Part shown: positions 1-64,000 of the stretch, piece by piece | Layout of the letters: each line of letters opens with the position of its first letter | How positions within the stretch are numbered: position 1 is the first letter of the stretch | Assembly (NCBI RefSeq): GCF_000317065.1 | Contig: NC_019701.1 | Coordinates: 744,001-808,000, forward strand | Source of the DNA: Pseudanabaena sp. PCC 7367 | Lineage (GTDB): Bacteria > Cyanobacteriota > Cyanobacteriia > Pseudanabaenales > Pseudanabaenaceae | DNA length: 64,000 bases | Direction: 5' to 3' | Translations under genes and position numbers: made by a program | Notes under the pieces: model-generated | What the model saw: the letters and a program-made list of their open reading frames with translations, nothing else | Told to the model about the DNA's origin: nothing | Databases searched by the model: none

Positions 1-360
1 GCTACCAAAGACTGCAAACCTTTGATCTATTTTGGTTAGCTCAAGCACCAATCGCACGGAATTGTTTACACAACATAGAGATAGACTACTACCTGCTTTA
101 TTGGCGTTGTGAAGTGCTGTTATCAAAACACTCAGGCCAGCGCTATCAAGAGACTCAACATCTTGGAAATCTAATAACAGGTTGGGAGATACGTCATCAC
201 CAGCTAACGAATTTGCGGCGGTATAGGATTCAATCTGGCTGAACAATTCTGTTGCGCTTTGATTATCAAAGCTGCTGTCACTTAAACGAATGACCACTGC
301 CTGACCACCATTGGAAATCGACTTAAATGATTTCTTAGCGGATTGTGTTTTAGTTTTCAT
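1..360 (-). CDS. STAS-domain anti-sigma-factor antagonist, C-terminus cut by window edge
   Basis: The minus-strand frame opens with ATG at 358-360 and runs 120 codons without a stop to base 1, so the gene is truncated by the window. The reading contains the STAS core: a hydrophobic strand (NLLLDFQDV) followed by ESLDSAGLSVL, which matches the D-S-(A/S)-G-L loop whose serine is phosphorylated in SpoIIAA-type antagonists. Such proteins switch partners with anti-sigma factors or serine kinases in the cytoplasm. About 20 residues precede the first strand and carry no recognisable domain. A second STAS protein lies at 60874-61212. The target cannot be read from this window. Confidence 0.85.
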   Translation of the reverse strand, partial: MKTKTQSAKKSFKSISNGGQAVVIRLSDSSFDNQSATELFSQIESYTAANSLAGDDVSPNLLLDFQDVESLDSAGLSVLITALHNANKAGSSLSLCCVNNSVRLVLELTKIDQRFAVFGS

Positions 361-1358
361 GACCTTGTCAAGTATTACGTTTAAACTCAATTTTGTTCTT
401 AATTAACATTCATAATAGACAACTATTTACCTGTTTAGTGCATCGCAGTATACAAAATGTAGGCAAATCTACCTCTAGACATATACACCGCGATCGCCAT
501 TGCTTGAGATCTACTACTCCAGGACTATACAGGCACTTTTCTTAACTAAGCGATGTATTACATACGTAAGACAATATCTGCTACATGTTCATGCAACATC
601 AGTTATTTGTCCCGCCCACTAATCAAATAGGGTCAAATGAAGTTAACCGATTTTCTGATGGTAAAGATAACTAGAACTGAAAGCACTTTACCAGAAGCTA
701 TTGCCAAGTCTTAAATATAAATTGTGCTGCGGTGGATTGTGCAGCAAATTAAGTTTGCAAAGCGTAACACAATCTACCTACTTGCATATATTAGAATCAA
801 TTATTAGGACAAATAACAAAGCTAACTTTATACTACCCTTTTTAAATTCAAACCTTAAACATAAATATATAATTTATTCTTATTTGAATTATTATTCGAA
901 AACCTTTTAAGAAAATATTTTCCATTGCTTCAATAATTAGTGATTTTAGCGATCGCACATGGCTAATTTGATTTTGCTCCTGAGCCTATATTAAATAGGT
1001 TTTTGGATTAGGCTCTTTAACAATGGCCAAGGTTGGTTGTGAGGTTTCAAAGATATAACAGCTTTACCAGTATCTAGACTCATTCAGTGATTGCAAAGGC
1101 TGAACTGTTAGTGTTTTTTATGTTGTCAAAATATTGTCAAAATATGCAAATTTGAATTTCAAATAGTTGCTTAGCCCTGATGTTAAATGCCTTGGCAGGG
1201 ATTTGCGCAACCATATCTTTGAAGATCCTAAGCTTTTCTAGTTAGCAATGATTTAGGCGTAAAAATACAGGTTAATGCGAAATTTATTCGCTCCTTTTTG
1301 ATTATTGAAAACATAGAAACCACATCATATAAATTCATATTTAATAACTTTAGTTAAC
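361..1358. other. Intergenic, about 1 kb, AT-rich
   Basis: No convincing gene was found. A 69-codon plus-strand frame at 701-910 is AT-rich, has no Shine-Dalgarno sequence and no protein-like pattern. An 11-base unit TTGTCAAAATA is repeated in tandem at 1123-1144. The region must hold the promoters of the divergent STAS gene and of the gene at 1359, but no clear boxes were identified. Confidence 0.6.
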
Positions 1359-1700
1359 ATGCAATTCAAAATTACCGAAGTTATGAAACATCTTCGTGAC
1401 GAATGGGTTAATGATTGGTGCCAGGAAAATGGCTGGACTGATTTATACATAGAGCGTAATCATTATTGGGCTTTTCCGCCGGGTGCATTCATGCCGATGC
1501 CGATCCCTAGTAAGGCGCTGCGGTGTATTAAGGCGCAACATGGCATGTGCAATCAGGAAAAGTCCCTGGCGATCGCGGCGATCATTATTGCGATCGGTGC
1601 GGTGGGGCTGACTTTTTCGTTTAATTCACCAATGCCGTTGATTTTTGCATTTGCGTTTGGGGCGATCACGGTGGCACTTTTGGAAGTTGAGGATCTTTAA
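1359..1700 (+). CDS. Conserved small membrane protein of unknown function
   Basis: This is a 113-residue protein. The N-terminal half is Trp-rich and polar (DEWVNDWCQENGW, then YWAFPPGAFMPMPIP). The C-terminal third holds two hydrophobic stretches (about residues 69-86 and 91-107), which suggests two membrane helices forming a hairpin. The WAFPP pattern before the membrane segments recalls small conserved cyanobacterial proteins of unknown function, but no family was identified. It stands alone, with about 1 kb of non-coding DNA upstream and a same-strand oxidoreductase 140 bases downstream. GCGATCGC-type sites in the coding sequence fit native DNA. No function is proposed. Confidence 0.6.
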   Translation: MQFKITEVMKHLRDEWVNDWCQENGWTDLYIERNHYWAFPPGAFMPMPIPSKALRCIKAQHGMCNQEKSLAIAAIIIAIGAVGLTFSFNSPMPLIFAFAFGAITVALLEVEDL

Positions 1701-1847
1701 GCTGTGCTAGCTCGATTGTTTAAGAAAAGTTTATTAAGAAATCTATAGCATCGACAACAAATCCTAAAGAAATAGCAAGAAAATCGTAGCGATCGGCAGC
1801 ATCCCAATAATCTGATCGAGTAAGTAAATTAGCTTTTTTAGGTGTCT

Positions 1848-3170
1848 ATGCAAAAGCATTATTTTATTATCGGGGCAGGTGTCGCTGGGATCACTGCCGC
1901 CGAGCAACTGCGTCGGGGTGATGCCGAAGCAAGCATTACGGTGATTAATGGCGAAGATTATCCTTTCTATCGTCGCCTTTCTTTGTCCACCTATCTACAA
2001 GGACAAACCACCCTTGAGGCCTTAACTGTTAAACAGCCAGAAGATTATGAAGCCTTGAATGTGACGGTGTTGCAAGATCGCGTTGCTCAGATTAAGCCCA
2101 ATGAAAATACCTTAGTAATGGCCAGTGGTGAGACCCACAACTATGATGGGTTGATCATTGCTACTGGTGGTAGTGCGATCAAGCCGCCGATCCCAGGCAT
2201 CGATCTCAATGGCGTGCGTCTCGGCTACTGGGATATGAAAGATACACTCTGGTATGAAGAAATAGCCAAAGCAAATAATGGTAATGATGCGGTGGTGATC
2301 GGTGGCGGGGTGCTGGGTCTAGAGCTAGCCGATTGCTTCAATCAAGCTGGTTTGAAGGTGACGATCGTGCAGCTTGGCGCTACCCTGGGTGAGCCTTTGA
2401 CCGATGAAGTATCCGGTGAAATCCTGCTCAATCGGGTCAAGGAAAGCGGTGCAGAATGCCGGATCGGCGTGATGGCCAAAGAAATCCTCGGTGATGAAAA
2501 TGGTAATGTCCGTGCCGTGGTAACCAGTGCTGGCGAAGAAATCCCCGCCAAAGCAGTCGGCATCTGTATTGGGATTCGTCCTAATGTGGCTTTCTTGCAG
2601 GATTCTGGCATTGAGCTGGTCAATGGTTGCATTGGTGTGGATGGTTATCTAAAAACCAATTTTGATAACATCTTTGCGGCGGGCGATTGCACCTGGGTCA
2701 GTTCTGGCAATATGGTGGGCTATCGACCTAATCGCACCTGGCAGGTGGCCACTAATCAGGGCACGATCGCGGCGATGAATTTGCAGGGAATGCAGCATCC
2801 CTATGATGAAGGGCTATTCTACAATGCAGGCGTGCTCTATGATTTGCCCTACACGATGCTGGGCAATTTTAACCCCGATCCCAATGATGAGTCCTGTCAG
2901 GTGCATACCTATGACACCGCTGGCGATCCGTTTGCCCACTTTAAGCTGACGGTTTCGGAAGGCCGCTTGGTGGGGGCGATGCTGCTGGGTAGACAACGCC
3001 GCACTAATATTCTGCGCAAGATCATGGAAGGTAATTTCATTATTACTGGTCATGAGCATGAGCTGATGGATAAGAAATTCAAGCCGAAGGATCTGCCGGT
3101 GGCGGATATTCAGACGGCTGGTGATGCGGATGTGGAAGCAAAACTTGCGGCTTACGCCAGTAAGGGGTAA
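1848..3170 (+). CDS. FAD-dependent NAD(P)H oxidoreductase (pyridine nucleotide-disulfide class I fold)
   Basis: About 440 residues. The N-terminal FAD dinucleotide-binding motif reads IIGAGVAGITAAEQL. A central NAD(P) motif reads VIGGGVLGLELAD, and the second FAD contact is IFAAGDCTW. This order is typical of the rubredoxin/ferredoxin reductase and NirB-N-terminal type, which pass electrons from NAD(P)H through FAD to a small redox protein. No CxxxxC redox-active pair is visible after the first motif, so it is not a glutathione or dihydrolipoamide reductase. ATG at 1848 is preferred over GTG at 1842 because AGGTG lies just upstream. It is followed by a hairpin with a T-run, and no redox partner gene is adjacent. 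The electron acceptor is unknown. Confidence 0.85.
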   Translation: MQKHYFIIGAGVAGITAAEQLRRGDAEASITVINGEDYPFYRRLSLSTYLQGQTTLEALTVKQPEDYEALNVTVLQDRVAQIKPNENTLVMASGETHNYDGLIIATGGSAIKPPIPGIDLNGVRLGYWDMKDTLWYEEIAKANNGNDAVVIGGGVLGLELADCFNQAGLKVTIVQLGATLGEPLTDEVSGEILLNRVKESGAECRIGVMAKEILGDENGNVRAVVTSAGEEIPAKAVGICIGIRPNVAFLQDSGIELVNGCIGVDGYLKTNFDNIFAAGDCTWVSSGNMVGYRPNRTWQVATNQGTIAAMNLQGMQHPYDEGLFYNAGVLYDLPYTMLGNFNPDPNDESCQVHTYDTAGDPFAHFKLTVSEGRLVGAMLLGRQRRTNILRKIMEGNFIITGHEHELMDKKFKPKDLPVADIQTAGDADVEAKLAAYASKG

Positions 3171-3227
3171 AGTGCTGTAGCTTCTCGGCGTTCTTAGCTT
3201 AGAAGAAACAAATGAGATATCTGTTGG

Positions 3228-3264
3228 GCGATCGCTTGCTTGCTATGTAGGGCGATCGCTTTTT
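3228..3264 (+). terminator. Hairpin terminator formed by two HIP1 octamers
   Basis: GCGATCGC at 3228-3235 pairs with the same palindromic octamer at 3252-3259, giving an 8-bp GC-rich stem with a 16-nt loop. GG before the first and TT after the second can add two G-U pairs. A run of five T follows at 3260-3264. It sits 58 bases after the oxidoreductase stop codon. Confidence 0.6.
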
Positions 3265-3312
3265 AATTGGTTATGTTATTCTGATTTGCGCACATAAAGC
3301 ATGGTGAGCTAA

Positions 3313-4227
3313 ATGTTATTTAATCAAAGGTTAGCAAAACTTTTAAACAGACAGCAAAAAGTGCAAAACACAAAAGATGAATACTTTAATGCTGCAATAA
3401 ATCATCTGTGGGAACTGCTTAATAGCGACCAAATATTTAGAAGTATTCTTAATGAGCTTGAACATAGCCCAGAGAAAGAAGACATACAAATAGAGATGCA
3501 AGAAAAGATTCTGTTCCCAGAGACGGAATTTAAAAATGCAATTAATGCTTATTTACAGATCAAGCAGGCTGTTGAAAGGATTAATAAAGGTCTCTTTTCC
3601 CCTTCTAATCGTTTTCACGTAAAAAGATGTGTTTTTGACCTCTACATTTTCGTGGCTGAAAAGATAGGCGATGTTGATTTTGCCTTAGGTTTAATTGAAA
3701 GATATAAGCATAAATGTGAGTGGTTCCCAGTCCAAAGGAAAAAGCTTCACGGTATTTACACATCAGATACTAAGCGGGGAGAAAAGAATCTTGCCTATCA
3801 CCTCTACGAATTTCTTTATGACCAAGGTTTAGATTTCAAGATAGAACCTCGGTCGGCATCTGGGCGACCGGATCTTGTCTCAGCCCAGTCAGAGGGACAA
3901 AGATTAATTGCTGACACTAAAATTTTTAATTGCGATAAGAAATATATTGCCAAAGGTATTAGGCAAGTCTATGACTACGCCAGTCAATACAGCCAGCAAT
4001 TTGGGTACTTGGTTATTTACAAGGTTTGTGAAAAAGATTTAAGTTTTAACTTATCAGGTAAAACCCGCTCAGCTATTCCATTTCTTGAACATAACAATAA
4101 AACTATTTTTGTCATTACAATTGACATTCATGAATATGCTCAGACACCTTCTAAGCGAGGCACTTTAAAAAGTATAGAAATAGATAAAGACTATGTAGTC
4201 GAGATCATTAATAGTGACGATGACTAG
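3313..4227 (+). CDS. Putative PD-(D/E)XK-superfamily nuclease-like protein
   Basis: A 304-residue protein. Its C-terminal half carries a candidate restriction-endonuclease-fold core: Glu157 in a helix, then SGRPDLV with Asp187, then LIADTK with Asp201-Thr-Lys203, then a helix containing RQVYDYA (Gln218). This matches the E...PD...(D/E)xK...Q order of DNA nucleases. The N-terminal half (about 1-150) is helical and charged and was not recognised. The gene is AT-richer than its neighbours and poor in HIP1 sites, which suggests transfer. It overlaps the start of cobA-hemD by 8 bases. No methylase or helicase is adjacent, so a restriction role is not shown. Family assignment rests on motif order only. 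Confidence 0.5.
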   Translation: MLFNQRLAKLLNRQQKVQNTKDEYFNAAINHLWELLNSDQIFRSILNELEHSPEKEDIQIEMQEKILFPETEFKNAINAYLQIKQAVERINKGLFSPSNRFHVKRCVFDLYIFVAEKIGDVDFALGLIERYKHKCEWFPVQRKKLHGIYTSDTKRGEKNLAYHLYEFLYDQGLDFKIEPRSASGRPDLVSAQSEGQRLIADTKIFNCDKKYIAKGIRQVYDYASQYSQQFGYLVIYKVCEKDLSFNLSGKTRSAIPFLEHNNKTIFVITIDIHEYAQTPSKRGTLKSIEIDKDYVVEIINSDDD

Positions 4228-5779
4228 CGGCAAAGTCTACATAGTTGGTGCAGGCGTAGGCGGGATCGACTACCTCACCGTCAAAGCGCAGCGACTGATC
4301 AGTCAAGCGGAAGCGATCGTCTATGATGCTCTGATCGACGAGTCATTGCTAGCACTAACGCCCGTCAGTTGCGATCGGCACTATGTCGGCAAGCGCGGCG
4401 GTCAACTCAGTATCAAGCAACCAGAAATCAATAATTTACTAGTAAAACTTTGTCAGCAAGGAAAGCAAGTAGTTCGGCTCAAAAGCGGCGATCCCTTCAT
4501 TTTTGGGCGGGCGGTGCCGGAGCTTGAAGCCTTAAGGGCAAATAATTGTGAATATGAGATCGTACCAGGAATTTCCAGTGCGATCGCGGCCTCACTCTTT
4601 TCCGGTATTCCCCTCACCGATGCCAAACTCAGCCCTTGTTTTGCTGTTCTGACTGCCCATGATCTCGAAAATCTACCGTGGCCAGCACTAGCCGAAATCC
4701 CAACCCTGGCGATCCTGATGGGGACCAGGGGCTTACAGGGTGAAAATCCCCCACTTTTAGCCAAGCTAAGGCAGGGCAAATCAGCCGATACACCGATCGC
4801 GGTGGTGCAATGGTGCGGTAGCCATGCCCCAGAGCAACAACAAAAAATTTGGTTAGGTACCCTCACCGACATACAATCGAAGTTACCCGATTACGCCCTT
4901 TCGCCTGCGGTGATCCTGGTGGGGGAAGTGGTCAGGTATCACGATCGATTGAGTTGGTTTAGGCCAGGGCAAATGGAGAGGCATAATAAAGCGCTTACTG
5001 GCATAACTGTGATGGTGACCAGAGCTACAGGGCAATCGAGCCAGTTTAGTCAAATGCTGATAGATACTGGTGCACGGGTGGTGGAAATGCCAACCCTGGC
5101 GATCCTGCCGCCGGATAGTTGGGCAGATTTGGATCGGGCGATCGCAAACCTAGATCGTTACGATTGGTTGATTCTTACCTCTGCCAATGGCGTGTATAGT
5201 TTCTTTGAGCGATTGCACCATGCCCAAAAAGATAGTCGGGCGTTGACCAATGTCAAAGTTGCCGTGGTTGGCAAAAAAACAGCGGTAGCACTCACCCAGA
5301 ATGGCATCATGCCAGATTTTATCCCGCCTAACTATGTGGCAGATGACCTGGCCGCAAATTTCCCTTCGGTCAAAAATTTAAATATCTTGTTCCCCAGGGT
5401 GCAAAGTGGCGGGCGCGAAGTCTTAATTGAAGAATTAACTGCCAAAGGGGCAAAGGTGGATGCGATCGCGGCCTATGAATCGGGTTTACCGCCTGAGCGC
5501 GATCCTCAAGCATTGGCTGCAATTAAGAACGGTAATATAGATGTGATTACCTTTGCCAGTTCTAAAACAGTGCGAAACTTTTGTGAGATCCTGGCTCAGG
5601 AAAGTAACGAATGGCAAAAATGGTTAGCAGGAGTCACGATCGCTTCGATCGGACCCCAAACTTCGGCCACCTGTTATGAATTTCTGGGACGGGTAGAAAT
5701 TGAAGCAATGGAATATACCCTAGATGGCTTGATTGAGGCGATCGCCAATTATTACGAATCGCCCCATACTAATTTCTAG
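4220..5779 (+). CDS. cobA-hemD: Fused uroporphyrinogen-III C-methyltransferase / uroporphyrinogen-III synthase (CobA-HemD)
   Basis: About 519 residues with two enzymes of tetrapyrrole synthesis. Residues 1-250 are the SAM-dependent methyltransferase (start KVYIVGAGVGGIDYL; conserved VVRLKSGDPFIFGR), which makes precorrin-2 toward siroheme and cobalamin. Residues about 260-510 are the HemD fold (ITVMVTRATGQSSQF; late ITFASSKTVRNF), which closes the linear tetrapyrrole to uroporphyrinogen III. The fusion lets one polypeptide make and methylate the ring. ATG at 4220 is preferred over GTG at 4214; either overlaps the preceding nuclease-like gene, implying translational coupling. The stop lies only 11 bases from the convergent VIT/VWA gene. 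Confidence 0.93.
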   Translation: MTSGKVYIVGAGVGGIDYLTVKAQRLISQAEAIVYDALIDESLLALTPVSCDRHYVGKRGGQLSIKQPEINNLLVKLCQQGKQVVRLKSGDPFIFGRAVPELEALRANNCEYEIVPGISSAIAASLFSGIPLTDAKLSPCFAVLTAHDLENLPWPALAEIPTLAILMGTRGLQGENPPLLAKLRQGKSADTPIAVVQWCGSHAPEQQQKIWLGTLTDIQSKLPDYALSPAVILVGEVVRYHDRLSWFRPGQMERHNKALTGITVMVTRATGQSSQFSQMLIDTGARVVEMPTLAILPPDSWADLDRAIANLDRYDWLILTSANGVYSFFERLHHAQKDSRALTNVKVAVVGKKTAVALTQNGIMPDFIPPNYVADDLAANFPSVKNLNILFPRVQSGGREVLIEELTAKGAKVDAIAAYESGLPPERDPQALAAIKNGNIDVITFASSKTVRNFCEILAQESNEWQKWLAGVTIASIGPQTSATCYEFLGRVEIEAMEYTLDGLIEAIANYYESPHTNF

Positions 5780-5790
5780 CTGGCTTCTAA

Positions 5791-8499
5791 CTAGCCATTA
5801 TTCACGCTTAAAGTCAGCCTTGCCTTACCACTAGCTGTGTTAGGTACATTCCAGCGCAAGAGGGCTTGCTTAATTGCATTAATCACTGCCTTATCGGTGA
5901 TTGTCGAACTGCGATCGTCTAGAATAATGCGATCGATCCGGCCATCTTTCAAACTAAACTCTAGCACTACCTTACCCGATGCAGCATTTGGCAAACTCAG
6001 CGCTTGGAGATGTTGTTGGAGCGGATCGCTAACATAAATGCGAAGCTGCTCTGCCTCGGTCATATTGCCAGTAATGCCAGTATTAGCAACCACCTTCACT
6101 CCTTCCAGCTTGACCACACGCACTGGAGAAGCAACTGCGATCTTCGATTCACTGGATTCAGGAATAGCTTCCGTTTGGGGAGAGAGATCGCCATCATTAA
6201 AATCACCCAAGGATTCATTAAGCTGATCTTTGGATGCTCTGGCCAGATCGCCAGACTCAGCGGGCAGGCTGGGCATGTTAACCGCTGGTGGTGGGGTAGT
6301 AGGAACTGGGGCAACGGCTTCCTGGCGTACATTCTTGCGGGATTGATCAGTTCTACCGATCGTGCGGCGACGGGGGGTAGGCGCTGGTTGGGCTGCAACC
6401 GCAAAGTTACTGGTCTGGGCGGCAACATCTTCTTCTGCATCAGTCCCGAATACACCTTCAAAGCTGACACCCTCTGGCAATTCCACCGGAACCTGTACCC
6501 GCTGGGTCGTGCCATCCGGGTTAACCCGCACCTCTTCAGACACCGCCACAAAGGCAGTATATTTTGATAGTAGGTTATAGCTAAGCGCCGTATTTGTCGC
6601 TGATTCCACCAGGGTGGTAGTTTCACCACTAAACATCTGATTCATTAAATCTTTAATCCGAGCCCGACCCCAAAGCTGGGCGATCGCTCCTTTCTCTTGG
6701 TTATTAAACCCAACCGGAATCACTTTTTCATAACGCTTATTTCCCGCCATCATGCCAGTGATTTTGAGATTGCCGCTGATGCGATCTTTCTTGCGGCCAT
6801 ATAGCACTAACGGTTGATTGGCAAATAGATCCGGTGCTGCCTGGGGATAGATTTCTGGCGCAGTTCCTATACCTTGCCATTCCACTTTGATATTAGTTAA
6901 AACCGGATTATTAATCTGCTGGAAGAACTTCTCTACCGCCAAATCCGTATTCTCATCCTGGCGCACTACCTGAGTCGTACCGCGACCGACTTCAGCAAGG
7001 CGATCGAGCAAGTAGCGATTCACTGAGCTACCAACACCAAAGCTATAGAGGCGATTGCCTGGTTTCAGTTTTTCCTGCACCGCCGCCAGAATCTCAGTGT
7101 CATTGCCAATATAACCATCGGTAATCAGGACAACACTGCGCACCCTACCATCTTCGGGACTAGGGAAGCTGAGCACCGCATTAATGCCATTTAATAGTTC
7201 TGTGCCGCCATTGGCATCCAGTTTATTAATATAATTAAGGGCTTTCTGGCGATTGCTGTTGGTGTTCGCTAAAGGAATACTAGAAAGCTGGCGAGTAGTA
7301 TTCGCAAAGTCGATAATTGTGAAGGTGTCATCGGGATTGAGGCCACTCACAAAGCGGCGCATTAGTTCCTTTGATTTAATTAAGGGCTCACCGGATTGGG
7401 AACCAGAGGTATCCATTAAGAACACCACATCCTTTGGCACGATCTCTTCGCTTTTGTAGTCGATCGCGGGGATTAAATAAGTAGCGAAGTGGCCGCCCTG
7501 CTCGGTCTTAGTCGTCAGAACTGTAGTCTGGGGTTGTTCATTGGCAACCTGATAGCGAATGATTAAGTCCTTATTTGGGATCGTATCTTCTGGAGAAAGC
7601 GAAAGGTTCACTACCCTGCCATTCTGGCTCATTTTGATCTGATGGGAAGTAGAGCCCACCTTCTGGATCGCTACCCCGGCATCGATCGACAGCTTAACGT
7701 TAATATCATGCCCCGATCGCATTCCTGGTTTGAGCACGGGCGGCGTAATCCGCGAAGCATCGGGCACCTGGGTGGTATCAGGCAGGGATTGAGTCACACC
7801 ATCGGTTACAGCAGCGGGAGACTTGCCGATCGGATCGCCGGGAATGTAGCGCGGCCCCACCACCATCGGGAATACAAATTCATAGTTCCCTTTTTCAAAT
7901 TCCAGACTGTTGGTGTAATAGATCGTCACGTCGATCTGTTCGCCGGGGCGGATATTCGCCAGCGATTGGGTAAAAATATTAGCGCGTTCTTGCTCTAGTA
8001 ACCCAGCGGTGCGCCCTTCATTTCTGGCCTGTTCGTAGATTTCCTGGGCTTCTTCGCGGCGCTTAATTTCGCCCTTAATAATCCGATCGCCGATCTTAAT
8101 TTCCATATCGTCTACGGCGGCTTCATCGGGCAGCGGGAATACATAAACGGCTTCGAGAGGCATATCGAAGGGATTCTCGAAGGTTTGGGTTACGGCCACC
8201 CTGGCGATGTTACCGTCTACCTGGGCATCGACATCGGTGTGCTTGAGAGGGAAGGCTAGTTGCTGGCCATCAGGATTTTGCGGATCTTGAACGAATAGGC
8301 CGTTAGGTGATTCGGGCTCAGTTGTGGTGGTCAAGGTTGCCCCTGGATTAATTTCAACGCCTGGTTCGATCGTGATTTCGGTGGCGATCGCCGGGTCAAG
8401 CCTGAGCCTACTGGGAATCATGCCGGCTTGGGCAAGGGCAAGGTAGGTGCAGGTGCCGCCGATCAATACGGTGGTGGGAATGGCGATCGCTAGTCTCAT
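5791..8499 (-). CDS. Exported VIT- and VWA-domain protein with TonB-like C-terminal domain
   Basis: 902 residues. A hydrophobic N-terminal segment (about 3-24) is a signal peptide or anchor. The VIT domain (about 80-210) has the family pattern TFENPFDMPLEAVYVFPLP. The VWA domain (about 357-530) has a metal-ion-dependent adhesion site: DTSGS (Asp363), GGTELL and ITDGYIG. This is the inter-alpha-trypsin-inhibitor heavy-chain layout, usually linked to surface or matrix protein interactions. A Pro/Ala/Thr-rich linker leads to a C-terminal 85 residues (VVLEFSLKDGRIDRI, then NAIKQALLRWNVP) that resemble a TonB C-terminal fold. ATG at 8499 follows a weak purine-rich site. It is convergent with cobA-hemD. 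Its ligand is unknown. Confidence 0.85.
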   Translation of the reverse strand: MRLAIAIPTTVLIGGTCTYLALAQAGMIPSRLRLDPAIATEITIEPGVEINPGATLTTTTEPESPNGLFVQDPQNPDGQQLAFPLKHTDVDAQVDGNIARVAVTQTFENPFDMPLEAVYVFPLPDEAAVDDMEIKIGDRIIKGEIKRREEAQEIYEQARNEGRTAGLLEQERANIFTQSLANIRPGEQIDVTIYYTNSLEFEKGNYEFVFPMVVGPRYIPGDPIGKSPAAVTDGVTQSLPDTTQVPDASRITPPVLKPGMRSGHDINVKLSIDAGVAIQKVGSTSHQIKMSQNGRVVNLSLSPEDTIPNKDLIIRYQVANEQPQTTVLTTKTEQGGHFATYLIPAIDYKSEEIVPKDVVFLMDTSGSQSGEPLIKSKELMRRFVSGLNPDDTFTIIDFANTTRQLSSIPLANTNSNRQKALNYINKLDANGGTELLNGINAVLSFPSPEDGRVRSVVLITDGYIGNDTEILAAVQEKLKPGNRLYSFGVGSSVNRYLLDRLAEVGRGTTQVVRQDENTDLAVEKFFQQINNPVLTNIKVEWQGIGTAPEIYPQAAPDLFANQPLVLYGRKKDRISGNLKITGMMAGNKRYEKVIPVGFNNQEKGAIAQLWGRARIKDLMNQMFSGETTTLVESATNTALSYNLLSKYTAFVAVSEEVRVNPDGTTQRVQVPVELPEGVSFEGVFGTDAEEDVAAQTSNFAVAAQPAPTPRRRTIGRTDQSRKNVRQEAVAPVPTTPPPAVNMPSLPAESGDLARASKDQLNESLGDFNDGDLSPQTEAIPESSESKIAVASPVRVVKLEGVKVVANTGITGNMTEAEQLRIYVSDPLQQHLQALSLPNAASGKVVLEFSLKDGRIDRIILDDRSSTITDKAVINAIKQALLRWNVPNTASGKARLTLSVNNG

Positions 8500-8672
8500 G
8501 GTCTTTCTCTGGTTGTGATTAATTAGATGGAATTATTTTTTGTTACTCTAACCATGCCATTATTTTCAGGGGTTGCGATCGCAGTTGCAATTTTAGTAAC
8601 GGCTTTTTTGTTGTTTTATTAGCGATCGATTTGGAGATAAAATCTAAATGGCAAGTTATTGGGGCGATCGAA

Positions 8673-10004
8673 GTGGCAAATGATCAGCAGGTGGCGATCC
8701 TGAAGCGGGGGGTGGAAGCCTGGAATAAGTGGCGAGAACAGCATCCCAAGGTGGCGATCGATTTGTTTGGGATCGACCTGACGGGGATCGATCTGCATGG
8801 TGCAAACCTCAGCGGCGCTGACCTGAGTGGGGAAGAGTTACGGGGTGCTAATTTGCAGGGCGCTGATCTGAGTGGGGCAAATTTGCAAGGTAGTGACTTA
8901 TTTGGAGCCAATTTAAGTAAAGCAAATCTTAGCATTACTGATTTGAGTGGTACTGATCTAATACTGGCGAATCTTAGCTCAGCCTGTGTTATTAGAGCTA
9001 ATTTCACTAATGCGGACTTATCTCAAACTGATTGCACAGATGCTGATTTTTCATATTCTCGCTTTAGTAAGGCATTATTAAGCATGACCGATTTTACTGG
9101 AGCTAACCTTACTCAAGCCAAACTACCCAAGGCAAATCTTATCGGAGCCATTTTTTGCAGAACGAATCTTACACAGGCAAATTTTTTAGAAGCTAAATTA
9201 TTGGAAGCTGACTTCGATGAAGCAAATCTTAAAAATGCTTCTTTTTATATGGCCAGGATAGAAAGAACAAATTTTAAAAGTTCAAATTTGAATGGTGCTT
9301 TTTTAGTAAGAACTGAAGCTATTGAAACTAATTTCAGTAATGCCGAACTTACTGGTGCGTGTATTCATGGGTGGAATATAGATAAATACACTAATTTCAA
9401 TAATTTGAGGTGCAAGTATATATTTAGGGATGTAGAAATACCTGTTGATGATCAAGAAGCTGAATATCTAGATCGCGTACCCGCCACAGGTGAATTTGCA
9501 CCTGGTGATTTCCAAAAACTATTTCAAAAAGCGATCAACACCGTCGATTTGATTTTTCAACATGGGATCGATTGGAAAGCATTTAGCGAATCATTCATAA
9601 AGCTTCAATCGGAAACAGGCGAAGAACTAGCGATCGCGGCGATCGAAACCAGAGATGATGGCAGCTTCGTAATTCGGATCAATGCGCCAGTAGATGCACA
9701 AAAAGCAGAGATTGAGAAATTTATTTACAGCAAATACAAGGCAGCATTAAAGGAGCAGACCGAAAAATATAAGGCTATGCTTGCAGACAAGGATAAGGAA
9801 ATATCTAACAAAGAAGAAATAATCCAGCTATATCGAGAGAAAAGCACCGACTTGAAACAGATCGTATTTAAGCTAGCCGAATCACAGCCTGTTTTCAACA
9901 ATACAAACACCAATATTGGCCGCGACCAGAACACTAATGCCACCAATTCGATCGTCGCTGGCCATGATATCAGCGGGGAAGTAGAGATTCAGAATCAGGA
10001 ATAA
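8673..10004 (+). CDS. Pentapeptide-repeat protein with C-terminal coiled coil
   Basis: About 443 residues from GTG at 8673. This start gives MANDQQVAILKRGVEAWNKWRE, the opening common in cyanobacterial pentapeptide proteins, and GGGG lies upstream; TTG at 8631 would add 14 residues. Residues about 30-230 are A(D/N)Lxx pentapeptides (ANLSGADLSG, ANLQGADLSG), predicted to form a right-handed quadrilateral beta-helix. Repeats become less regular toward the end. Residues about 320-410 form a Lys/Glu-rich coiled coil, and the tail is Asn/Thr-rich (TNTNIGRDQNTN, then VAGHDISGEVEI). The role is unknown; such proteins usually act as binding scaffolds. It is convergent with cheA. Confidence 0.85.
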   Translation: MANDQQVAILKRGVEAWNKWREQHPKVAIDLFGIDLTGIDLHGANLSGADLSGEELRGANLQGADLSGANLQGSDLFGANLSKANLSITDLSGTDLILANLSSACVIRANFTNADLSQTDCTDADFSYSRFSKALLSMTDFTGANLTQAKLPKANLIGAIFCRTNLTQANFLEAKLLEADFDEANLKNASFYMARIERTNFKSSNLNGAFLVRTEAIETNFSNAELTGACIHGWNIDKYTNFNNLRCKYIFRDVEIPVDDQEAEYLDRVPATGEFAPGDFQKLFQKAINTVDLIFQHGIDWKAFSESFIKLQSETGEELAIAAIETRDDGSFVIRINAPVDAQKAEIEKFIYSKYKAALKEQTEKYKAMLADKDKEISNKEEIIQLYREKSTDLKQIVFKLAESQPVFNNTNTNIGRDQNTNATNSIVAGHDISGEVEIQNQE

Positions 10005-10007
10005 CAG

Positions 10008-10048
10008 CTAAAACCGTTCCGTTTGATCAAACAACCACCACCCCATCT
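10008..10048 (-). pseudogene. Relic of a kinase gene's 3' end, duplicated from 21998-22038
   Basis: These 41 bases match 21998-22038 at 39 positions in the same orientation. At the second site the stretch encodes the last residues (WWLFDQTERF and stop) of the Ser/Thr kinase. Here the same minus-strand reading (WWLFDQTERF, stop TAG at 10008-10010) survives in the 53-base gap between the pentapeptide gene and cheA, with no gene body attached. It includes the 12-base palindrome GTTTGATCAAAC. Confidence 0.75.
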
Positions 10049-10057
10049 CAACCCATC

Positions 10058-13000
10058 TCAGCCCACTGCCGTAGCCATTGGTAGGGCAGACTTGCTAATA
10101 AAATCGGCGATCGTTTCTAGCAATTGTTCTTCCTCATAGGGTTTGGAGAAGTAAGCCGATGCACCAAGATTCAGAGCTAGTTTGCGGTGTTTCTCATTAC
10201 TACGCGAGGTGAGCATGACGATCGGTAATTGCTCAAACTCTGTCTTACTCTTGATCGCTTCTAACACGCCATAACCATCCAGGCGCGGCATCTCGATATC
10301 GCAAACAACCGCGTGGACAGCAAGGCCACTATTTAACTTATCTACTGCCTCTTGACCATCCTTGGCTTGCTCAACTTGATAACCCGCTTTCTCTAAAGTC
10401 AACGCCAAATAGCGACGTACATTAACCGAATCATCCACAATTAGAACCGTGGGAGTTTGCGCGAGGTCAATCGCCTCCGGTTGGGGCGATCGTGGTGCGG
10501 CATCAGTTTCTAAACCATGATTCATCATGCACCATTCCACCAGCTCCAGCGGATCGACTAGGGGCACAACCCGACCATCCCCCAACACGATCGAGCTAAT
10601 AAATCCAGGTGGCAACGGCAAGGGACTAATAATCGGTCGCAGCGTAACTTCTTGTTCGCCCCAGTGACGACTGACATACAAACTACTCGTGCCTTCGTTA
10701 TGTTCACCAACAATGATCGCCATAGGTTGATTCACCACTGGTGTACCTGGCATCACAAAAGGTTTGCCAGCGCGGCGAAATGCCAAATGCTGCTCTAAAA
10801 AGACGATATCAATTTTTTGGTCATCACGATTCAAATAGGCTGAACCTTGCTCTGTCTTAACCCAATCGGATTCCAACCGATGTACTTCTTGCACCGTATC
10901 TGCTGGCACTGCAAACACAATCCCAGCTTGCTCCAATAGCATCACGCGCAGAATCGAGAGCGTAAAGGGCACACGCAGGATAAAAGTAGTACCGAGCCCT
11001 GGTTTACTCTGGACTTGAATATCACCGCGAATATCTTTGAGCGCTGTCTGCACAATGTCCATGCCCATACCCCGTCCAGATAGCTCGGTAACCTGCTCGG
11101 CGGTACTAAAGCCAGGCTCAAAGATGCAATTGAGGATATCTGCGTCGGACATGCTTTGCACTTCTCGATCGCTTAGTCCCATAGCAAGAACGCGATCGCG
11201 GATCTTATCTAGGCGAATGCCACCACCATCATCTTGGAGGGTAATTACGGTTTGTAGACCGCGATTGACGGCACTGAGTTTAATTGTTCCTTCTGCTGGT
11301 TTGCCCGCAGCGCTCCGGGTTTGGCGATCTTCAATGCCGTGATCAAAGGCATTGCGCAGCAGATGCATCAGTGGATTGGCCAACGCTTCTAGTACAGCGC
11401 GATCCATTAGGGTAGTTTCGCCCTCAATCACCAAATTAACTGGTTTTTTAAATTGATTGCTCAGATCGCGGACAGCCCGAGGATAGCGTTTGATCGCCTC
11501 GGCAAAGCTCAGCATTTGAGTACGGCTGACATTACCTTGCAGCGATTGGGTGGTTTGATTCAGGTTCTGCACAGCTAGAGTCATTTCCTGTAACTCTAGG
11601 TCAATGTCAGTGGAAACCTCTTTGATCTGTACGATCGTTTCGATCTGTTCTTGCGAGATCAGGTGCAAATCGCTGTATCGATCCAGTTCTAGGGCATCAA
11701 ATTGATCTTGCAGTGCATCGGTTTGATTTGCTGGATTTGCTGGATTTGCTTCAGGTTGGTTTGATTTTTGAATATTTTGGGTGGCCGATTGTTCTGCCCC
11801 TGGCACAATCCCTTCTAAGGAGGCGCGATCGTACCATTTGCGTAGTTGCGTATTAGATTGATCGAGTTGATAGATCCGTTGCCGCATTAAGGCTACAAAT
11901 CCTTTGAGCTGCTCCAGACGCAAATTGACTGTATTTCGCTCTAGCACCAGTTTGCCAAACAGATTATTGAATTGTTTAAGCTGCTCGACTGGCACCCTTA
12001 CGGTTTGGGCTTCGAGTTTATGCCCTGGACTCGCTGGACTTGCTGGAGTAAGGGCTGAGCTAGAAACAGAGGGGGAAATCGTAGGTGGTTGTGAGTCAGG
12101 TTGATCGGATGCTGGTTCAAGTTTAGATTCAAGTTTGGGTTCAAGTTGAGATTGAAATTGATCTTCAAGCTCTAACTCAAGCGTTGGTGGGGTGTCTAGG
12201 TCATCGATCGCCTGATCTGCAAAGGGGTCCACAAACAGATCGGCAGGCAGATCCTTCGGTAGACCAGGAGAAAGAGCAAAAGCTGATTGTAATGCTTCTA
12301 GCTCATTAGCCGCTAAGTGCTCGAGTTCTGGTAGATCCAAATCAGCTTGGGATGTAGAAAAAGCAGCTTGCAGATCGGTTAAATCTGGATCTTCTTCTAA
12401 ACTAAAGTCCAAGAAATCATTCAATTCTAGCTCTGGTTCTAGTTCAGAGAATGGCGGTGATTGTACTTCTTCTAGTTCTGATTCTGATTTCCCTGAATTA
12501 CTAGAATCAGCATCTAAATCGGCATCAGTAACAGCTAGTTTGCGATCGCTGGTGGTTGGCTCAGGCTGGATAGTTGGCTCAAAGGCTGGTTGAGCAGGTT
12601 GTGCCAAAATTTGCTCTAGTTCCAACGCCTGCTCAAAATCTAGGGGTGACTTTAGATCGATTGGATTGCTCTGATCCGGAGTAGCAATTGCATTATTCAA
12701 TGAATCATCGCTAAAATCATCAACTGAATCAGGAGCTAGATCGTTGACTGAATTGACGATCGCTCTGGGCTGATCAGTCGCATTAGCATTAGCAATTGTA
12801 CTAACACTGGCGAATCCATCTAACTCGGTGGGCAATTTTGCCAAACTACCCCGCAATACCAAAGCGTGGGAGCGCCGCCACAAAACGAGCGATCGCTTAG
12901 CTAGGGATGGGCTCTGGTCTACTGCTGCCGCCTTAGTTTGGGCTTGCACCGATTGACAGAGCTGGATGAACGGTTGGAGATTAGCCATAAAGCCAAACGC

Positions 13001-13576
13001 CACCAATTCATCGGCAGTTAATAATAGTTCTTGGCGTAATTGTTCAAGATCAGCAGTCTGAAGCTGTTGTTCAAAGCGATCGAGAATCTTTTCAACCCCT
13101 TCCTCAAAAATTATTAATGCCGGATCAACATCTTCTTCTTGTTGCAAGAGCGCATTTTCGTCGTCTTCATGCAGATCGCCGAGCAAGTCTTGGAGTGGTT
13201 CAAAAGTTTGTGCAAAAGCATTGTCCAACCAGGACTGATCGATCTCATTGCCCTGGCGGTGGAGAGCACTAACATTACGCAAGCAGTCAACCCCTTGCAA
13301 TAGTAGGGTCTCAATTTCGCTACTAATGGTTGTGGACTGATGGCGCAATCGTAAAATTTTCAAGAAATCCTCTAGACGGTGTGCCACCTGGCTGAGGGGA
13401 ATAAACCCCATCATTGCTGATCCACCTTTAACCGAGTGCGCTGCTCGCATTGCGCGATCGAGATCCTGGGGGTCGGCAATACTGGAGGCAAGCCCCAAAA
13501 TAACTGACTCGACCTGCTCAAAATACTCTTCTGTTTCGTCTAGGAAATTAATCCGGATTTGCTGTTCTTTATCCAT
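10058..13576 (-). CDS. CheA-type hybrid histidine kinase of a pilus/chemotaxis system
   Basis: 1172 residues. An N-terminal Hpt domain carries AAHSVKGGS with the phosphorylated His47. A weaker Hpt-like region follows (about 150-240), then a long acidic Glu/Asp/Ser linker (about 260-540). Next come a CheA dimerisation segment, a HATPase (N-box HLLRNAFDHGIE, DDGGGI, GRGMGMDIV), a CheW-like domain and a C-terminal receiver (LIVDDSVNVRR, CDIEMPRLDG, SKPYEEE). This is the PilL/HmpE/PixL architecture. It should take signals from the two receptors through CheW and phosphorylate the CheY and PatA-like regulators. GAAGGA lies 6 bases before ATG 13576. It is the last gene of the locus. Confidence 0.92.
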   Translation of the reverse strand: MDKEQQIRINFLDETEEYFEQVESVILGLASSIADPQDLDRAMRAAHSVKGGSAMMGFIPLSQVAHRLEDFLKILRLRHQSTTISSEIETLLLQGVDCLRNVSALHRQGNEIDQSWLDNAFAQTFEPLQDLLGDLHEDDENALLQQEEDVDPALIIFEEGVEKILDRFEQQLQTADLEQLRQELLLTADELVAFGFMANLQPFIQLCQSVQAQTKAAAVDQSPSLAKRSLVLWRRSHALVLRGSLAKLPTELDGFASVSTIANANATDQPRAIVNSVNDLAPDSVDDFSDDSLNNAIATPDQSNPIDLKSPLDFEQALELEQILAQPAQPAFEPTIQPEPTTSDRKLAVTDADLDADSSNSGKSESELEEVQSPPFSELEPELELNDFLDFSLEEDPDLTDLQAAFSTSQADLDLPELEHLAANELEALQSAFALSPGLPKDLPADLFVDPFADQAIDDLDTPPTLELELEDQFQSQLEPKLESKLEPASDQPDSQPPTISPSVSSSALTPASPASPGHKLEAQTVRVPVEQLKQFNNLFGKLVLERNTVNLRLEQLKGFVALMRQRIYQLDQSNTQLRKWYDRASLEGIVPGAEQSATQNIQKSNQPEANPANPANQTDALQDQFDALELDRYSDLHLISQEQIETIVQIKEVSTDIDLELQEMTLAVQNLNQTTQSLQGNVSRTQMLSFAEAIKRYPRAVRDLSNQFKKPVNLVIEGETTLMDRAVLEALANPLMHLLRNAFDHGIEDRQTRSAAGKPAEGTIKLSAVNRGLQTVITLQDDGGGIRLDKIRDRVLAMGLSDREVQSMSDADILNCIFEPGFSTAEQVTELSGRGMGMDIVQTALKDIRGDIQVQSKPGLGTTFILRVPFTLSILRVMLLEQAGIVFAVPADTVQEVHRLESDWVKTEQGSAYLNRDDQKIDIVFLEQHLAFRRAGKPFVMPGTPVVNQPMAIIVGEHNEGTSSLYVSRHWGEQEVTLRPIISPLPLPPGFISSIVLGDGRVVPLVDPLELVEWCMMNHGLETDAAPRSPQPEAIDLAQTPTVLIVDDSVNVRRYLALTLEKAGYQVEQAKDGQEAVDKLNSGLAVHAVVCDIEMPRLDGYGVLEAIKSKTEFEQLPIVMLTSRSNEKHRKLALNLGASAYFSKPYEEEQLLETIADFISKSALPMATAVG

Positions 13577-13720
13577 TGTCCTTCAAGGTTTTAAGAGATA
13601 CGAGCCAATATTTGGAAAGCCAAGATTTAGATAAGCTAAGGTTTGAAAATGGGGGCAGAATCGATCGGCTATAAATTCGACGATGAGTTAGTGCTGGAAG
13701 ACCATGCCCCACTCTATTTT

Positions 13721-16060
13721 TTAACCCGCGTCAACCTTAAATTGCTCCACGGCGGACTCTAGTTCCCTCGAAACTTGGGCAGTGGTTTGCATCGATCCGG
13801 CTACTTTTTGCGAAGACAAAACGCGCTGCTCTGATTGTTGGGCAATTTGCTCCATCAGTTTAGTGACTGCCAGGGATGTATCAGTTTGAGAGATGGTTTT
13901 TTGGGAGATTGATTGCATCAGCTTGTTAATACTTTTCGATCGACCCAGTACCTTTTCTAGCCGTAGTTTAGTGGCTTCGACTAGGCGACTGCTATCAACC
14001 ACTTGCGAAGTACCTACTTCCATCGCCGCCGCTACTTCCTTGGTTTCTAACTGAATCGCTGTCACAATTTGGGCAATTTCTTTGGTGGCGATCGATGATT
14101 GTTCGGCCAAGGTGGCGACTTGTTCGGCCACAATCGAAAAACCTTCACCCTGCTCCCCGGCTCGGCTTGCTTCCACACTAGCATTAATTGCTAAGAGGTT
14201 GGTTTTGAGGGCGATTTCTTCAATCAACGAAACTACCTGAGAAATCTTTTGCGAAGACTCACCCAATCGCTTCATTTTCTTGGCAGTTTCCCCCATTGTG
14301 GTGCGCAAACCACTAATACTAGTTACGGTTTTATCAATCACTTTTGCGCCTCTTTGGGTCACCGTATAGGCATCATTCGCCAAATTAGAAGCCTGGTTAG
14401 CATTTTTAGACACCTCCTGAATCGATCGTGACATTTCTGCGACCGAGTCCAGGGTTTTACGGGTTTCCTCGGCTTCGGCTACGGCTTGGGTGGCTAGCAG
14501 TTGAATTGATTCGGTGTTTTCTACGAAGGCGGAACTAACCTGACCACTGGACTGTTTCACCCGTACCGCAATGTCTTTGAGGTTGTCGATCATGGCATTA
14601 AACAAATCGGCCACGGTACTCATTTCCATCGATTGCAAATTAGCACGTACGGTCAGATCGCCATCAACGGCATTACCAACGTCATCCAGGAGCTGATAGA
14701 TTTCCTGCTCTAGGGTTTCTTTTTGTTTTTGTTGCTCGGCGGCCAGCTTTTTGAGGGCGGCTTCGGCTTCTTGCTGCTGCTGAATCACCTTTTGCTGTTC
14801 TTCGGCACTGGCCTTGAGTGCGATCTCGGTGCGTTTTTGTTGATAAATAATCACGATCGCCACCAGCACCAGGAAGGAAACTATGCCAAGGGTGAACCAA
14901 TACCAATATTTCTGCACAAACTGGGCAAAGCTGAGCTCGCCTAAATCTGCGTAGGGGCCAATTTTGAGGTCAAGGAACAAATCATCGACCGATCGATAGT
15001 TAAGCGGCACAGTCCAACCTTCTGCTTTGGCTGCCTTGGCTGCTTCACTATTGTTGGGCATGGCGATCAAAGCCGCCGCTACCTGTTCTGACAGTTCATT
15101 GGGGGTATTCTTGGTGGCGACAAAGGGCCACTCTGGATACAAATCGGTACTGAGCAAGAACGGGAAATCCTTTTGCAAGTCAGTTTGTTGGTTAATCACC
15201 ACAAACTCATTCAGGTTGATTTTGCCTTCATTCTCCATCCGCTCTAGGGTATCAGTACGGATAGCACCAAAGTCCACCTGGCGATCGCGCACCGCATAGA
15301 CTACTGTGTCATGGGTATCGCCAAAAGTCACCTCTTCTAAGTCACGGGATGGGTCGATGCCAACATCTTTTAATTCTTTCCACTGCATTTGCCACCCCCC
15401 CAGGGAAGTCTCATTCACCGCCATCATTTTTTTGCCCCTGAGATCCCTAAGCTCTTGCAGGTCGTTGCGATCGGCACGGCGGAGGATTACACCACCAAAC
15501 ACGGTATATGGATTACCGAGTCTGAGGTTTTTGAGGGTGGCGATCCGATTTGCATCATAAAGTCCTTCAAAATCAATATACATACCGGGGTTGGCAATCA
15601 CAAAATCGATCGTGCCTGCTTCTACGGCTTGATAGGTCTCCTCAAAATCGAGCGGTACAATCTCAAATGTATAGCCAGAGATTTCTTTGGTTAAGTAGTC
15701 AGCCGTTGCTTGCCATTGCTTGAACACCGCTTCATCGCCACGTTTTGCCAGCACCCCAATTTTAACTGCGGTTTTTTGGGCTGGGGCTGTGGGTGCAGGT
15801 GGAGCAGGTGCTGGAGTTGGCGGAGAGGCTTGATTTGTGGGTGCGGGTGGAGTGGTTGCTGGAGTTTGGGTTGGCTGGGTTTGTGCCGTTGCCATTTTGA
15901 TTGGATTAAGCGCTGCTGGGATTAAGGGCATGGCGGCAGTACCAACCAGGAGCAAAGCCGCGATCAGGAATGATTGACGCTGCTTCGGCTGAGGGATGAT
16001 GGAACCAACTATTTTAGGTGTGGCGATCGATTTGGGCGATTTGGGTTGCTGAGTAGTCAT
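13721..16060 (-). CDS. Methyl-accepting chemoreceptor with PhnD-like periplasmic binding domain
   Basis: 779 residues. A short cytoplasmic start leads to a hydrophobic segment (about 30-50), then a Pro/Thr/Ala-rich stretch (60-97). A PhnD/SsuA/transferrin-type substrate-binding domain follows (about 98-375; [25 protein letters not shown]). A second membrane helix lies near 385-410, then a coiled coil and the signalling domain. The hairpin tip is canonical ([16 protein letters not shown]). No clear HAMP domain is seen after the helix. PhnD-fold domains bind small oxyanion or organic ligands such as phosphonates, so the protein may sense one directly. It lies between the other receptor and cheA. 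Confidence 0.88.
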
Positions 16061-16169
16061 GATTTTTGGTTGTGAACTTACTAGATGGAATTACTAATTG
16101 GTGAAATCACAAAAGTAGCGGTTTGATGTTGATCATTTACTGCTTGTTCACTTCTGCTCTATTCCCTCT

Positions 16170-18623
16170 CTATTCCTCCTCGGTAACTGTAAATTGCTCC
16201 ACCGCCGACTCTAGACTTTTGGCAACTTGTCCGGTGGCTTGAATCGATTGGGCAATTTGCTGCGAAGATGCCAATCGTTGCTCTGATTGTTGGGCAATTT
16301 GCTCCATCAGTTGGGTCACCGCCAAAGATGTATCAGACTGAGAAGCAGTCGCTTCGGAGATCGATTGCATCAACTCGTTAATACTTTGCGATCGCTCCAA
16401 AACTCTACCAAGACGCTGTTTGGTGGATTGAACCAGACGGCTACTGTCGATCGCCTGAGCGCTACCTACTTCCATTGCTTGGGCTACTTCTTGGGTTTCT
16501 AATTGAATTGCGGACACAATTTGGGCGATCTCCTGGGTCGCCGTAACAGACTGTTCAGCCAGAGCCCCCAACTGTTTACCAAAGATCGAGAACCCTTGAC
16601 CATGTTCGCCCGCTCGACCCGCGTTAATTGCCAAGAGATTGGTTTTAAGGGCGATTTCTTCAATCAATGACACCACCTGAGAAATCTTCCTAGAAGATTC
16701 TTCTAAATACTTCATTTTGGTGGCAGTTTCCCCCACTGTTGCCCGCAAACCGAGGATACTTTTTACGGTTGCATCGATCGCCTTGGTTCCTTGTTGGGTG
16801 ACGGTGTAGGCATCTTGAGCCAGCTTAGAAGCTTGGTTGGCATTCTGGGATACTGCCCGAATCGAGGTTGACATTTGTTTCACCGAAGTCAGAGCTGCGC
16901 GGGTTTCGGCAGCCTCTTCTACTGCTTGTTCAGCCAAGACTTGAATTGATTCTTCATCTTTGCTTAAAGAAGATCCCACCTGCACACTGGAATGCTTCAC
17001 CTGAATCGCAATATCGTTCAGGTTGTCGATAATCGCATTGAACAAATCAGCTACCGTACTCATTTCCATTGAGTCTAGGCTGGCACGCACGGTCAGATCG
17101 CCATCGATCGCATTGCCAACCTCGTCGAGCAGTTTATAAATGCCATTTTCCAATACTTCTTTCTCTTGCTTTTGCTGTTGGGCGATCTCTTCTTGCTCGC
17201 CAATCAACTTACCCACCTGGGTTACCAAATTATTGAAGTTATCAGCCAGCACCACTGTTTCCACCGTTCCTTCTAAATTAGCCTGGGTACTTAAATCCCC
17301 TTCTGCCACCTGTTGGGCCTTATTAGCTAAGTTGGTGAGGGGATTAGATAATTGTCGTGCCAGCAACACAATCACACCAGTTGCCACCAGACCTAGGGCG
17401 ATCGCAGTCACGCCCAATCGCACAGCCAGGTTACGCCCGGCTGCCGCTACTTCTTGCTGTTCCACTGAAGCAACCGTAACTAAGTTAGTGCCACTCACCG
17501 TGAATAACTGAAAAATCCGCCCTTCTCTTTCAAAGGACAGCACAAAATGATCACTCTCGATCGCTGATTCTCTCACTTCTACATTTGAGATCCCAGCTTG
17601 GTTTGCTAAAGCAGAGAGAACTGAACTAGGGTCTTGCGGTGAGGCAAGTAAAGTATTAGCCCAAAGAGTTGCAGTCGCAGAAACTGGCTGTCCACCAACC
17701 ACTTCACCTAGCAATTGCATTTGTTCAAGACTAATTGTATTTAGAGTCTTGCCAGAGTTTGCATCAATAATCTGGATTTGCTCTGACCCGAAAACCTCAG
17801 CTTCTACAATTTCTTCGAGCACTTCATTGAGCGAATCAATCGATACCCCCACCTTGGTCACGCCCAGTAGCTCCCCTGAATTGGGATTTTTAATCGAATT
17901 AACTAGTTCTAGTACGGCGGAATTAGCCGATTCATCAAATTCTGGCTTCAGAATTGCTTGCCCTTGATCTCTGCCAATCTGCCACCATTCTTCATCACTT
18001 TGCACAAAGTCAGAAGTGGGGGAGTTGTAGGCCACATTAAAACCATTCCGCTCGGTCAGAATAATTTCTGCCACCCCTTTATCCTCGGCCACAGCTTGCA
18101 AATATCTATTTAAACTGGCATTAGGCGTGAGCAGTTTGGTTTGCGCAAATTGCCGTTCAATTTGTTCGATCGGCTTGTTTAATAGTCCTTGCGATTGCGC
18201 TTTCTGGGTGCCAGCAGTCAAGGAATTAAGCACCAAAGGATTAGCAGTTAGCAAATCAGTGGACTCAAACGCATTTTCTAGAAACTCTTCAGTAGCCTCA
18301 GAGGTAAGAAAGACCCCTTTCTCCAGGTTATTCAAAAAAGTCTCTTTGGCTTGGTTTTGAGTGGATTGAATCGCCACCCCACTAGCGATCGCCAACGGAA
18401 TCAACACAGTTGGCAAGACGGTTAACAACAATCGATTTTGTAGCGTGTTTGCACTTTTACGCAGCGATCGGGGTTGTTTTTGTTTCGTACTCTCTTGCTT
18501 TTTCTTGCGCTTGGCTGTTTTTGACTGTGGCTTTGGTAATTCAAATCCAGGTTCAGCGGCAATCCCATTGGCTGGAGCAGAAGTTTCTGGGTTTGAGGTG
18601 AAGGCGTTCTCAGAAATAGTCAT
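16170..18623 (-). CDS. Methyl-accepting chemoreceptor (dCache-like, HAMP) with shortened signalling tip
   Basis: 817 residues. A Lys-rich cytoplasmic start is followed by a membrane helix (about 66-88), a roughly 300-residue periplasmic sensor region resembling a double Cache domain, a second helix (about 405-425), a HAMP domain (SNPLTNLANKAQQVAEGDL) and an MCP coiled coil. At the hairpin tip the protein reads LLAINAGRAGEHGQGF, whereas the neighbouring receptor reads [20 protein letters not shown]: four residues, including the conserved Glu, are missing in frame. FGKQLGA also replaces VAEQVAT. The receptor may couple poorly to CheA or depend on mixed complexes. The PilJ/HmpD position in the locus is clear. 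Confidence 0.87.
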   Translation of the reverse strand: MTISENAFTSNPETSAPANGIAAEPGFELPKPQSKTAKRKKKQESTKQKQPRSLRKSANTLQNRLLLTVLPTVLIPLAIASGVAIQSTQNQAKETFLNNLEKGVFLTSEATEEFLENAFESTDLLTANPLVLNSLTAGTQKAQSQGLLNKPIEQIERQFAQTKLLTPNASLNRYLQAVAEDKGVAEIILTERNGFNVAYNSPTSDFVQSDEEWWQIGRDQGQAILKPEFDESANSAVLELVNSIKNPNSGELLGVTKVGVSIDSLNEVLEEIVEAEVFGSEQIQIIDANSGKTLNTISLEQMQLLGEVVGGQPVSATATLWANTLLASPQDPSSVLSALANQAGISNVEVRESAIESDHFVLSFEREGRIFQLFTVSGTNLVTVASVEQQEVAAAGRNLAVRLGVTAIALGLVATGVIVLLARQLSNPLTNLANKAQQVAEGDLSTQANLEGTVETVVLADNFNNLVTQVGKLIGEQEEIAQQQKQEKEVLENGIYKLLDEVGNAIDGDLTVRASLDSMEMSTVADLFNAIIDNLNDIAIQVKHSSVQVGSSLSKDEESIQVLAEQAVEEAAETRAALTSVKQMSTSIRAVSQNANQASKLAQDAYTVTQQGTKAIDATVKSILGLRATVGETATKMKYLEESSRKISQVVSLIEEIALKTNLLAINAGRAGEHGQGFSIFGKQLGALAEQSVTATQEIAQIVSAIQLETQEVAQAMEVGSAQAIDSSRLVQSTKQRLGRVLERSQSINELMQSISEATASQSDTSLAVTQLMEQIAQQSEQRLASSQQIAQSIQATGQVAKSLESAVEQFTVTEEE

Positions 18624-18803
18624 GGCTTTGATATTTTGGTGGTAGAGGTTGGCTGAACAAAGGGAAGGATTAAATCAAATTAAATTGGATTGACTTGGAT
18701 TGAAAACCCCAACTTTTGTTGATTGCATCTCGGTAGTCCCTCAGTGGCTAATCTGCCTTTTTCTGTGGCTTTTGTGCTTGGTTTATGTTTATTTTTGTTG
18801 ATG

Positions 18804-19391
18804 CTAGTTATGGGTGACCAGGGCTTGCTTGACGATCGCCCCAGTATCTAAAATCAATAATTCCTGGTCTTTTGCCACCACGCAGCCGCGTAGGAAAGGA
18901 GTCAGGCTAGGCGCAAAATCAGCTTCCGGCGATCGCACCTGATCTGATACGGCACGGGCAATCCCTTGAATTTTAGTTACCGCCACCCCCAATAACAATT
19001 CTTTGGCCTTGTCCGCAGGATTTAAACGTGATGGCGAAACGCGCAACACAATCACATGATATTGACGGGAATAGCTAGACAGCGGCGATAGCCCCACTAG
19101 CTGCAGTAAATCAACCACACAAAAGACGTGATCCCGCGAACTCATTAAACCAATTACTGCTGCTGACATATTCGGCAACAGCGTAATATTCTCCGCCGGC
19201 ACCAACAAAGATTCTTGGACATCTTCCATTGAGAACAAACTAGACCTGCCTGGGGTTAGCTCAAAGCGCAAATAAGCATCCCCAGTCATTTGGGTGGATT
19301 CAAATAAACTGGGTAGCAATTCTTGCAGCTTATTACCAAGCGAAGAAGCAGGCGAAGAAGCAGACGATGATAAAGAAGAAGAGGTTTCCAT
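18804..19391 (-). CDS. CheW-like coupling protein
   Basis: About 195 residues with a Ser/Ala-rich start and a CheW fold: YLRFELTPGRSSLFSMEDVQESLLVP, then GLMSSRDHVFCVVDLLQLVG, then VTKIQGIARAV. CheW proteins bridge chemoreceptors to the CheA kinase in membrane arrays. ATG at 19391 is preferred over the adjacent TTG at 19394; it lies 4 bases after the stop of the cheY gene, so the two are probably translated together. It corresponds to PilI/HmpC in related cyanobacterial loci. Confidence 0.87.
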   Translation of the reverse strand: METSSSLSSSASSPASSLGNKLQELLPSLFESTQMTGDAYLRFELTPGRSSLFSMEDVQESLLVPAENITLLPNMSAAVIGLMSSRDHVFCVVDLLQLVGLSPLSSYSRQYHVIVLRVSPSRLNPADKAKELLLGVAVTKIQGIARAVSDQVRSPEADFAPSLTPFLRGCVVAKDQELLILDTGAIVKQALVTHN

Positions 19392-19395
19392 CAAA

Positions 19396-19758
19396 CTACT
19401 CCATTGCTAACTTCAGTGCACTAATTAGTTCTTCTTGAGAGCATGGCTTCGTAACATAGGCTTTGACCCCTTGCCGCATTGCCCACATTTTGTCCACATC
19501 CCGATTCTTGGCCGTACAAGCAACCAAAGGAATATCTGCGGTTTCTGGGTTCTTTTTGAGATGGCGACAAAGATCTAACCCGCCCATCTTCGGCATCATC
19601 CAATCGGTGACGATCGCATCTGGTTTATCACGCTTGGCCTTTTCCAGCGCTTCAGCACCGTTTGTAGCAGAAATAATCGTATGACCGGCTTTTTTCAAAT
19701 ATTCACAAAGCAGATCTAATTCTGACTTCATGTCGTCTACTACTAGAATTTTGCTCAT
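19396..19758 (-). CDS. CheY-like single-domain response regulator
   Basis: 120 residues forming only a receiver domain. The acidic pocket is VVDDM near the start, the phospho-acceptor Asp lies in VTDWMMPKMGG, and the conserved Lys lies in VTKPCSQEEL. It should be phosphorylated by the CheA of this locus and act on the type IV pilus motors, as PilH/HmpB do. AAGGTG lies 8 bases before the ATG, a good ribosome site. It is the second gene after the PatA-like regulator, with the cheW start almost touching its stop codon. Confidence 0.92.
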   Translation of the reverse strand: MSKILVVDDMKSELDLLCEYLKKAGHTIISATNGAEALEKAKRDKPDAIVTDWMMPKMGGLDLCRHLKKNPETADIPLVACTAKNRDVDKMWAMRQGVKAYVTKPCSQEELISALKLAME

Positions 19759-19868
19759 TTTTAAATCACCTTAATGTGTATCTTAATGCTTCCCTTAATG
19801 TGTACTTAGTATGCACTGTGATGCTAGGTGGCTGGCGATCGCTTCAGCAAGATTAATCAATTAGTCGA

Positions 19869-21137
19869 TTAGGTAACTTTTAAATATTTATAGACAAAGG
19901 CATTCAGCCCTTCACTTGTAAACGGCTTAGTTAAATAGTCCGTTGCCCCCGCCAGCTTTGCCCTGGCCTTATCCAAAAAGCCAGTATTCCCAGTTACCAT
20001 GATGATTGGGGTATTATCAAACATTGAGCTACTGCGCAACAACCCGCAAAGCCGATATCCATTGATTTTGGGCATGGAAATATCCAGTAAAATCAAATCT
20101 GGTTTGATCCGGAAAATAATCGATGAGGCTTCGATCGGATCATTCACTGCCGTTACCTGGAATCGCTGATCGGTTAAAAATCTTTTGATCTCGCTCAAGA
20201 TCGTGGGACTGTCATCAATACAAACAATTTTATAGACTTCAGTATGTTTGGCCTTAACTGGCTTGGGTGGATTGCTCCGCATTGGTCTCGGAATTCTGGG
20301 CAGTTGATCAAAAGGTTGCTGTGGATTGCGCAAATAGATCACCCTTTTTTGAATATAGGGCGACAACATTTGCGCCACATGTAATTCATCTTGTTTTAAT
20401 AAGAGTGAAAGTTGGCGAATACTAAATCCTCGCATCACCTGCGACAGCTTTTTGAGCGCTGCATCAGAGAGGGTGCCGTTGGGAACAACCTTACTAATAT
20501 TGCGATAATCAAGAATATAGGGGCGGACATAGGGTGAATCGATCGCTGGTGCACTCTTTTGCCAGGTTCTAATTTTCTTTTGCAAAGTTTTAACCAGATC
20601 GCCCAGGTCCATGGTCATACTATTGCCCATGATCGCGGTAACCCATTCCGGCAGCTCCATTTGCTCAGACCAAGATGTCGAACCTTCGGTGAGCCACAAA
20701 TATGACTCCAGGCTATTTTGAGTCGTATTTTTGAGAATCTCTGCTGCCTGGTCAAGGGCAAGATGCTGATTTTCCAAGAGCCAATACAGCCCTGTAGCGA
20801 TCGCATCCGCGCCTAACTCACTTTTAGGCATTTGCTTAAGCGCTTTATGTGCATCATTCCAACCCTGGCGACAAAGATGGTAATTTAGCTGCGACAGTGA
20901 TTGAACGGAACATTCTACATATTTGAGATCGCCATCTTGGATATAAATACGCCAAGAAACCAAGCCACTGGCAACATCCAAACGACCACTGGCATGGGAG
21001 CTAGATATCTCTGCTAATTGCTGGATTGGGTTGATTTTTTGCAACATCTGGATTGGATTAGATTCTTGCAACCCTGGGGTTGGATTAGATTTTTGTAACA
21101 CCGGGATTGGTTTGGGCTCTTGCAACATATGCAGCAT
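19869..21137 (-). CDS. PatA/PixG/PilG-type response regulator (PATAN domain plus receiver)
   Basis: 422 residues. The start is a run of four or five related decapeptides (LQKSNPTPG, LQESNPIQM, LQKINPIQQ). It is followed by a PATAN (DUF4388-type) domain (about 42-220; SGRLDVASGLVSWRIYIQDGDLKYV), a helical linker, and a C-terminal receiver (about 305-420; CIDDSPTILSEI, LILLDISMPKINGY, LTKPFTSEG). In cyanobacteria this layout heads taxis loci and controls pilus activity or heterocyst pattern. It is the first gene of the minus-strand locus, with about 860 non-coding bases upstream that should carry the main promoter. Two in-frame ATGs (21137, 21128) are possible starts. Confidence 0.9.
   Translation of the reverse strand: MLHMLQEPKPIPVLQKSNPTPGLQESNPIQMLQKINPIQQLAEISSSHASGRLDVASGLVSWRIYIQDGDLKYVECSVQSLSQLNYHLCRQGWNDAHKALKQMPKSELGADAIATGLYWLLENQHLALDQAAEILKNTTQNSLESYLWLTEGSTSWSEQMELPEWVTAIMGNSMTMDLGDLVKTLQKKIRTWQKSAPAIDSPYVRPYILDYRNISKVVPNGTLSDAALKKLSQVMRGFSIRQLSLLLKQDELHVAQMLSPYIQKRVIYLRNPQQPFDQLPRIPRPMRSNPPKPVKAKHTEVYKIVCIDDSPTILSEIKRFLTDQRFQVTAVNDPIEASSIIFRIKPDLILLDISMPKINGYRLCGLLRSSSMFDNTPIIMVTGNTGFLDKARAKLAGATDYLTKPFTSEGLNAFVYKYLKVT
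21011..21127 (-). repeat. About 30-base tandem repeats at the 5' end of the PatA-like gene
   Basis: Four imperfect units, each built on TTGCAA/TTGTAA followed by a GGATTGG-rich segment, span the first 40 codons. They encode a decapeptide of the form LQ(K/E)SNPIxx. Unit length is a multiple of three, so copy number can change without breaking the frame. Confidence 0.65.
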
Positions 21138-21997
21138 ATGGGTTTAGTGGGATTATTTGAGTAAATAATCTGTCATATAGTAACGACATTTTGAAACCAG
21201 AATTCAGATTAGTAACAAAGCTTGAAATAGAGCGGATGCTGGAGACTAATAAATCAACAAATATTAAGTATTAAGAAAGTTGGTGACGCTCCAAATCTGT
21301 ATTGCCTGATTTGACATTCTAATTATTTTTGATATCTTCTGTCAGCAACCCAAAAAATGGGAGGCAAAATTTGGCGATATCAAGAATATCTCCAGAAGAA
21401 TTACATGAACCACACTAATGCAGATGTAGACTGGAGCTATTGACTTAGGTGGCTGAGAAGGCTACCAACTTCTATTTCAACTGCGTCTCTGTTCAGGTCA
21501 TTAACTCAACTAAGCCGATTCAATTAAGCTAATTCACTTGATAATTTTCAAGCATTACCCAACCTGCCTCAGATAGTTTCAGGTAGCCAGGTGCTTTTGA
21601 TCAGAATTTCTCGCGTCTCTACTTGCCTGATTGCAGCTTACTTAAAGCTACTTTTTTCCCTAGGTTCTTGTTGCCGAATACAATCTCTACTTGTTTAGTT
21701 TAAACAGCCTAGTTAAAATTTGCTGTGGGTAATTGTGGGCCTTAATGTGGGTAATTCCCTGGGTTGGGTTAATCAAGATACCGTTCCGTTATCCTTACTT
21801 CTGGTGGACTGCCATAAGACTCTTCCAAAAGCAATCAATACCATCAATTTAAGCTTTTGAGGTGGGATTGACTAGCAAGTATTTAGCAAGTCCTTTTCGA
21901 AGCTCTGGCTGAAAACTATTGAAAATTTGCGATCGCCCCGATCGATGTCAGAGACGGCAGTGAAATAGTTCGGCAGATTCAGGCAAAAGCAGCATGA
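21138..21997. other. Intergenic, 860 bases, probable promoter region of the taxis locus
   Basis: No gene-like frame was found on either strand. GTGGGTAATT is repeated at about 21724 and 21746. The region lies upstream of the PatA-like gene and downstream of the kinase at 21998, both on the minus strand, so it must contain the locus promoter and the kinase transcript end. Neither could be assigned to a precise site. Confidence 0.5.
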
Positions 21998-23854
21998 CTA
22001 AAACCGTTCCGTTTGATCAAACAGCCACCACTCCATCTTCTTATCCCAAACCAGCTTAATCCGTAACGACTCCGGCGAGTTGCTGCCATCCTTCATATAA
22101 TAAATTAACTGCGTTTCTACAGTGGCCTTCTTCGGGCTCTGGCGCGTCGTGCGTGTACCAGTCACCACCACTCGATCGACCGAATTCCACCAACCCAAAA
22201 ACTGTTCCTCGTTGCCATAGAGTGCCCCTTCCTTGAAGTCTTTAGAAAGTCGATCTTGGGCTAGGTCATACTCGCGGATATTAATTAGATCATAATAGTC
22301 GCGTACTGCGTCCTGGGGATCAACTGCAGCGGTGGGGTCAGGTTTGGGCAATACTTCGCTGGCCAAAATTCGCTCAATATCTGCATCCGCATTCTTACTC
22401 GCCAAGGCACAATAGGCATCTTCGATCGTCTGACCATGAGTAGCTAGCAAATTACGGCAATCGCCCCGATCGCCCACTTCATCGTAGCGATCGACATAGA
22501 CCTGAATATATTCCACCCCATTCAAATTGGCATAATCCGGCACCCAGAACGTGCCTGCATTTTCATAGCCCTGCGATCGCAATTGTTCAAACCGCCGCTG
22601 AGCATTTTCCGCATCCCGATAAGCTGAATCCGCCAGAAAATAAAATTCATCAGGTTCCGTAAACCCATCTGGATCGGTAGCCAGGGGATCAACGGGTGGG
22701 GTGGTTGGGGTGGGAGTAATGGGTAGATTTGGGTCAATGGTGCGATTGGCGATCGCATCGACCACATAATAGCCAATTCCCACCACACCTGCGATACAAG
22801 CCAATACTAAACCAATCACAATAAACGCATCAACGGTACTGCGGCGATCGCTTTGTTCCGGATCGCGGCGACTGGGGCGAGCCATCGTGGTGGGTGCGTA
22901 GGATGCGGGTGGGGCAGCCTGAACGGTGGGCAGGTTAGATGGATTAGCAGGATCAGGGGCAGCAATTGGGATTGGCGTATTAGGTGGGTTGGGGGCAGAC
23001 ATGTTAATTGTCACTGCCACTGGCTGGCTGGGCGTTTGCATTGCCCTGAGCATTTCGCTCGCATTGCCGTAGCGATCGCGGGGGTGAAACCGACTGGCCT
23101 TGTCGATCACGTGGGCTAGCTCACCGCTGATGTGGGGACAGAGCGATCGCCATTCAATTTCATCGGTGCGCGGATCGTGATCAAGTTGGGCGGGTTGCCT
23201 ACCAGTGAGCATATAGATCGCGGTTAGGCCGAGGCTATAGACATCACTGGCGAAAAATGGCCTGCCTGCCGCCTGTTCTGAGGGCATGTAGCCGGGAGTA
23301 CCAATTACGATCGAAACACTGTTGTTGTTTGTATTTAATGCCGTACCGGCTGCACCAATAATTTCCTTCACCGCACCAAAGTCAATTAGAACGGTTTGCC
23401 GATCTCGATCGCGGATAATAATATTTTCTGGCTTGAGATCCCGATGAATAATCCCCCGATCATGCACCAGCGCCAGGGCTTGCAAAATACTAACTAAAAT
23501 TTGCCTGGTTTCAGTCTCACTGATCGTGCCCTCTGCCTCAATTTTTTGTTGCAGAGTTTGCCCTTCGATCCATTCCTGCACCAGATAAAACCGCTCACCT
23601 TCCTCGAAATGGCCATAAAGCTTGGGAATGCGATCGCTAGCGTCGCCCAATTCTTCCAGCACCACCGCCTCACGATAAAACCGATCCTTGGCGATCTGAT
23701 AGACCTCAGGATTGTGGGTCATTTGTTTGAGTTGTTTGATCACGCACAGCCGCCGCGACGGCATTTTGGTGTCTTCGGCCAAAAACGTCTCACCAAAACC
23801 GCCAGCACCCAATACGCGTACAACTCGATAACGGTGGTCTAGAAGCTCAGACAT
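21998..23854 (-). CDS. Membrane Ser/Thr protein kinase with extracytoplasmic C-terminal domains
   Basis: About 618 residues from ATG 23854 (TTG at 23878 would add eight). The kinase domain comes first: GAGGFGETF glycine loop, VIKQL lysine, HRDLKPEN catalytic loop, DFGAVKE metal site, GTPGYMPSEQ activation segment. A Pro/Ala-rich linker leads to one membrane helix (DAFIVIGLVLACIAG) and an outside portion with a Tyr/Asp-rich segment that may be SPOR-like, followed by an NTF2-like domain (AVRDYYDLINIREYDLAQDRL). This is the cyanobacterial PknB-like plan with a sensing tail. It is not part of a visible operon. The last codons are duplicated at 10008-10048. Confidence 0.88.
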   Translation of the reverse strand: MSELLDHRYRVVRVLGAGGFGETFLAEDTKMPSRRLCVIKQLKQMTHNPEVYQIAKDRFYREAVVLEELGDASDRIPKLYGHFEEGERFYLVQEWIEGQTLQQKIEAEGTISETETRQILVSILQALALVHDRGIIHRDLKPENIIIRDRDRQTVLIDFGAVKEIIGAAGTALNTNNNSVSIVIGTPGYMPSEQAAGRPFFASDVYSLGLTAIYMLTGRQPAQLDHDPRTDEIEWRSLCPHISGELAHVIDKASRFHPRDRYGNASEMLRAMQTPSQPVAVTINMSAPNPPNTPIPIAAPDPANPSNLPTVQAAPPASYAPTTMARPSRRDPEQSDRRSTVDAFIVIGLVLACIAGVVGIGYYVVDAIANRTIDPNLPITPTPTTPPVDPLATDPDGFTEPDEFYFLADSAYRDAENAQRRFEQLRSQGYENAGTFWVPDYANLNGVEYIQVYVDRYDEVGDRGDCRNLLATHGQTIEDAYCALASKNADADIERILASEVLPKPDPTAAVDPQDAVRDYYDLINIREYDLAQDRLSKDFKEGALYGNEEQFLGWWNSVDRVVVTGTRTTRQSPKKATVETQLIYYMKDGSNSPESLRIKLVWDKKMEWWLFDQTERF

Positions 23855-24812
23855 GCTCTGCAAATTCTGCCAATCCAATAGGGATGAAGTTACGTAGTTG
23901 ATTGTTTAAGTCTTCCGGCCTAACCAGGAGATTAAAACTAGAACAAGTATATAGACAACTCGATCGCTATAGATCCATCGATCGTAATCAATGCAACTGG
24001 AAATATTGAGGCTGAGAGTATTTCGATCGTCGTGATTATAAATTTCTATCGATCTGGTGAAGCTGTATGCTTTGGTAATTTGGGTTTAGGTGGCTGAGGC
24101 TGAGCCCATCAATCCCTGATCGTTTTGACCAGGGTAAAGGTTGGCCAGGGTAAAGAAGGGTAAAGATAAGACTATGGGGCGATGTCTATTATCTGTCCGT
24201 GCGCTTTGCTTTGAAATAAGCTTGACTAACTATTCATCTATTCATTCAATCAAGCTCAAAAATCTTATAAAGAAATTATAAAGAAAAAAACACACCAGGC
24301 ATATCTCAACCGAGGTGTGTCATTGCAGAGTTTTAAACCATTGACAATATAATAAATATAACCGCAGTTGGCTACATCGCCCAATATAGGTAAACTTTTG
24401 TATGAATGGTTAATCACACTACCGGGCTAGTCTGACTGGGTCATTCATTCGGGTGATCTAGAGCCGCAAAATTGGTCACTTTTGGCTCAGATCCAAGACT
24501 AATAACAATTACTTATACAATGCCTAGATTAATATTAGCAAAACTATTGCCTAGGCTAGTAGTATCAGCGCCAGCAAAAATGCCTAGCACCTGGCCAGCC
24601 GCTGCGATCGTGACTATGGAATCAGTTGAGCTAGTAGCGGCCAGATCGACAACTGCCAGATCAGCAACCTCCAGATTGCCAGCATTTAACCTTCCATAGC
24701 AAGATTAAGAAAATGTAGGCTAATGGTTAATTAGGGATTAACGATCGCCATTCAAGGATTGTTGAGATTTAGGGCGATAAAATTTGGGAAATCTTGGCAG
24801 AAACTCAACACC
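23855..24812. other. Intergenic, about 960 bases, with an unexplained minus-strand frame and terminator
   Basis: The region holds direct repeats of CCAGGGTAAAG near 24130, a minus-strand hairpin terminator (24283-24320), and an open minus-strand frame at 24513-24704 with a protein-like composition (LEVADLAVVDLAATSS, then LGIFAGADTTSLGNS) but no start codon near its beginning. The plus-strand frame over the same bases looks like its shadow. The HU gene promoter should also lie here. Confidence 0.5.
24283..24320 (-). terminator. Rho-independent terminator on the minus strand
   Basis: ACACACC at 24290-24296 pairs with GGTGTGT at 24314-24320, and GG/CC inside can extend the stem. Read on the minus strand the stem is followed by a run of seven T. 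No annotated minus-strand gene lies directly upstream, so the transcript it ends is unknown. Confidence 0.6.
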
Positions 24813-25085
24813 ATGAATAAAAGTGACTTAATCAGGATTGTGGCGGCCAGAACCAAGCTAAGCGAGGCAGATGTTAAGCAGGTGATCAATGGCACCATAA
24901 CAACGATGCTGGAAACGATCGCCAGGAATGAACACGTTACCCTCACTGGATTTGGCACCTTTGAACCCACCGAAACAATTCAAAGACAAGGCCGGAATCC
25001 TAAAACAGGAGAGGTGCTGATTATTGATTCAAGTAAATCGATCGAGTTTAAGCCTGGTAAAAAACTGCTCGAAGTTCTCTCTTAA
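24813..25085 (+). CDS. hup: HU-family DNA-binding protein
   Basis: 90 residues from ATG 24813; an in-frame upstream start at 24759 would add an unrelated 18-residue extension. The sequence matches HU throughout: MNKSDLIRIVAARTKLSEADV, LTGFGTFEP, and the DNA-binding arm RQGRNPKTGE with the conserved Asn-Pro that intercalates into DNA, then FKPGKKL. HU bends and compacts the nucleoid as a dimer. The gene stands alone, with about 150 bases to the glyoxalase II gene. Length is normal for the family. Confidence 0.95.
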   Translation: MNKSDLIRIVAARTKLSEADVKQVINGTITTMLETIARNEHVTLTGFGTFEPTETIQRQGRNPKTGEVLIIDSSKSIEFKPGKKLLEVLS

Positions 25086-25234
25086 CCGCCTGGAAATGAT
25101 AATTAGCTAACTGGCTGTAGATTACTTTTTGATCAGCCTGAGATTTGAAATAAATGGGCGATCGTGACAATGGGATAGACTTTAGATACTTTAGATTAAG
25201 TGCTGCTAACTAAACTCCAGTAATCCCAGGTCAA

Positions 25235-25993
25235 ATGGACATTTACCGCCTCCCCGTCTTAAACGATAATTATTTATTTGTGTTACACGATCGCCCTACT
25301 AATCAAGTAGCAGTGGTCGATCCAGCCGTAGCTGAGCCGGTTTTAGCCAAGCTGAATGAATTAAATGCAAACCTGGTAGCGATCTTCAATACCCATCACC
25401 ATTACGATCACATCGGCGCGAATCGCACTCTAAAGCAAAAATTCCCTGATTTAGTTATTTATGGTGGCGAGCTGGATCAAGGCAGGATTCCTGGCCAGCA
25501 GGTGTTTTTAAAAGATGGCGATCGGGTGCAGTTTGGTTCCGAAACCGCCGAGGTGTTTTTTGTACCGGGGCATACTCGCGCCCACATTGCCTATTATTTC
25601 CCAGAGTCAGGTAATTTATTCTGTGGTGATACCCTGTTTGCTGGTGGTTGCGGACGCTTATTTGAAGGAACACCCGCCCAGATGATGCATTCTCTGGCAC
25701 GATTGCGGCAACTACCCGAAGCTACCAGGGTTTGGTGTGCCCATGAATATACCTTGAATAATTTGCAATTTGCAGTCACAGTCGATCGCAATAATAAGGC
25801 CCTGATGCAGCGGCTCTCGGCGGCGAAAGAAGCACGAGCTAAAGGCGAAGCCACAATCCCCACCACGATCGGTATAGAAAAGCAGACTAATCCTTTTCTG
25901 AGATGGGATCAGCCCGCCCTGCAAGAAGCTGCCAAAATTCAAGATCCAGTGCGGGTATTTGCCAGAATCAGGGGCAAAAAGGATCTGTTTTAG
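25235..25993 (+). CDS. gloB: Hydroxyacylglutathione hydrolase (glyoxalase II)
   Basis: 252 residues, the normal length. The metallo-beta-lactamase fold is shown by [12 protein letters not shown] (the THxHxDH two-metal motif), [24 protein letters not shown] and the glyoxalase-II-specific HEYTLNN. The C-terminal RWDQPALQ segment with the IRGKKDLF end is the substrate-binding tail. The enzyme hydrolyses S-lactoylglutathione to lactate and glutathione in the cytoplasm, completing methylglyoxal detoxification. Translation starts at ATG 25235. No glyoxalase I is nearby. Confidence 0.95.
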
Positions 25994-26155
25994 CTGAGCT
26001 AGTGAGCTTTAGTGTCTATGCAACTATGCAAATCTGGTGTGACTTGAAGGAGTCGCTCTGGCAAGAACAACGATCGCTTGGATGCAATCATAGAGCAGTG
26101 ATATGGATATTGCACCATACCTGATTTTTGAAATAGCACTGGCTAGATATTGAAG

Positions 26156-26920
26156 CTAGACCATTGCATTCAAGAAGCGATTATTCACCTCTTCCCAGTT
26201 GACCAGGTTCCACCAGGCTTTGAGATAGTCACCACGACGGTTCTGGTAGTTCAAGTAGTAGGCATGTTCCCACACATCATTGCCCATGATTGGAAACAGG
26301 CCTTCCAGCAGGGGGCTATCTTGATTGGCGGTACTGGTTACCTTGAGGTTGCCTTGCTTATCCAGCACTAGCCATGCCCAGCCACTGCCAAAGCGGGAAG
26401 CCCCAGCCTGATTGAAGGCAGTTTGTAGATTTTCAAAATTGCCAAAGGTAGCCGCAATCATTGCCGCGATCGCTCCTGTGGGGGTACCACCACCATTCGG
26501 GCTCATGATTTCCCAGAACATACTGTGGTTGACATGGCCGCCAGCATTATTCCTGACTGTGGTGCGGATTGGCTCTGGTACTTGAGTTAGATCCCTCAGC
26601 ATATCCTCGGCGCTCATGCCTGCTAAATCGGGATAGGTGGCGATCGCCTTGTTCAGGTTTCTTACATACCCGGCATGGTGCCTGTCGTGGTGAATTTGCA
26701 TCGTGCGGACATCAATGTGGGGCTCTAGGGCATTGTAGTCATAGGGCAATGGCGGCAGCGTAAACGGGTCATCAGGAGTATCTGCCTGGGCTAATAAATG
26801 ATCGAGACTACCAGTTAGCCCCATTGCTTTAGCGGCTTGGGGGCTGAGTAAAAAATCATTGGCGATCGCAAGTGTGCCCACACCCACACCCAACCAGGTC
26901 AAGAAATCTCTGCGCTTCAT
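26156..26920 (-). CDS. sodA: Tat-exported Mn/Fe superoxide dismutase
   Basis: 254 residues. The start [20 protein letters not shown] is a twin-arginine signal (RRDFL followed by a hydrophobic stretch), so the folded metalloenzyme should be exported or anchored in the membrane. The mature part has all four metal ligands: His in [10 protein letters not shown], His in HVNHSMFW, and Asp and His in [27 protein letters not shown] and the GSGWAWLV segment are typical of the Mn/Fe family. It converts superoxide to peroxide and oxygen outside the cytoplasm or in the thylakoid lumen. It is monocistronic and convergent with gloB. Confidence 0.93.
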
Positions 26921-27276
26921 ATCTCTATATCCAAACTACACTTAAACTATGACTAGACTTAACCTGCGGCAATTAGACTATACTGCTACAGGCCTTAATT
27001 ATCGCCTACAACCAAAAATTCAACCAGGGTTTTTGTTGAAAAGATATAAACATGGCTAGTCTCAGTTTGGGCATGGCATAAGTCAGGGATGAAGATGCTG
27101 TCAGCAAAAAACTCAGATATGTATTTTATATGTCTTATATGTCTGTATCTGGTATCACTATCTGGTATCAGTTTGATCGATCGCTTGCTGATTAAATCAT
27201 CCTGCCCATGGGCAATACCCTAATTTATCAATATCTATCAATGATGTATCCATAATCAAATTATTTAAGGCAAAAA
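26921..27276. other. Intergenic between divergent sodA and rimM
   Basis: This holds both promoters, though no clear boxes were assigned. CTGGTATCA occurs twice near 27149-27170 and ATATGT is repeated just upstream. Bases 27169-27205 resemble 59889-59925 (30 of 37 identical). Confidence 0.5.
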
Positions 27277-27885
27277 GTGACTGATATTTCAACTCAACCC
27301 GATCGCTCTGCGAATGCCTCTAATCATATGCCCAACGATCACGAGTGGCTGGAGATCGGTAAGATTGTGGCTGCCCAGGGTATAAAAGGGCAGTTGCGGG
27401 TGCTTTCTGATTCAGACTTCCCAGAACGATTCACCAAGCCAGGACAACGGTGGTTGCGTCGATCGCCCCAATCAACCCCAGAGCCGATCGAACTGAAAAA
27501 TGGCCGTGCCATCCCTGGCAAAACCAATATGTATATCATTACCCTGGTGGGAGTGGAGAACCGCGATCAGGCGGAGGCGCTGCGAGGTAGCTTGTTGCTG
27601 GTGGCGGCAGGCGATCGCCCCAAGTTAGCTGAAGGCGAATTTCACATTGATGATCTAATTGGTTGTGAGGTGTTTTTGCAAGCGACTGGAGCATTAATCG
27701 GCAAGGTGCAAAGCCTGTTTGTGGCGGGGAATGATTTATTAGAGGTAAAAGCGATCGCTAGCAGTAAAACAGTGCTGGTTCCATTGGTAGAGGCGATTGT
27801 ACCAGTAGTCGATACTAAGGCTAAACGAATTGAGATCACGCCGCCGGATGGGTTGATTGATGAACTCTTAGAGAGAAAAGTATAG
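27277..27885 (+). CDS. rimM: Ribosome maturation factor RimM
   Basis: 202 residues from GTG 27277, with AAGG about 8 bases upstream; ATG at residue 18 is an alternative start. The N-terminal RimM domain has LEIGKIVAAQGIKGQLRVLSDSDFPERF, with the family's GxHGxxG-type turn. The C-terminal PRC-barrel has LIGCEVF, then GNDLLEV and VPLVEAIVPVVD. RimM binds ribosomal protein S19 and assists 16S rRNA processing and 30S assembly. Family length is about 170-190, so a 20-residue N-terminal extension is present. The DUF4926-type gene follows 34 bases later. Confidence 0.94.
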   Translation: MTDISTQPDRSANASNHMPNDHEWLEIGKIVAAQGIKGQLRVLSDSDFPERFTKPGQRWLRRSPQSTPEPIELKNGRAIPGKTNMYIITLVGVENRDQAEALRGSLLLVAAGDRPKLAEGEFHIDDLIGCEVFLQATGALIGKVQSLFVAGNDLLEVKAIASSKTVLVPLVEAIVPVVDTKAKRIEITPPDGLIDELLERKV

Positions 27886-27919
27886 CGATGCTATGCATCA
27901 AGAATAAAGGGGCAAAACC

Positions 27920-28243
27920 ATGAAGATACCCTCTGATGCAATTATTTCTGAGGAAAAACTAACAAGTTATCACACTCATTCCAAAACAGAAAAAATGATG
28001 ATGGAACTTGAACTATATCAAGATGTTGTTCTCAGCCATGATTTACCAGAATATAACCTTAAAAATGGTGATGTGGCGATGTTGATCGACCATGTGAAAC
28101 ATCCTAGCGGTGGTCAAGATGGTTATATCTTAGAAGTATTTAATGCAGTGGGTGATTCGATCGCAGTTGTAACTGTGCCGAGGTCATATGTTGAGCACCC
28201 CCCCACCAATGCGGTTTTATCAGTTCGCCCAATCTCAGCATAA
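27920..28243 (+). CDS. DUF4926-family protein with an N-terminal relic of a DUF6883-like gene
   Basis: 107 residues from ATG 27920, which has AAAGGGG at a good distance. Residues 1-25 (MKIPSDAIISEEKLTSY) look like the start of DUF6883-type proteins. Residues from about 27 on (MELELYQDVVLSHDLPEYNLKNGDVAMLIDH) are a complete DUF4926 protein with three ATGs in a row at 27995-28003 that could be its original start. I recall the two families as adjacent genes in cyanobacteria, so an internal deletion probably joined the first gene's start to the second. DUF4926 function is unknown. Which start is used cannot be told. Confidence 0.7.
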   Translation: MKIPSDAIISEEKLTSYHTHSKTEKMMMELELYQDVVLSHDLPEYNLKNGDVAMLIDHVKHPSGGQDGYILEVFNAVGDSIAVVTVPRSYVEHPPTNAVLSVRPISA

Positions 28244-28703
28244 AAACATGACGATCGCCTTATGCAAAAACAACGTGTCAATTTTGCAACTGGCACAATG
28301 CCGTCACAATTTAATTATCAAACCAAATATATTGAACTCAAGCACAACAAAACTATTTGTTGCCGCTCATACCGGACAATTAAAGCAGGGTCAGGCTCAA
28401 GCATCTACCATCTTTGAGTTTCGCCCTGTTTTTCATTGCAAGTCTTATTTTCAGAGCAATTTAGCCTGGGCGATCGCAATCGATATAAACAAAAACCTTA
28501 AGAATCACCCACCCATGCCTTGCCAAGATTAAACTGGCTGTGAATATAATTTAGTTGCAAATCTATGCAGATTGCCTACGTGATTGATTAGATAATACAA
28601 TTCCAGCATCAATAACCGTCATTTAGATTTATTAGATTTGAATCAAGATCGCCTCAACGGGCAGCAACTAAACGCCATTACTAGCAGCAATAAGTAAGTC
28701 AAT
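28244..28703. other. Intergenic, 460 bases
   Basis: A plus-strand frame at 28188-28532 overlaps the DUF4926 gene out of frame and has no family pattern, so it is not called. No hairpin with a T-run was found. Confidence 0.5.
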
Positions 28704-29333
28704 ATGAACAGCAAGAATTCCAGACTAGCAATCGGGTTAAGCCTAGCGATCGTCAACACCACTGCGATCGGCATGATTAATGCTGGTGCGCGATCGGCTA
28801 GCGCCCAGAACATCTCGATTCAGTCGGAGGCTGATTTTCGCCAAAAGGCAGAACAACTTGCCCCAGGTAGTTATCTCTATGGTGAAGTAGAAGCAGTAAA
28901 TGAGCCGGGTAAGCAATATCTGGTTTTCTTTAAGACCAATGAAGGTAAGGCGATCGGGCAAGGGTTTACCGCTGGTGAAGATGCTAGTTATTGCTTCCAG
29001 GGCACAATCATTGAAGATGCGATCCTGGCTACTACATTTGCTGTGGCCGATCCGCAAGTCCCTAACCAGCCCATTGAAGTAGCCGATGGTGAGGATCTTT
29101 ATTTAGAACGCGCCTTCCGTTCCAGGGCGATTCCCAGGGATGTGATGCTGGGTTTGCGCAATTGCACTTCAGTGCTGAGTAGTGAAGCATTTCGATCGGC
29201 AGAAGGCTTGATGGTGGAAATTGAGCCAGAATCGGCAGTGATTGAAGAATTAGTGGAAGAAGCGATCGAAGAGGAAATCATAGAGGAACTAGTTGAGGAA
29301 ACCGTGCCTACGGTGGTGCCTCGCCTGAAGTAG
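28704..29333 (+). CDS. Exported protein of unknown function with acidic C-terminus
   Basis: 209 residues. The first 35 are a signal peptide (LAIGLSLAIVNTTAIGM, likely cleaved after ASA). The mature part begins with a compact domain (about 40-150) containing LAPGSYLYGEVEAVNEPGKQYLVF and two cysteines (YCFQ, LRNC) that could pair outside the cell. The last 45 residues are mostly Glu, Val and Ile. The gene is full of GCGATCGC-type sites and so looks native. It is convergent with the PfkB kinase gene 15 bases away. No family was recognised. Confidence 0.65.
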   Translation: MNSKNSRLAIGLSLAIVNTTAIGMINAGARSASAQNISIQSEADFRQKAEQLAPGSYLYGEVEAVNEPGKQYLVFFKTNEGKAIGQGFTAGEDASYCFQGTIIEDAILATTFAVADPQVPNQPIEVADGEDLYLERAFRSRAIPRDVMLGLRNCTSVLSSEAFRSAEGLMVEIEPESAVIEELVEEAIEEEIIEELVEETVPTVVPRLK

Positions 29334-29348
29334 ATTTTTGCTACATCG

Positions 29349-30404
29349 CTACTCAACCTCTAGAATATTTTGCAATGCTTCGTGCATTTCTTGAGCAGAG
29401 GTGGTAGTAGTACCAAATTGACGTACTACAATGCTGGCCGCCAGATTACCCAACACTGTCGCTTGCCAGAAACTACTACCATTTGCCAACGCCAGAGTTA
29501 GGGCTGATACCACCGTATCCCCTGCACCAGTGACATCAAATACCTGGGTGCGATTGAAGGCGGGTACATCTGCGCGGGTGAGTTTCTGCAACTCTGGGCG
29601 ATCTGGGCGATCGCTATTAAACAAACTCATGCCATCTTCGCCCCTGGTAATTAAGATATATTTGGCAGCGGTTAGCGCTAGTAGTTTTGCTGCTGCCCGA
29701 TCGAGTGCTTTGCCACCATCATCGATCGCAAATCCTGCCGCTAATTCTGCTTCCGGTAAGTTTGGCGTAAAAATAGTTGCCCCTTGATAGCGATCGAGTG
29801 CTTTCTGGGCATCGACGATCGTTAACTGGTGTTGCAAGGCCGCCGCAATCACGATCGGCATCATCACCCCTTCACCATAGTCAGAGCAAACCACCGCATC
29901 TACTTCTGGCAATTTAGCAGTAATAAATTCAGCCAGTTGCGCCTGGATTGATGGGCTGGGAATCTGGTCAGACTTGCGATCGATCCTGACAATTTGCTGG
30001 GTCACCGATTGACGAGCATGGCCAGAAATGCGGGTTTTAGTAACCGTAGGGCGATCGCGGTCGATGATTACACCACTGGTATCGATACCTGCCTCAGTGA
30101 AAATGCGCCGCAATGCCTTACCCTGATCATCATCACCGATCAAACCCACTGCACTTACCTTCGCACCCAACTTGGCCAAATTATAAACCGCATTCGCGCC
30201 ACCACCTGGAACCTGCACCGTTTCTTCATGGCGAATGATCAGCACTGGGGCTTCGCGGGAGATGCGCTCCACCTGCCCAGTTAGGAATTCATCTAGGGTG
30301 AGGTCGCCCACCACCAGAATACGTGGCCGATCGAAGCGATCGATCAAATTATTCAAATTAGGTGCATCGGCGGCTAAGGCATCGTAAAAGTTGCTATTCA
30401 GCAT
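29349..30404 (-). CDS. rfaE1: PfkB-family D-glycero-D-manno-heptose-7-phosphate kinase-like protein
   Basis: About 351 residues from ATG 30404 (TTG at 30419 is less likely). The fold is ribokinase-like: ILVVGDLTLDEFLTG, the sugar-binding VPGGGANAVYNLAKLG, VSAVGLIGDDDQG, and the catalytic signature DVTGAGDTVVSAL. ISREAPVLII is characteristic of the RfaE/HldE kinase half, which phosphorylates heptose 7-phosphate toward ADP-heptose for lipopolysaccharide. The cytidylyl/adenylyl-transferase half is absent, so it must be encoded elsewhere or the substrate differs. It is on the same strand as gnd, about 200 bases downstream of it. Confidence 0.85.
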   Translation of the reverse strand: MLNSNFYDALAADAPNLNNLIDRFDRPRILVVGDLTLDEFLTGQVERISREAPVLIIRHEETVQVPGGGANAVYNLAKLGAKVSAVGLIGDDDQGKALRRIFTEAGIDTSGVIIDRDRPTVTKTRISGHARQSVTQQIVRIDRKSDQIPSPSIQAQLAEFITAKLPEVDAVVCSDYGEGVMMPIVIAAALQHQLTIVDAQKALDRYQGATIFTPNLPEAELAAGFAIDDGGKALDRAAAKLLALTAAKYILITRGEDGMSLFNSDRPDRPELQKLTRADVPAFNRTQVFDVTGAGDTVVSALTLALANGSSFWQATVLGNLAASIVVRQFGTTTTSAQEMHEALQNILEVE

Positions 30405-30532
30405 GGGTGGCGATCGCAATTTGCGAATTATGATCTAGAACTTACTAATTTATATTTAGATCGATAATCTAACCGATCGTTGCTGGTTTAAACCAACTCA
30501 GATATAAAAAGAGATTAAATAAAGTTTAAAAA

Positions 30533-30570
30533 CAAACCCCCCTACCCATAAATTGAGTAGAGGGGCAAAG
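30533..30570 (-). terminator. Terminator downstream of gnd
   Basis: A stem pairs CCCCTAC-type and GTAGAGGGG arms around a short AT-rich loop. On the minus strand the stem is followed by TTTGTTTTT. It lies 50-85 bases after the gnd stop codon. Confidence 0.65.
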
Positions 30571-30617
30571 ATTCAGTGATCAATTGTGATCAATTAAAGG
30601 AAGCAAGCAAATTCACA

Positions 30618-32033
30618 CTACTTCATCCATTCAGTGTGGAAAGTACCTTCCTGATCAACCCGCTGGTAGGTGTGAGCGCCAAAGTAATCGCGCTGTGCCT
30701 GGGTCAGGTTCTGGGGCAGATTGGCCTGGCGATAGCTATCGAAGTAATCAAGCGAAGCACTGAACGCGGGAACTGGCACGCCCATTTCCGCCGCCGCCAT
30801 GATTACCTTCCGCCACGCCTGCTCTTTACTCAGAATTGTTTGGGTAAAGTCTTCATCCACTAACAGGTTGGTTAGATTGGGGTTACGATCGAACGCCTTC
30901 TTGATCTTATTCAAGAAACTAGCGCGAATGATGCAACCACCCTTCCAGATCCGGGCAGTTTCGCCGAGATCCAATTCATAGCCAAACTCCTGAGAAGCCT
31001 TGCCTAGCAAAGCCATCCCCTGGGCATAGGAACAGATCTTAGAGCAATAGAGCGCATCGCGCACCGCATTGATAAATTCCTGGCGATCGCCACCGGTATA
31101 TTTACCATTGGAACTGGTCTTGAGGATTTTGGAGGCTGCAACCCGTTCTTCTTTATAAGAAGACATTACCCGTGCCGTAACCGCCGCCGCGATCGTGGGG
31201 ATCGCCACACCAATTTCCAGCGAATTAACCACCGTCCAGCGACCAGTACCCTTTTGGCCAGCCGCATCCATGATCTTATTCACCAATGGTGCGCCATCAT
31301 CATCCATTTTGGTGAAGATGTCGGCGGTAATTTCGACCAAAAACGATTCTAGCTCAGGGGTTTGATTCCAAGCCTTGAAGGTTTCATGCAACTCGGCTGC
31401 GCCCATGTCCAGGCCATTGCGCATCAAGTCATAGGCTTCGGCGATCAATTGCATATCACCGTATTCGATCCCGTTGTGAACCATTTTGACGTAGTGGCCA
31501 GCACTGCGGGGGCCAATGTAGGTAACGCAGGGGCCATCGTCTACCTGGGCGGCGATCTTGGTGACGATCGGCTCAATAAATGCGTAAGCCTCTTTCTGAC
31601 CACCGGGCATCATGCTAGGGCCATTGAGTGCGCCTTCTTCACCACCACTGACACCCATGCCAATAAAGCGGAGGTTTTCCTTTTCTAACTCTTCGCTGCG
31701 GCGATCGGTGTCTTCATAGAGAGAGTTGCCGCCATCAATAATAATGTCACCGGGATCGAGGTGGGGCTTAAGCTCATTAATCACGGCATCGACTGGCTTA
31801 CCCGCCTTGACCATCAGCAGGATCTTGCGGGGCGTTTCCAGGGATTCACACAGTTCGGCAACGCTATAGGTGGGCTTGACGTTTTTACCTGCCGCCCGGT
31901 TTGCCATAAAATTATCGGTTTTCTCGCGGGAGCGGTTGTAGACTGCGATCGGGAAACCATTGCGCTCGACGTTTAGCGCCAGGTTTTCACCCATCACGGC
32001 TAAACCAATTAGACCAAAGCTTTGCTTAGACAT
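30618..32033 (-). CDS. gnd: 6-phosphogluconate dehydrogenase, decarboxylating
   Basis: 471 residues, the normal length. The NADP-binding start is FGLIGLAVMGENLALNVERNG. The substrate loop GVSGGEEGALNGPSMMPGG is diagnostic. The catalytic Lys lies in HYVKMVHNGIEYGDMQLI, and the C-terminal tail with CIIRAS and the DYFGAHTYQR motif is complete. It converts 6-phosphogluconate to ribulose 5-phosphate, CO2 and NADPH in the oxidative pentose phosphate pathway, the main dark-time NADPH source in cyanobacteria. It is transcribed alone and ends in its own terminator. Confidence 0.97.
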   Translation of the reverse strand: MSKQSFGLIGLAVMGENLALNVERNGFPIAVYNRSREKTDNFMANRAAGKNVKPTYSVAELCESLETPRKILLMVKAGKPVDAVINELKPHLDPGDIIIDGGNSLYEDTDRRSEELEKENLRFIGMGVSGGEEGALNGPSMMPGGQKEAYAFIEPIVTKIAAQVDDGPCVTYIGPRSAGHYVKMVHNGIEYGDMQLIAEAYDLMRNGLDMGAAELHETFKAWNQTPELESFLVEITADIFTKMDDDGAPLVNKIMDAAGQKGTGRWTVVNSLEIGVAIPTIAAAVTARVMSSYKEERVAASKILKTSSNGKYTGGDRQEFINAVRDALYCSKICSYAQGMALLGKASQEFGYELDLGETARIWKGGCIIRASFLNKIKKAFDRNPNLTNLLVDEDFTQTILSKEQAWRKVIMAAAEMGVPVPAFSASLDYFDSYRQANLPQNLTQAQRDYFGAHTYQRVDQEGTFHTEWMK

Positions 32034-32310
32034 ACTTTCAGATTAAATCTCTTCCTTGGTGCACCATTACCTTAACCTGAGCTAGCGGGGCAGGGCTTTG
32101 ACCGAGTGATTTAATTAATAATTGATCGGTTAGTGGGGTGGTTTATGAGGATTTGTTGATGTTTGTGGTGGTTTTAGGGTTTTTGGGTTTCCATTATGCC
32201 CCGTTGTATATGGGTCAAATTTTAGTGCCAATCCACAAACTGGCATAGCAAAAATGCTCACGATCGAAATCCCCCCTTAATCTATAGGGGTCGCATTAAA
32301 TCTCAACCAT

Positions 32311-34188
32311 ATGTCTTTTAAACCATCCGCCTACATCAACAGCGTAGGCAAATTTCTGCCAGGTAACCCGATCGCCAACAGCGAAATGGAAGCCTACCTG
32401 GGCATGATCGGCGATCGCCCCTCCAGGGTCAAAAACCGCATCCTCAAAAGCAACGGCATCCAGAACCGTTACTATGCCCTGGACAAAGCACAAAACAGCA
32501 CTCACCTCAACAGCGAAATGGCCGCCGCCGCGATCCGCGATTCCCTCCAGGCGAGCAACCTGGAACCGAAAGCGATCGATTTACTGGCCTGCGCCACCAC
32601 CTGGCCAGACTTGCTTGTGCCCAGCTTCGCTAGTATGGTGCATGGCGAACTATCCGAGTTTGCGCCCTTAGAAACAATCTCCACCCAGGGGGTCTGCTGT
32701 GCTGGGGTTTCCGCCCTGAAATATGCCGCTAATCAAGTGGAGTTGGGGAATAAACACCATGCGATCGCTGTCGCCTCAGAACTACCATCGCGGTTATTTA
32801 AAGCCTCTCGATTTGAAGCCGAATCACGAATCCAAGCTGGTAAATCATTGCCTTTTGATACAGAATTCCTGCGCTGGATGCTTTCCGATGGTGCTGGCGC
32901 AATGCTGATTCAAGACCAGCCCAATCCAAAGGGACTTAGCTTGAAAATAGAATGGATCGAGTTGATTTCCCATGCCAATGCCTTCCCAGTCTGTATGTAT
33001 GCGGGGGCTTCAGATCAGAATATAGAAAAGACCTGGATGAATTATCCTTCCTATACGGAGGCAGCTAGCCAGGGAGCATTGAATCTGCGCCAGAACATCA
33101 GGCTATTGGAACATGTGGTCAAACTGGGTGTGGAAGGCTGGATTAAGTTAATTAAGGCAGGGCGAGTCCGGCCAGAGGAGATCGATTGGCTTTTGTGTCA
33201 CTATTCTTCGCATTTCTTTCGCAGCCAGATCGTGGAATTGCTGGAGTATGCCGATTGTATGATTCCTGAATCCAGGTGGTTTACTAATCTTTATACAAGG
33301 GGGAATACAGGCTGTGCTGCGATCTACTTGATGATCGAGGAACTATTCAATTCCGGTAAGCTGGAAGCAGGCCAAAAGATTTTCTGCTTTGTGCCCGAAA
33401 GTGGCCGATTCACTACTGCCTACATGATGATGAGCGTGGTGGATGGTAGTTCGCAATCTAGTCAAATAGTAATGAGTAAGCCAACGATCGCCACAACCAC
33501 AGCACCCCAGGAACCGATCGCCAAATCTTCTAATTCTTCTACTTCAAGCCAGCTATTACAGGATTTAGCGCTGGTATGGCTGGAATTCGATCGCCAAATT
33601 CGCTCCGTGCCGATCGTGCGCAAGCTGCATCGCGGTGAATTCACTTTGGAAGACTATAAAGCATTATTGCGAAACTTACGCCCCCAGGTGGTAGAAGGAG
33701 CCAGATGGATCGCCAGAGCTGCGTCGAATATGATTGATTTCCAATTGCGATCGACCTTCATTGGCCATGCCCAGGATGAGCATCGTGATTATCAAATGCT
33801 AGAGCGTAATTATGTGTCTGTGGGTGGTGAATTGAGTGAGATTGCCAATGCCCAGAAGAATATTGGTAGCGAAGCCCTTTCTGGTTTTATCTTTAATCAA
33901 GCATCACAACCCAACCCGATCGACTTGTTGGGCAGCATGTTTATTATTGAGGGATTAGGGAATAAACTGGCGGGGGAATGGGCAGAGGCGATCAAAACTA
34001 CTCTTCTCTTAAGCAATGAGCAGGTTTCGTTTTTGGCCTATCACAGCGCCAATGATGAATCCCATTTAGATAAGCTGAATACTTTGATCAATGCACCCTG
34101 GATGACCGAGGCGATCGCCAGGTCTATTGTCAAAACTGCTAAGGTCACGGCTAGACTATATTTACTACAACTGGAGGAAATTGCCTGA
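32311..34188 (+). CDS. Fusion of a KAS III-like ketosynthase with a heme-oxygenase-like diiron domain
   Basis: 625 residues. Residues about 1-380 follow the KAS III fold: TQGVCCAGVSAL holds the acyl-carrying Cys129 or Cys130, WLLCHYSS has His297 in place of the usual HQAN, and RGNTGCAA supplies Asn332. A Ser/Thr/Ala linker (about 383-413) leads to a heme-oxygenase-like domain (about 415-620) with candidate iron ligands Glu462, His486/His491, Glu547 and the HxxxDxxH triad His578, Asp582, His585. That pattern marks diiron oxidases or oxygenases such as CADD, UndA and SznF. A chain-building domain fused to an oxidative one suggests a lipid or polyketide product. The stop overlaps the next gene's ATG (TGATG). 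Confidence 0.8.
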   Translation: MSFKPSAYINSVGKFLPGNPIANSEMEAYLGMIGDRPSRVKNRILKSNGIQNRYYALDKAQNSTHLNSEMAAAAIRDSLQASNLEPKAIDLLACATTWPDLLVPSFASMVHGELSEFAPLETISTQGVCCAGVSALKYAANQVELGNKHHAIAVASELPSRLFKASRFEAESRIQAGKSLPFDTEFLRWMLSDGAGAMLIQDQPNPKGLSLKIEWIELISHANAFPVCMYAGASDQNIEKTWMNYPSYTEAASQGALNLRQNIRLLEHVVKLGVEGWIKLIKAGRVRPEEIDWLLCHYSSHFFRSQIVELLEYADCMIPESRWFTNLYTRGNTGCAAIYLMIEELFNSGKLEAGQKIFCFVPESGRFTTAYMMMSVVDGSSQSSQIVMSKPTIATTTAPQEPIAKSSNSSTSSQLLQDLALVWLEFDRQIRSVPIVRKLHRGEFTLEDYKALLRNLRPQVVEGARWIARAASNMIDFQLRSTFIGHAQDEHRDYQMLERNYVSVGGELSEIANAQKNIGSEALSGFIFNQASQPNPIDLLGSMFIIEGLGNKLAGEWAEAIKTTLLLSNEQVSFLAYHSANDESHLDKLNTLINAPWMTEAIARSIVKTAKVTARLYLLQLEEIA

Positions 34189-35099
34189 TGACTTCCTTTA
34201 ATACTAACATTACCGAACACCCCAGCCACGATCGCTTGAATCCTGATGCCTGGGAAGCGTTATATCTAGATCAGGCAATCCCGCTGGATATAAATGCTAA
34301 GGCGCTGATGATTAAGGACTTACGCAGTTGGAGTAGGAACTATTTACTGATCCCAATTAAGCTGATCGCCAATGTGCTGCTAGCGCTGATTATGACCTTC
34401 AAGCGATTGCTACCATTTCAATTCAGTGCTTACAAGTTAATGCATCATGCGGCGGCGTTCTTTCTGAAGCATTTTGTCACCCCAGAGGCTTGCTATCTAA
34501 TTGTCAGGCATATCTGTATTGGTTCTAATGTGGTTAATTTCTTGATTGATAATGGCCCCGATCCGAGCATTCCCAGGTCTTCCCTTTATCCTCGCACTGT
34601 TGATGATCTGGCTGAGAATGCCTTTTTGGAGCACGACCTGATTCTCTATAACTTTGTATTTGACTATCATCAAGCCCAGCAAAAAAATCCCAATTGGCTG
34701 AAGCATGTCCACGATCGCGGCATCAACTATGACAGTATTCAACCGGTTGAAGTTGAGGTGGATTTGTCAAAGCGGGGCTGGTTCAAGATTCTGGATTTGG
34801 AATCGGCGATCGAATTGTTCAAAGTTTTTTATTCGCTCTGCCTCACCAGTGATGAGTTTGCCAGAGCAGTGCTGTCTTTACAATTCGATGAAAATTTTGG
34901 TTGTTATGTCAGTGCCATCACTCAGAACTACGACTGGAATCATGTGATCGCTAATCGCCATCCCCTTGCGCCCAACAGCCCTTTTAATGCTGCCCGCGAT
35001 CTGTTTTTGCATGGCATCATTACCGAGGCGTTGTATCGATTCTTAGAGATCCAGAAAGCCATGAGCTTAAGTCCTGCGATCGCAAATAAGCAAGATTAA
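34188..35099 (+). CDS. Protein of unknown function, coupled to the KAS III-diiron fusion
   Basis: 303 residues. The ATG shares one base with the stop of the preceding gene, and GGAGG lies upstream inside that gene, so translation is coupled. A hydrophobic region (about 55-75, LLIPIKLIANVLLALIMTF) may associate with the membrane, followed by an amphipathic stretch rich in His (LMHHAAAFFLKHF, then LIVRHICIGSNVVNFLID). Conserved-looking acidic and His positions (AENAFLEHDLILYNFVFDYHQ) could bind metal or an acyl chain. No known domain was recognised. It ends before a strong terminator, so the two genes form one unit and probably one pathway. Confidence 0.75.
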   Translation: MTSFNTNITEHPSHDRLNPDAWEALYLDQAIPLDINAKALMIKDLRSWSRNYLLIPIKLIANVLLALIMTFKRLLPFQFSAYKLMHHAAAFFLKHFVTPEACYLIVRHICIGSNVVNFLIDNGPDPSIPRSSLYPRTVDDLAENAFLEHDLILYNFVFDYHQAQQKNPNWLKHVHDRGINYDSIQPVEVEVDLSKRGWFKILDLESAIELFKVFYSLCLTSDEFARAVLSLQFDENFGCYVSAITQNYDWNHVIANRHPLAPNSPFNAARDLFLHGIITEALYRFLEIQKAMSLSPAIANKQD

Positions 35100-35138
35100 A
35101 AAATTTCGATCGCAAGCTTGCTTAGAATCATGTACTAT

Positions 35139-35175
35139 ATTCCTATGTATACTTTTAAGGCATAGGAATTTTTTT
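35139..35175 (+). terminator. Terminator of the KAS III-diiron two-gene unit
   Basis: ATTCCTATG (35139-35147) pairs perfectly with CATAGGAAT (35161-35169), followed by a run of T to 35175. It lies 40 bases after the second gene. Confidence 0.85.
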
Positions 35176-35368
35176 GGCAGCAGGTTGATTTGTGGCCTAA
35201 AAGTTCTATCCAGATAGAATTACAGGAATAAAAGGCTAGCCCTTAAAATTAAATCTGTAATTGCATCTACGATCGCCACCAATAAAGTCCATAAAAAAAT
35301 ATTTACAAGGGGTAGTATTTATTTTTGAATAATGTACAATAATAAAAGCGTAAATCAATAAACCGATA

Positions 35369-36001
35369 ATGACTTTGAAAGCAGACCAAATGCGGCTTGA
35401 ATTTCGTCAGATTACGCCTCGTGTATGGGTGACTCTTGGTAGTTCTGGGAATTGGTACACCCTGCGGCTTAAGGATCAAAAAATTAGCTGCAGTTGTCCG
35501 GCCAGTTTGCATGGGAAAACTTGTTATCACGTCAAACAGCTCATTACTTTGCTCAAACAGGATTTGAATGCATGTTTAGTGCCGGAGTCAGATATCAAAA
35601 ATGTTGCGTCAAAATCGATCGGCGTTAATTCTGTTGCTTCTAGACCGAATATATGGAATGTTTCCCATAATTGTCATATGACTGAGCCTGGAAATAGTTA
35701 TGAAAATAGTAAAGACAAGAATAATATAGATCGCTCCGATCACTCCGATCGTCCAGATGAACCAGTTGATCAGAAAAATAGCGATCCAAATAGCAGTCGC
35801 CCAGCCAATCATTTGAACCAGCATCTGCGTAATCGTGATCAACAACCGAACCAAAATAGACAACGCGGCGATCGCTTGACTAGAATCCTGGCGATCGTGG
35901 CTCAGAACCAACCTCAACACCTAGCCTCTGGCAATCAATCTCAAACCCCCCAAGCAATTAGATTCAACCGTGTGGTGCGGAGGAAGTGTCATCCCCCCTA
36001 A
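35369..36001 (+). CDS. SWIM zinc-finger protein with disordered C-terminus
   Basis: 210 residues. The N-terminal 60 residues hold a SWIM-type finger: Cys41-x-Cys43, eight residues, Cys52-x-His54 (SCSCPASLHGKTCYH), preceded by the usual beta strand WYTLRLKDQKI. SWIM fingers bind DNA or partner proteins and occur in Rad51-paralogue partners and some helicases. The remaining 150 residues are Asn, Gln, Asp and Arg rich and probably unfolded, ending in a basic patch (RFNRVVRRK). ATG 35369 is the first start. It heads a run of same-strand genes whose third member resembles Rad52, hinting at a DNA-repair role. Confidence 0.75.
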   Translation: MTLKADQMRLEFRQITPRVWVTLGSSGNWYTLRLKDQKISCSCPASLHGKTCYHVKQLITLLKQDLNACLVPESDIKNVASKSIGVNSVASRPNIWNVSHNCHMTEPGNSYENSKDKNNIDRSDHSDRPDEPVDQKNSDPNSSRPANHLNQHLRNRDQQPNQNRQRGDRLTRILAIVAQNQPQHLASGNQSQTPQAIRFNRVVRRKCHPP

Positions 36002-36032
36002 ATTCCTTGCCAATCATTACCGCTTGAAGCCA

Positions 36033-36347
36033 ATGGAACCCACCAAATATCCCGGTATTGTCAATCGACTACGCCAAAAAATCCTGAAGCTCGATCAATT
36101 AATTCATCAAATCTCTGAGGCTGTAATTGCGGCAATGGCCGATATCGATCGCCAGGTGGCAAAAGACCCCAAGTTGCGTAACGAAGCACAACGTAGTCGG
36201 CGGCGTGCCCAGTTAATGAACAGCGATCGCGGTTATCTGGATGCCGTGGGCGATCTGCGGCGTGCTCTCAAGGCTCAAGCTGAACTAGAAATGGAGCTGG
36301 ATGTGGTGATCAGCCAACTAGAAACAGATCAAGGACAGGTTGCTTGA
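36033..36347 (+). CDS. Small coiled-coil protein of unknown function
   Basis: 104 residues from ATG 36033; starting further upstream would overlap the SWIM gene out of frame. The sequence is almost entirely helical, with a heptad-like pattern (VNRLRQKILKLDQLIHQISEAVIAAMADIDRQV and LDAVGDLRRALKAQAELEMELDVVI separated by an Arg-rich turn). It begins 31 bases after the SWIM gene. It may be an adaptor or oligomerisation partner for its neighbours. No family was recognised. Confidence 0.6.
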   Translation: MEPTKYPGIVNRLRQKILKLDQLIHQISEAVIAAMADIDRQVAKDPKLRNEAQRSRRRAQLMNSDRGYLDAVGDLRRALKAQAELEMELDVVISQLETDQGQVA

Positions 36348-36627
36348 ATGCTTCGCTAAGAGCAAGTTTTGCTAACCTTCTTACTATTTCTATCTCAAGA
36401 GAAGAGGTGAAACAAAATCAAAATAGACACTGCCAAGTGCGGTTAGGCGATCGCCATTCTTTCCAAGCAAATGCCCCAGAGAAATATTCCAGATCAGCAT
36501 TAAATAGCCTTGCCCAAAATGCTGGCAATTATTCTTGTCTCGCTGCCGCTAATTCAAAATATTTAAATCTTACGTTATTTAAATCAATTATTTACTACTG
36601 TCCTAAACTCGCGTAGAGAGAGTCACC

Positions 36628-37455
36628 ATGCAATTTCAACAGGTCATTTCAGAATTGAAGAAACCTTTAAAACCCTTAGTTAGCGATCGAGCAACCATGT
36701 CTCCTGAACCTGTTAATAATTCAAGCCAACTAGCCGAAATGAGTAAAAAAGAGCAATCTAACTGGCAATGGGAAGCAATTTGCGATCGACTAAATCTAGT
36801 TTGCCCCGATTGGCAAGTTAGCTATGCCGATCCGGTATTGGTCTCTGATTACATTACGGTCAGATGTAGATTGACGATCGCTGGAGTAACCAGGGAAGCT
36901 ACGGGCAGCAGTAAAGGTTATCTGCGATTGAGAAACATCAATGAGCAAAGGGGAATCACCCATCAGCTTAATTCGCTTAATACACCAGAACAAGCAATGA
37001 TCAATGCATTTGTGAATGCGGCGGCTCAATTTGGGATTACGGCAACATCTAGCACTTTAGGGCAGCAACGGGGGCAGGCAAATAGGCAGAATGAATTACT
37101 AACCGCGACTCATAAGGAAGTTGCCGCCACGGTCAGGGAATATGGCCGCGATCGCCCACATGTCAGCAAATTAGTTGAACTGCCAATGGGATCGCCAAGA
37201 CAGCAAATGATATCCCCAAAGCAGCAACGGCCCCGATCCTCAAATAAAAAACTAGCCAATCAATCATCCCGAAAATCAACGCGCCAAATCCGCAATTTGA
37301 GCTTGGCTAAGCGCCAGGAAATGCTAGAGATTTCGCAAATGCTGAGGGAGTTGCGACAGAAATCTGGGCAGCCTGCCAAATCAACAATCCAGCGATCGGC
37401 ACTTGGTCGCCTCAAGGTTTCTACCCAGCGACTTTTAAGAAAAGTTTTATTTTAA
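36628..37455 (+). CDS. Putative Rad52-superfamily single-strand annealing protein
   Basis: 275 residues. Residues about 45-137 resemble the Rad52-type annealing core: WEAICDRLN, a Pro-Asp-Trp turn before a strand, ITVRCRLTIAGVTREATG as paired strands, then an Ala-rich helix ending AFVNAAAQFGI, similar to the AF(R/K)AAxxFGIG ending of that fold. The rest is basic, Gln/Arg/Ser-rich and likely disordered (RPRSSNKKL, STRQIRNLSLAKRQ), suitable for binding DNA. The ATG follows AGAGAGAG-type purines. Assignment rests on pattern only; a DNA-binding protein of another fold is possible. Confidence 0.45.
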   Translation: MQFQQVISELKKPLKPLVSDRATMSPEPVNNSSQLAEMSKKEQSNWQWEAICDRLNLVCPDWQVSYADPVLVSDYITVRCRLTIAGVTREATGSSKGYLRLRNINEQRGITHQLNSLNTPEQAMINAFVNAAAQFGITATSSTLGQQRGQANRQNELLTATHKEVAATVREYGRDRPHVSKLVELPMGSPRQQMISPKQQRPRSSNKKLANQSSRKSTRQIRNLSLAKRQEMLEISQMLRELRQKSGQPAKSTIQRSALGRLKVSTQRLLRKVLF

Positions 37456-37511
37456 AAAACTACCTTGAGCCAAATCAAAAATGCCAAAGAGAATAAGGAG
37501 GAGTTTTCCCA

Positions 37512-37628
37512 ATGGGTATGAACTTTATAGCGATGACACCGGAATTATCGGTTGCTGATGTGGTCAAGACCCAACAATATTTCCGGAATGTGATCGATAT
37601 TTATTTTACGGCTCAGATTGGTGATTAA
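37512..37628 (+). CDS. 38-residue protein with a very strong ribosome-binding site
   Basis: The frame runs from ATG 37512 to TAA 37628. AAGGAGG lies at about 37495-37501, a near-perfect Shine-Dalgarno sequence ten bases upstream. The product begins MGMNFIAMTPELSVADVV and ends YFTAQIGD; it has no membrane segment and looks like one amphipathic helix. It sits 56 bases after the Rad52-like gene and ahead of a strong terminator, so it should be the last gene of that transcript. Confidence 0.6.
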   Translation: MGMNFIAMTPELSVADVVKTQQYFRNVIDIYFTAQIGD

Positions 37629-37712
37629 AATATTCCCAAATACCTAATCGTTCCTTGCTCTACCTAGGATCTAGTTATGGAATGGGTTTTACAAGTTTGC
37701 CTCGACCCAAAT

Positions 37713-37750
37713 ACAACCTCCAGTTGATCAAGTCTGGGGGTTGTTTTTTA
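37713..37750 (+). terminator. Strong terminator of the SWIM/Rad52-like gene set
   Basis: ACAACCTCCAG (37713-37723) pairs with CTGGGGGTTGT (37734-37744), an 11-bp stem with one G-U pair and a 10-nt loop, followed by a T-run. Confidence 0.9.
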
Positions 37751-37865
37751 TGTTTGAGCTATGATTGATTACCAGAAATCCAGACAATGAGCTTAACTAA
37801 GTGAACTAATTTCTTTTATAGTTTAGGTAAGACTGTCTAACCGATTAAGATTAAGAGTTCTAGCT

Positions 37866-39572
37866 ATGCATTACGCGATCGACTTTGGCACCAGCAATAC
37901 CGTAGTTGCCAGAATCAACGCTGAAGGAGTTGCCGAGACTATCGCCCTGCCTGGCTTAAGCAGCACGATCGCCAATAACCCGCCCCTAATTCCTAGTTTT
38001 GTATATGTAGAAAATGCCCAGGATGGCAAAGTGCTGGTGGGGCAAGAGGTACGCGATCGCGGCCTTGACTTAAAAGGGAATCAAAAGGAGCCGAGATTTT
38101 TTCATAGTTTTAAGCGGGCGATCGGCGCTAATCTACCTGGGTTTGTGCCGGAATTAGACGAGGTCGAAGTTAGCTTTGAAAGCGTGGGCAATTGGTTCCT
38201 CAAGCGCATTATTGCCCAATTGGAAGAACCAGAATCGATCGTATTTACGGTTCCGGTTGATAGCTTTGAGCCCTATCGCCAATGGCTCAGCGATGTTTCA
38301 GCGGAGCTAGCGGTTAAACAAATTCGGTTGTTAGATGAACCTACGGCAGCGGCTTTGGGTTATGGGTTGGGCAAGAAAGAATCGGAGCAAGAACGTGATT
38401 CTGAGCCTAATACACCTAATCCACTTAATCCACTTAATCCAAACGAGGGGAAAGAGGCAGCGGTATCAATCAGCGATCGCCAGACTATCCTGGTGGTGGA
38501 CTTTGGCGGCGGTACACTCGATCTGGCTCTAGTTAAACTCAACTTGCCGCAATTGCAGGTAGAATCTGAGAATAAGCCCCAAAGTGCTGGACTACTGGGG
38601 TTTTTGCTGAAATGGGGCGATACACCGGTCAAAATAACCCAGAAGCCGCAAACAGCCAGGGTGATCGCCAAGGCAGGGCAAAATCTGGGCGGCATGGACA
38701 TTGATAACTGGCTAGTGGACTATTTCCATCGTCAGCAGGGTTTACCCAAAAATTCGCTGATCTCCCGGTTGGCAGAAAGGGTCAAAATCACACTTTCCAC
38801 CGAGGAATCGGCCAGTGAAGTGTTCTTCGATGATGTGAGCTTCAATAGCTATGAACTTAATCTGGAGCGATCGCAACTTAATCAGGTTTTAGCAGAAAAT
38901 CAATTTTTCGATCGCCTGGATGCTTCTCTCAATCAGATTAAGCAACAAGCCACCAGGCAAGGATTTGATTTGGCGACCGAAATAGAGGCGGTGCTATTAG
39001 TTGGTGGCACAGCCCAGATGCCAGCGGTACGAGATTGGGCGGTCAAGCATTTTTCAGCGGCGCAGGTAAAAGCCCATAAACCATTTGAGGCGATCGCCCA
39101 CGGAGCCCTGGCGCAGGAGTGGCAACTCAAAGACTTTCTCTACCACAGCTACGGAGTACGCTATTGGGATAAACGCCATAAACGCCATGGTTGGCAGCCG
39201 ATCGTGCAGGCGGGGCAAACTTATCCGCTCGAAAAGCCGATCGAATTGGTGCTTGGGGCATCCCGGCCAGAACAACCCAGCATTGAGTTGGTGATTGGTG
39301 AACTGGGCGAAACCGATGTGGAGGTCTATTTTGAGGGCGATCGCCTGGTAACCCGCAACCTCAGCGAGAGTAAACAGGCGGTGCAACCCCTTAACGATCG
39401 AGATGCTGGTAGTCGTAGCATTGCCAACCTAGAGCCACCCGGCAATCCCGGCAGCGATCGGATTAAGGTGCTATTCCAGGTGGACGAGCAACGCACCCTC
39501 AAAATCACAGTCGAAGATTTGCTGACCAATGACCTGTTGGTGGATGAACAAGCGGTGGTACAACTAATCTAG
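37866..39572 (+). CDS. Hsp70-family ATPase (DnaK-like)
   Basis: 568 residues, shorter than DnaK. The actin-fold ATPase shows DFGTSNTVVARI at the start, the connect motif LLDEPTAAALGYG, the phosphate-2 motif VVDFGGGTLDLALV and the adenosine motif VLLVGGTAQMPAV. After residue 410 the substrate-binding part is diverged (VRYWDKRHKRHGWQPIVQAGQTYPLEK, then ELVIGELGETDVEVYF) and lacks the DnaK helical lid. It therefore belongs to the cyanobacterial Hsp70-like group rather than a general chaperone. No DnaJ or GrpE gene is nearby. An unusual Asn-Pro-Leu repeat is inserted near residue 180. Confidence 0.9.
   Translation: MHYAIDFGTSNTVVARINAEGVAETIALPGLSSTIANNPPLIPSFVYVENAQDGKVLVGQEVRDRGLDLKGNQKEPRFFHSFKRAIGANLPGFVPELDEVEVSFESVGNWFLKRIIAQLEEPESIVFTVPVDSFEPYRQWLSDVSAELAVKQIRLLDEPTAAALGYGLGKKESEQERDSEPNTPNPLNPLNPNEGKEAAVSISDRQTILVVDFGGGTLDLALVKLNLPQLQVESENKPQSAGLLGFLLKWGDTPVKITQKPQTARVIAKAGQNLGGMDIDNWLVDYFHRQQGLPKNSLISRLAERVKITLSTEESASEVFFDDVSFNSYELNLERSQLNQVLAENQFFDRLDASLNQIKQQATRQGFDLATEIEAVLLVGGTAQMPAVRDWAVKHFSAAQVKAHKPFEAIAHGALAQEWQLKDFLYHSYGVRYWDKRHKRHGWQPIVQAGQTYPLEKPIELVLGASRPEQPSIELVIGELGETDVEVYFEGDRLVTRNLSESKQAVQPLNDRDAGSRSIANLEPPGNPGSDRIKVLFQVDEQRTLKITVEDLLTNDLLVDEQAVVQLI
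38404..38442 (+). repeat. Nine-base tandem repeat inside the Hsp70-like gene
   Basis: Units of the form CTTAATCCA are repeated about four times (first units diverged), encoding Asn-Pro-Leu repeats inserted in the ATPase domain. The insertion is in frame. Confidence 0.7.
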
Positions 39573-39763
39573 AGCTTTTAGGAGCTTAATATTTTTCTTA
39601 CTGTAGCCTTGATACTCACTTGATTGGGGGCTATTTTGCATTAACAATTTCACTCTCTTAGGCGATACCTACGCCCCAGACCGATTGCTAAGCTGTAAAT
39701 AGTTGCTAGATCCTTGGGATCTAAGGGCTATTCAAACTTATTCCGCAAGGGGGACAACGGTCG

Positions 39764-40987
39764 GTGGACATCGTCGAAAGTTTTAAGATGGCGGGCAAAA
39801 CGCTGGTAGCCAATCGGTTGCGTAGTGCCCTGACCATGCTGGGAATCATTATTGGCAATGCCTCAGTGATCGCCATGATTGGTGTGGGTGAGGGCGCTCA
39901 AAAATATGCCGCTGGTGAATTTGAGTCCCTGGGCACCGATGTTTTATTTATTATTCCTGGCACTGACAATACCCGCCGCACTACCCTGCAACCCCCCAAT
40001 CGCCTCACTGTAGAAGATGCCGAGGCGATCGCTGGTCAGGTTCCTTCGATCAGTGCCGTTGCCCCCCAACTGAGTGGCTCAGAGCTGGTGACCTTTGATG
40101 ATGAAACCACCCGCGCCACTTTGATCGGCACGACCCCTAGTTACTCAACGGTGCGCGATACCGATACTGCCCAAGGCCGATTTATTAGCGAAGAAGATAT
40201 GCGTCGCAATGCCAGGGTGGTGATGCTGGGCTCGGCGATCGCCGAAAGTCTGTTTGGTACTGAAGACCCGATCGGCAAGCAGCTCCGGGTCAGAGGGATC
40301 AGCTTTGAAGTGGTGGGTGTGATGGAGGAAAAAGGCGCATTTCTGGGCACTAACCAGGATGATACCCTCTTTATTCCGCTCAGCACCATGTCGAGTCGAT
40401 TGGTTGGGCGCACTTCTCCGTTTGGGACTGCGGTTGGGGTAATCAATGCCACTGCCGTGGATAATCAAAGTGTGGATGCAGCTAAGTTCCAGGTAGAGAA
40501 TCTATTGCGCCTACGACATCGGGTTGGTGAGAATGCCGAAGATACCTTCACAATTCGCACCCAGAAGGATGCCCTGGAAATCGTGAATAATATTACTGGC
40601 GCTCTGACAATTATGCTGGCAGCGATCGCTGGGATTTCGCTCTTGGTCGGCGGCATCGGCATTATGAATATTATGCTGGTGTCGGTAACCGAACGTACCC
40701 AGGAAATTGGCCTCAGGAAGGCGATCGGCGCGACACAGCGAGACATTTTGACCCAGTTTATGATCGAAGCGGTAATTCTTTCCGTTGCTGGCGGCATTGT
40801 GGGAACTGGATTGGGGGTTGGTGGGGTGATTTTGGTCTCAACTTATACTCCATTGCAAGCAGGTATTTCTACTGGGGCGATCACAATGGCAGTAGGTGTA
40901 TCCGGTACGATCGGCCTGTTTTTTGGTGTTTTCCCGGCGAAGCAAGCGGCCAAACTCGATCCGATTATTGCCCTGCGCACTGCCTAA
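39764..40987 (+). CDS. MacB-type ABC transporter permease
   Basis: 407 residues from GTG 39764, with AAGGGGG about 10 bases upstream. The N-terminal helix (LTMLGIIIGNASVIAMIG) is followed by a large periplasmic MacB core domain (GAQKYAAGEFESLGTDVLFIIPG to residue about 270). Three C-terminal helices form the FtsX region (GISLLVGGIGIMNIMLVSVTERTQEIGLRKAIGA; final IALRTA). This is the mechanotransmission fold that drives export of peptides or lipids through an outer-membrane duct. The matching ATPase is encoded 214 bases downstream. No membrane fusion protein is adjacent, so the substrate is unknown. Confidence 0.93.
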   Translation: MDIVESFKMAGKTLVANRLRSALTMLGIIIGNASVIAMIGVGEGAQKYAAGEFESLGTDVLFIIPGTDNTRRTTLQPPNRLTVEDAEAIAGQVPSISAVAPQLSGSELVTFDDETTRATLIGTTPSYSTVRDTDTAQGRFISEEDMRRNARVVMLGSAIAESLFGTEDPIGKQLRVRGISFEVVGVMEEKGAFLGTNQDDTLFIPLSTMSSRLVGRTSPFGTAVGVINATAVDNQSVDAAKFQVENLLRLRHRVGENAEDTFTIRTQKDALEIVNNITGALTIMLAAIAGISLLVGGIGIMNIMLVSVTERTQEIGLRKAIGATQRDILTQFMIEAVILSVAGGIVGTGLGVGGVILVSTYTPLQAGISTGAITMAVGVSGTIGLFFGVFPAKQAAKLDPIIALRTA

Positions 40988-41201
40988 TACTCTTAACACT
41001 ACTGAGCTAACTAATATCTAGATCTAGCGATCATTAGCATTCCGCCCCTGAATGATGAATTCACAACTGAAGCTTTCACCAGATTGCCGGATCAACCATA
41101 TACCCAGATCTTTGAAAGCGTAATTATTGATCATGTAATCAGCCATATCCCCCCTTGATTACCCTCAGCCAATCACTAGAACTCAATCAGGATTAATTAT
41201 C

Positions 41202-41960
41202 ATGACTGCTTCTGAAATTCAAACTGAGCCAATGATCCAGCCAAGTACCGCCTCCAAGGAGGTAATCGTACTTGATCAAATCAGTAAAGTCTATGGTTCC
41301 GGCGAGACTGAAGTTAAAGCCTTGAACCAGGTCAGCTTAACCGTGAATGAGGGTGAATATTGCGCAATTATGGGTGCATCTGGCTCAGGTAAGTCTACGG
41401 CGATGAATATTATTGGTTGTCTCGATCGCCCTACCAGTGGTCAGTATTTTCTTGATGGCGAAAATGTTGCCGATCTCAGTGAAGCTAAGCTAGCCCACAT
41501 TCGCAATATCAAAATTGGGTTTGTGTTTCAGCAGTTTCATTTACTCTCCCAACTCAGTTCCCTGGAAAACGTAATGCTGCCAATGGCCTATGCGAATATT
41601 CCCTATGGCCAAAGACGGGATCGGGCTGTTGTGGCCTTAGAACGAGTTGGCCTGGGCAATCGATTAAATAATAAACCAACCCAGCTTTCTGGTGGGCAGC
41701 AGCAACGGGTGGCGATCGCCAGGGCGATCGTGAATGAACCGGTGATCCTGTTGGCCGATGAACCGACTGGGGCGCTTGATTCGCATACCACAGAAGAGGT
41801 AATTAATATTTTTAGTGAACTCAATGAGAGTGGGATCACCGTGGTGATGGTTACCCATGAATCTGATGTGGCCAGGTTCACCAGGCGAATTATCTGGTTC
41901 AAAGACGGCGAAGTAATTCATGCCAATCTAGATCCCGATGAGCTTGGGCATGTGATTTGA
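41202..41960 (+). CDS. MacB/LolD-type ABC transporter ATP-binding protein
   Basis: 252 residues. Walker A is GASGSGKST, the Q-loop lies in [12 protein letters not shown], the signature is LSGGQQQR, Walker B is [12 protein letters not shown] and the H-switch is [28 protein letters not shown] is characteristic of the MacB/LolD branch. It should pair with the permease at 39764-40987 as a homodimer on the cytoplasmic face. A 20-residue N-terminal extension precedes the fold. The gap to the permease is 214 bases, so it may have its own promoter. Confidence 0.94.
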
Positions 41961-42177
41961 ATCTAGATCTACAAGATACTTATTTGGATCGCTAATAGAT
42001 CCAGAGATTATTTGACTATCTTGGTTAGCTTAATGCTGCAAAAGTATAGATAGCCGGATATAATCATTTAGTTTGGTTTACATAGTTTAAGTTATTTAAT
42101 CTAACCCAAGCTTGCTAGGCAATACCACCTGATCTGGCTGATCTGGTTGCGACCTGTTGGCTTGAGTGGCGAAAATT

Positions 42178-44226
42178 ATGCAGGAGCTCATCTACCTCGA
42201 AATCCCCACCCCAGATACCGATATGGTTAAGGATTGGTTGGGGCAAACTTTTCAACCCACGATCGGCAAAAAAACGGCAGCAGCTAGCGGTTGTGTGATT
42301 GAGGTGGGTAGCGATCGACCTGATCGTCTTGAATCAAATCAGCTCAGTATCTTTGTTTGGAATGTACAGCGGACTACTTATCTGAAAGCGTTTCGGTGGT
42401 CAGATTTGCCGATCGCCAAGGAAAAGCAAATCCTGACCCAACTAGAACAGGAAATCAGGGCTCAGTTTCCCTATTCTTATCCCACGCCACCGGATATATC
42501 GTCAGCCTTGGCAGCAAATAAGACGATTTTTGAAGCCTTGGCAAATGACTATCCGCTGACGGTCAAATATTTTCAACAGTTCCCCAATGGCGAAGCCGAT
42601 CTACATCGGGCCTACTGGTGGGAAAAGCGCTGGCGTGAAAGTGTTCAAAATCCAGAACAGGCAAGCCCTAAGCAGATCATATTCCAAGGTGCGGAACCTA
42701 AAGCACCACAACTCCCAGAGCAATTTATAGATTCCAGTTTTGATCTGATTTACCTGGGTGGCGCATTGGGTGTAATCCATGCGGCGATGATGGCAAGGCT
42801 TGGCTATCGCGTTTGTTTGGTGGAGCGGTTACCCTTTGGCCGGATGAATCGAGAATGGAATATTTCTCGCCCTGAGTTTCAGGAGTTGGTTGATTGTGGC
42901 TTGCTCACCAATGAAGAACTAGAGAGCATGATTTTATGTGAGTACGAAGATGGATTTAGTAAGTTCTTTGATAGCAACAACCCACCTCTGGCGAAAGCGC
43001 CTGTGTTACATACACCCACCGTATTAAACATTGCGGTTGATTCAGCCAAGTTATTGCAGGTGTGCGGCGAAAAGTTACTTGCTGCTGGTGGAAAGATTGT
43101 TGACCAGACTGAATTTGAATCTGCGATCGTCGATCGAGAGTCTGTTACGATCATCGCCCGCGATCTCACTTCTCAAACCCAAATTGCGATTCAAGGCAGG
43201 CTATTAGTAGACGCGATGGGCTCGGCCTCGGCGATCGCACAGCAACTAAACGCTGGCCAGGCATTTGACAGTGTTTGCCCCACAGTTGGCGCAGTTTTAT
43301 CTGGCTTTGAACCAGAGGTATGGGACTTTAAATATGGCGATGTTTTGAACAGTCATGGCGATATTTCACGGGGCAGGCAATTGATTTGGGAACTATTCCC
43401 TGGCGAAGGGAAAGAGATGGCGATCTATTTGTTCCATTACCATCAGGTACATCCCCAGAACCCTGGTTCTTTATTGGAAATGTACGAAGACTTTTTTGCG
43501 ATTCTACCGGAATATCGTCGCTGTGATGTTGATAATCTCAACTGGAAGAAAGCAACCTTTGGCTACATCCCCGGCCACTTCAGCCTTAATGCTAGCTCCC
43601 GCAAAGTTTCTAGCGATCGCCTGATTGCGATTGGTGATGCGGCTTCTTTGCAATCACCCCTGGTATTTACTGGCTTTGGTTCACTGGTTAGGAACTTCCC
43701 CCGCTTGACCAGTTTGCTAGATGTGGCGCTAAAACATGATCTGCTATCTGCAGAAAATTTGGCACAGATCAATGCCTATCAGAGTAACGTGGCGGTCACC
43801 TGGCTGTTCTCGAAGGGAATGATGGTACCTACTGGGAAATACCTACCACCGGAACGAATTAATGCCATGTTGAATACTTTCTTTGGCGTGCTCACGATGG
43901 TTGACCCTGAAGTAAGCGATCGGTTCATTAAGGATCGGGCAAGCTGGCTGGAGTTCAATCGTCTAGCCCTAATTGCCGCATTCAAAAACCCAGCATTGCT
44001 GCTCTGGATCGTAGATATGGCAGGGGTTAAAGATATGCTGCGCTGGCTGTCGAGCTATTTTGGCTTCACCCGCAGTGCGATCGTCAATGCTTTATTCGGT
44101 CGTTGGCTCGCCTTGGTTCTGCCTAAATTAAAATCCTGGCTAGAGCCAAAGTACCCACAGTTGTGGTTGCGATTGTTGAGTTGGAGCTATGCACTTAATT
44201 ATTCTGTGGGAAAAACAGAGTCTTAA
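42178..44226 (+). CDS. cruA: CruA-type lycopene cyclase-like flavoprotein
   Basis: About 682 residues from ATG 42178 (GTG 42166 would add four). The FAD site is LIYLGGALGVIHAAMMARLGYRV, followed by ERLPFGRMNREWNISRPEF, the pattern that marks the CruA/CruP family. Later motifs include LLVDAMGSASAIA and SDRLIAIGDAASLQSPL, a second FAD contact. CruA cyclises lycopene ends toward beta- and gamma-carotene in cyanobacteria lacking CrtL. An N-terminal 180 residues precede the FAD fold and end in AYWWEKRWRES. It is transcribed alone. The EWNISR motif supports the family strongly; assignment to CruA over CruP rests on recalled similarity. Confidence 0.75.
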   Translation: MQELIYLEIPTPDTDMVKDWLGQTFQPTIGKKTAAASGCVIEVGSDRPDRLESNQLSIFVWNVQRTTYLKAFRWSDLPIAKEKQILTQLEQEIRAQFPYSYPTPPDISSALAANKTIFEALANDYPLTVKYFQQFPNGEADLHRAYWWEKRWRESVQNPEQASPKQIIFQGAEPKAPQLPEQFIDSSFDLIYLGGALGVIHAAMMARLGYRVCLVERLPFGRMNREWNISRPEFQELVDCGLLTNEELESMILCEYEDGFSKFFDSNNPPLAKAPVLHTPTVLNIAVDSAKLLQVCGEKLLAAGGKIVDQTEFESAIVDRESVTIIARDLTSQTQIAIQGRLLVDAMGSASAIAQQLNAGQAFDSVCPTVGAVLSGFEPEVWDFKYGDVLNSHGDISRGRQLIWELFPGEGKEMAIYLFHYHQVHPQNPGSLLEMYEDFFAILPEYRRCDVDNLNWKKATFGYIPGHFSLNASSRKVSSDRLIAIGDAASLQSPLVFTGFGSLVRNFPRLTSLLDVALKHDLLSAENLAQINAYQSNVAVTWLFSKGMMVPTGKYLPPERINAMLNTFFGVLTMVDPEVSDRFIKDRASWLEFNRLALIAAFKNPALLLWIVDMAGVKDMLRWLSSYFGFTRSAIVNALFGRWLALVLPKLKSWLEPKYPQLWLRLLSWSYALNYSVGKTES

Positions 44227-44356
44227 GATAAGATGTTATATGTATTTAACTTATCCGAAACCAGTCATGCCGTATGATAGATTGAAGCCAGGATTAAGTT
44301 CGCTGCACTCTAATTAGCCTTTATCGTATCTGCGCTTTTAGTAAGCGTTGCCTAAG

Positions 44357-46459
44357 ATGTCTTTGCACCAAGAAGGCGATCTGATTGCCCAAAGATATAA
44401 AATTATTAGTCTCCTGGGAGAGGGTGGAAGTGGTTCAACCTATCAAGCCAGGGACTTGAGTAATAACCGATTGGTGGCAATCAAAGTGGTTTCCCTGGTC
44501 ATGGCAGAGAACTGGAAAACCCTGGAGTTGTTTGAGCGGGAAGCAAAGGTATTAGCGAATCTAGATCATCCTTTGATTCCTAATTACATTGACTATTTTC
44601 AAGTTGATACTGAAGGCGATCGACGTTTTTATCTGGTGCAAGAACTAGCCCCAGGGCGATCGCTGGCAACCCTGGTAGAGAAAGAGGGAAAACGAAACGA
44701 AGCAGAAGCCAAAGATATTGCATTGCAGGTGCTTTATATTCTTGATTACCTGCATAAACTTACACCACCTGTAATCCATCGTGATATTAAGCCTCAAAAT
44801 ATTATTCGCCACGATGATGGGAAGGTTTATCTGGTGGACTTTGGCGCAGTACAGGATGTCTATCGCAATACCTTGACGCGGGGCGGTACGTTTGTAGGTA
44901 CCTATGGCTACATGCCGCCTGAGCAGTTTCGCGGTCACATTGCCTTTGCTTCTGATTTATATAGCTTGGGTGCTACTTTGCTATTTCTACTCACTGGCAG
45001 GAGCCCTGATTTGTTTTCTCAGAAGCGAATGAAGATCGATTTTCGTCCCTGGGTCAGGCTTTCCCCATCTTTTGTTAAGTGGCTCGATCGACTATTAGAG
45101 CCTTATCCAGAGGACAGGTTTCAGAGTGCAGAGGCAGCGATCGCTTATTTAATCGATCCTGAACAGGCGGCGATCGCTAAAACTGAAGGGATCAAGAATA
45201 CAAAGCTTCAAAATCCAGATGCTAAAGAGCCGGAAAGGGTCTATTTTACTAAACCAGTAAATAGCAGAATTATCCTCAAAAAAGAACGGCAAAAATTAAC
45301 GATTAGTGTTCCTGCATCACCTTTTAGTAATAAGCATTTCACCACTTTATTATTTGCATTGGCAGGCATTCCTTTTATCTGCCTCTTGATATTTGCTTTC
45401 GCTTCTGGGAGTGAAGATGGGATAGTTACAATATTTTTTGGATCCATCTTTGCCCTATATATTGTAGCTGTCATAATTGGTGCCATTATTAGAGATATTG
45501 GCCTCCATGAGCAGCTAACGATCGACTACAAGGAATTATGCATAAAGCGTTGGTTCTTCAAGCTGAAGCCTTCTTACTTGATTGTTAATATAAGAAATAT
45601 TGCAAGAACAGGTTTAAAACCTGTAATCGATAATGATGCGAATAATTGGAGTGCCACATTTGCGATCCAGACGAAAGATAAAAAAAGCTATTCATTTTCG
45701 CGCTCTTTGACAGAGAGTGAGTCAAGATGGTTAATGCAGGAAGTAAATGATTTCTTGGCTGGTATTGCTAAGTTCAAACCAAAATCTAAAGCTAAAACTA
45801 CTGGTAGTGTCCCCACCATGCCGATCGCCAGAAGTAAATCACTAAAGCGAAGCGATCATACTAGTGACACATCCCAATCAAAGCAAACAGCAATTATTGC
45901 GAAACCTAAGGACACTGATATCAAGCTAGAGCGAATTGATTTAAAGCTAAGCATTGATATTCCGCCTAGCTCAAAAGTATCATTTACAGTAATTATTTTA
46001 GTGCTTATTAGTCTTAATTTTGCTGTACTAGGTTTACGAAGAATCATCAAAGATGCCTTCATAACTAACGCAGCCTTAATTTCAACCATAATAGCTGTCA
46101 TTCTCATTTCATTTATTATGTTCTATCTGCTTTTATTTTTGGTCAATTCTGGCCTGTCACTGGGATTACAGGAGAAAGTGGTATTTGATCCCCAGAAATA
46201 TTTAATTAAGCGAAAGCTAGTGAGTCGTGAATTTGACCCTACGATCGGCAAAGTCAAAGATATCGATCGAGCCTATGCTAAAAAGACTTCGCGCAAAAAT
46301 CACGTACATCGATACGCTTGCATATTACAGACAAAGAGAGGTGAGACTCATCGTTTTTGTAGCAATCGTTCTGAGCAAGAAGTAGACTGGTTAGTACAAG
46401 AAATCAATCAGTTCTTAACTGAAATGAATTCACTGAGGAAAAGTAATGTATCTCTCTAA
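44357..46459 (+). CDS. Ser/Thr protein kinase with two tandem membrane modules
   Basis: About 700 residues from ATG 44357 (TTG 44348 is an alternative). The kinase domain (about 10-265) is complete: GEGGSGSTYQARD, VAIKVV, HRDIKPQNII, DFGAVQD, GTYGYMPPEQF. Two related modules follow, each with two membrane helices, a beta-rich segment and a closing helix of the type E.(R/V)DWL.QE(I/V)N.FL. Module 1 spans about 305-480; module 2 about 530-695. The last codons overlap the next gene by 14 bases. The kinase is a paralogue of the one at 47040-48404. Targets are unknown. Confidence 0.9.
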   Translation: MSLHQEGDLIAQRYKIISLLGEGGSGSTYQARDLSNNRLVAIKVVSLVMAENWKTLELFEREAKVLANLDHPLIPNYIDYFQVDTEGDRRFYLVQELAPGRSLATLVEKEGKRNEAEAKDIALQVLYILDYLHKLTPPVIHRDIKPQNIIRHDDGKVYLVDFGAVQDVYRNTLTRGGTFVGTYGYMPPEQFRGHIAFASDLYSLGATLLFLLTGRSPDLFSQKRMKIDFRPWVRLSPSFVKWLDRLLEPYPEDRFQSAEAAIAYLIDPEQAAIAKTEGIKNTKLQNPDAKEPERVYFTKPVNSRIILKKERQKLTISVPASPFSNKHFTTLLFALAGIPFICLLIFAFASGSEDGIVTIFFGSIFALYIVAVIIGAIIRDIGLHEQLTIDYKELCIKRWFFKLKPSYLIVNIRNIARTGLKPVIDNDANNWSATFAIQTKDKKSYSFSRSLTESESRWLMQEVNDFLAGIAKFKPKSKAKTTGSVPTMPIARSKSLKRSDHTSDTSQSKQTAIIAKPKDTDIKLERIDLKLSIDIPPSSKVSFTVIILVLISLNFAVLGLRRIIKDAFITNAALISTIIAVILISFIMFYLLLFLVNSGLSLGLQEKVVFDPQKYLIKRKLVSREFDPTIGKVKDIDRAYAKKTSRKNHVHRYACILQTKRGETHRFCSNRSEQEVDWLVQEINQFLTEMNSLRKSNVSL

Positions 46460-47024
46460 GCCCTTTGACAGTAATATCAAGCTAGAGAAAGAAGACACCA
46501 GTTTAACAATCGATATTCCGCCCCACCTCGATCCCAACAGCAACCTTGTTCTACTCATACATATAATATTGCCTCTGGCCGGGTCTCTTTTTTCAGCAGC
46601 AGCGATCGTCTTGCTGCTGTACTTCAGTGGCATTGAGATCAAACCCAGCCAATTACCAGTAATTATTCCGGCCGCTCTGATTCTGCTCACGATCGATTAT
46701 TTACTTGTTTATAATTTGATCCGTAATTACAAGGTTGATCTAAGCGAGCGGATTATTTTTGATAGCCAAAATATAACTTATATCGGTGAGCATCGAAACG
46801 GCAAAATCGGCCCCAAGATAACGAAGATTGACAACATTCTAAAGGTCTATAAAAAGAGAATTCTGTTTAATTGGCGCTGGCCAAAGTATGTTTGCATAAT
46901 TAAAACCAAACAAAACGGCACTTATTCATTTGCTTATAATCGCGCTGAAGATGAAGTAGACTGGCTAGTAGCCGAAATCAATAATTATATTGCCCAGCTT
47001 CCCTATCGATCGCGCTTTAACTAA
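46446..47024 (+). CDS. Free-standing copy of the kinase-linked membrane module
   Basis: 192 residues with no kinase domain. It aligns with the second module of the preceding kinase: SLTIDIPPHLDP against LSIDIPPSSK, two membrane helices, LSERIIFDSQN against LQEKVVFDPQK, and the closing AEDEVDWLVAEINNYI against SEQEVDWLVQEINQFL. The ATG lies inside the end of the kinase gene, with a 14-base overlap, and the stop is 15 bases before the next kinase. It looks like a module duplicated and released as its own gene, perhaps binding the kinase in the membrane. Confidence 0.75.
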   Translation: MYLSKPFDSNIKLEKEDTSLTIDIPPHLDPNSNLVLLIHIILPLAGSLFSAAAIVLLLYFSGIEIKPSQLPVIIPAALILLTIDYLLVYNLIRNYKVDLSERIIFDSQNITYIGEHRNGKIGPKITKIDNILKVYKKRILFNWRWPKYVCIIKTKQNGTYSFAYNRAEDEVDWLVAEINNYIAQLPYRSRFN

Positions 47025-47039
47025 TGCATTTATCTAAGC

Positions 47040-48404
47040 ATGAGCAACTTGCACCAACCTGGAGATATTATCAGCGATCGCTATCAAGTAATTGGCTTGC
47101 TAGGTTCAGGCTTGACTGGCAAAACCTACCGCGTAAATGACCTGAACCATGAACGTGAAGTTGCCATGAAGGTGGTTTCGCTCCAGGAAACAAGTGAGTG
47201 GAAAATTATTGAACTATTTGAACGTGAAGCCAGAGTATTGCAGAACCTCAGGCATGTGGCGATCCCAGCCTATGTTGATTACTTCCATGTTGATAGTAAC
47301 GCCGATCGCCGTTTTTATCTGGTGCAGGAGCTAGCTCAAGGGCAATCATTGGCAACCCTGGTGGAAAAGGGTTGGAAGCCAAGTGAAGCAGAAGTAAAAG
47401 ATATTGCGTTGCAAATACTTCATATTCTCGATTATCTACATAAGCTTACTCCACCAGTGATCCATCGTGATATCAAGCCTCAAAATATCATTTGCCGTGA
47501 TGATGGTAAGGTCTATCTGGTGGACTTTGGTGCGGTGCAAGATGTCTATCGCAATACCCTGACACGGGGTGGTACATTCGTCGGCACCTATGGCTATATG
47601 CCGCCGGAGCAGTTTCGCGGCCATATTACCTTTGCTTCTGATTTGTATAGTCTGGGCACTACCCTATTGTTTCTGCTTACCGGTAGAAGCCCCGATACTT
47701 TACCCCAGAAGCGAATGAAGATCGATTTTCATCCCTGGGTCAAGCTCTCACCTTCTTTTACTGCATGGTTAGATCAAATCCTGGAGCCGATCGTAGAGGA
47801 TCGCCTAGCTAGCGCCGAGGCCGCGATCGCCAAGTTACAAGCATCTCGATCGACTGCTCAAATAGCTAAATCTGCCCCGACAACAGCAGCTAGATTCCTC
47901 AAAAAGCCGAACTATAGCCGGATTGTAATCAGGAGGCGAGGTAACTATCTCTTGATTACAATTCCACCAAACCCAGACATGCTCACGATCGCTGGCATAT
48001 TTATGTTAATCCTCATTCTTTCACCGATGCTAGCCCTAATGAGCGGTGCTGCTACTGTGCAAGTGGTGACGGTGGCGGTTAGTATGCTGGTGATGGCAGT
48101 GGTTATGTTCGCTATTCTGCTTTCTTTTGGCGGCAGCGAGGAGCAAATTAGAATTACTGCCGATCGCCTGGAATTGAGCAAAAAGGTATTCGATTGGAAG
48201 TTCTGGATCTATTCCAGCGAGACTGCATTGGTGAAGCAGCTCTGGTGTGAAATGAATGTGCTCAGGAGTGGCCCCCACTATAACGGTGCGATCGAGGTGG
48301 GCGGAAATGTGCACAAGTTTGCCATTAGCCGCACCAAGCTTGAAGTTGAATGGTTGATCCAGGAGATTAAGCATTTCCTGAACAATTTAACAAGGGATTG
48401 CTAG
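47040..48404 (+). CDS. Ser/Thr protein kinase, paralogue with one membrane module
   Basis: 454 residues. The kinase domain has GSGLTGKTYRVND, VAMKVV, HRDIKPQNIIC, DFGAVQDVYRNTL and GTYGYMPPEQFRGHI, nearly identical at DNA and protein level to the kinase at 44357. One membrane module follows (NPDMLTIAGIFMLILIL, a second helix, and the closing KLEVEWLIQEIKHFL). The final codons (RDC, stop) may come from the adjacent transposase remnant, since the transposase reading frame begins at 48391. It forms a tight array with the two preceding genes and arose by duplication. Confidence 0.9.
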   Translation: MSNLHQPGDIISDRYQVIGLLGSGLTGKTYRVNDLNHEREVAMKVVSLQETSEWKIIELFEREARVLQNLRHVAIPAYVDYFHVDSNADRRFYLVQELAQGQSLATLVEKGWKPSEAEVKDIALQILHILDYLHKLTPPVIHRDIKPQNIICRDDGKVYLVDFGAVQDVYRNTLTRGGTFVGTYGYMPPEQFRGHITFASDLYSLGTTLLFLLTGRSPDTLPQKRMKIDFHPWVKLSPSFTAWLDQILEPIVEDRLASAEAAIAKLQASRSTAQIAKSAPTTAARFLKKPNYSRIVIRRRGNYLLITIPPNPDMLTIAGIFMLILILSPMLALMSGAATVQVVTVAVSMLVMAVVMFAILLSFGGSEEQIRITADRLELSKKVFDWKFWIYSSETALVKQLWCEMNVLRSGPHYNGAIEVGGNVHKFAISRTKLEVEWLIQEIKHFLNNLTRDC

Positions 48405-48805
48405 AGCCGTAGGATTGAAAGATGCCCAGCCGTTACACCATTTTCTGGGTAACTCACCGTGGGATGTAGAAGCGCTCAGAGACCAGAGATTAGCGATTAT
48501 TCGGCATTACTTATCAGGTCAAGAATTTGTGCTGGTCATAGATGAAACAGGAAATCGCAAGAAAGGGAAAAAGACCGAGTATGTGTCAAGGCAATACATC
48601 GGTAACCTGGGCAAGGTAGAAAATGGGATCGTGTCTGTAAATGCCTACGGCATCATTGGTGAGCAGACTTTGCCGCTGATGTTTAAGATTTAAGGTATTC
48701 AAGCCCCAAAAACGTCTACAGTCAGCAGATGAGCATAAAAGCAAACCAGCCCTAGCCATAGAGATAATCAAAACACAAAGGCCATTTACGATCGATTTAG
48801 TTTAG
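48391..48805 (+). pseudogene. Remnant of an IS701-family transposase, frameshifted
   Basis: A frame beginning at 48391 reads GIARAVGLKDAQPLHHFL, then NSPWDVEAL, then DETGNRKKGKKTEYVSRQY and NLGKVENGIVSVNAYG, the core of IS701 transposases with one catalytic Asp. Near 48690 the match moves to another frame (FKVFKPQKRLQSADEHKSK, stop at 48803-48805). N- and C-terminal parts are missing, and no terminal inverted repeats were found. It is a dead fragment abutting the second kinase gene. Confidence 0.85.
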
Positions 48806-48816
48806 ATTAGATTAGG

Positions 48817-51800
48817 CTAAAACTGACAAGGCCCATTTTGTCCGCTAGGGCAGATCGTTGCGGCATCGGTTTTGAGATCCTTAGTGTTCGCACCACCCAG
48901 GTTTGCGCCACTCAAATTAGCCCCACTCAGGTTAACCCCAGTTAAATTAGCATCCAGTAAGTTTGCGCCACCCAAATCAGCCTGTGCCAGGTTTGACCAG
49001 GACAAATTGGTTGCAGCAAGATTAGAATTGCGTAGATTGGCAGTGCTGAGATTAAACCTGGATAGATCCTGGTTAGCTAGTTGTCTGCCTTCGATCGGTT
49101 GGTTAACAATTTGCCACATCAACCAATAGCGATCTTCTAGCTTGGTGGCTTGTTCAGTATTGCGATCGCCAAGCTTAGCACCTTTAAGATTAGTAACCGC
49201 TAAATCAGCACCTTGTAAATTAGCCCTGGTCAAATCCGTATTCGATAGGTTGGCAAACTTTAGTGAGGCTCCCTGTAAGTTAGTCCAAACCAGCGTAGAT
49301 TCATTAAATTGGGCACCATCAAGAGTAGCTTTAGTGAGGTTCGCGCCATTGAGATTTGCCCCACTCAAGTCGGCACCTTTGAGGTTGGCATCAGCAAAAT
49401 TAGCCTGGTTCAGCTTAGCTCCACTCAAATTGACATTCTCTAAGTTAGCACCACTGAAGTCAACTTCACTAAAGTCCTGATTACTGGCATTTTTAACCAC
49501 TTTTGTTTTTAGACCAGTTAGTAACACCATTCGGCGAACTGGCGGCACGGAATATAGGCCAAACAAAATTGCGATCGGGATGACGATCAAGATTGGCCAT
49601 TTGAGCAAGTTAAGAGTCTTGCCAGCCATCTTACCCATATCAACGCTGGGTTTCTTCGGTTTAGCTGATGGCTCCTTCACAATAGGCTGAGCAACATTTG
49701 CACCAGCCTGGGCAGCTACCTGGGGTTGCTGGCGTGGTGGTTGTCCCGGAGCCGGACTGTAGTTATCATTGGTGATAAAGGGATTACCAGCAACACCATT
49801 ATTTGGAACTCCTCCCGCCGTGAACATATCATCTGGAACTTCGGTCTCCAAATCCAAGAGTCCTGACCAATCGATATCGTCTTCCGATTCAAACAAGTTG
49901 GCAGTGTTCTGATAGCTACTGGCAGTATTGTTTTGCTTAGAACCCGAAGATTCATACCAGTTGGCGGGCTTATTATTTCCAGCATTGCCAGCGTTCCCAG
50001 ACTTACCCTCCGAAAAGGTTGGCAATGGGGGCAGTCCATCTGAAGCTGAATTACTATTGTTTGCTTGGGGTTTGTTTTTCCCTAGATTCGGCAAGCTAGG
50101 GGGATTGGGTGGGCGATTGTGAGGACGGCGATGCTTACTTAGATCCGGCATTGGCGGCAGCGGCAGTGCTGCAGCACGACTGTTTTTCTCTGCGGTTGAG
50201 GGCGTGGATGGGTCGTTGCTAGATTCCTCTTCTTCTTCTTTAAATCGAGCGCGGATTTCATCTAGGTTAAAGTTCCTCTCATAGAGAGTTGCGGGTGTAT
50301 TATCCACCGAATCGCTATCGTCGAGGTCTTCTAAAAGATTAGCTTCACTATCTTGATCGTCATTTAGATTAGGAATCGAGATGCCAGTATGCTCATCCTC
50401 ATGATCGCTAATTTCAGGCCACTGTTCCTCGCCATCGCTATCAAAAGCTGCTGCGATCTGATCAGCTTCATCGCTGGCATAGGGATTGGGAATGTCCATA
50501 TCATCGTCAACCGACATAATATGATCAACCAATCCTTGGGTGCTGAGATCATCTGATAAATCTAATCCAGGGGTGGGGATCGCTGGTGCAGAGGGGGGGG
50601 CTAATTCTGGCTCTGGGGCATCAATATTTTCTGCCAGTTGATCGGCTGGGGCATAATCCAGCTCAGCGATCTCCGCTTCCAACTGGGCTTCCAGGTCTGC
50701 ACCTAGTTCTTCTCCGAGTTCTTCTTCAAATTCTTCGCCAAATTGATCATTTAATTCACCATCAAATCCACTTTCATCAATATCAATATATTGTTCAATA
50801 TCTTCATCTGCACCATCTAACCGATCAATATTACTGTCTTGGTGATAGTCAATTTTAGTTGTTTCGTAGGCGGCTGCCATATCTGCAGGCACTGATGGTT
50901 CGGCCTCGGCTGATGATTCAAACACACGACCGATCGTTTCATTGGCATCTTCATCAAAATCTTCGTCAAAATCTTCATCAAAGCTATGACTATATTCTTG
51001 GCTAAAGTCAGCCTCCGCAGGAGCACCAATTAAAGGCCATTCCTCATTATTATCGGGATTATCGGGAATATTAGTAGAGGCAAAATCTTCATCAAAGTCG
51101 AGTGCAAAGTCTTGGATGATCGAGTCGGCAACATCAATTTCTGCGTTGTCATTATAGAACTCAGCATCTTGCGAAACCGCCGGTGCAGGAATAAACGCGC
51201 GGCCATATTCTCCTTCGATCACATTTGGATCAGTGCGGCCGGTCATATCCGCCTCGGCATCGATCGCTGCTGGAGGTGCAGCTAGTTCTTGCTCATTCAA
51301 ATCATCTGCATCGGTTAAGTTTGAGAGTTCAGGGGCTGATTGTGCCTCTTCGGCATCATCTGCATATTCAATATATTCATCACCATCACTATATTCATTA
51401 TCAAAATCAGCAGACTGATCGCTTGCAGCCAGGTCTGGCTCAATACTGGCATCAATACTAGGCTCAAGTTCATCGATATCCGATTCGACTTCTTCCCAGT
51501 CTTGCTCACTCAAGTCCGCTGCCTGTTCAAATTGATCCCCTGCGGAGAAGTCTTCTGCAGCGATCGCAAATTCCTCGCCAGGCTGGCCTAAATCAACCAA
51601 TTCATCCTCTGATTGGTCATCCACCCATTCATCATAATCACCTGGGTTAGGTTCGGGATCGACTTCCGCTTCGATCGCCTCATCCCAGTTTTCTGCGGCG
51701 AATTCAACATCAGATTCTTCTAGCTCGAATTCTTCCTCAATTGAATCAAAAGTCTCAGACTCTGCTTCCGCCTGGAGATCTTGCCAATCAGATTCGGATA

Positions 51801-53595
51801 TTTCAGGTATTTCTGAGCCATCAGCGGTAGCGATCGCCTCGCTATCCTCCATTGCAAATTCTTCGCCATCTACCCATTCATCTGTTTCATCTGGCTGGGA
51901 TCGATCTTCTTCTTCTTCAAAGGCTGCATCTTCGATCGCTGCGCCCGAATAGTCCTGATCTGCTTGACGATCGTCAGTTTCCACCAAAGCATCATCTGCA
52001 TCATATTGATCGCTTTGAGCGCTTTGATCACTCTGTTCAGCGACATCACCAAAATCCTCCGCATCAACCCATTCATCTGCCTCAGCGGCCGCTTCAAAGC
52101 TAGCAAAAGCCTGCTCCGATTGTTCGTCAAAATCAGATTCTAAATCTTCTTCAACAATTTCTAGATCATCGGTTTCAACCTCAGCATCCCAATCTTCCTC
52201 TGGATCCTCTTCTGGATCTTCTATTTCTGCTTGGGCTGTGGCCTCAAAGTCATCATCGAATCCTTCAACAAATTCAACCTGCTCCGATGTTTCCGCCTCG
52301 AAGTTTGCATCCCAATCTTCTTCTGGATTTTCTTCTGGGGTTGCTATTTCTGCTTGGGCTGTGGCCTCAAAGTCATCATCGAACCCTTCGACAAATTCAA
52401 CTTGCTCCGATGTTTCCGCCTCGAAGTTTGCATCCCAGTCTTCCTCTACTTCCGCATCCTGATCAACAGGCTCATGATCATCCAGGTCTACTTGTTCAAA
52501 ACCAGTAACATCGCCGACTTCCTCCAGCGAAGAGGCTGGTTGTTCAAAATCTGCTTCTAACTCTTCTTCGATCGCCTCGTCGAAATCATCTATTTGCCCA
52601 GCTGCTTGCTCAGTTTCTTCTAGATCTAGTTGGAAGTCAGCAGCGACGGATTCATCATAATTCTCTTGATCATAATCCTGCTCAAGGGTTTGCAATTCAT
52701 ATTCTGAGCCAGTAGATGAAGGATCGTCTGAGTGATAGGGTTCTGTTTCAATATCACTATTATCATCTAGATCATCACCTAGATCCGCTTCAGGACTTAT
52801 GTCTTCGATCGCAGCCGATTCTTCCGATTGCTCTGGTTCATTTAGGCTATTCAGGTCATTCAGGTCATCCAGAATAAAAGTTGAGGCCGCCTGGAGATCC
52901 GGCATCTCCTCAACCTCTTGATCTAATTGCTCTAAAGTCTCTAGGCTTAATTCTAGTTCTGCCGACTCAGCGTCTTCACCGCCATCTAGATCAAGGCCAA
53001 GATCGCCAGCATTGGGGTCTGGTAAATCAAGGTTACCATCCTCAAAAAATGTAGAAGCAGCATCTCCGGCATTAAATATCTCTGCATCCAGCAGTCCAAG
53101 ATCTTCATTGTCAAGGATTGCCTCATCAATGTCACCAAGATCTAACCCCAGATCTTCACCAAAGTCTAAATCCGCATCTAGATCTTCAATGTCTTCAATG
53201 GCTTCGATGTTTTCATTTTCGTCAAAGTTAGCATTATCAGCATCACTGGCAGGTTGATTAGGCTTACGATCGCCCGTGCCGATGCCAGTAATCCTGGTGC
53301 GATCGACAATCAGCCAATCTATCTCATCATTTCCATTGGAGCCACTAGCACCATTACTACCCTTGCGATTTGCCTCCGACTCCTCGGTCTCGAATGAGTC
53401 TAGCCAATCCAGGCTTTCTGAGCCACCATTTTCCTGTAACTCTGGGTTTTGCTCGCTTGACACTCCATCTCCGCGATCGTTTACATCGGATAGGATCAGC
53501 CAGTCAATATCGTTTTTACCAGCTTCATTTTGCTGGCCAGTGCCAGAGTCCTTGGAACCTTCATCCCCAATTGGCGAACCAAAGTTTGATGACAT
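48817..53595 (-). CDS. Giant acidic membrane protein with C-terminal pentapeptide repeats
   Basis: 1592 residues. The first 1300 are extremely Asp/Glu rich, with aromatic anchors recurring in the acid: DIDWLI, SLDWL and EIDWLI near the start, EEDWDA three times, and DEWVD three times. A 41-residue unit is repeated twice. A Pro/Asn-rich stretch precedes one membrane helix (about 1328-1348). The C-terminal 240 residues are pentapeptide repeats (ANLENVNLSGAKL, ADLSGANLNGANL) interrupted by DRYWLMWQIV, ending in two Cys. The topology suggests a long unfolded acidic tail on one side and a beta-helix on the other. GAGGGG lies before ATG 53595. Confidence 0.85.
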   Translation of the reverse strand: MSSNFGSPIGDEGSKDSGTGQQNEAGKNDIDWLILSDVNDRGDGVSSEQNPELQENGGSESLDWLDSFETEESEANRKGSNGASGSNGNDEIDWLIVDRTRITGIGTGDRKPNQPASDADNANFDENENIEAIEDIEDLDADLDFGEDLGLDLGDIDEAILDNEDLGLLDAEIFNAGDAASTFFEDGNLDLPDPNAGDLGLDLDGGEDAESAELELSLETLEQLDQEVEEMPDLQAASTFILDDLNDLNSLNEPEQSEESAAIEDISPEADLGDDLDDNSDIETEPYHSDDPSSTGSEYELQTLEQDYDQENYDESVAADFQLDLEETEQAAGQIDDFDEAIEEELEADFEQPASSLEEVGDVTGFEQVDLDDHEPVDQDAEVEEDWDANFEAETSEQVEFVEGFDDDFEATAQAEIATPEENPEEDWDANFEAETSEQVEFVEGFDDDFEATAQAEIEDPEEDPEEDWDAEVETDDLEIVEEDLESDFDEQSEQAFASFEAAAEADEWVDAEDFGDVAEQSDQSAQSDQYDADDALVETDDRQADQDYSGAAIEDAAFEEEEDRSQPDETDEWVDGEEFAMEDSEAIATADGSEIPEISESDWQDLQAEAESETFDSIEEEFELEESDVEFAAENWDEAIEAEVDPEPNPGDYDEWVDDQSEDELVDLGQPGEEFAIAAEDFSAGDQFEQAADLSEQDWEEVESDIDELEPSIDASIEPDLAASDQSADFDNEYSDGDEYIEYADDAEEAQSAPELSNLTDADDLNEQELAAPPAAIDAEADMTGRTDPNVIEGEYGRAFIPAPAVSQDAEFYNDNAEIDVADSIIQDFALDFDEDFASTNIPDNPDNNEEWPLIGAPAEADFSQEYSHSFDEDFDEDFDEDANETIGRVFESSAEAEPSVPADMAAAYETTKIDYHQDSNIDRLDGADEDIEQYIDIDESGFDGELNDQFGEEFEEELGEELGADLEAQLEAEIAELDYAPADQLAENIDAPEPELAPPSAPAIPTPGLDLSDDLSTQGLVDHIMSVDDDMDIPNPYASDEADQIAAAFDSDGEEQWPEISDHEDEHTGISIPNLNDDQDSEANLLEDLDDSDSVDNTPATLYERNFNLDEIRARFKEEEEESSNDPSTPSTAEKNSRAAALPLPPMPDLSKHRRPHNRPPNPPSLPNLGKNKPQANNSNSASDGLPPLPTFSEGKSGNAGNAGNNKPANWYESSGSKQNNTASSYQNTANLFESEDDIDWSGLLDLETEVPDDMFTAGGVPNNGVAGNPFITNDNYSPAPGQPPRQQPQVAAQAGANVAQPIVKEPSAKPKKPSVDMGKMAGKTLNLLKWPILIVIPIAILFGLYSVPPVRRMVLLTGLKTKVVKNASNQDFSEVDFSGANLENVNLSGAKLNQANFADANLKGADLSGANLNGANLTKATLDGAQFNESTLVWTNLQGASLKFANLSNTDLTRANLQGADLAVTNLKGAKLGDRNTEQATKLEDRYWLMWQIVNQPIEGRQLANQDLSRFNLSTANLRNSNLAATNLSWSNLAQADLGGANLLDANLTGVNLSGANLSGANLGGANTKDLKTDAATICPSGQNGPCQF
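52200..52450 (-). repeat. Two 123-base tandem coding repeats in the acidic gene
   Basis: The two copies are offset by exactly 123 bases, for example an identical stretch starts at 52223 and 52346. They encode 41-residue units beginning EEDWDANFEAETSEQ and ending AQAEI plus an acidic spacer. A third partial unit (EEDWDAEVE) follows. DNA identity is very high, so the duplication is recent. Confidence 0.85.
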
Positions 53596-54721
53596 GATTC
53601 AACCCCTCAATAGTTGTTACAGAAATTCGTAAAAGCGGTAAACGACTTGAATAGATCCTGACATAGATTAAAAGGCGTAATTTTGTCTAAACCAGCAATC
53701 TTTACTAGTGCAAATGTATGCATTTGATCAGGATTTCAAAATTTAGGAAAGTAACCTAATTTAGATGAATAAATACAGGTTGCCCATAAATTCAAAATAC
53801 TTACCCAATCTAATTTTATCAGCAATTCTCAATAACCCCTAAACCAAGACTGGATCGACCAGCAAGATCAGGCGATCGCTAATGCTAGAAAGGCTGCTCA
53901 TGCCTTGCTCTAAATTGATTTGGGTAGTTTAGCATCCTAACTTTGCTAACATATTTTTGGTAGCGATCGTTAAAACAATCAAACTTTTCAAGGGCTTTGC
54001 TTTACGCCAAAATGATTTTTTGATTGCAAGCCCTACCACCCTTTTAGGAATTCATAAATAGTTGATCTAATTAAGAATTTATTTTTGTTAGTTTAAAGAT
54101 GTCACAATACCACAATGTAATTGTTTATGCATTGGGGCAATTGGCTTGTAGGTATAAATTAGCTAGGTATAAAGTAGGTATAAATTAGCCTGGATTTACA
54201 ATCATTGGGGCATTCTTGATCACACTAACAAAGTGACCATCATCAAACTAATGATTAAAATGATTAAGCTGTGATGTGGCCTGAGATGTGATCAGCATGT
54301 TGCTGCGAGTTGGGAAAGCATTTTATTACCAGCAAGACATCTATATGCCTAAACCATTTAACTATTTTGATCTGACAAATTAACTATTCTGATTAAATAT
54401 TAACTATTCTAATTAAATATTCTGACAAAGCACTAATCCAGACATATGACGATTGCTAAGTAATGCTCCGGTGTGGTACTAAGGTGCTGCTGAGCCAATG
54501 CATTGGCTTTAGTTTGTATTGACTGACCTTAGTCATGATCAACGATCGTAATTTTCATGGTTAATCATGGTCTGATTGGATAGGATAGGCAAGTGAATCT
54601 TGATGCTTATGATCTCAAGGTTTATAATCTCTCCTAATTTAAATGGGTCAGAATTGGTCGGGCATTACTCAATTGAATATGGTCTGTCACCAGGTATTTA
54701 GTTAAGTTATTTAAAAGGGCG
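53596..54721. other. Intergenic, about 1.1 kb, AT-rich
   Basis: No gene was found. TAGGTATAAA occurs three times at 54149-54190. A 20-base unit starting TAACTATTCT is repeated in tandem at 54381-54420 and flanked by TCTGACAAA on both sides (54371, 54421). Promoters of the acidic gene and of the SLH gene should lie at the two ends. Confidence 0.55.
54371..54429. repeat. Flanked tandem repeat upstream of the SLH/L,D-transpeptidase gene
   Basis: TCTGACAAA at 54371 and 54421 brackets two 20-base units (54381-54400 and 54401-54420) that differ at one position. Confidence 0.7.
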
Positions 54722-55978
54722 ATGATTAAATTTCTTGCCAAAGCATTTTCAAAAAGCGCCTTAATCAGGATGTGGCGATCGCGGCCCTATCGCTATTTTT
54801 CAACTGGTCTATTGTCCCTATTGCTAACCATAAGTTTTGGTGCGATAAGTGCGCCAGATGTACCAGCAAAATCGATTACTCAATCGACACCTGCCCCTGG
54901 GTTGGCTGAGCCTAATACGATCGACACAAACCCACGCCTGGCCATAGAAACAACTAATCAGCACCAAATTCAAGATCTCAAAAATCATTGGGCAGAACCG
55001 TTTGTACAGGGCTTGGTTAGTCGTCGCCTGATTAATATTGCTGGTAAAAATTTTCGACCCAATGCCACCGTAACCCGTGCTGAGCTGGCGGTTTTGTTGC
55101 AGCAGGCATTTATTTATCAGCCCCAATATCGTAACTGGGTGGGCTTTGATGATATTCCTGCCGATCACTGGGCGGCTGCCGCGATCCAAAAAGCATTTGA
55201 AGGTGGCTTTATTTCTGGGTTTGCCGATCGCACTTTTCGCCCCAATCAAACTGTGACTAAGGCTCAAGCCCTGGTGGCGATCGCTAATGGCATGGATCTG
55301 GTAATCGATCCTGAGCGTTCTAATCAAACTTTTTTGGCTTCGATGTATGTGGATGCCTTTGATGTACCAGATTACGCGATCGATCCGATTGCGGCGTTGA
55401 CCGATCGCGGCGTTGTGGTTAATTATCCCAGGGTCAGGAACCTGAACCCCGACCAGAATATTACGCGGGCGGAGCTAGTGGCGATCATCTATCAATCGCT
55501 GGCCTATCAGGGGGGATTGCCGCCGTTGGATTCTGCCTATGTAATCGATCCCCGTGCGCCTTTGTTTGATCTCAAGGATGGGCAAGTAATTACTAAGCTG
55601 GAAGTTAATTTATCGCAGCGCCAGGTCAGCTCATTTCAGGGCGATCGTAAAGTCAAAAGCTATCCAGTTGGCGTGGGTCGGATTGGCTGGGAAACGCCCA
55701 CCGGTACTTATCAGGTCAGGCAAATGTATGAGCGGCCAGCCTGGAAAAATCCATTTACGGGTGATGTGATCCCCGGTGGCGATCCCGATAACCCATTGGG
55801 TAAATATTGGATTGGATTCTGGACTAATGGCAAAGACTGGTCTGGGTTTCATGGTACGCCCAACCGCAATTCTGTTGGTCAGGCAGTTTCGCATGGTTGT
55901 ATCCGCATGTATAACGAGGATATTGCCGAATTATTTAGCCAGGTGTCACCGGCAACTGTGGTGCAGGTAATTCATTAA
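54722..55978 (+). CDS. L,D-transpeptidase with SLH domains
   Basis: 418 residues. A signal peptide or anchor (about 25-45, FSTGLLSLLLTISFG) is followed by about three S-layer homology repeats (HWAEPFVQGLVSRRLI, FRPNATVTRAEL, DHWAAAAIQKAFEGGFI, FRPNQTVTKAQAL). The C-terminal YkuD domain (about 285-418) has the catalytic HGTPNRNSVGQAVSHGCIRM, whose Cys forms the acyl-enzyme that makes 3-3 peptide cross-links. SLH domains bind secondary wall polymers, so the protein should sit at the peptidoglycan and modify it. The ATG has AAAAGGG close upstream. Confidence 0.93.
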   Translation: MIKFLAKAFSKSALIRMWRSRPYRYFSTGLLSLLLTISFGAISAPDVPAKSITQSTPAPGLAEPNTIDTNPRLAIETTNQHQIQDLKNHWAEPFVQGLVSRRLINIAGKNFRPNATVTRAELAVLLQQAFIYQPQYRNWVGFDDIPADHWAAAAIQKAFEGGFISGFADRTFRPNQTVTKAQALVAIANGMDLVIDPERSNQTFLASMYVDAFDVPDYAIDPIAALTDRGVVVNYPRVRNLNPDQNITRAELVAIIYQSLAYQGGLPPLDSAYVIDPRAPLFDLKDGQVITKLEVNLSQRQVSSFQGDRKVKSYPVGVGRIGWETPTGTYQVRQMYERPAWKNPFTGDVIPGGDPDNPLGKYWIGFWTNGKDWSGFHGTPNRNSVGQAVSHGCIRMYNEDIAELFSQVSPATVVQVIH

Positions 55979-56267
55979 ATTATGCGTGCTCGATCGCAAT
56001 TGTGAATTCAGGGCTTGGCGGTTTTGCTTAAGCTTGCAGTGGAATTCTGTTATATCAACCTGAGTGCGACCGAATCTTGGTAGTCTCTAACTTCGCATTG
56101 CTGGCGATCGCCTGAAGACCCTATTGCAATTGTTTTTATCGAACTGAGTTTAGATGCTTCACGCTCTTGCACGGTCAGGTTTACACAGGCTTATATATAA
56201 CAATACTGCTGCACTGCTGCTAAAGCTGAGTATCACTGAAATGTATCATCCATCATCATCTGCTTTT

Positions 56268-56660
56268 TTACTGAGGATCGGCCAGCAGTTTATTCAATAA
56301 AGTTTTGAGCTTGGGAATGTCTGACTGAGTGATGTGCCATAACTTACCGATGTCGATCTCAAAATAGCCATAAATCAGGCGTTCCCCCACACCAATTAGA
56401 TTCCGCCAGCTAATTTCCGGATGCTGGTTAATAAATGTGATTGGTAATCGCTTTGATACTGCGCCAATAATGCCGATCGATCGCTCCACCGCATAGATTG
56501 TTTTTTGGTCATTACTGAAGCTAGTTAAATCCATCCCGTCGATAAACTCTTCTGTGGCATTTATTGCTTCTAAAACATCAAGGATCTGTCCCCTGAACCT
56601 TTGGTCAGCATTATTGGTAAGATCACCAAAAATTCCCGTTGTGGGTTTGTCAATACTCAT
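56268..56660 (-). CDS. HepT-like (DUF86) protein with degenerate catalytic motif
   Basis: About 130 residues from ATG 56660. The fold pattern fits HepT/DUF86: an N-terminal helix bundle (RFRGQILDVLEAINATEEFI), FSNDQKTIYAVERSIGIIGAVSKRL, and the C-terminal SWRNLIGVGERLIYGYFEID. In active HepT RNases this last segment reads like MRNRLIHGY, giving R-x4-H-x-Y. Here the Arg is Gly and the His is Tyr, so RNase activity is likely lost. The usual MntA nucleotidyltransferase partner is absent on both sides. It may be a decayed toxin or have another role. Confidence 0.8.
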   Translation of the reverse strand: MSIDKPTTGIFGDLTNNADQRFRGQILDVLEAINATEEFIDGMDLTSFSNDQKTIYAVERSIGIIGAVSKRLPITFINQHPEISWRNLIGVGERLIYGYFEIDIGKLWHITQSDIPKLKTLLNKLLADPQ

Positions 56661-57008
56661 ATACACATACAAAAGAATTTATCGAGTTTTGAGGCTTATT
56701 AAGACTAGTTTTGGGCTGAATATGAAATAGGCGACAAAAATTTATTGTTTCGATCGCTCTACGACTCTATCGAGATCACATATTAAAAGCCGTGATCTTA
56801 GCTAAAGTCTACTCTATCTAATCCATTTAAGATTGTACTTAGATGCATAAATGTTGATGTAGCGACAGGATGCAATTACATCTGCAAAATTAGCGATGCG
56901 CTTAATACGATCGATACACAATTTATCCCCTGCTTAGAGTTTAAACGCTAACTGAATCCGATGTTGTGCCTAGTAATCTAAATTCACTTTTTATGATAGT
57001 GCCTACTC
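56661..57008. other. Intergenic, about 350 bases
   Basis: Nothing gene-like or strongly structured was seen. It should hold the promoter of the HepT-like gene and the 3' end of the phospholipase D-like transcript. Confidence 0.5.
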
Positions 57009-58466
57009 TTAAGTCGGGCAACTACGTTGGCTTTTCCGTTTTAGCTTAGCGGTTGGGCCAAATTTAGCGTCCCTAATTAAGCGATCGAATTCCCGCTGAA
57101 AGTGCGCGGCAACGGTGGGATGCTTGATTAATACTAAAGTCTCGTCGTTGTTGTAGTTAGCCGCATTTGACCAGTTGTGGGAGCCAATGATCGTAATTTG
57201 GCGATCGATTACCGCAAACTTATGATGGAGGCGATCGCCCGTTGCCAAATTTGGTACCCCCACTCGATTACTTGGATTTGCCCAGGGTCGTTGATTACCA
57301 TGCTTACAATCCTGGGTGGAAGCAAAACCCCACATATCCAGGGTGGCGGCATATTCACGGTAAGCAAAGCTGGAATCAACCAAAACGCCAATTTCGATCG
57401 CCTGTTGGTCTAATTCTTCTAGCAAGTTGCCAATTTTAGGCTCAGTGAATACATACATGGCAATATTAACCGAGCTTTGGGCGCGGGCGATCGCCCTGTA
57501 GATTAAGCCATTGCTGGTATCAAGCCAATCAGTGGCGCGGCGATTGGGAGAAAACTTGACCACTACCTCGGCATCCCCCACCATCACATTCACAGACGAT
57601 CGTACTGGTTTGTGAATCCCAAAGCGGCTGTCTAGCTTACCACCAGGCCCATCTCCCCACATATAGTTAAATTCCTGGGTAAATAGTTGCGCGATCGTCT
57701 CATTCTCGATTTGGATCAAGCCATTGGCATTACCCACACTGTCTGGACTTGTGAAATCACCGTGGGTGCCACTCAGGCTAAAATTTGCCGACCCCAGAAT
57801 TACGGTCTGATTATCAACCACCACAAACTTATGGTGCATTAACCCCGATCCAGCCGATCCATCAGCCGTATCGTCAATCCAGTTGATCTGCCCATTGGCC
57901 AGAATTTGCAGCGCATCACGCTGATCTAGCTCAGATTGGGAGAGGTGGCGATCGTGATTTTGGTCAACAAAAGCAGCATAGTCAAGGTATTTGCGTCTTT
58001 GGAAATAATCCAGATCCTCTAGTTCAGCGCGGGAGTAACTTGCCCAACTGCGGTTGTATTTATTTTCCAGAATCAATCGCACTTGCACGCCTTGTGTTTG
58101 CTTTTGTACCAAAGCTTGCGCCACCAGGGGCAAAGATAGTTCTTGCACGGCAATATCAATTGAGGTGTTGGCGTTATTAATCGCCTCAATTAGCACCTGC
58201 TCTAGATTATCGCCGTAGCGCTCAATTTGGCGGTAGGGATCACGGTAGCTACTGGCAGCGCTGGCATTGAAATAGGCAAAGATCGCCGGATGTTGAGGTA
58301 GGCTGGCGATCGGTTCTAAAGTAGCCTCAGCCTTGGCACGAGAATTGCGATCGGCATGGTTATGGCGGGGCAAGATTGCGGCAATACTAGCACCAGCAAG
58401 CAGAGCAATGGTTATGGTCAGAGCGATCGTCATCCCTTTGGCCATCTCTTTTAACCCTTGCATCAT
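57009..58466 (-). CDS. Exported phospholipase D-like protein with an EF-hand loop
   Basis: About 485 residues from ATG 58466. An N-terminal membrane segment (ALTITIALLAGASIAAI) directs export. Two HKD motifs mark the PLD superfamily: HHKFVVVDNQTVILGSANFS and HHKFAVIDRQITIIGSHNWS, which join into one active site that cleaves phosphodiesters in lipids or nucleic acids. Between helix and first HKD lies DQNHDRHLSQSE, a match to the calcium-binding EF-hand loop. Similar secreted cyanobacterial proteins are nuclease- or lipase-like. The substrate is not shown. It is transcribed alone. Confidence 0.9.
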   Translation of the reverse strand: MMQGLKEMAKGMTIALTITIALLAGASIAAILPRHNHADRNSRAKAEATLEPIASLPQHPAIFAYFNASAASSYRDPYRQIERYGDNLEQVLIEAINNANTSIDIAVQELSLPLVAQALVQKQTQGVQVRLILENKYNRSWASYSRAELEDLDYFQRRKYLDYAAFVDQNHDRHLSQSELDQRDALQILANGQINWIDDTADGSAGSGLMHHKFVVVDNQTVILGSANFSLSGTHGDFTSPDSVGNANGLIQIENETIAQLFTQEFNYMWGDGPGGKLDSRFGIHKPVRSSVNVMVGDAEVVVKFSPNRRATDWLDTSNGLIYRAIARAQSSVNIAMYVFTEPKIGNLLEELDQQAIEIGVLVDSSFAYREYAATLDMWGFASTQDCKHGNQRPWANPSNRVGVPNLATGDRLHHKFAVIDRQITIIGSHNWSNAANYNNDETLVLIKHPTVAAHFQREFDRLIRDAKFGPTAKLKRKSQRSCPT

Positions 58467-58502
58467 TTCCCACTCATTTACTAAAACAAAATTACAGATC
58501 AA

Positions 58503-59154
58503 TTAAACATAAATATAATATAACTCATATACACCAGAAAAGGTTTATTTAGGTGGCAAAAATATTTTAATAGTGGTTTAATTCTGATTAAAAGAGTTTG
58601 CAAGCCTAGAAATATTGGGTAGTGCTGAACAAGTAAGGATCTAGGAGATAGTTGAATATACATACCCCAAATAAGCTAAGCTCCAAATTTTCAATCGATT
58701 GCCAATTATCCTTACTACTGCATAACTACCAAATATTGCATATCTCAGCTTGGTACTTTTTTGAACAGGATCTTGCGTAAAGTTGATTTAATCGCATCAG
58801 GCAACAAGATCTGGTGTCAAAGCGATCGATATTCTGGCCCAAAAGAGCTGCCCAAGTTGCATTAGAATAGCCATTTACCTGACCTGGTGCTCACAATGAA
58901 CCCCTCCCACTTAGAAATCTAAGCAAAAGGGGTAATCAGGCCGCCAAGGCAACGATCGCATTGGCTGATGTGGTTAATGCTGGATTAATATTCTGGATTG
59001 ATTAAGCTAGCAAATAAGTTAGCAAAAAGTATTTGTGCCCAAGCAGGAATTGATTCCTTGATCCTTGATCAATCACACTCGCTGACAATCAGCCATCGTG
59101 CGATCGGCATGCCTAATTCACCAACTTTGCTAACAATAACAATTAAGTTGCCAA
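58503..59154. other. Intergenic, 650 bases
   Basis: It holds a two-part hairpin at 58900-58933 and otherwise nothing gene-like. The plus-strand frame at 58998-59267 overlaps the small minus-strand gene and has no family pattern. Confidence 0.5.
58900..58933. other. Two-part hairpin (outer CCCCT/AGGGG arms)
   Basis: ACCCCT at 58900-58905 pairs with AGGGGT at 58928-58933, and inside it CTTAGA (58910-58915) pairs with TCTAAG (58918-58923), with internal loops of four bases each side. No T-run follows on either strand, so it is not a standard terminator. Confidence 0.6.
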
Positions 59155-59349
59155 CTATACCCGCGCCACCAGGCGAATTTTGCCAGCATCCATGGCCTGC
59201 ATCAAATTTGTTAAAGCATCAAAGTCATCATCCGAGATATGACCCTGCACCGTTAGTTCTAAATTGATCCGATCTTCGATCGTTGGCGTTAGTTGGCGAA
59301 CGAAAAGAGCTTGGTTGACTAGATTTCTAATTGCACTTTTGGCGGCCAT
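59155..59349 (-). CDS. Conserved-looking small protein of unknown function
   Basis: 64 residues from ATG 59349, with GAGG nine bases upstream. The sequence is regular and mixed: an N-terminal helix (AKSAIRNLVNQALFVRQL), a strand (INLELTVQGHI), then DDDFDALTNLMQAMDAGKIRLV, which looks like a folded helix-strand-helix. GC content and codon use fit the neighbours. The plus-strand frame over the same bases is its shadow. Adjacent genes are not close, so it gives no functional clue. No family was recognised. Confidence 0.65.
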   Translation of the reverse strand: MAAKSAIRNLVNQALFVRQLTPTIEDRINLELTVQGHISDDDFDALTNLMQAMDAGKIRLVARV

Positions 59350-60112
59350 GATTAAATTCCTCGCTGCTTACTTAACTTGAGAAAGATTTTAAAAAACAAG
59401 ATTTGATTACATTTAAGCTGCATTCAAGTAATTCCTTGATTAGGTTCAAACTTGAACTACTGAATATCTGAATATGTTTATTAGAATCTCGCTAAATGAC
59501 GTAAGCAGATGTGATTAGTATCCCAACTTAGGCGTGATTTCGATCGCACCGAGGCAGCGTTTTTACTCTTTCCCAGCTAAAACCTTTGCCCAATCTCTTT
59601 TGTAGCGATCTTGATGAAATGTTGACCACATGGCAAGCCGTCTAGATTTTGCCAGGTGCTAAGTCCATCTGGTTAATAATTTGTTACATTTTCTTGGACA
59701 GTTTAATTATGATTGCTTGCGCAACCTGAGTTCGGCAGATCTTGGCAACCCTAAATTGGCGCTAGATCAAATCCCATAGATCGCCCACGATCGCAACAAA
59801 TTAATAGCAATGTCTACAGTGATTTTTGGCATTGCCTAAGCCAGGATAAAAATGCCGCTAACCAAGATATTAAACCTATGTCTGATCACAGTTTGGCCGA
59901 TCGCTTGATCGTTAAATCGTCCCGCAAATATCCAACTTCCGATTTTTTAGTGGCAGTGTTGAATCAGGCTTGATCGTACAAAGAAATTGTCGATCGCCAG
60001 AACCCGCTATTAATATCCCCCTCAGCTTACTCGATGAAAAACGATCTCTAAGGGGGAATAGTTTTATATAAGTTTTATATAAGTTAAGGAAAAAGTTGAT
60101 CAACCCAAAAAC
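59350..60112. other. Intergenic, about 760 bases
   Basis: It holds a hairpin at 60016-60057, an 11-base tandem repeat GTTTTATATAA at 60062-60083, and a segment at 59889-59925 similar to 27169-27205. A 31-codon plus-strand frame (59878-59973) has no ribosome site and is not called. Confidence 0.5.
60016..60057. other. Hairpin with TCCCCCT/AGGGGGA arms
   Basis: A 7-bp stem (60016-60022 with 60051-60057) encloses a 28-base loop. Weak T-rich sequence follows on the plus strand. Confidence 0.5.
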
Positions 60113-60511
60113 CTAAAATTCTCTTGGCATAAACCGATCGCGCCAACCACTATCGGGCTCGATCGTTGCTTCGGTTAATGAAAGTAGCTTTTGCTCTTGC
60201 TTGGCTAATTTCTGGCTCAAATTCTGGCGGCGATCTCTTTCCCTATTTTCAGCACTGCGGCTAATTAAATTTGATTGGTTTGCTTCCCGTGGATACCTGC
60301 AACTATAGCGATCGAAGGCACCAAAGGAACCCAAATCAACAAACCGACTTTCGATTAAATTATTCAGTCCAGAATCAAACCGACCAATATTATGCCTAGT
60401 ATTTTGGATTTGGCCATAGGCAGAAGCGGCCGCACAAGCCAACATTCTCTGTTGATGTGTTGCCGATCGCCGTTGCGATTGTGGCCCGTTTAAACAATTT
60501 GTGGATCCCAT
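60113..60511 (-). CDS. Hypothetical protein, 132 residues
   Basis: The frame opens at ATG 60511 with GGGGAAAAAGGG upstream. The product has an Arg/Gln-rich start, a Gly/Ser-rich middle (FDSGLNNLIESRFVDLGSFGAFDRYSC) and a charged helical end (NLSQKLAKQEQKLLSLTEA, closing RDRFMPREF). Three Cys are spread through the N-terminal two thirds. No membrane segment or signal is present. The central segment has a folded-protein look, but no family was recognised. Coding status is likely rather than certain. Confidence 0.5.
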   Translation of the reverse strand: MGSTNCLNGPQSQRRSATHQQRMLACAAASAYGQIQNTRHNIGRFDSGLNNLIESRFVDLGSFGAFDRYSCRYPREANQSNLISRSAENRERDRRQNLSQKLAKQEQKLLSLTEATIEPDSGWRDRFMPREF

Positions 60512-60873
60512 CCCTTTTTCCCCGTAGCTTTAAGCTTGTTGTTAAAAGATTACTGAATTAAACTGGATTAAATAGCTAGCTATCAAAATGATAGTTTAGT
60601 AGCCGCTACAACTTGCTTTATCAAGAAGCTCTACAAAATAAAGCGCGTTTAGTAAAATTTGCTACATTTTATCCTATGAGCCTATAGTACCTCAATTGCC
60701 ATCTGATGTTAACTCTGCCTTTGTAAATATTTATGGGTAGAAAGAATTAGTAATAAATCTTAAAGCTGAGCGAAAAAAACAAATCTCGCATAACTTTAAT
60801 TCCACGATCAGCGATCGTAAGTGTTTAAGGCTTAGTCCAACCTGACTCAATATATATATGGATTCAACCTTGA
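60512..60873. other. Intergenic, about 360 bases
   Basis: An AT-rich stretch with no gene-like frame and no strong hairpin. Confidence 0.5.
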
Positions 60874-61212
60874 CTAAAGCTGGATATCAGCGGCAGCCAA
60901 TTCCTCGACATTACTGCACACTGGCAGGATCTGGGTCATATTAGCAATATCCAACAGCATCCTGACCTGGGAATTGGGGCGATAGATAACCACACGTCCG
61001 CCCCGCGATCGCATCCACTTTAGTAAAAAAACCAGGCTCCCCAAACCACTACTATCAATAAAAGTGACTTCGTGCAGATCCAGCACCAAAGTTGTGGTAT
61101 CCGCTTCTACACAATCGATTACTTCTTGACGTAGCTGCTTAGAATTAGAAGTATCAATTTTTCCGTGCAAATAAGCCGCTTTGATATTGCCCTGACCATT
61201 GCATTGATTCAT
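60874..61212 (-). CDS. STAS-domain anti-sigma-factor antagonist
   Basis: 112 residues, a complete single STAS domain. The start is IKAAYLHGKIDTSNSKQLRQEV, then LVLDLHEVTFIDSSGLGSLVFLL, in which the DSSGLG loop carries the Ser that a partner kinase phosphorylates. RGGRVVIYRPNSQVRMLLDI completes the fold. It should switch an anti-sigma factor or a PP2C-type regulator in the cytoplasm, as SpoIIAA and RsbV do. The family length is typical. No kinase or phosphatase partner is adjacent. The left-edge protein at 1-360 is of the same family but different sequence. Confidence 0.9.
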   Translation of the reverse strand: MNQCNGQGNIKAAYLHGKIDTSNSKQLRQEVIDCVEADTTTLVLDLHEVTFIDSSGLGSLVFLLKWMRSRGGRVVIYRPNSQVRMLLDIANMTQILPVCSNVEELAAADIQL

Positions 61213-61461
61213 TTATTTTGCTCAGCTACGGCATGACTAAAAGGATAACTAATTTTTGATCTAGCTTAGTTAAAATTTTCGCTATAGTCGTCACACATAA
61301 GGATGGCATCTTACGCCTTGCTTTTGATTTGTACTGCTGAATGGCAAACAAAAGCGATCGCGGCCAGAATGCTTTGATGATTAGCGATCGTAAATAATCG
61401 CCCAATGCCTACTTAAGTTGGCCTGATAATTTCAACCCAAACTATTTTAAGCTGGTTAAAG

Positions 61462-61719
61462 ATGAAAGCCATAAAAGCATATTTAGCCAGTTTAGTTGAT
61501 CCTGAGTTTGTACCCGCTGGGTTGCGGGTAGCCCTGGTGGTGGGCTCGTTGTTATTTGTAATCAATCATGGTTCTGCCCTGGTCAATCGCAAAATGAACT
61601 CTGGGCGGTGGGTTTCGGTGATGCTAACTTACATCGTTCCCTATTGTGTTAGTGTGCATGGCCAATATACGCAACAGGCCAATAACGCTAAAAATCGCCC
61701 AAATCAGCGTAGAAAATAA
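61462..61719 (+). CDS. nrtS: NrtS-like nitrate/nitrite transporter
   Basis: 85 residues. The middle has two membrane helices (LRVALVVGSLLFVINHGSALV and WVSVMLTYIVPYCVSVHG) joined by a short charged turn, with a YLASLVDPEFVPAGLR lead-in. This matches the small cyanobacterial NrtS proteins, which act as hetero- or homo-oligomeric nitrate/nitrite carriers in the plasma membrane. The tail is polar and Arg/Asn rich. A GGTTAAAG-type site precedes the ATG. Only one copy is present here, whereas some strains have two adjacent genes. Confidence 0.7.
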   Translation: MKAIKAYLASLVDPEFVPAGLRVALVVGSLLFVINHGSALVNRKMNSGRWVSVMLTYIVPYCVSVHGQYTQQANNAKNRPNQRRK

Positions 61720-61779
61720 TAGAGGCAGCGAGATTGTTACGGTTAGGTAAAGTTAAAGCAACATAGTAGGTAAATCCAA

Positions 61780-62307
61780 CTAGAGCAATATTTTGGGTGG
61801 GATCAGCATAAACAACAAGCTATTGGCGATCGGCGTTTCTGGTTCCGGCACAGCCAAACCAATGATGCCTGCTTTCTTGAGCACCAGTACACTGCGCACC
61901 TCCCCCCACAGTAAAACTTCCGCCCAAGCACTTAGATCAGGTTCATGACCAATTAATCCCAGCGATAGATCGCTACGTCCACCCCCATTAATCCCAGGAC
62001 TTATGCCAGATTCTTGCCAGTTACGAAACCAGTCCAGCCACTTTTGAAAATCCCCCTCGGGAGCCAGGTACTCACTTTGCGCGATCGGATAGCCTTGTTC
62101 GGCAAAGATCGCTGCTGTTTGTTTAGCCCTGACCAGTGGACTATGTTGTACTAGATCAAATTTTAACCCCAGATGATTAAGTTTGCGAGCAATCTTTTTA
62201 GTCTTTTTATGACCTTCTTCCGTGAGGGGGCGATCGCCATCACGATCATAGCCAGCGCGATCGGCAGCAATGCCATGTCGAATGAAGTAAATACTAACCT
62301 TAGTCAT
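61780..62307 (-). CDS. sixA: SixA-type phosphohistidine phosphatase
   Basis: 175 residues. The histidine-phosphatase start is IYFIRHGIAADR with the catalytic His, then RPLTEEGHKKTKKIARKL, SPLVRAKQTAAIF and LIGHEPDLSAW, which supplies the second catalytic His. SixA removes phosphate from His residues of Hpt domains or PTS proteins. A taxis locus with Hpt domains lies 40 kb away; a link is possible but not shown. The length is normal for the group. The gene stands alone between nrtS and the RecB-like gene. Confidence 0.9.
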   Translation of the reverse strand: MTKVSIYFIRHGIAADRAGYDRDGDRPLTEEGHKKTKKIARKLNHLGLKFDLVQHSPLVRAKQTAAIFAEQGYPIAQSEYLAPEGDFQKWLDWFRNWQESGISPGINGGGRSDLSLGLIGHEPDLSAWAEVLLWGEVRSVLVLKKAGIIGLAVPEPETPIANSLLFMLIPPKILL

Positions 62308-62414
62308 GCTTTAAGTTTGGCGACTCCTGGTAGAACGGATATGGAAGGGATAGGGATATGGACGTTGTACCTTAGTGGGATGGATTAACTAAATCTACAG
62401 AACTCTACCGAATT

Positions 62415-63212
62415 CTATAAAGCCAGGGTTAACTGCAATTGACGCTTTGGTTTAATCTCCGCTTCCGGCACAGGTTCCGGGTCATCCTTCACCGCGTTGC
62501 AATAGCGAGCATAACTACACCGCTTACAATGATCACCGGTGCAGGGCTGCCATTGCCGATCGCTCCGTAGCTGCAAAGCAATTTCACCGATCGCTTCGCG
62601 TACCTTTTGCATATGTTCTGCCGTGGCGGGAAAGATGACCTTCTCGCCGGTGCGCAGAAAGATCAAGCTAAGTTGCTTCAGGCTTTTATGATAGCGCTGC
62701 GCCAGAGCCAGATAATAGAGGCCGATTTGCAAGTCTACCGTGGTGGGATCGGGCAAATTAACTGTTTTGGCAGATTTATAGTCTATTAATTCCAGGCCAT
62801 CATCGAGCCAATCGAGGCGATCGCACCTTCCAGTCAAATTAAACTCCACATTTTCCGCCAAGAAAGTGCCCTGAATTTTGCTTTCCAGCGCCAGCGGTCT
62901 ATTAATTTCGCCCACCGCCACCATATATTGCTGGTAATAGGTTTGCAAAATCTCGCGTCCTTCTTGCACCTGGTTCATTGATAATGCCACTGAGTTTTTG
63001 AGCCAGCAGGATTCTAGCCACTCATACTCAGGAATTGGGGCTTGATAATGCCAATCACCATAGATCTGTTGCAGGGTCTTGTGTAAGGCTGTGCCTAGTC
63101 CAGCGGCACCAAAGAAAGAGGCACTAGGTAACCCCATCTCGTAGCGATAGTGGTATGACCGAGGACAACGGCTATAGGTTTGGAGCTTGGAAGCCGATAG
63201 GTGGTATGGCAT
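62415..63212 (-). CDS. RecB-like PD-(D/E)XK nuclease with iron-sulfur cysteines
   Basis: 265 residues. The start HLSASKLQTYSRCPRSYHYRYEMG is the typical RecB/AddB nuclease lead-in with one Cys. The nuclease motifs are LTGRCDRLDW and LELIDYKSA (Asp and the DYK triad). The end has DHCKRCSYARYC, three more Cys that with the first should form a 4Fe-4S cluster as in AddB and Cas4. Such proteins degrade or process DNA ends in repair. No helicase or Cas gene is nearby and no CRISPR array was seen, so it is a stand-alone repair nuclease. Confidence 0.9.
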   Translation of the reverse strand: MPYHLSASKLQTYSRCPRSYHYRYEMGLPSASFFGAAGLGTALHKTLQQIYGDWHYQAPIPEYEWLESCWLKNSVALSMNQVQEGREILQTYYQQYMVAVGEINRPLALESKIQGTFLAENVEFNLTGRCDRLDWLDDGLELIDYKSAKTVNLPDPTTVDLQIGLYYLALAQRYHKSLKQLSLIFLRTGEKVIFPATAEHMQKVREAIGEIALQLRSDRQWQPCTGDHCKRCSYARYCNAVKDDPEPVPEAEIKPKRQLQLTLAL

Positions 63213-64000
63213 GGCAATATTTAGCCCAACTCAGAATCAAAGAGTTAGTTTGTATGATAGCAAATTGCTTTGATTAATCGGTAAATAAGATTAAAAAAAA
63301 GATAAGATCCAGCATTGATATCGCTCGCTCTGGATGCTGAAATTTGTGGCGATCGCATAAGCGATCGAACATTAGTTTTGTAAATCGCAACAAATCCTTA
63401 AAGCCTATTGCACAAATGCAGTTCATGATGCAGTATGTCAATATTGCAATGTTCATTACAAAGTCTAGGCAAAGCTGTTGCTAATATTGCTTAGAACGTT
63501 GCAAAAAATAGGGCAAGGAGACGCAAGGTTATTGTTGATTTTGCAAATGTTCTAAAAATCAACAAAATTAGGTAATTAACTGGATTGTGATTCAACCAAT
63601 TGCGGATTAAGTTAAATTTGAGCGATTAAATTTGAGCGATCGTAATTTGAACTTTAATTTAAACTTACGTGGCTTGGAATTTAAGCAGCTACCAACTAAA
63701 TCACTAGTACAACTTAATAAATTAATAAAATTTGCGTTTGGGCGTAAATTAGGCTGGAATAGTCGATCCTAGAGACATGATCTAGATTGCCTAACCCTCA
63801 AATATTTGCAAATATTTGCTGATTGACTAATCAGTACCTGGTTTGCCTATAAACTTTCAGAAAATCACAACCTGCAAAGCTAGAGAATTAGTGCAATTTA
63901 AATTGTCTGATTGATCGCCTTGATCGCCAACGCAAAAATTATTATTCACCTGGGAAAATATCGATCGCGGTTCTGCCGACTGGAATATTGGGGATACAGA
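63213..64000. other. Intergenic to right edge, about 790 bases, AT-rich
   Basis: No gene-like frame was found. A 14-base unit TTAAATTTGAGCGA is repeated in tandem at 63612-63639, and the palindrome CAAATATTTG is repeated in tandem at 63799-63818, just before an imperfect TGATT/AATCA inverted repeat. These may be operator or promoter sites of a gene beyond the window. Confidence 0.5.

Follow-up and report, generated by a model that had tools for sequence, protein, structure and literature searches.

The locus considered here raises the question of what a ketosynthase could make when it shares a polypeptide with a heme-oxygenase-like (HDO) domain and is coupled to a second gene of the Pfam family DUF6999. 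The unit lies in a stretch of 64,000 nucleotides of Pseudanabaena sp. PCC 7367 (contig NC_019701.1, positions 744,001 to 808,000, forward strand), the whole of which is referred to below as the window and supplies the coordinates used throughout.

Organization of the Locus

The unit and the elements that join and end its genes are as follows.

32311–34188, plus strand: fusion gene, 625 amino acids, StlD/DarB-type ketosynthase, linker and HDO domain
33442–33528, plus strand: Ser/Thr-rich interdomain linker, about 30 amino acids (median in relatives, 33)
34173–34190, plus strand: GGAGG ribosome-binding-like site and TGATG stop/start overlap, coupling the fusion gene and the DUF6999 gene
34188–35099, plus strand: partner gene, 303 amino acids, DUF6999 (PF22523; Pfam E 8e-106)
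35139–35175, plus strand: intrinsic-terminator-like hairpin and U7, with a 10-bp stem at 35139–35169

The stop codon of the fusion gene, TGA (34186–34188), shares its A with the ATG of the DUF6999 gene, and the GGAGG is located about 10 nt before that ATG. A preliminary description of this DNA had placed both open reading frames here, with the partner starting on the last base of the fusion stop, and had read them as a ketosynthase and a heme-oxygenase-like, dimetal-type domain in one polypeptide with a coupled partner gene. All of this is confirmed. It had also ended both genes at a strong terminator. The terminator is real, but it is of moderate strength (-10.8 kcal/mol, z -3.0, for the hairpin at 35139–35169, which is followed by U7) and lies 3' of just the second gene. 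With its loop of 11, this hairpin exceeds the limit of 8 set in the pattern scan and is therefore not listed there. Upstream, the minus strand carries a gene resembling 6-phosphogluconate dehydrogenase, and an unrelated ORF lies downstream at a distance of over 260 nt. Because both look unconnected to the unit, it stands alone in the genome of Pseudanabaena sp. PCC 7367, for which the proposal of a self-contained unit is upheld. Sequencing error does not account for the fusion, as 66 fused copies occur in other genomes, with linkers of 15 to 120 amino acids (median 33).

Elsewhere in the window, inspection by eye found two long chemotaxis-receptor-like proteins (13721–18623 and 10058–13576) beside a CheA-like hybrid kinase, the first of them with an apparent periplasmic phosphonate/phosphate-binding-type domain. 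Also by eye, the region 44348–48404 carries two serine/threonine kinase-like genes whose kinase domains are very similar, and the small gene between them resembles the C-terminal part, an arrangement that looks like a tandem duplication. A 1592-residue protein at 48817–53595 appears very acidic and of low complexity, with pentapeptide repeats at its end.

The Ketosynthase Domain

32329–33441, plus strand: ketosynthase domain, residues 7–377, StlD/DarB family (PDB 5gk0, StlD, E 5e-88)
32695–32697, plus strand: nucleophile Cys129, invariant in 87 sequences
33199–33201, plus strand: catalytic His297, within HYSS, invariant in 87 sequences
33304–33306, plus strand: catalytic Asn332, invariant in 87 sequences

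The StlD/DarB family closes cyclohexanedione and dialkylresorcinol rings. Residues 7–377 of the fusion protein score 450.4 bits with the NCBIfam model for StlD/DarB beta-ketosynthases (NF005293), just over its cut-off of 450, and several non-cyanobacterial relatives score under that cut-off. The closest solved structure is StlD, the Photorhabdus stilbene ketosynthase (5gk0), and alignment to it shows that the Cys-His-Asn active site matches. Cys129, His297 and Asn332 had been picked out earlier as candidate catalytic residues and are retained as such, while Cys130, offered as an alternative to Cys129, is not the nucleophile. Ser299 is likewise invariant in the 87 sequences. The HYSS motif had been interpreted as an alteration of the HQAN histidine motif; this was mistaken, as HYSS is normal in the StlD/DarB family and is present in StlD itself. 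The window ketosynthase therefore has the whole domain, the catalytic triad and the HYSS motif in common with StlD and DarB. It differs from them in being fused to an HDO domain, in having no DarA partner and in scoring 396 bits with the DarB-specific model NF053539, for which the cut-off is 550. Because the score is so far under this cut-off, ring formation by the window ketosynthase is not assured from its sequence.

The Heme-Oxygenase-Like Domain

33529–34185, plus strand: heme-oxygenase-like domain, residues 407–625 (model pLDDT 93.6; closest folds 3dde and CADD)
33694–33696, plus strand: Glu462, possible accessory carboxylate (E in 86 of 88 sequences, D in 2)
33766–33789, plus strand: alpha1 signature His486-xxx-Glu490-xx-Asp493, replacing the canonical E..H, invariant in 88 sequences
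33949–33951, plus strand: Glu547, alpha2 metal-ligand position, invariant in 88 sequences
34042–34065, plus strand: alpha3 HxxxDxxH, His578/Asp582/His585, invariant in 88 sequences

The window protein matches Pfam Haem_oxygenas_2 below threshold, and its relatives pass. Structure prediction, which the preliminary description had suggested as a check, gives this half of the protein the seven-helix heme-oxygenase fold of the HDOs. The model resembles 3dde (VIA Z 26.4), CADD (Z 24.6, rmsd 1.9 over 208 residues) and UndA (Z 19.9). The first of these, Sden_3740 from Shewanella denitrificans, is a single-domain TenA/HO-like protein and is the closest structure by sequence (E 6.5e-10) as well as by fold.

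The published HDO motif, E-H-E-H-(D/E)-H, occurs in about 85% of HDO groups (PMC11363339). The window domain fits its last four positions, and in alpha1 it carries H486-xxx-E490-xx-D493 in place of the first two. The same division is apparent in comparison with CADD, UndA, SznF, FlcD and HrmI, which share the seven-helix fold, the alpha2 Glu and the alpha3 HxxxDxxH with the window domain, whereas their alpha1 has E..H rather than HxxxExxD and the window domain alone is fused to a ketosynthase. In a gapless profile alignment to 3dde, Asp493 stands opposite a His of 3dde, while His486 is paired with a His. Seven residues of metal-ligand type are invariant in 88 sequences: His486, Glu490, Asp493, Glu547, His578, Asp582 and His585. 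Glu547 and the 578–585 triad had been recognized earlier, and the three alpha1 residues had been overlooked. Glu462 had been named with the former; it is well conserved, but it lies one helix before alpha1, the usual site of the first two metal ligands.

Individual invariant residues are only putatively assigned as metal ligands. Because HxxxExxD stands in for the alpha1 E..H, the domain could depart from UndA in its metal binding or its nuclearity. Heme binding, as in heme oxygenase proper, seems unlikely given that a non-heme ligand set is invariant.

DUF6999 and the Distribution of the Unit

The partner is a full-length member of DUF6999 (353.6 bits against a cut-off of 27). Among 51 sequences the residues R50, R107, H108, N122, P135, H149, D150, D203, D234, H275 and E280 are invariant. 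Residues 52–74 form a strongly hydrophobic helix, and the protein is probably membrane-associated. Although the predicted structure is confident (pLDDT 90.1), searches of the PDB found nothing under E 0.9 with Foldseek and a best VIA Z of 4.6 over 59 residues, which does not in itself prove a new fold.

DUF6999 is patchily distributed, occurring in 8 of 58 relatives of the window genome and giving 7 credible matches in 292 cyanobacterial genomes, with the window genome included in both counts. In the 12 loci from both searches, which have three genomes in common, a ketosynthase-HDO protein is encoded just upstream of DUF6999 every time, and in one of them (L007) its frame is interrupted at a single point. 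Scanning with the HDO alignment identified 78 loci, which are spread over oxygenic cyanobacteria and the divergent cyanobacterial MAG SZAS-4 as well as Alpha- and Gammaproteobacteria, Myxococcota and Actinomycetota. A ketosynthase is fused or adjacent in all 78, and DUF6999 is adjacent in 70. Five of the other eight are at contig ends, and two (L051, L057) have DUF6999 elsewhere in the genome. The last, in Microcoleus vaginatus HSN003 (L091, 7715–9396), has decayed: its ketosynthase is broken into several frames, its HDO domain is truncated and DUF6999 is gone from the genome. Every intact unit in complete sequence is accompanied by DUF6999, linked or unlinked. Conversely, all nine Pseudomonadota genomes with DUF6999 also encode the ketosynthase and HDO. 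Conservation of the partner beside the fusion, the second check put forward at the outset, is therefore established, and a Pfam family is tied to the ketosynthase-HDO unit as its obligate third component. DUF6999 would serve either as a tailoring enzyme, the second of the unit, or in a handling role.

The three parts also occur unfused in other phyla, as on a plasmid of Pseudoalteromonas sp. THAF3, where ketosynthase, HDO and DUF6999 are encoded separately but in unchanged order. Distances between ketosynthases correlate with those between HDO domains (r 0.91). The HDO tree requires only two changes between the fused and split states, so that independent and repeated convergent fusion is not claimed.

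Some candidate features of these loci did not hold up. In Kiloniellales (L066, L078) the fusion seemed to be extended far at its N terminus, but this stretch is a stop-free shadow frame, and the real upstream gene encodes an Aas-like MFS/acyltransferase/AMP-ligase. ORF clustering also suggested several conserved neighbors, which were discarded as antisense or out-of-frame readings of the three genes themselves.

In the open-access literature, no paper was found that mentions DUF6999 or that treats dialkylresorcinol along with heme oxygenase; a prior description in the subscription literature may exist. A 2026 review of HDOs does not mention ketosynthases (PMC13108848). Chalkophomycin, one genome-mining match for an HDO plus a ketosynthase, was judged unrelated from its abstract.

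Genes Adjoining the Unit in Other Lineages

Directly upstream of the ketosynthase, 16 loci of the non-cyanobacterial type (L014, 7624–8178, and 15 others) encode a membrane protein of about 200 amino acids that has no Pfam match and many invariant His and Glu residues (CHR, HxxxAHxD, ExHxH). It is found in Gammaproteobacteria, Myxococcota, an actinobacterial bin and the SZAS-4 cyanobacterium, is absent from the window's genome, and could be a fourth component that resembles integral-membrane oxygenases. DUF6999 shows no remote homology to this protein or to the HDO domain (hhalign probability <1%).

In a divergent subgroup of Pseudomonadota fusions (L102, 4469–7366, and L103–L107), a fatty-acid desaturase gene lies directly upstream; it was checked against Pfam in L102 and L107, and L103–L106 have homologous ORFs. 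A gene of the FA_hydroxylase type precedes the desaturase in L102–L106, as does a phospholipase D gene in L102. Caulobacter vibrioides, too, has DUF6999 and a StlD/DarB-like ketosynthase. In several Alphaproteobacteria (L079, 10471–11862; L085, 3483–4832; L110, 9557–11722) a cytochrome P450 gene directly follows DUF6999. In Inquilinus the P450 frame stays open for about 300 more amino acids on its upstream side, either as a genuine extension or as a shadow frame.

Relationship to DarA

DarB produces 4-carboxy-2,5-dialkylcyclohexane-1,3-diones (PMC5515871). DarA is annotated as the dialkylresorcinol aromatase (PMC3949708), and neither darA nor darB mutants of Pseudomonas chlororaphis make hexyl-propyl-resorcinol (PMC6403133).

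The DarA-DarB dialkylresorcinol clusters, including the bartoloside-like cyanobacterial clusters L125 and L126, have the ketosynthase family in common with the window unit. They contain a flavodoxin-like gene and neither HDO nor DUF6999, whereas the window unit contains HDO and DUF6999 and no DarA. The flavodoxin-like gene adjoining DarB in L125, L126 and Streptomyces (31% identical) is what we take to be DarA, from its position beside DarB and from general background on the brt cluster. DarA adjoins DarB in all 15 comparison loci, and HDO and DUF6999 occur in none of the stretches read there. A search of 396 Pseudomonadota genomes gave 12 DarA matches. DarA is missing from 30 of 31 genomes or records with the three-part module, including that of the window, where no DarA was found at E 1e-6 by a search that does find the Streptomyces DarA at 34% identity (positive control, 31–34%). 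The one exception (G724) has the module and DarA, the latter in a separate DarB-DarA locus. In the ketosynthase tree, HDO-linked and DarA-linked enzymes are separate except for one long-branched Streptomyces sequence, and constraining the module ketosynthases to one clade fits no worse and is not rejected (p-AU 0.79). The absence of DarA is not proof that the HDO domain does its job, and the product may stay a cyclohexanedione or be something else.

Proposed Pathway and Alternatives

The reading that we favor, at somewhat short of an even chance, is a DarB-type condensation to a ring acid, which the fused HDO rather than DarA then oxidizes. The ketosynthase would join two activated acyl chains, of which one is most likely a beta-ketoacyl thioester and the other a 2-enoyl thioester, and its family membership suggests a ring of the 4-carboxy-2,5-dialkylcyclohexane-1,3-dione type as the product. 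The HDO domain, as a dimetal-type oxidase in the same chain, would then oxidize the ring intermediate where DarA otherwise acts. UndA takes off a carboxylate and a beta hydrogen together. A step of this kind on a 4-carboxycyclohexane-1,3-dione would give a resorcinol, so the simplest oxidation would be an UndA-like oxidative decarboxylation to a 2,5-dialkylresorcinol or a further oxidized relative. The final compound would be an oxidized, acyl-derived molecule. In other lineages, genes for lipid-oxidizing or lipid-handling proteins (fatty-acid desaturase, fatty-acid hydroxylase, P450, phospholipase D, Aas-like, DgkA) adjoin the unit; these lineage-specific neighbors fit an acyl-derived product without identifying it. 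A more elaborate form of the proposal is tentative and somewhat unlikely in its entirety: an HDO with the HxxxExxD alpha1 would have replaced the flavodoxin-like DarA through in-cis oxidative decarboxylation of a DarB-type ring acid, and completion of an oxidized lipid in at least four phyla would require DUF6999 as an enzyme with a new fold.

An unlikely alternative, and the strongest of those considered, is that no resorcinol is formed. The ketosynthase would make a linear long-chain keto compound or a cyclohexanedione, which the HDO would hydroxylate or cleave, and the unit would serve in membrane-lipid remodeling. Neighboring genes for phospholipase D, fatty-acid hydroxylase, an Aas-like acyltransferase/ligase, diacylglycerol kinase and P450 are consistent with this, as are the hydrophobic helix of DUF6999 and the low score of the ketosynthase with the DarB-specific model. 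However, the active site and fold of the ketosynthase match the ring-forming StlD, and the neighbors are lineage-specific, with none beside the lone unit of the window's cyanobacterium.

It is slightly less likely again that the HDO acts before condensation, desaturating or oxidizing an acyl chain in the manner of MboA or UndA with their own substrates, and handing an unsaturated starter to the fused ketosynthase. The use of a 2-enoyl partner by DarB (PMC5515871), the presence of desaturation among known HDO reactions (PMC13108848) and the desaturase genes adjoining the module in several Pseudomonadota argue for this order of events. Nevertheless, the HDO is strictly kept even where a separate desaturase adjoins the module, and the exclusion of DarA would be left unexplained. 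There is very little likelihood that the domain is a structural, regulatory or self-sacrificing protein rather than an oxidase, for although the self-sacrificing CADD (PMC13108848) is among its closest folds and its alpha1 ligand motif is non-canonical, the seven metal-type residues are invariant in at least four phyla whether the domain is fused or free-standing, which fits a catalytic metal site.

Significance

A three-part unit of a ring-forming type of ketosynthase, an HDO and DUF6999 is now defined across at least four phyla, and an orphan Pfam family is linked to a pathway. The Pseudanabaena version, with only two genes, is small and suited to direct reconstitution, and the invariant HxxxExxD offers a test of metal-site variability in HDOs. 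If the HDO does the job of DarA, ring oxidation or aromatization would be added to the reactions of HDOs, and one ketosynthase family would be served by two unrelated oxidants. The occurrence of the same three components in distant bacteria, with an oxidase in the place of DarA, points to an unexplored route to oxidized lipid-like molecules.

Follow-up and report, generated by a model that had tools for sequence, protein, structure and literature searches.

Locus organization

The window analysed here is a 64,000-nucleotide stretch of the Pseudanabaena sp. PCC 7367 genome, which totals 4.89 Mb in 2 contigs. Four open reading frames, all on the forward strand, lie between positions 35369 and 37628. 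They encode a 210-residue SWIM-type zinc-finger protein (35369-36001), a 104-residue coiled-coil protein (36033-36347), a 275-residue Rad52-fold protein (36628-37455) and a 38-residue product (37512-37628). The coiled-coil ORF opens at a GTG at 35970, while homologue alignments begin at the ATG at 36033, giving 104 residues. The 38-residue frame is preceded by a strong ribosome-binding-like AAGGAGG. It has no credible homologue in Pfam, NCBIfam, PHROGs or genome searches and none in other genomes of the family, and whether it is a gene at all is uncertain. Its sole match, over 24 residues of a dehydrogenase-like frame (E 0.085), was judged to be chance, and an origin as a glyoxalase-like or dehydrogenase remnant was rejected.

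The frames are followed on the same strand by a terminator-like hairpin and T tract (37713-37750). The hairpin has an 11-pair stem and a 10-nt loop, with arms at 37713-37723 and 37734-37744, after which the T's begin. Its folding energy is -21 kcal/mol versus -13.75 for shuffled sequences (z = -2.24). An earlier note on this DNA had described four same-strand genes ending at one very strong terminator. The frames and the hairpin (37713-37744) exist as described and a terminator is plausible, but the wording of its strength is a little generous for a structure equalled by 8 of 200 shuffles. The pattern scan, whose rule is a loop of 3-8 nt, omits this hairpin, and promoter and terminator patterns over 35000-38000 occur at chance frequency. 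Transcription of the four genes as one unit is unproven. Because the Rad52-like gene starts only after a 280-nt gap (36348-36627, forward strand) behind the coiled-coil gene, it may have its own promoter.

A Pfam scan of eight ORFs in 32311-39572 indicated that the flanking genes are not recombination genes. Their matches are to ketoacyl-synthase, DUF6999 and Hsp70-like families and to none of phage type. In the relevant passage of PMC8093625, the typical SSAP operon neighbours are an ssb, nuclease, Gam-like or gp157-like gene; none of these was recognized by Pfam among the eight ORFs.

A divergent Rad52-fold protein

The 275-residue protein has no direct match in Pfam, NCBIfam or PHROGs. The Rad52_Rad22 family (PF04098) does not match it at E ≤ 1 and has no match elsewhere in the PCC 7367 genome. 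A phmmer search of PDB sequences returned nothing (best E 0.75), profile A4 of the phage/plasmid type likewise found no PDB match at E ≤ 1, and in phage records neither the protein nor its pANACY.03 homologue was matched. With tblastn, four plasmid records of three types, all annotated Rad52/Rad22, were recovered at E 1e-7 to 1e-13; their hosts are Anabaena, Cylindrospermopsis and Leptolyngbya. The plasmid homologues score above the PF04098 cut-off, with L066 at 39.8 bits. Since its relatives pass and its own score fails, the 275-residue protein is best described as a divergent Rad52-fold homologue, not as a PF04098 member. Continuity with accepted members of the superfamily is seen in the tblastn matches, in a common alignment and in the tree described below.

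The plasmid proteins (pANACY.03, pLBA and p-r.curvispora1) share the core of the PCC 7367 protein. They have a K-N-x-x-E third helix, an LPG-type motif before W and a YLDDQ, YLDEQ or YIDDQ motif. The PCC 7367 clade instead has V/C-N-A-A-x, and carries neither the LPG-type nor the YLDDQ-type motif.

An AlphaFold2 model based on 22 sequences predicts a core at residues 42-137 (36751-37038, forward strand) made of a helix, three beta strands and a helix, as in RAD52. The core pLDDT is mostly >80, ranging from 75 to 97 per ten-residue block except for 53-58 in the loop at 101-120; a poorly predicted tail lowers the whole-chain mean to just 67. The highest-ranked matches in structure comparison were Mgm101 (Z 9.0, rmsd 4.3, 122 aligned), RAD52 (Z 8.5, rmsd 5.3, 124 aligned) and Sak of phage 80α (Z 8.1, rmsd 3.5, 104 aligned). 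All 13 top rows belong to the Rad52-type superfamily and the first unrelated rows have Z 7.8 and below, although families absent from such match lists are not thereby excluded. Foldseek ranked human RAD52 first (E 5e-4), the sole match under E 0.001. Beta-beta-beta-alpha folds such as dsRNA-binding domains trail by a modest margin, and the Rad52 assignment therefore depends on the fold in combination with the sequence continuity. For a Pseudanabaena relative, modelled at pLDDT 60, RAD52 and Mgm101 again came first and the core likeness was weaker. Its top Z was 7.9 for RAD52, against 7.0 for a dsRNA-binding domain, and there was no Foldseek match under 0.001.

The Rad52-type core had been guessed previously from motif pattern only. 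That guess was right about the fold: the plasmid homologues pass PF04098 and the best structural matches are RAD52, Mgm101 and Sak. The protein resembles the N-terminal domain of human RAD52 and yeast Mgm101 in predicted fold but is only 12-18% identical to them and lacks the equivalents of RAD52 K152 and R156. It differs also from 80α Sak, which is a phage recombination gene, in being a host gene without recognized phage neighbours.

A resident clade in Pseudanabaenaceae

Of the 38 genomes of the family, which we take as Pseudanabaenaceae, 25 match a profile of seven sequences. The Rad52-like gene is present in 22 of the 26 genomes of genus g2, which we take as Pseudanabaena, and the remaining matches are in PCC 7367 itself, in genome G297 and, weak and broken, in G326. 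The G297 gene (L032) is of the phage/plasmid type and sits amid many small ORFs. With profile A4, of the phage/plasmid type, matches came from 13 of 386 genomes, scattered over the phylum and in several cases weak, and the PCC 7367 protein alone as query matched 5 of 292 genomes. A collection with one genome per species (84,980 species) yielded 26 loci, of which 17 were treated as the resident clade. The contig of one of these 17, L056, is titled plasmid.

A tree built from 43 rows and 109 columns separates the PCC 7367 protein and the 17 Pseudanabaena proteins from 25 phage/plasmid-type rows by a branch with support of 100/99. The tree left out L003, L005, L050, L051, L076, L093, L099, L105, L110 and L114-L121; at the key helix position discussed below, Lys is found in L003, L005 and L076 and Arg in L050. 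The PCC 7367 protein forms a long lone branch (0.56). Among the 17 Pseudanabaena genes, dN/dS has a median of 0.14 and a maximum of 0.24 (118 of 136 pairs measurable). These genes are therefore under purifying selection, a result that covers the Pseudanabaena branch, the PCC 7367 protein being the only one of its genus in the set.

Bacterial Rad52-type genes are presented in a passage of PMC8987985 as sporadic, phage-flanked captures. Part of PMC2784084 mentions RAD52-family genes in cyanobacterial genomic islands, and one section of PMC6410040 has a Rad52 tree with cyanobacteria coloured. The string 'cyanobacter' occurs nowhere in the main text of the superfamily structural survey PMC11783212, and searches of papers accessible without subscription yielded nothing on Rad52 in Pseudanabaena or on Rad52 in cyanobacterial genomes together with single-strand annealing. 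The new element is a resident clade of Rad52-fold proteins with a rewired helix.

Replacements on the DNA-contacting helix

The helix matching RAD52 alpha-3 spans residues 120-136 (36985-37035, forward strand), in a register between RAD52 and the clade that we take from the motif and the RAD52 sequence, not from a printed structural alignment. Its V129, N130 and A133 correspond to K, N and E in phage/plasmid-type proteins. At the position of RAD52 K152, all 25 phage/plasmid-type rows carry Lys and all 17 Pseudanabaena rows carry Cys. PCC 7367 has Val there (V129) and so lacks the basic inner-strand residue of the superfamily. Position 133 is Glu in all 25 phage/plasmid-type rows versus an uncharged residue in all 18 of the clade (A133 in PCC 7367), and a further position is D/E in the 25 versus Asn in the 18 (N126). 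Across 24 tabulated positions, those fixed in the 25 phage/plasmid-type rows and different clade-wide sit on the DNA-contacting helix. In passages of PMC9772228 and PMC3823998, RAD52 T148, K152, R153 and R156 contact the inner strand. Judged by alignment, the equivalents of RAD52 K152 and R156 have given way to other residues. Loss of the K152 equivalent weakens the case for DNA annealing and could mean that annealing has been lost.

The C-terminal tail is strongly basic. Its net charge is +21 in PCC 7367, with a median of +9 (range +6 to +11) in Pseudanabaena and of +3 (range -2 to +7) in the phage/plasmid-type proteins. The basic tail may compensate for the lost helix lysine.

The concentration of group-fixed differences on this helix would suit a Rad52 fold that has been repurposed without annealing, as a structural or regulatory nucleic-acid-binding protein, taking part, for example, in lesion bypass alongside a UmuD-type SOS protease product. 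The gene neighbourhood in Pseudanabaena also points in this direction. At 11 of the 17 loci, an S24-peptidase gene, UmuD-like by Pfam, immediately precedes the Rad52-like gene on its strand, 93-276 nt away; three loci have DUF790 upstream and three have neither, one of them with just 498 nt of upstream sequence. The fold matches of the Pseudanabaena relative, close to the dsRNA-binding-domain background, fit this alternative as well. Still, we consider it somewhat unlikely. Asn occupies the R153 position in every row, and LiRecT, in the portion of PMC9772228 that treats it, likewise has an Asn (N211) at the equivalent place. Redβ mutants at equivalent helix positions, as a passage of PMC3823998 reports, do not wholly abolish annealing. 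The strongly basic tail also speaks against a loss of annealing, and in PCC 7367 the UmuD-like gene is not adjacent, lying ~440 kb from the Rad52-like gene. As to SOS control, the LexA-type patterns tried gave one loose match in the 11 UmuD-like upstream regions; the regions before the 17 rad52-like genes and three sites in PCC 7367 gave no match.

The SWIM-type protein

The protein encoded by the first gene is conserved over approximately residues 1-75, followed by a low-complexity, N/S/R/Q-rich tail of 135 residues. Its zinc-binding motif CxCx8CxH, CSCPASLHGKTCYH, occupies residues 41-54 (35489-35530, forward strand). The Pfam SWIM model (PF04434) gives 15.7 bits, below the curated cut-off of 19.6. 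What was previously called a clean SWIM finger thus holds for the motif and for its alignment with phage and G296 relatives, but not for the Pfam score. We regard the protein as SWIM-like, the finger being convincing through alignment with relatives and not through the curated score. The subfamily signature is W, G.tGN.Y and C.C.A...g..CYH.

A Nodularia phage SWIM protein scores 21.0 bits with the Pfam model and is 37.7% identical to residues 13-81 of the PCC 7367 protein (E 4e-3); the annotated neighbours of its gene include no annealing gene. Matches to a Sinorhizobium phage and pNOB8 were weak and were dropped. Within Pseudanabaenaceae, the subfamily occurs in 2 of 38 genomes, PCC 7367 and G296, the latter with a finger-only frame of ~70 residues. 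Among 386 genomes of the phylum, the protein was found in PCC 7367 and in one doubtful case, and the profile search of the phylum returned PCC 7367 and three weak matches. The subfamily is found mainly in phage (Nodularia phages) and IMG/VR sequences and is sporadic in cells.

This distribution, together with the low-complexity tail and the description of bacterial Rad52-type genes as sporadic and phage-flanked in a passage of PMC8987985, could suggest that the SWIM, coiled-coil and Rad52-like genes are functionless leftovers of a mobile element, now drifting. Such a history is quite improbable for a Rad52-like gene that occurs in most genomes of the sister genus, where it evolves under purifying selection, and that retains a long, intact frame in PCC 7367. 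The flanks, with their ketoacyl-synthase, DUF6999 and Hsp70-like genes across 32311-39572, are not those of a phage.

Adjacency of SWIM-like and Rad52-type genes

At the 17 Pseudanabaena loci, none of 163 neighbour ORFs carries the SWIM pattern and the coiled-coil profile has no match beside the Rad52-like gene. The pattern is absent from 4 plasmid Rad52-type loci, and at 11 other cellular phage-type loci it occurs in one gene, seven genes away. Across 13 IMG/VR Rad52-type loci with 198 neighbour ORFs, exactly two ORFs carry the pattern, and both are at -1 on the same strand as the Rad52-type gene (2 of 13 loci). In L091, the SWIM-like ORF (7006-7863) ends 62 nt before the Rad52-type gene; its protein, which is the same in L078, has a Pfam SWIM score of 16.2 bits, below the cut-off. 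In L106, the ORF (837-1487) ends 50 nt before the Rad52-type gene; its protein has no Pfam SWIM match, is 50% identical to that of L127 and aligns with the PCC 7367 finger. The chance of both being at -1 under random placement within the neighbours of these two loci is 1/18 x 1/12 = 0.005, a post hoc value from a small sample, obtained after the motif spacing was widened to 2-20 following the first IMG/VR case (spacing 4); the first pattern (spacing 5-25) keeps L106 alone of the two. The 13 viral loci are what remains of 16 once L093, L099 and L105 are set aside. On partial comparison of flanks these were treated as copies of L092, L098 and L104, although the flanks of L093 differ from those of L092. 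L127, whose SWIM gene is of the same kind, encodes an AAA_24/Sak4-like protein 1.9 kb further on, on the opposite strand. A broad SWIM scan of viral contigs gave 13 loci with mostly unrelated SWIM-like proteins and was set aside; the Rad52 profile has no match in the 12 examined, and the thirteenth, L148, shares a contig with L127, which has no match either.

The coiled-coil protein is a member of another family of cyanobacterial proteins, ~124 residues long, with homologues in 12 of 292 genomes, PCC 7367 included. It was considered as a gp157-type coil marking an annealing module and rejected, its relatives not being beside Rad52-type genes in the homologue loci examined, which are short (~3.3 kb), or in one IMG/VR relative.

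The earlier note had read the four genes as a small annealing module. In its fullest form this would mean a genuine, conserved unit for single-strand annealing in which the SWIM protein is an indispensable partner, and the shared strand, the one terminator, the close spacing save for one gap and the two -1 IMG/VR cases, sole SWIM-pattern ORFs among 198 neighbours, are in keeping with it. However, the neighbours do not travel with the Rad52-like gene. SWIM has no match in 36 of 38 family genomes, yet the Rad52-like gene is kept in 22 genus-g2 genomes; G296 has a SWIM relative and no Rad52 match; relatives of the coiled-coil protein are not beside Rad52 in the loci examined; and the 38-residue ORF is unique in the family and the 280-nt gap interrupts the array. 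We therefore consider a conserved four-gene unit highly improbable. The proposed link between SWIM and recombination fares better, gaining modest independent support from the two IMG/VR contigs.

SWIM fingers probably recur in recombination regions of cyanobacteria-related mobile elements, and PCC 7367 probably gained one next to its resident Rad52-fold gene; the pairing may thus have been borrowed from mobile elements. In papers accessible without subscription, we found no passage linking SWIM to Rad52 and nothing on cyanobacterial Rad52 together with SWIM. In eukaryotes, the Shu complex combines the SWIM protein Shu2/SWS1 with Rad51 paralogues. The likeness at this locus lies in gene order, a SWIM gene standing beside a homologous-recombination gene, and here that gene product is of the Rad52 fold, not a Rad51 paralogue. 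A functional partnership of the SWIM and Rad52-fold proteins is plausible and unproven.

Proposed role and implications

Having demonstrated homology, predicted fold, a distinct clade, purifying selection on the Pseudanabaena branch and the helix replacements, we favour, with a probability of roughly 0.6, that the 275-residue protein is a divergent, resident (domesticated) Pseudanabaenaceae Rad52-fold protein derived from phage/plasmid-type annealing proteins. It would oligomerize and bind single-stranded or partly annealed DNA through its retained beta-hairpin groove, with the basic C-terminal tail standing in for the lost helix lysine (+21 in PCC 7367, +6 to +11 in Pseudanabaena). In this way it may aid RecA-independent annealing, gap repair or lesion tolerance. 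The UmuD-like gene that precedes it at 11 of 17 Pseudanabaena loci suits such a repair context, a neighbour that PCC 7367 has not kept. More tentatively, the SWIM protein could be a DNA-binding or recruiting partner whose source was the recombination module of a mobile element; the coiled-coil protein might be an accessory and the 38-residue ORF might be incidental.

A more specific history can be imagined. An ancestor of the Pseudanabaenaceae would have captured a phage annealase once, rewired its inner-strand helix and kept it as a host DNA-damage-tolerance factor, in most Pseudanabaena beside the UmuD-type gene; the PCC 7367 lineage would then have re-acquired a SWIM partner from the mobile pool, and the pair would work like eukaryotic SWIM/recombinase-mediator pairs. 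We regard this full sequence of events as speculative and, on balance, unlikely.

The adjacency of SWIM and Rad52-type genes on two mobile-element contigs and in PCC 7367 means that the idea of a SWIM protein partnering a bacterial annealase can be tested directly. In this family, a Rad52-type gene is kept by nearly a whole genus and a sister lineage, in contrast to the sporadic, phage-flanked captures described in a passage of PMC8987985. The helix-rewired clade amounts to a natural experiment: it bears on which elements of the Rad52 fold annealing needs and on how a phage annealase turns into a host protein.

Neighboring genes in the window

Window positions 32311–35099 hold the gene for a 625-residue protein and a DUF6999 gene, and the two overlap by a single base. 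A family search assigned part of the 625-residue protein to the ketoacyl-ACP-synthase III family, while its C-terminal part gave a weak haem-oxygenase-like match that fell under the cut-off.

The coiled-coil gene (window 36033–36347, forward strand) belongs to a cyanobacterial family of about 124 residues. In six loci of its homologues (L083, L084, L086, L088, L089 and L090), the family member ends in RELVG plus one residue and adjoins a small protein starting with MTKHY or MMKHY. An acidic protein of 120–145 residues also adjoins the family member in several loci. These homologues and their neighbors make up a conserved cyanobacterial cluster.

SWIM genes in other loci

On an IMG/VR contig (L127), a SWIM gene of the same subfamily as that in the window (5938–6477) lies in the same region as an AAA_24/Sak4-like annealing-type ATPase (8372–9256). 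Here the SWIM gene is accompanied by another annealing family, not the Rad52 type. In G296, a genome of the same family with a SWIM relative and no Rad52 match, a finger-only SWIM frame (L049, ~5048–5257) is positioned ~1.1 kb from a gene (2649–3923) whose sequence, judged by eye, reads like a UmuC/Y-family polymerase.

Genomic context of the rad52-like genes

The resident clade comprises the window's rad52-like gene (36628–37455, forward strand) and 17 Pseudanabaena homologues. Two of its members (L056 and L069) come from Pseudanabaena biceps O153, and the contig of one of them, L056, has "plasmid" in its title. On another contig (L077), binned, possibly wrongly, as a Woesearchaeota archaeon, there is a rad52 gene of cyanobacterial type, part of which is masked.

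A DUF790 protein, from the family that includes Bax1-type nucleases, is the upstream neighbor of the rad52-like gene in a second Pseudanabaena group (L052, L053 and L055; also L037, L041, L042, L043, L045 and L046). Immediately 5' of the resident rad52-like gene, 11 of the 17 Pseudanabaena loci (L054, L056–L060, L062, L064, L065, L069 and L070) have an S24-peptidase (UmuD-like) gene, and this placement hints at a damage-response context for the rad52-like gene.
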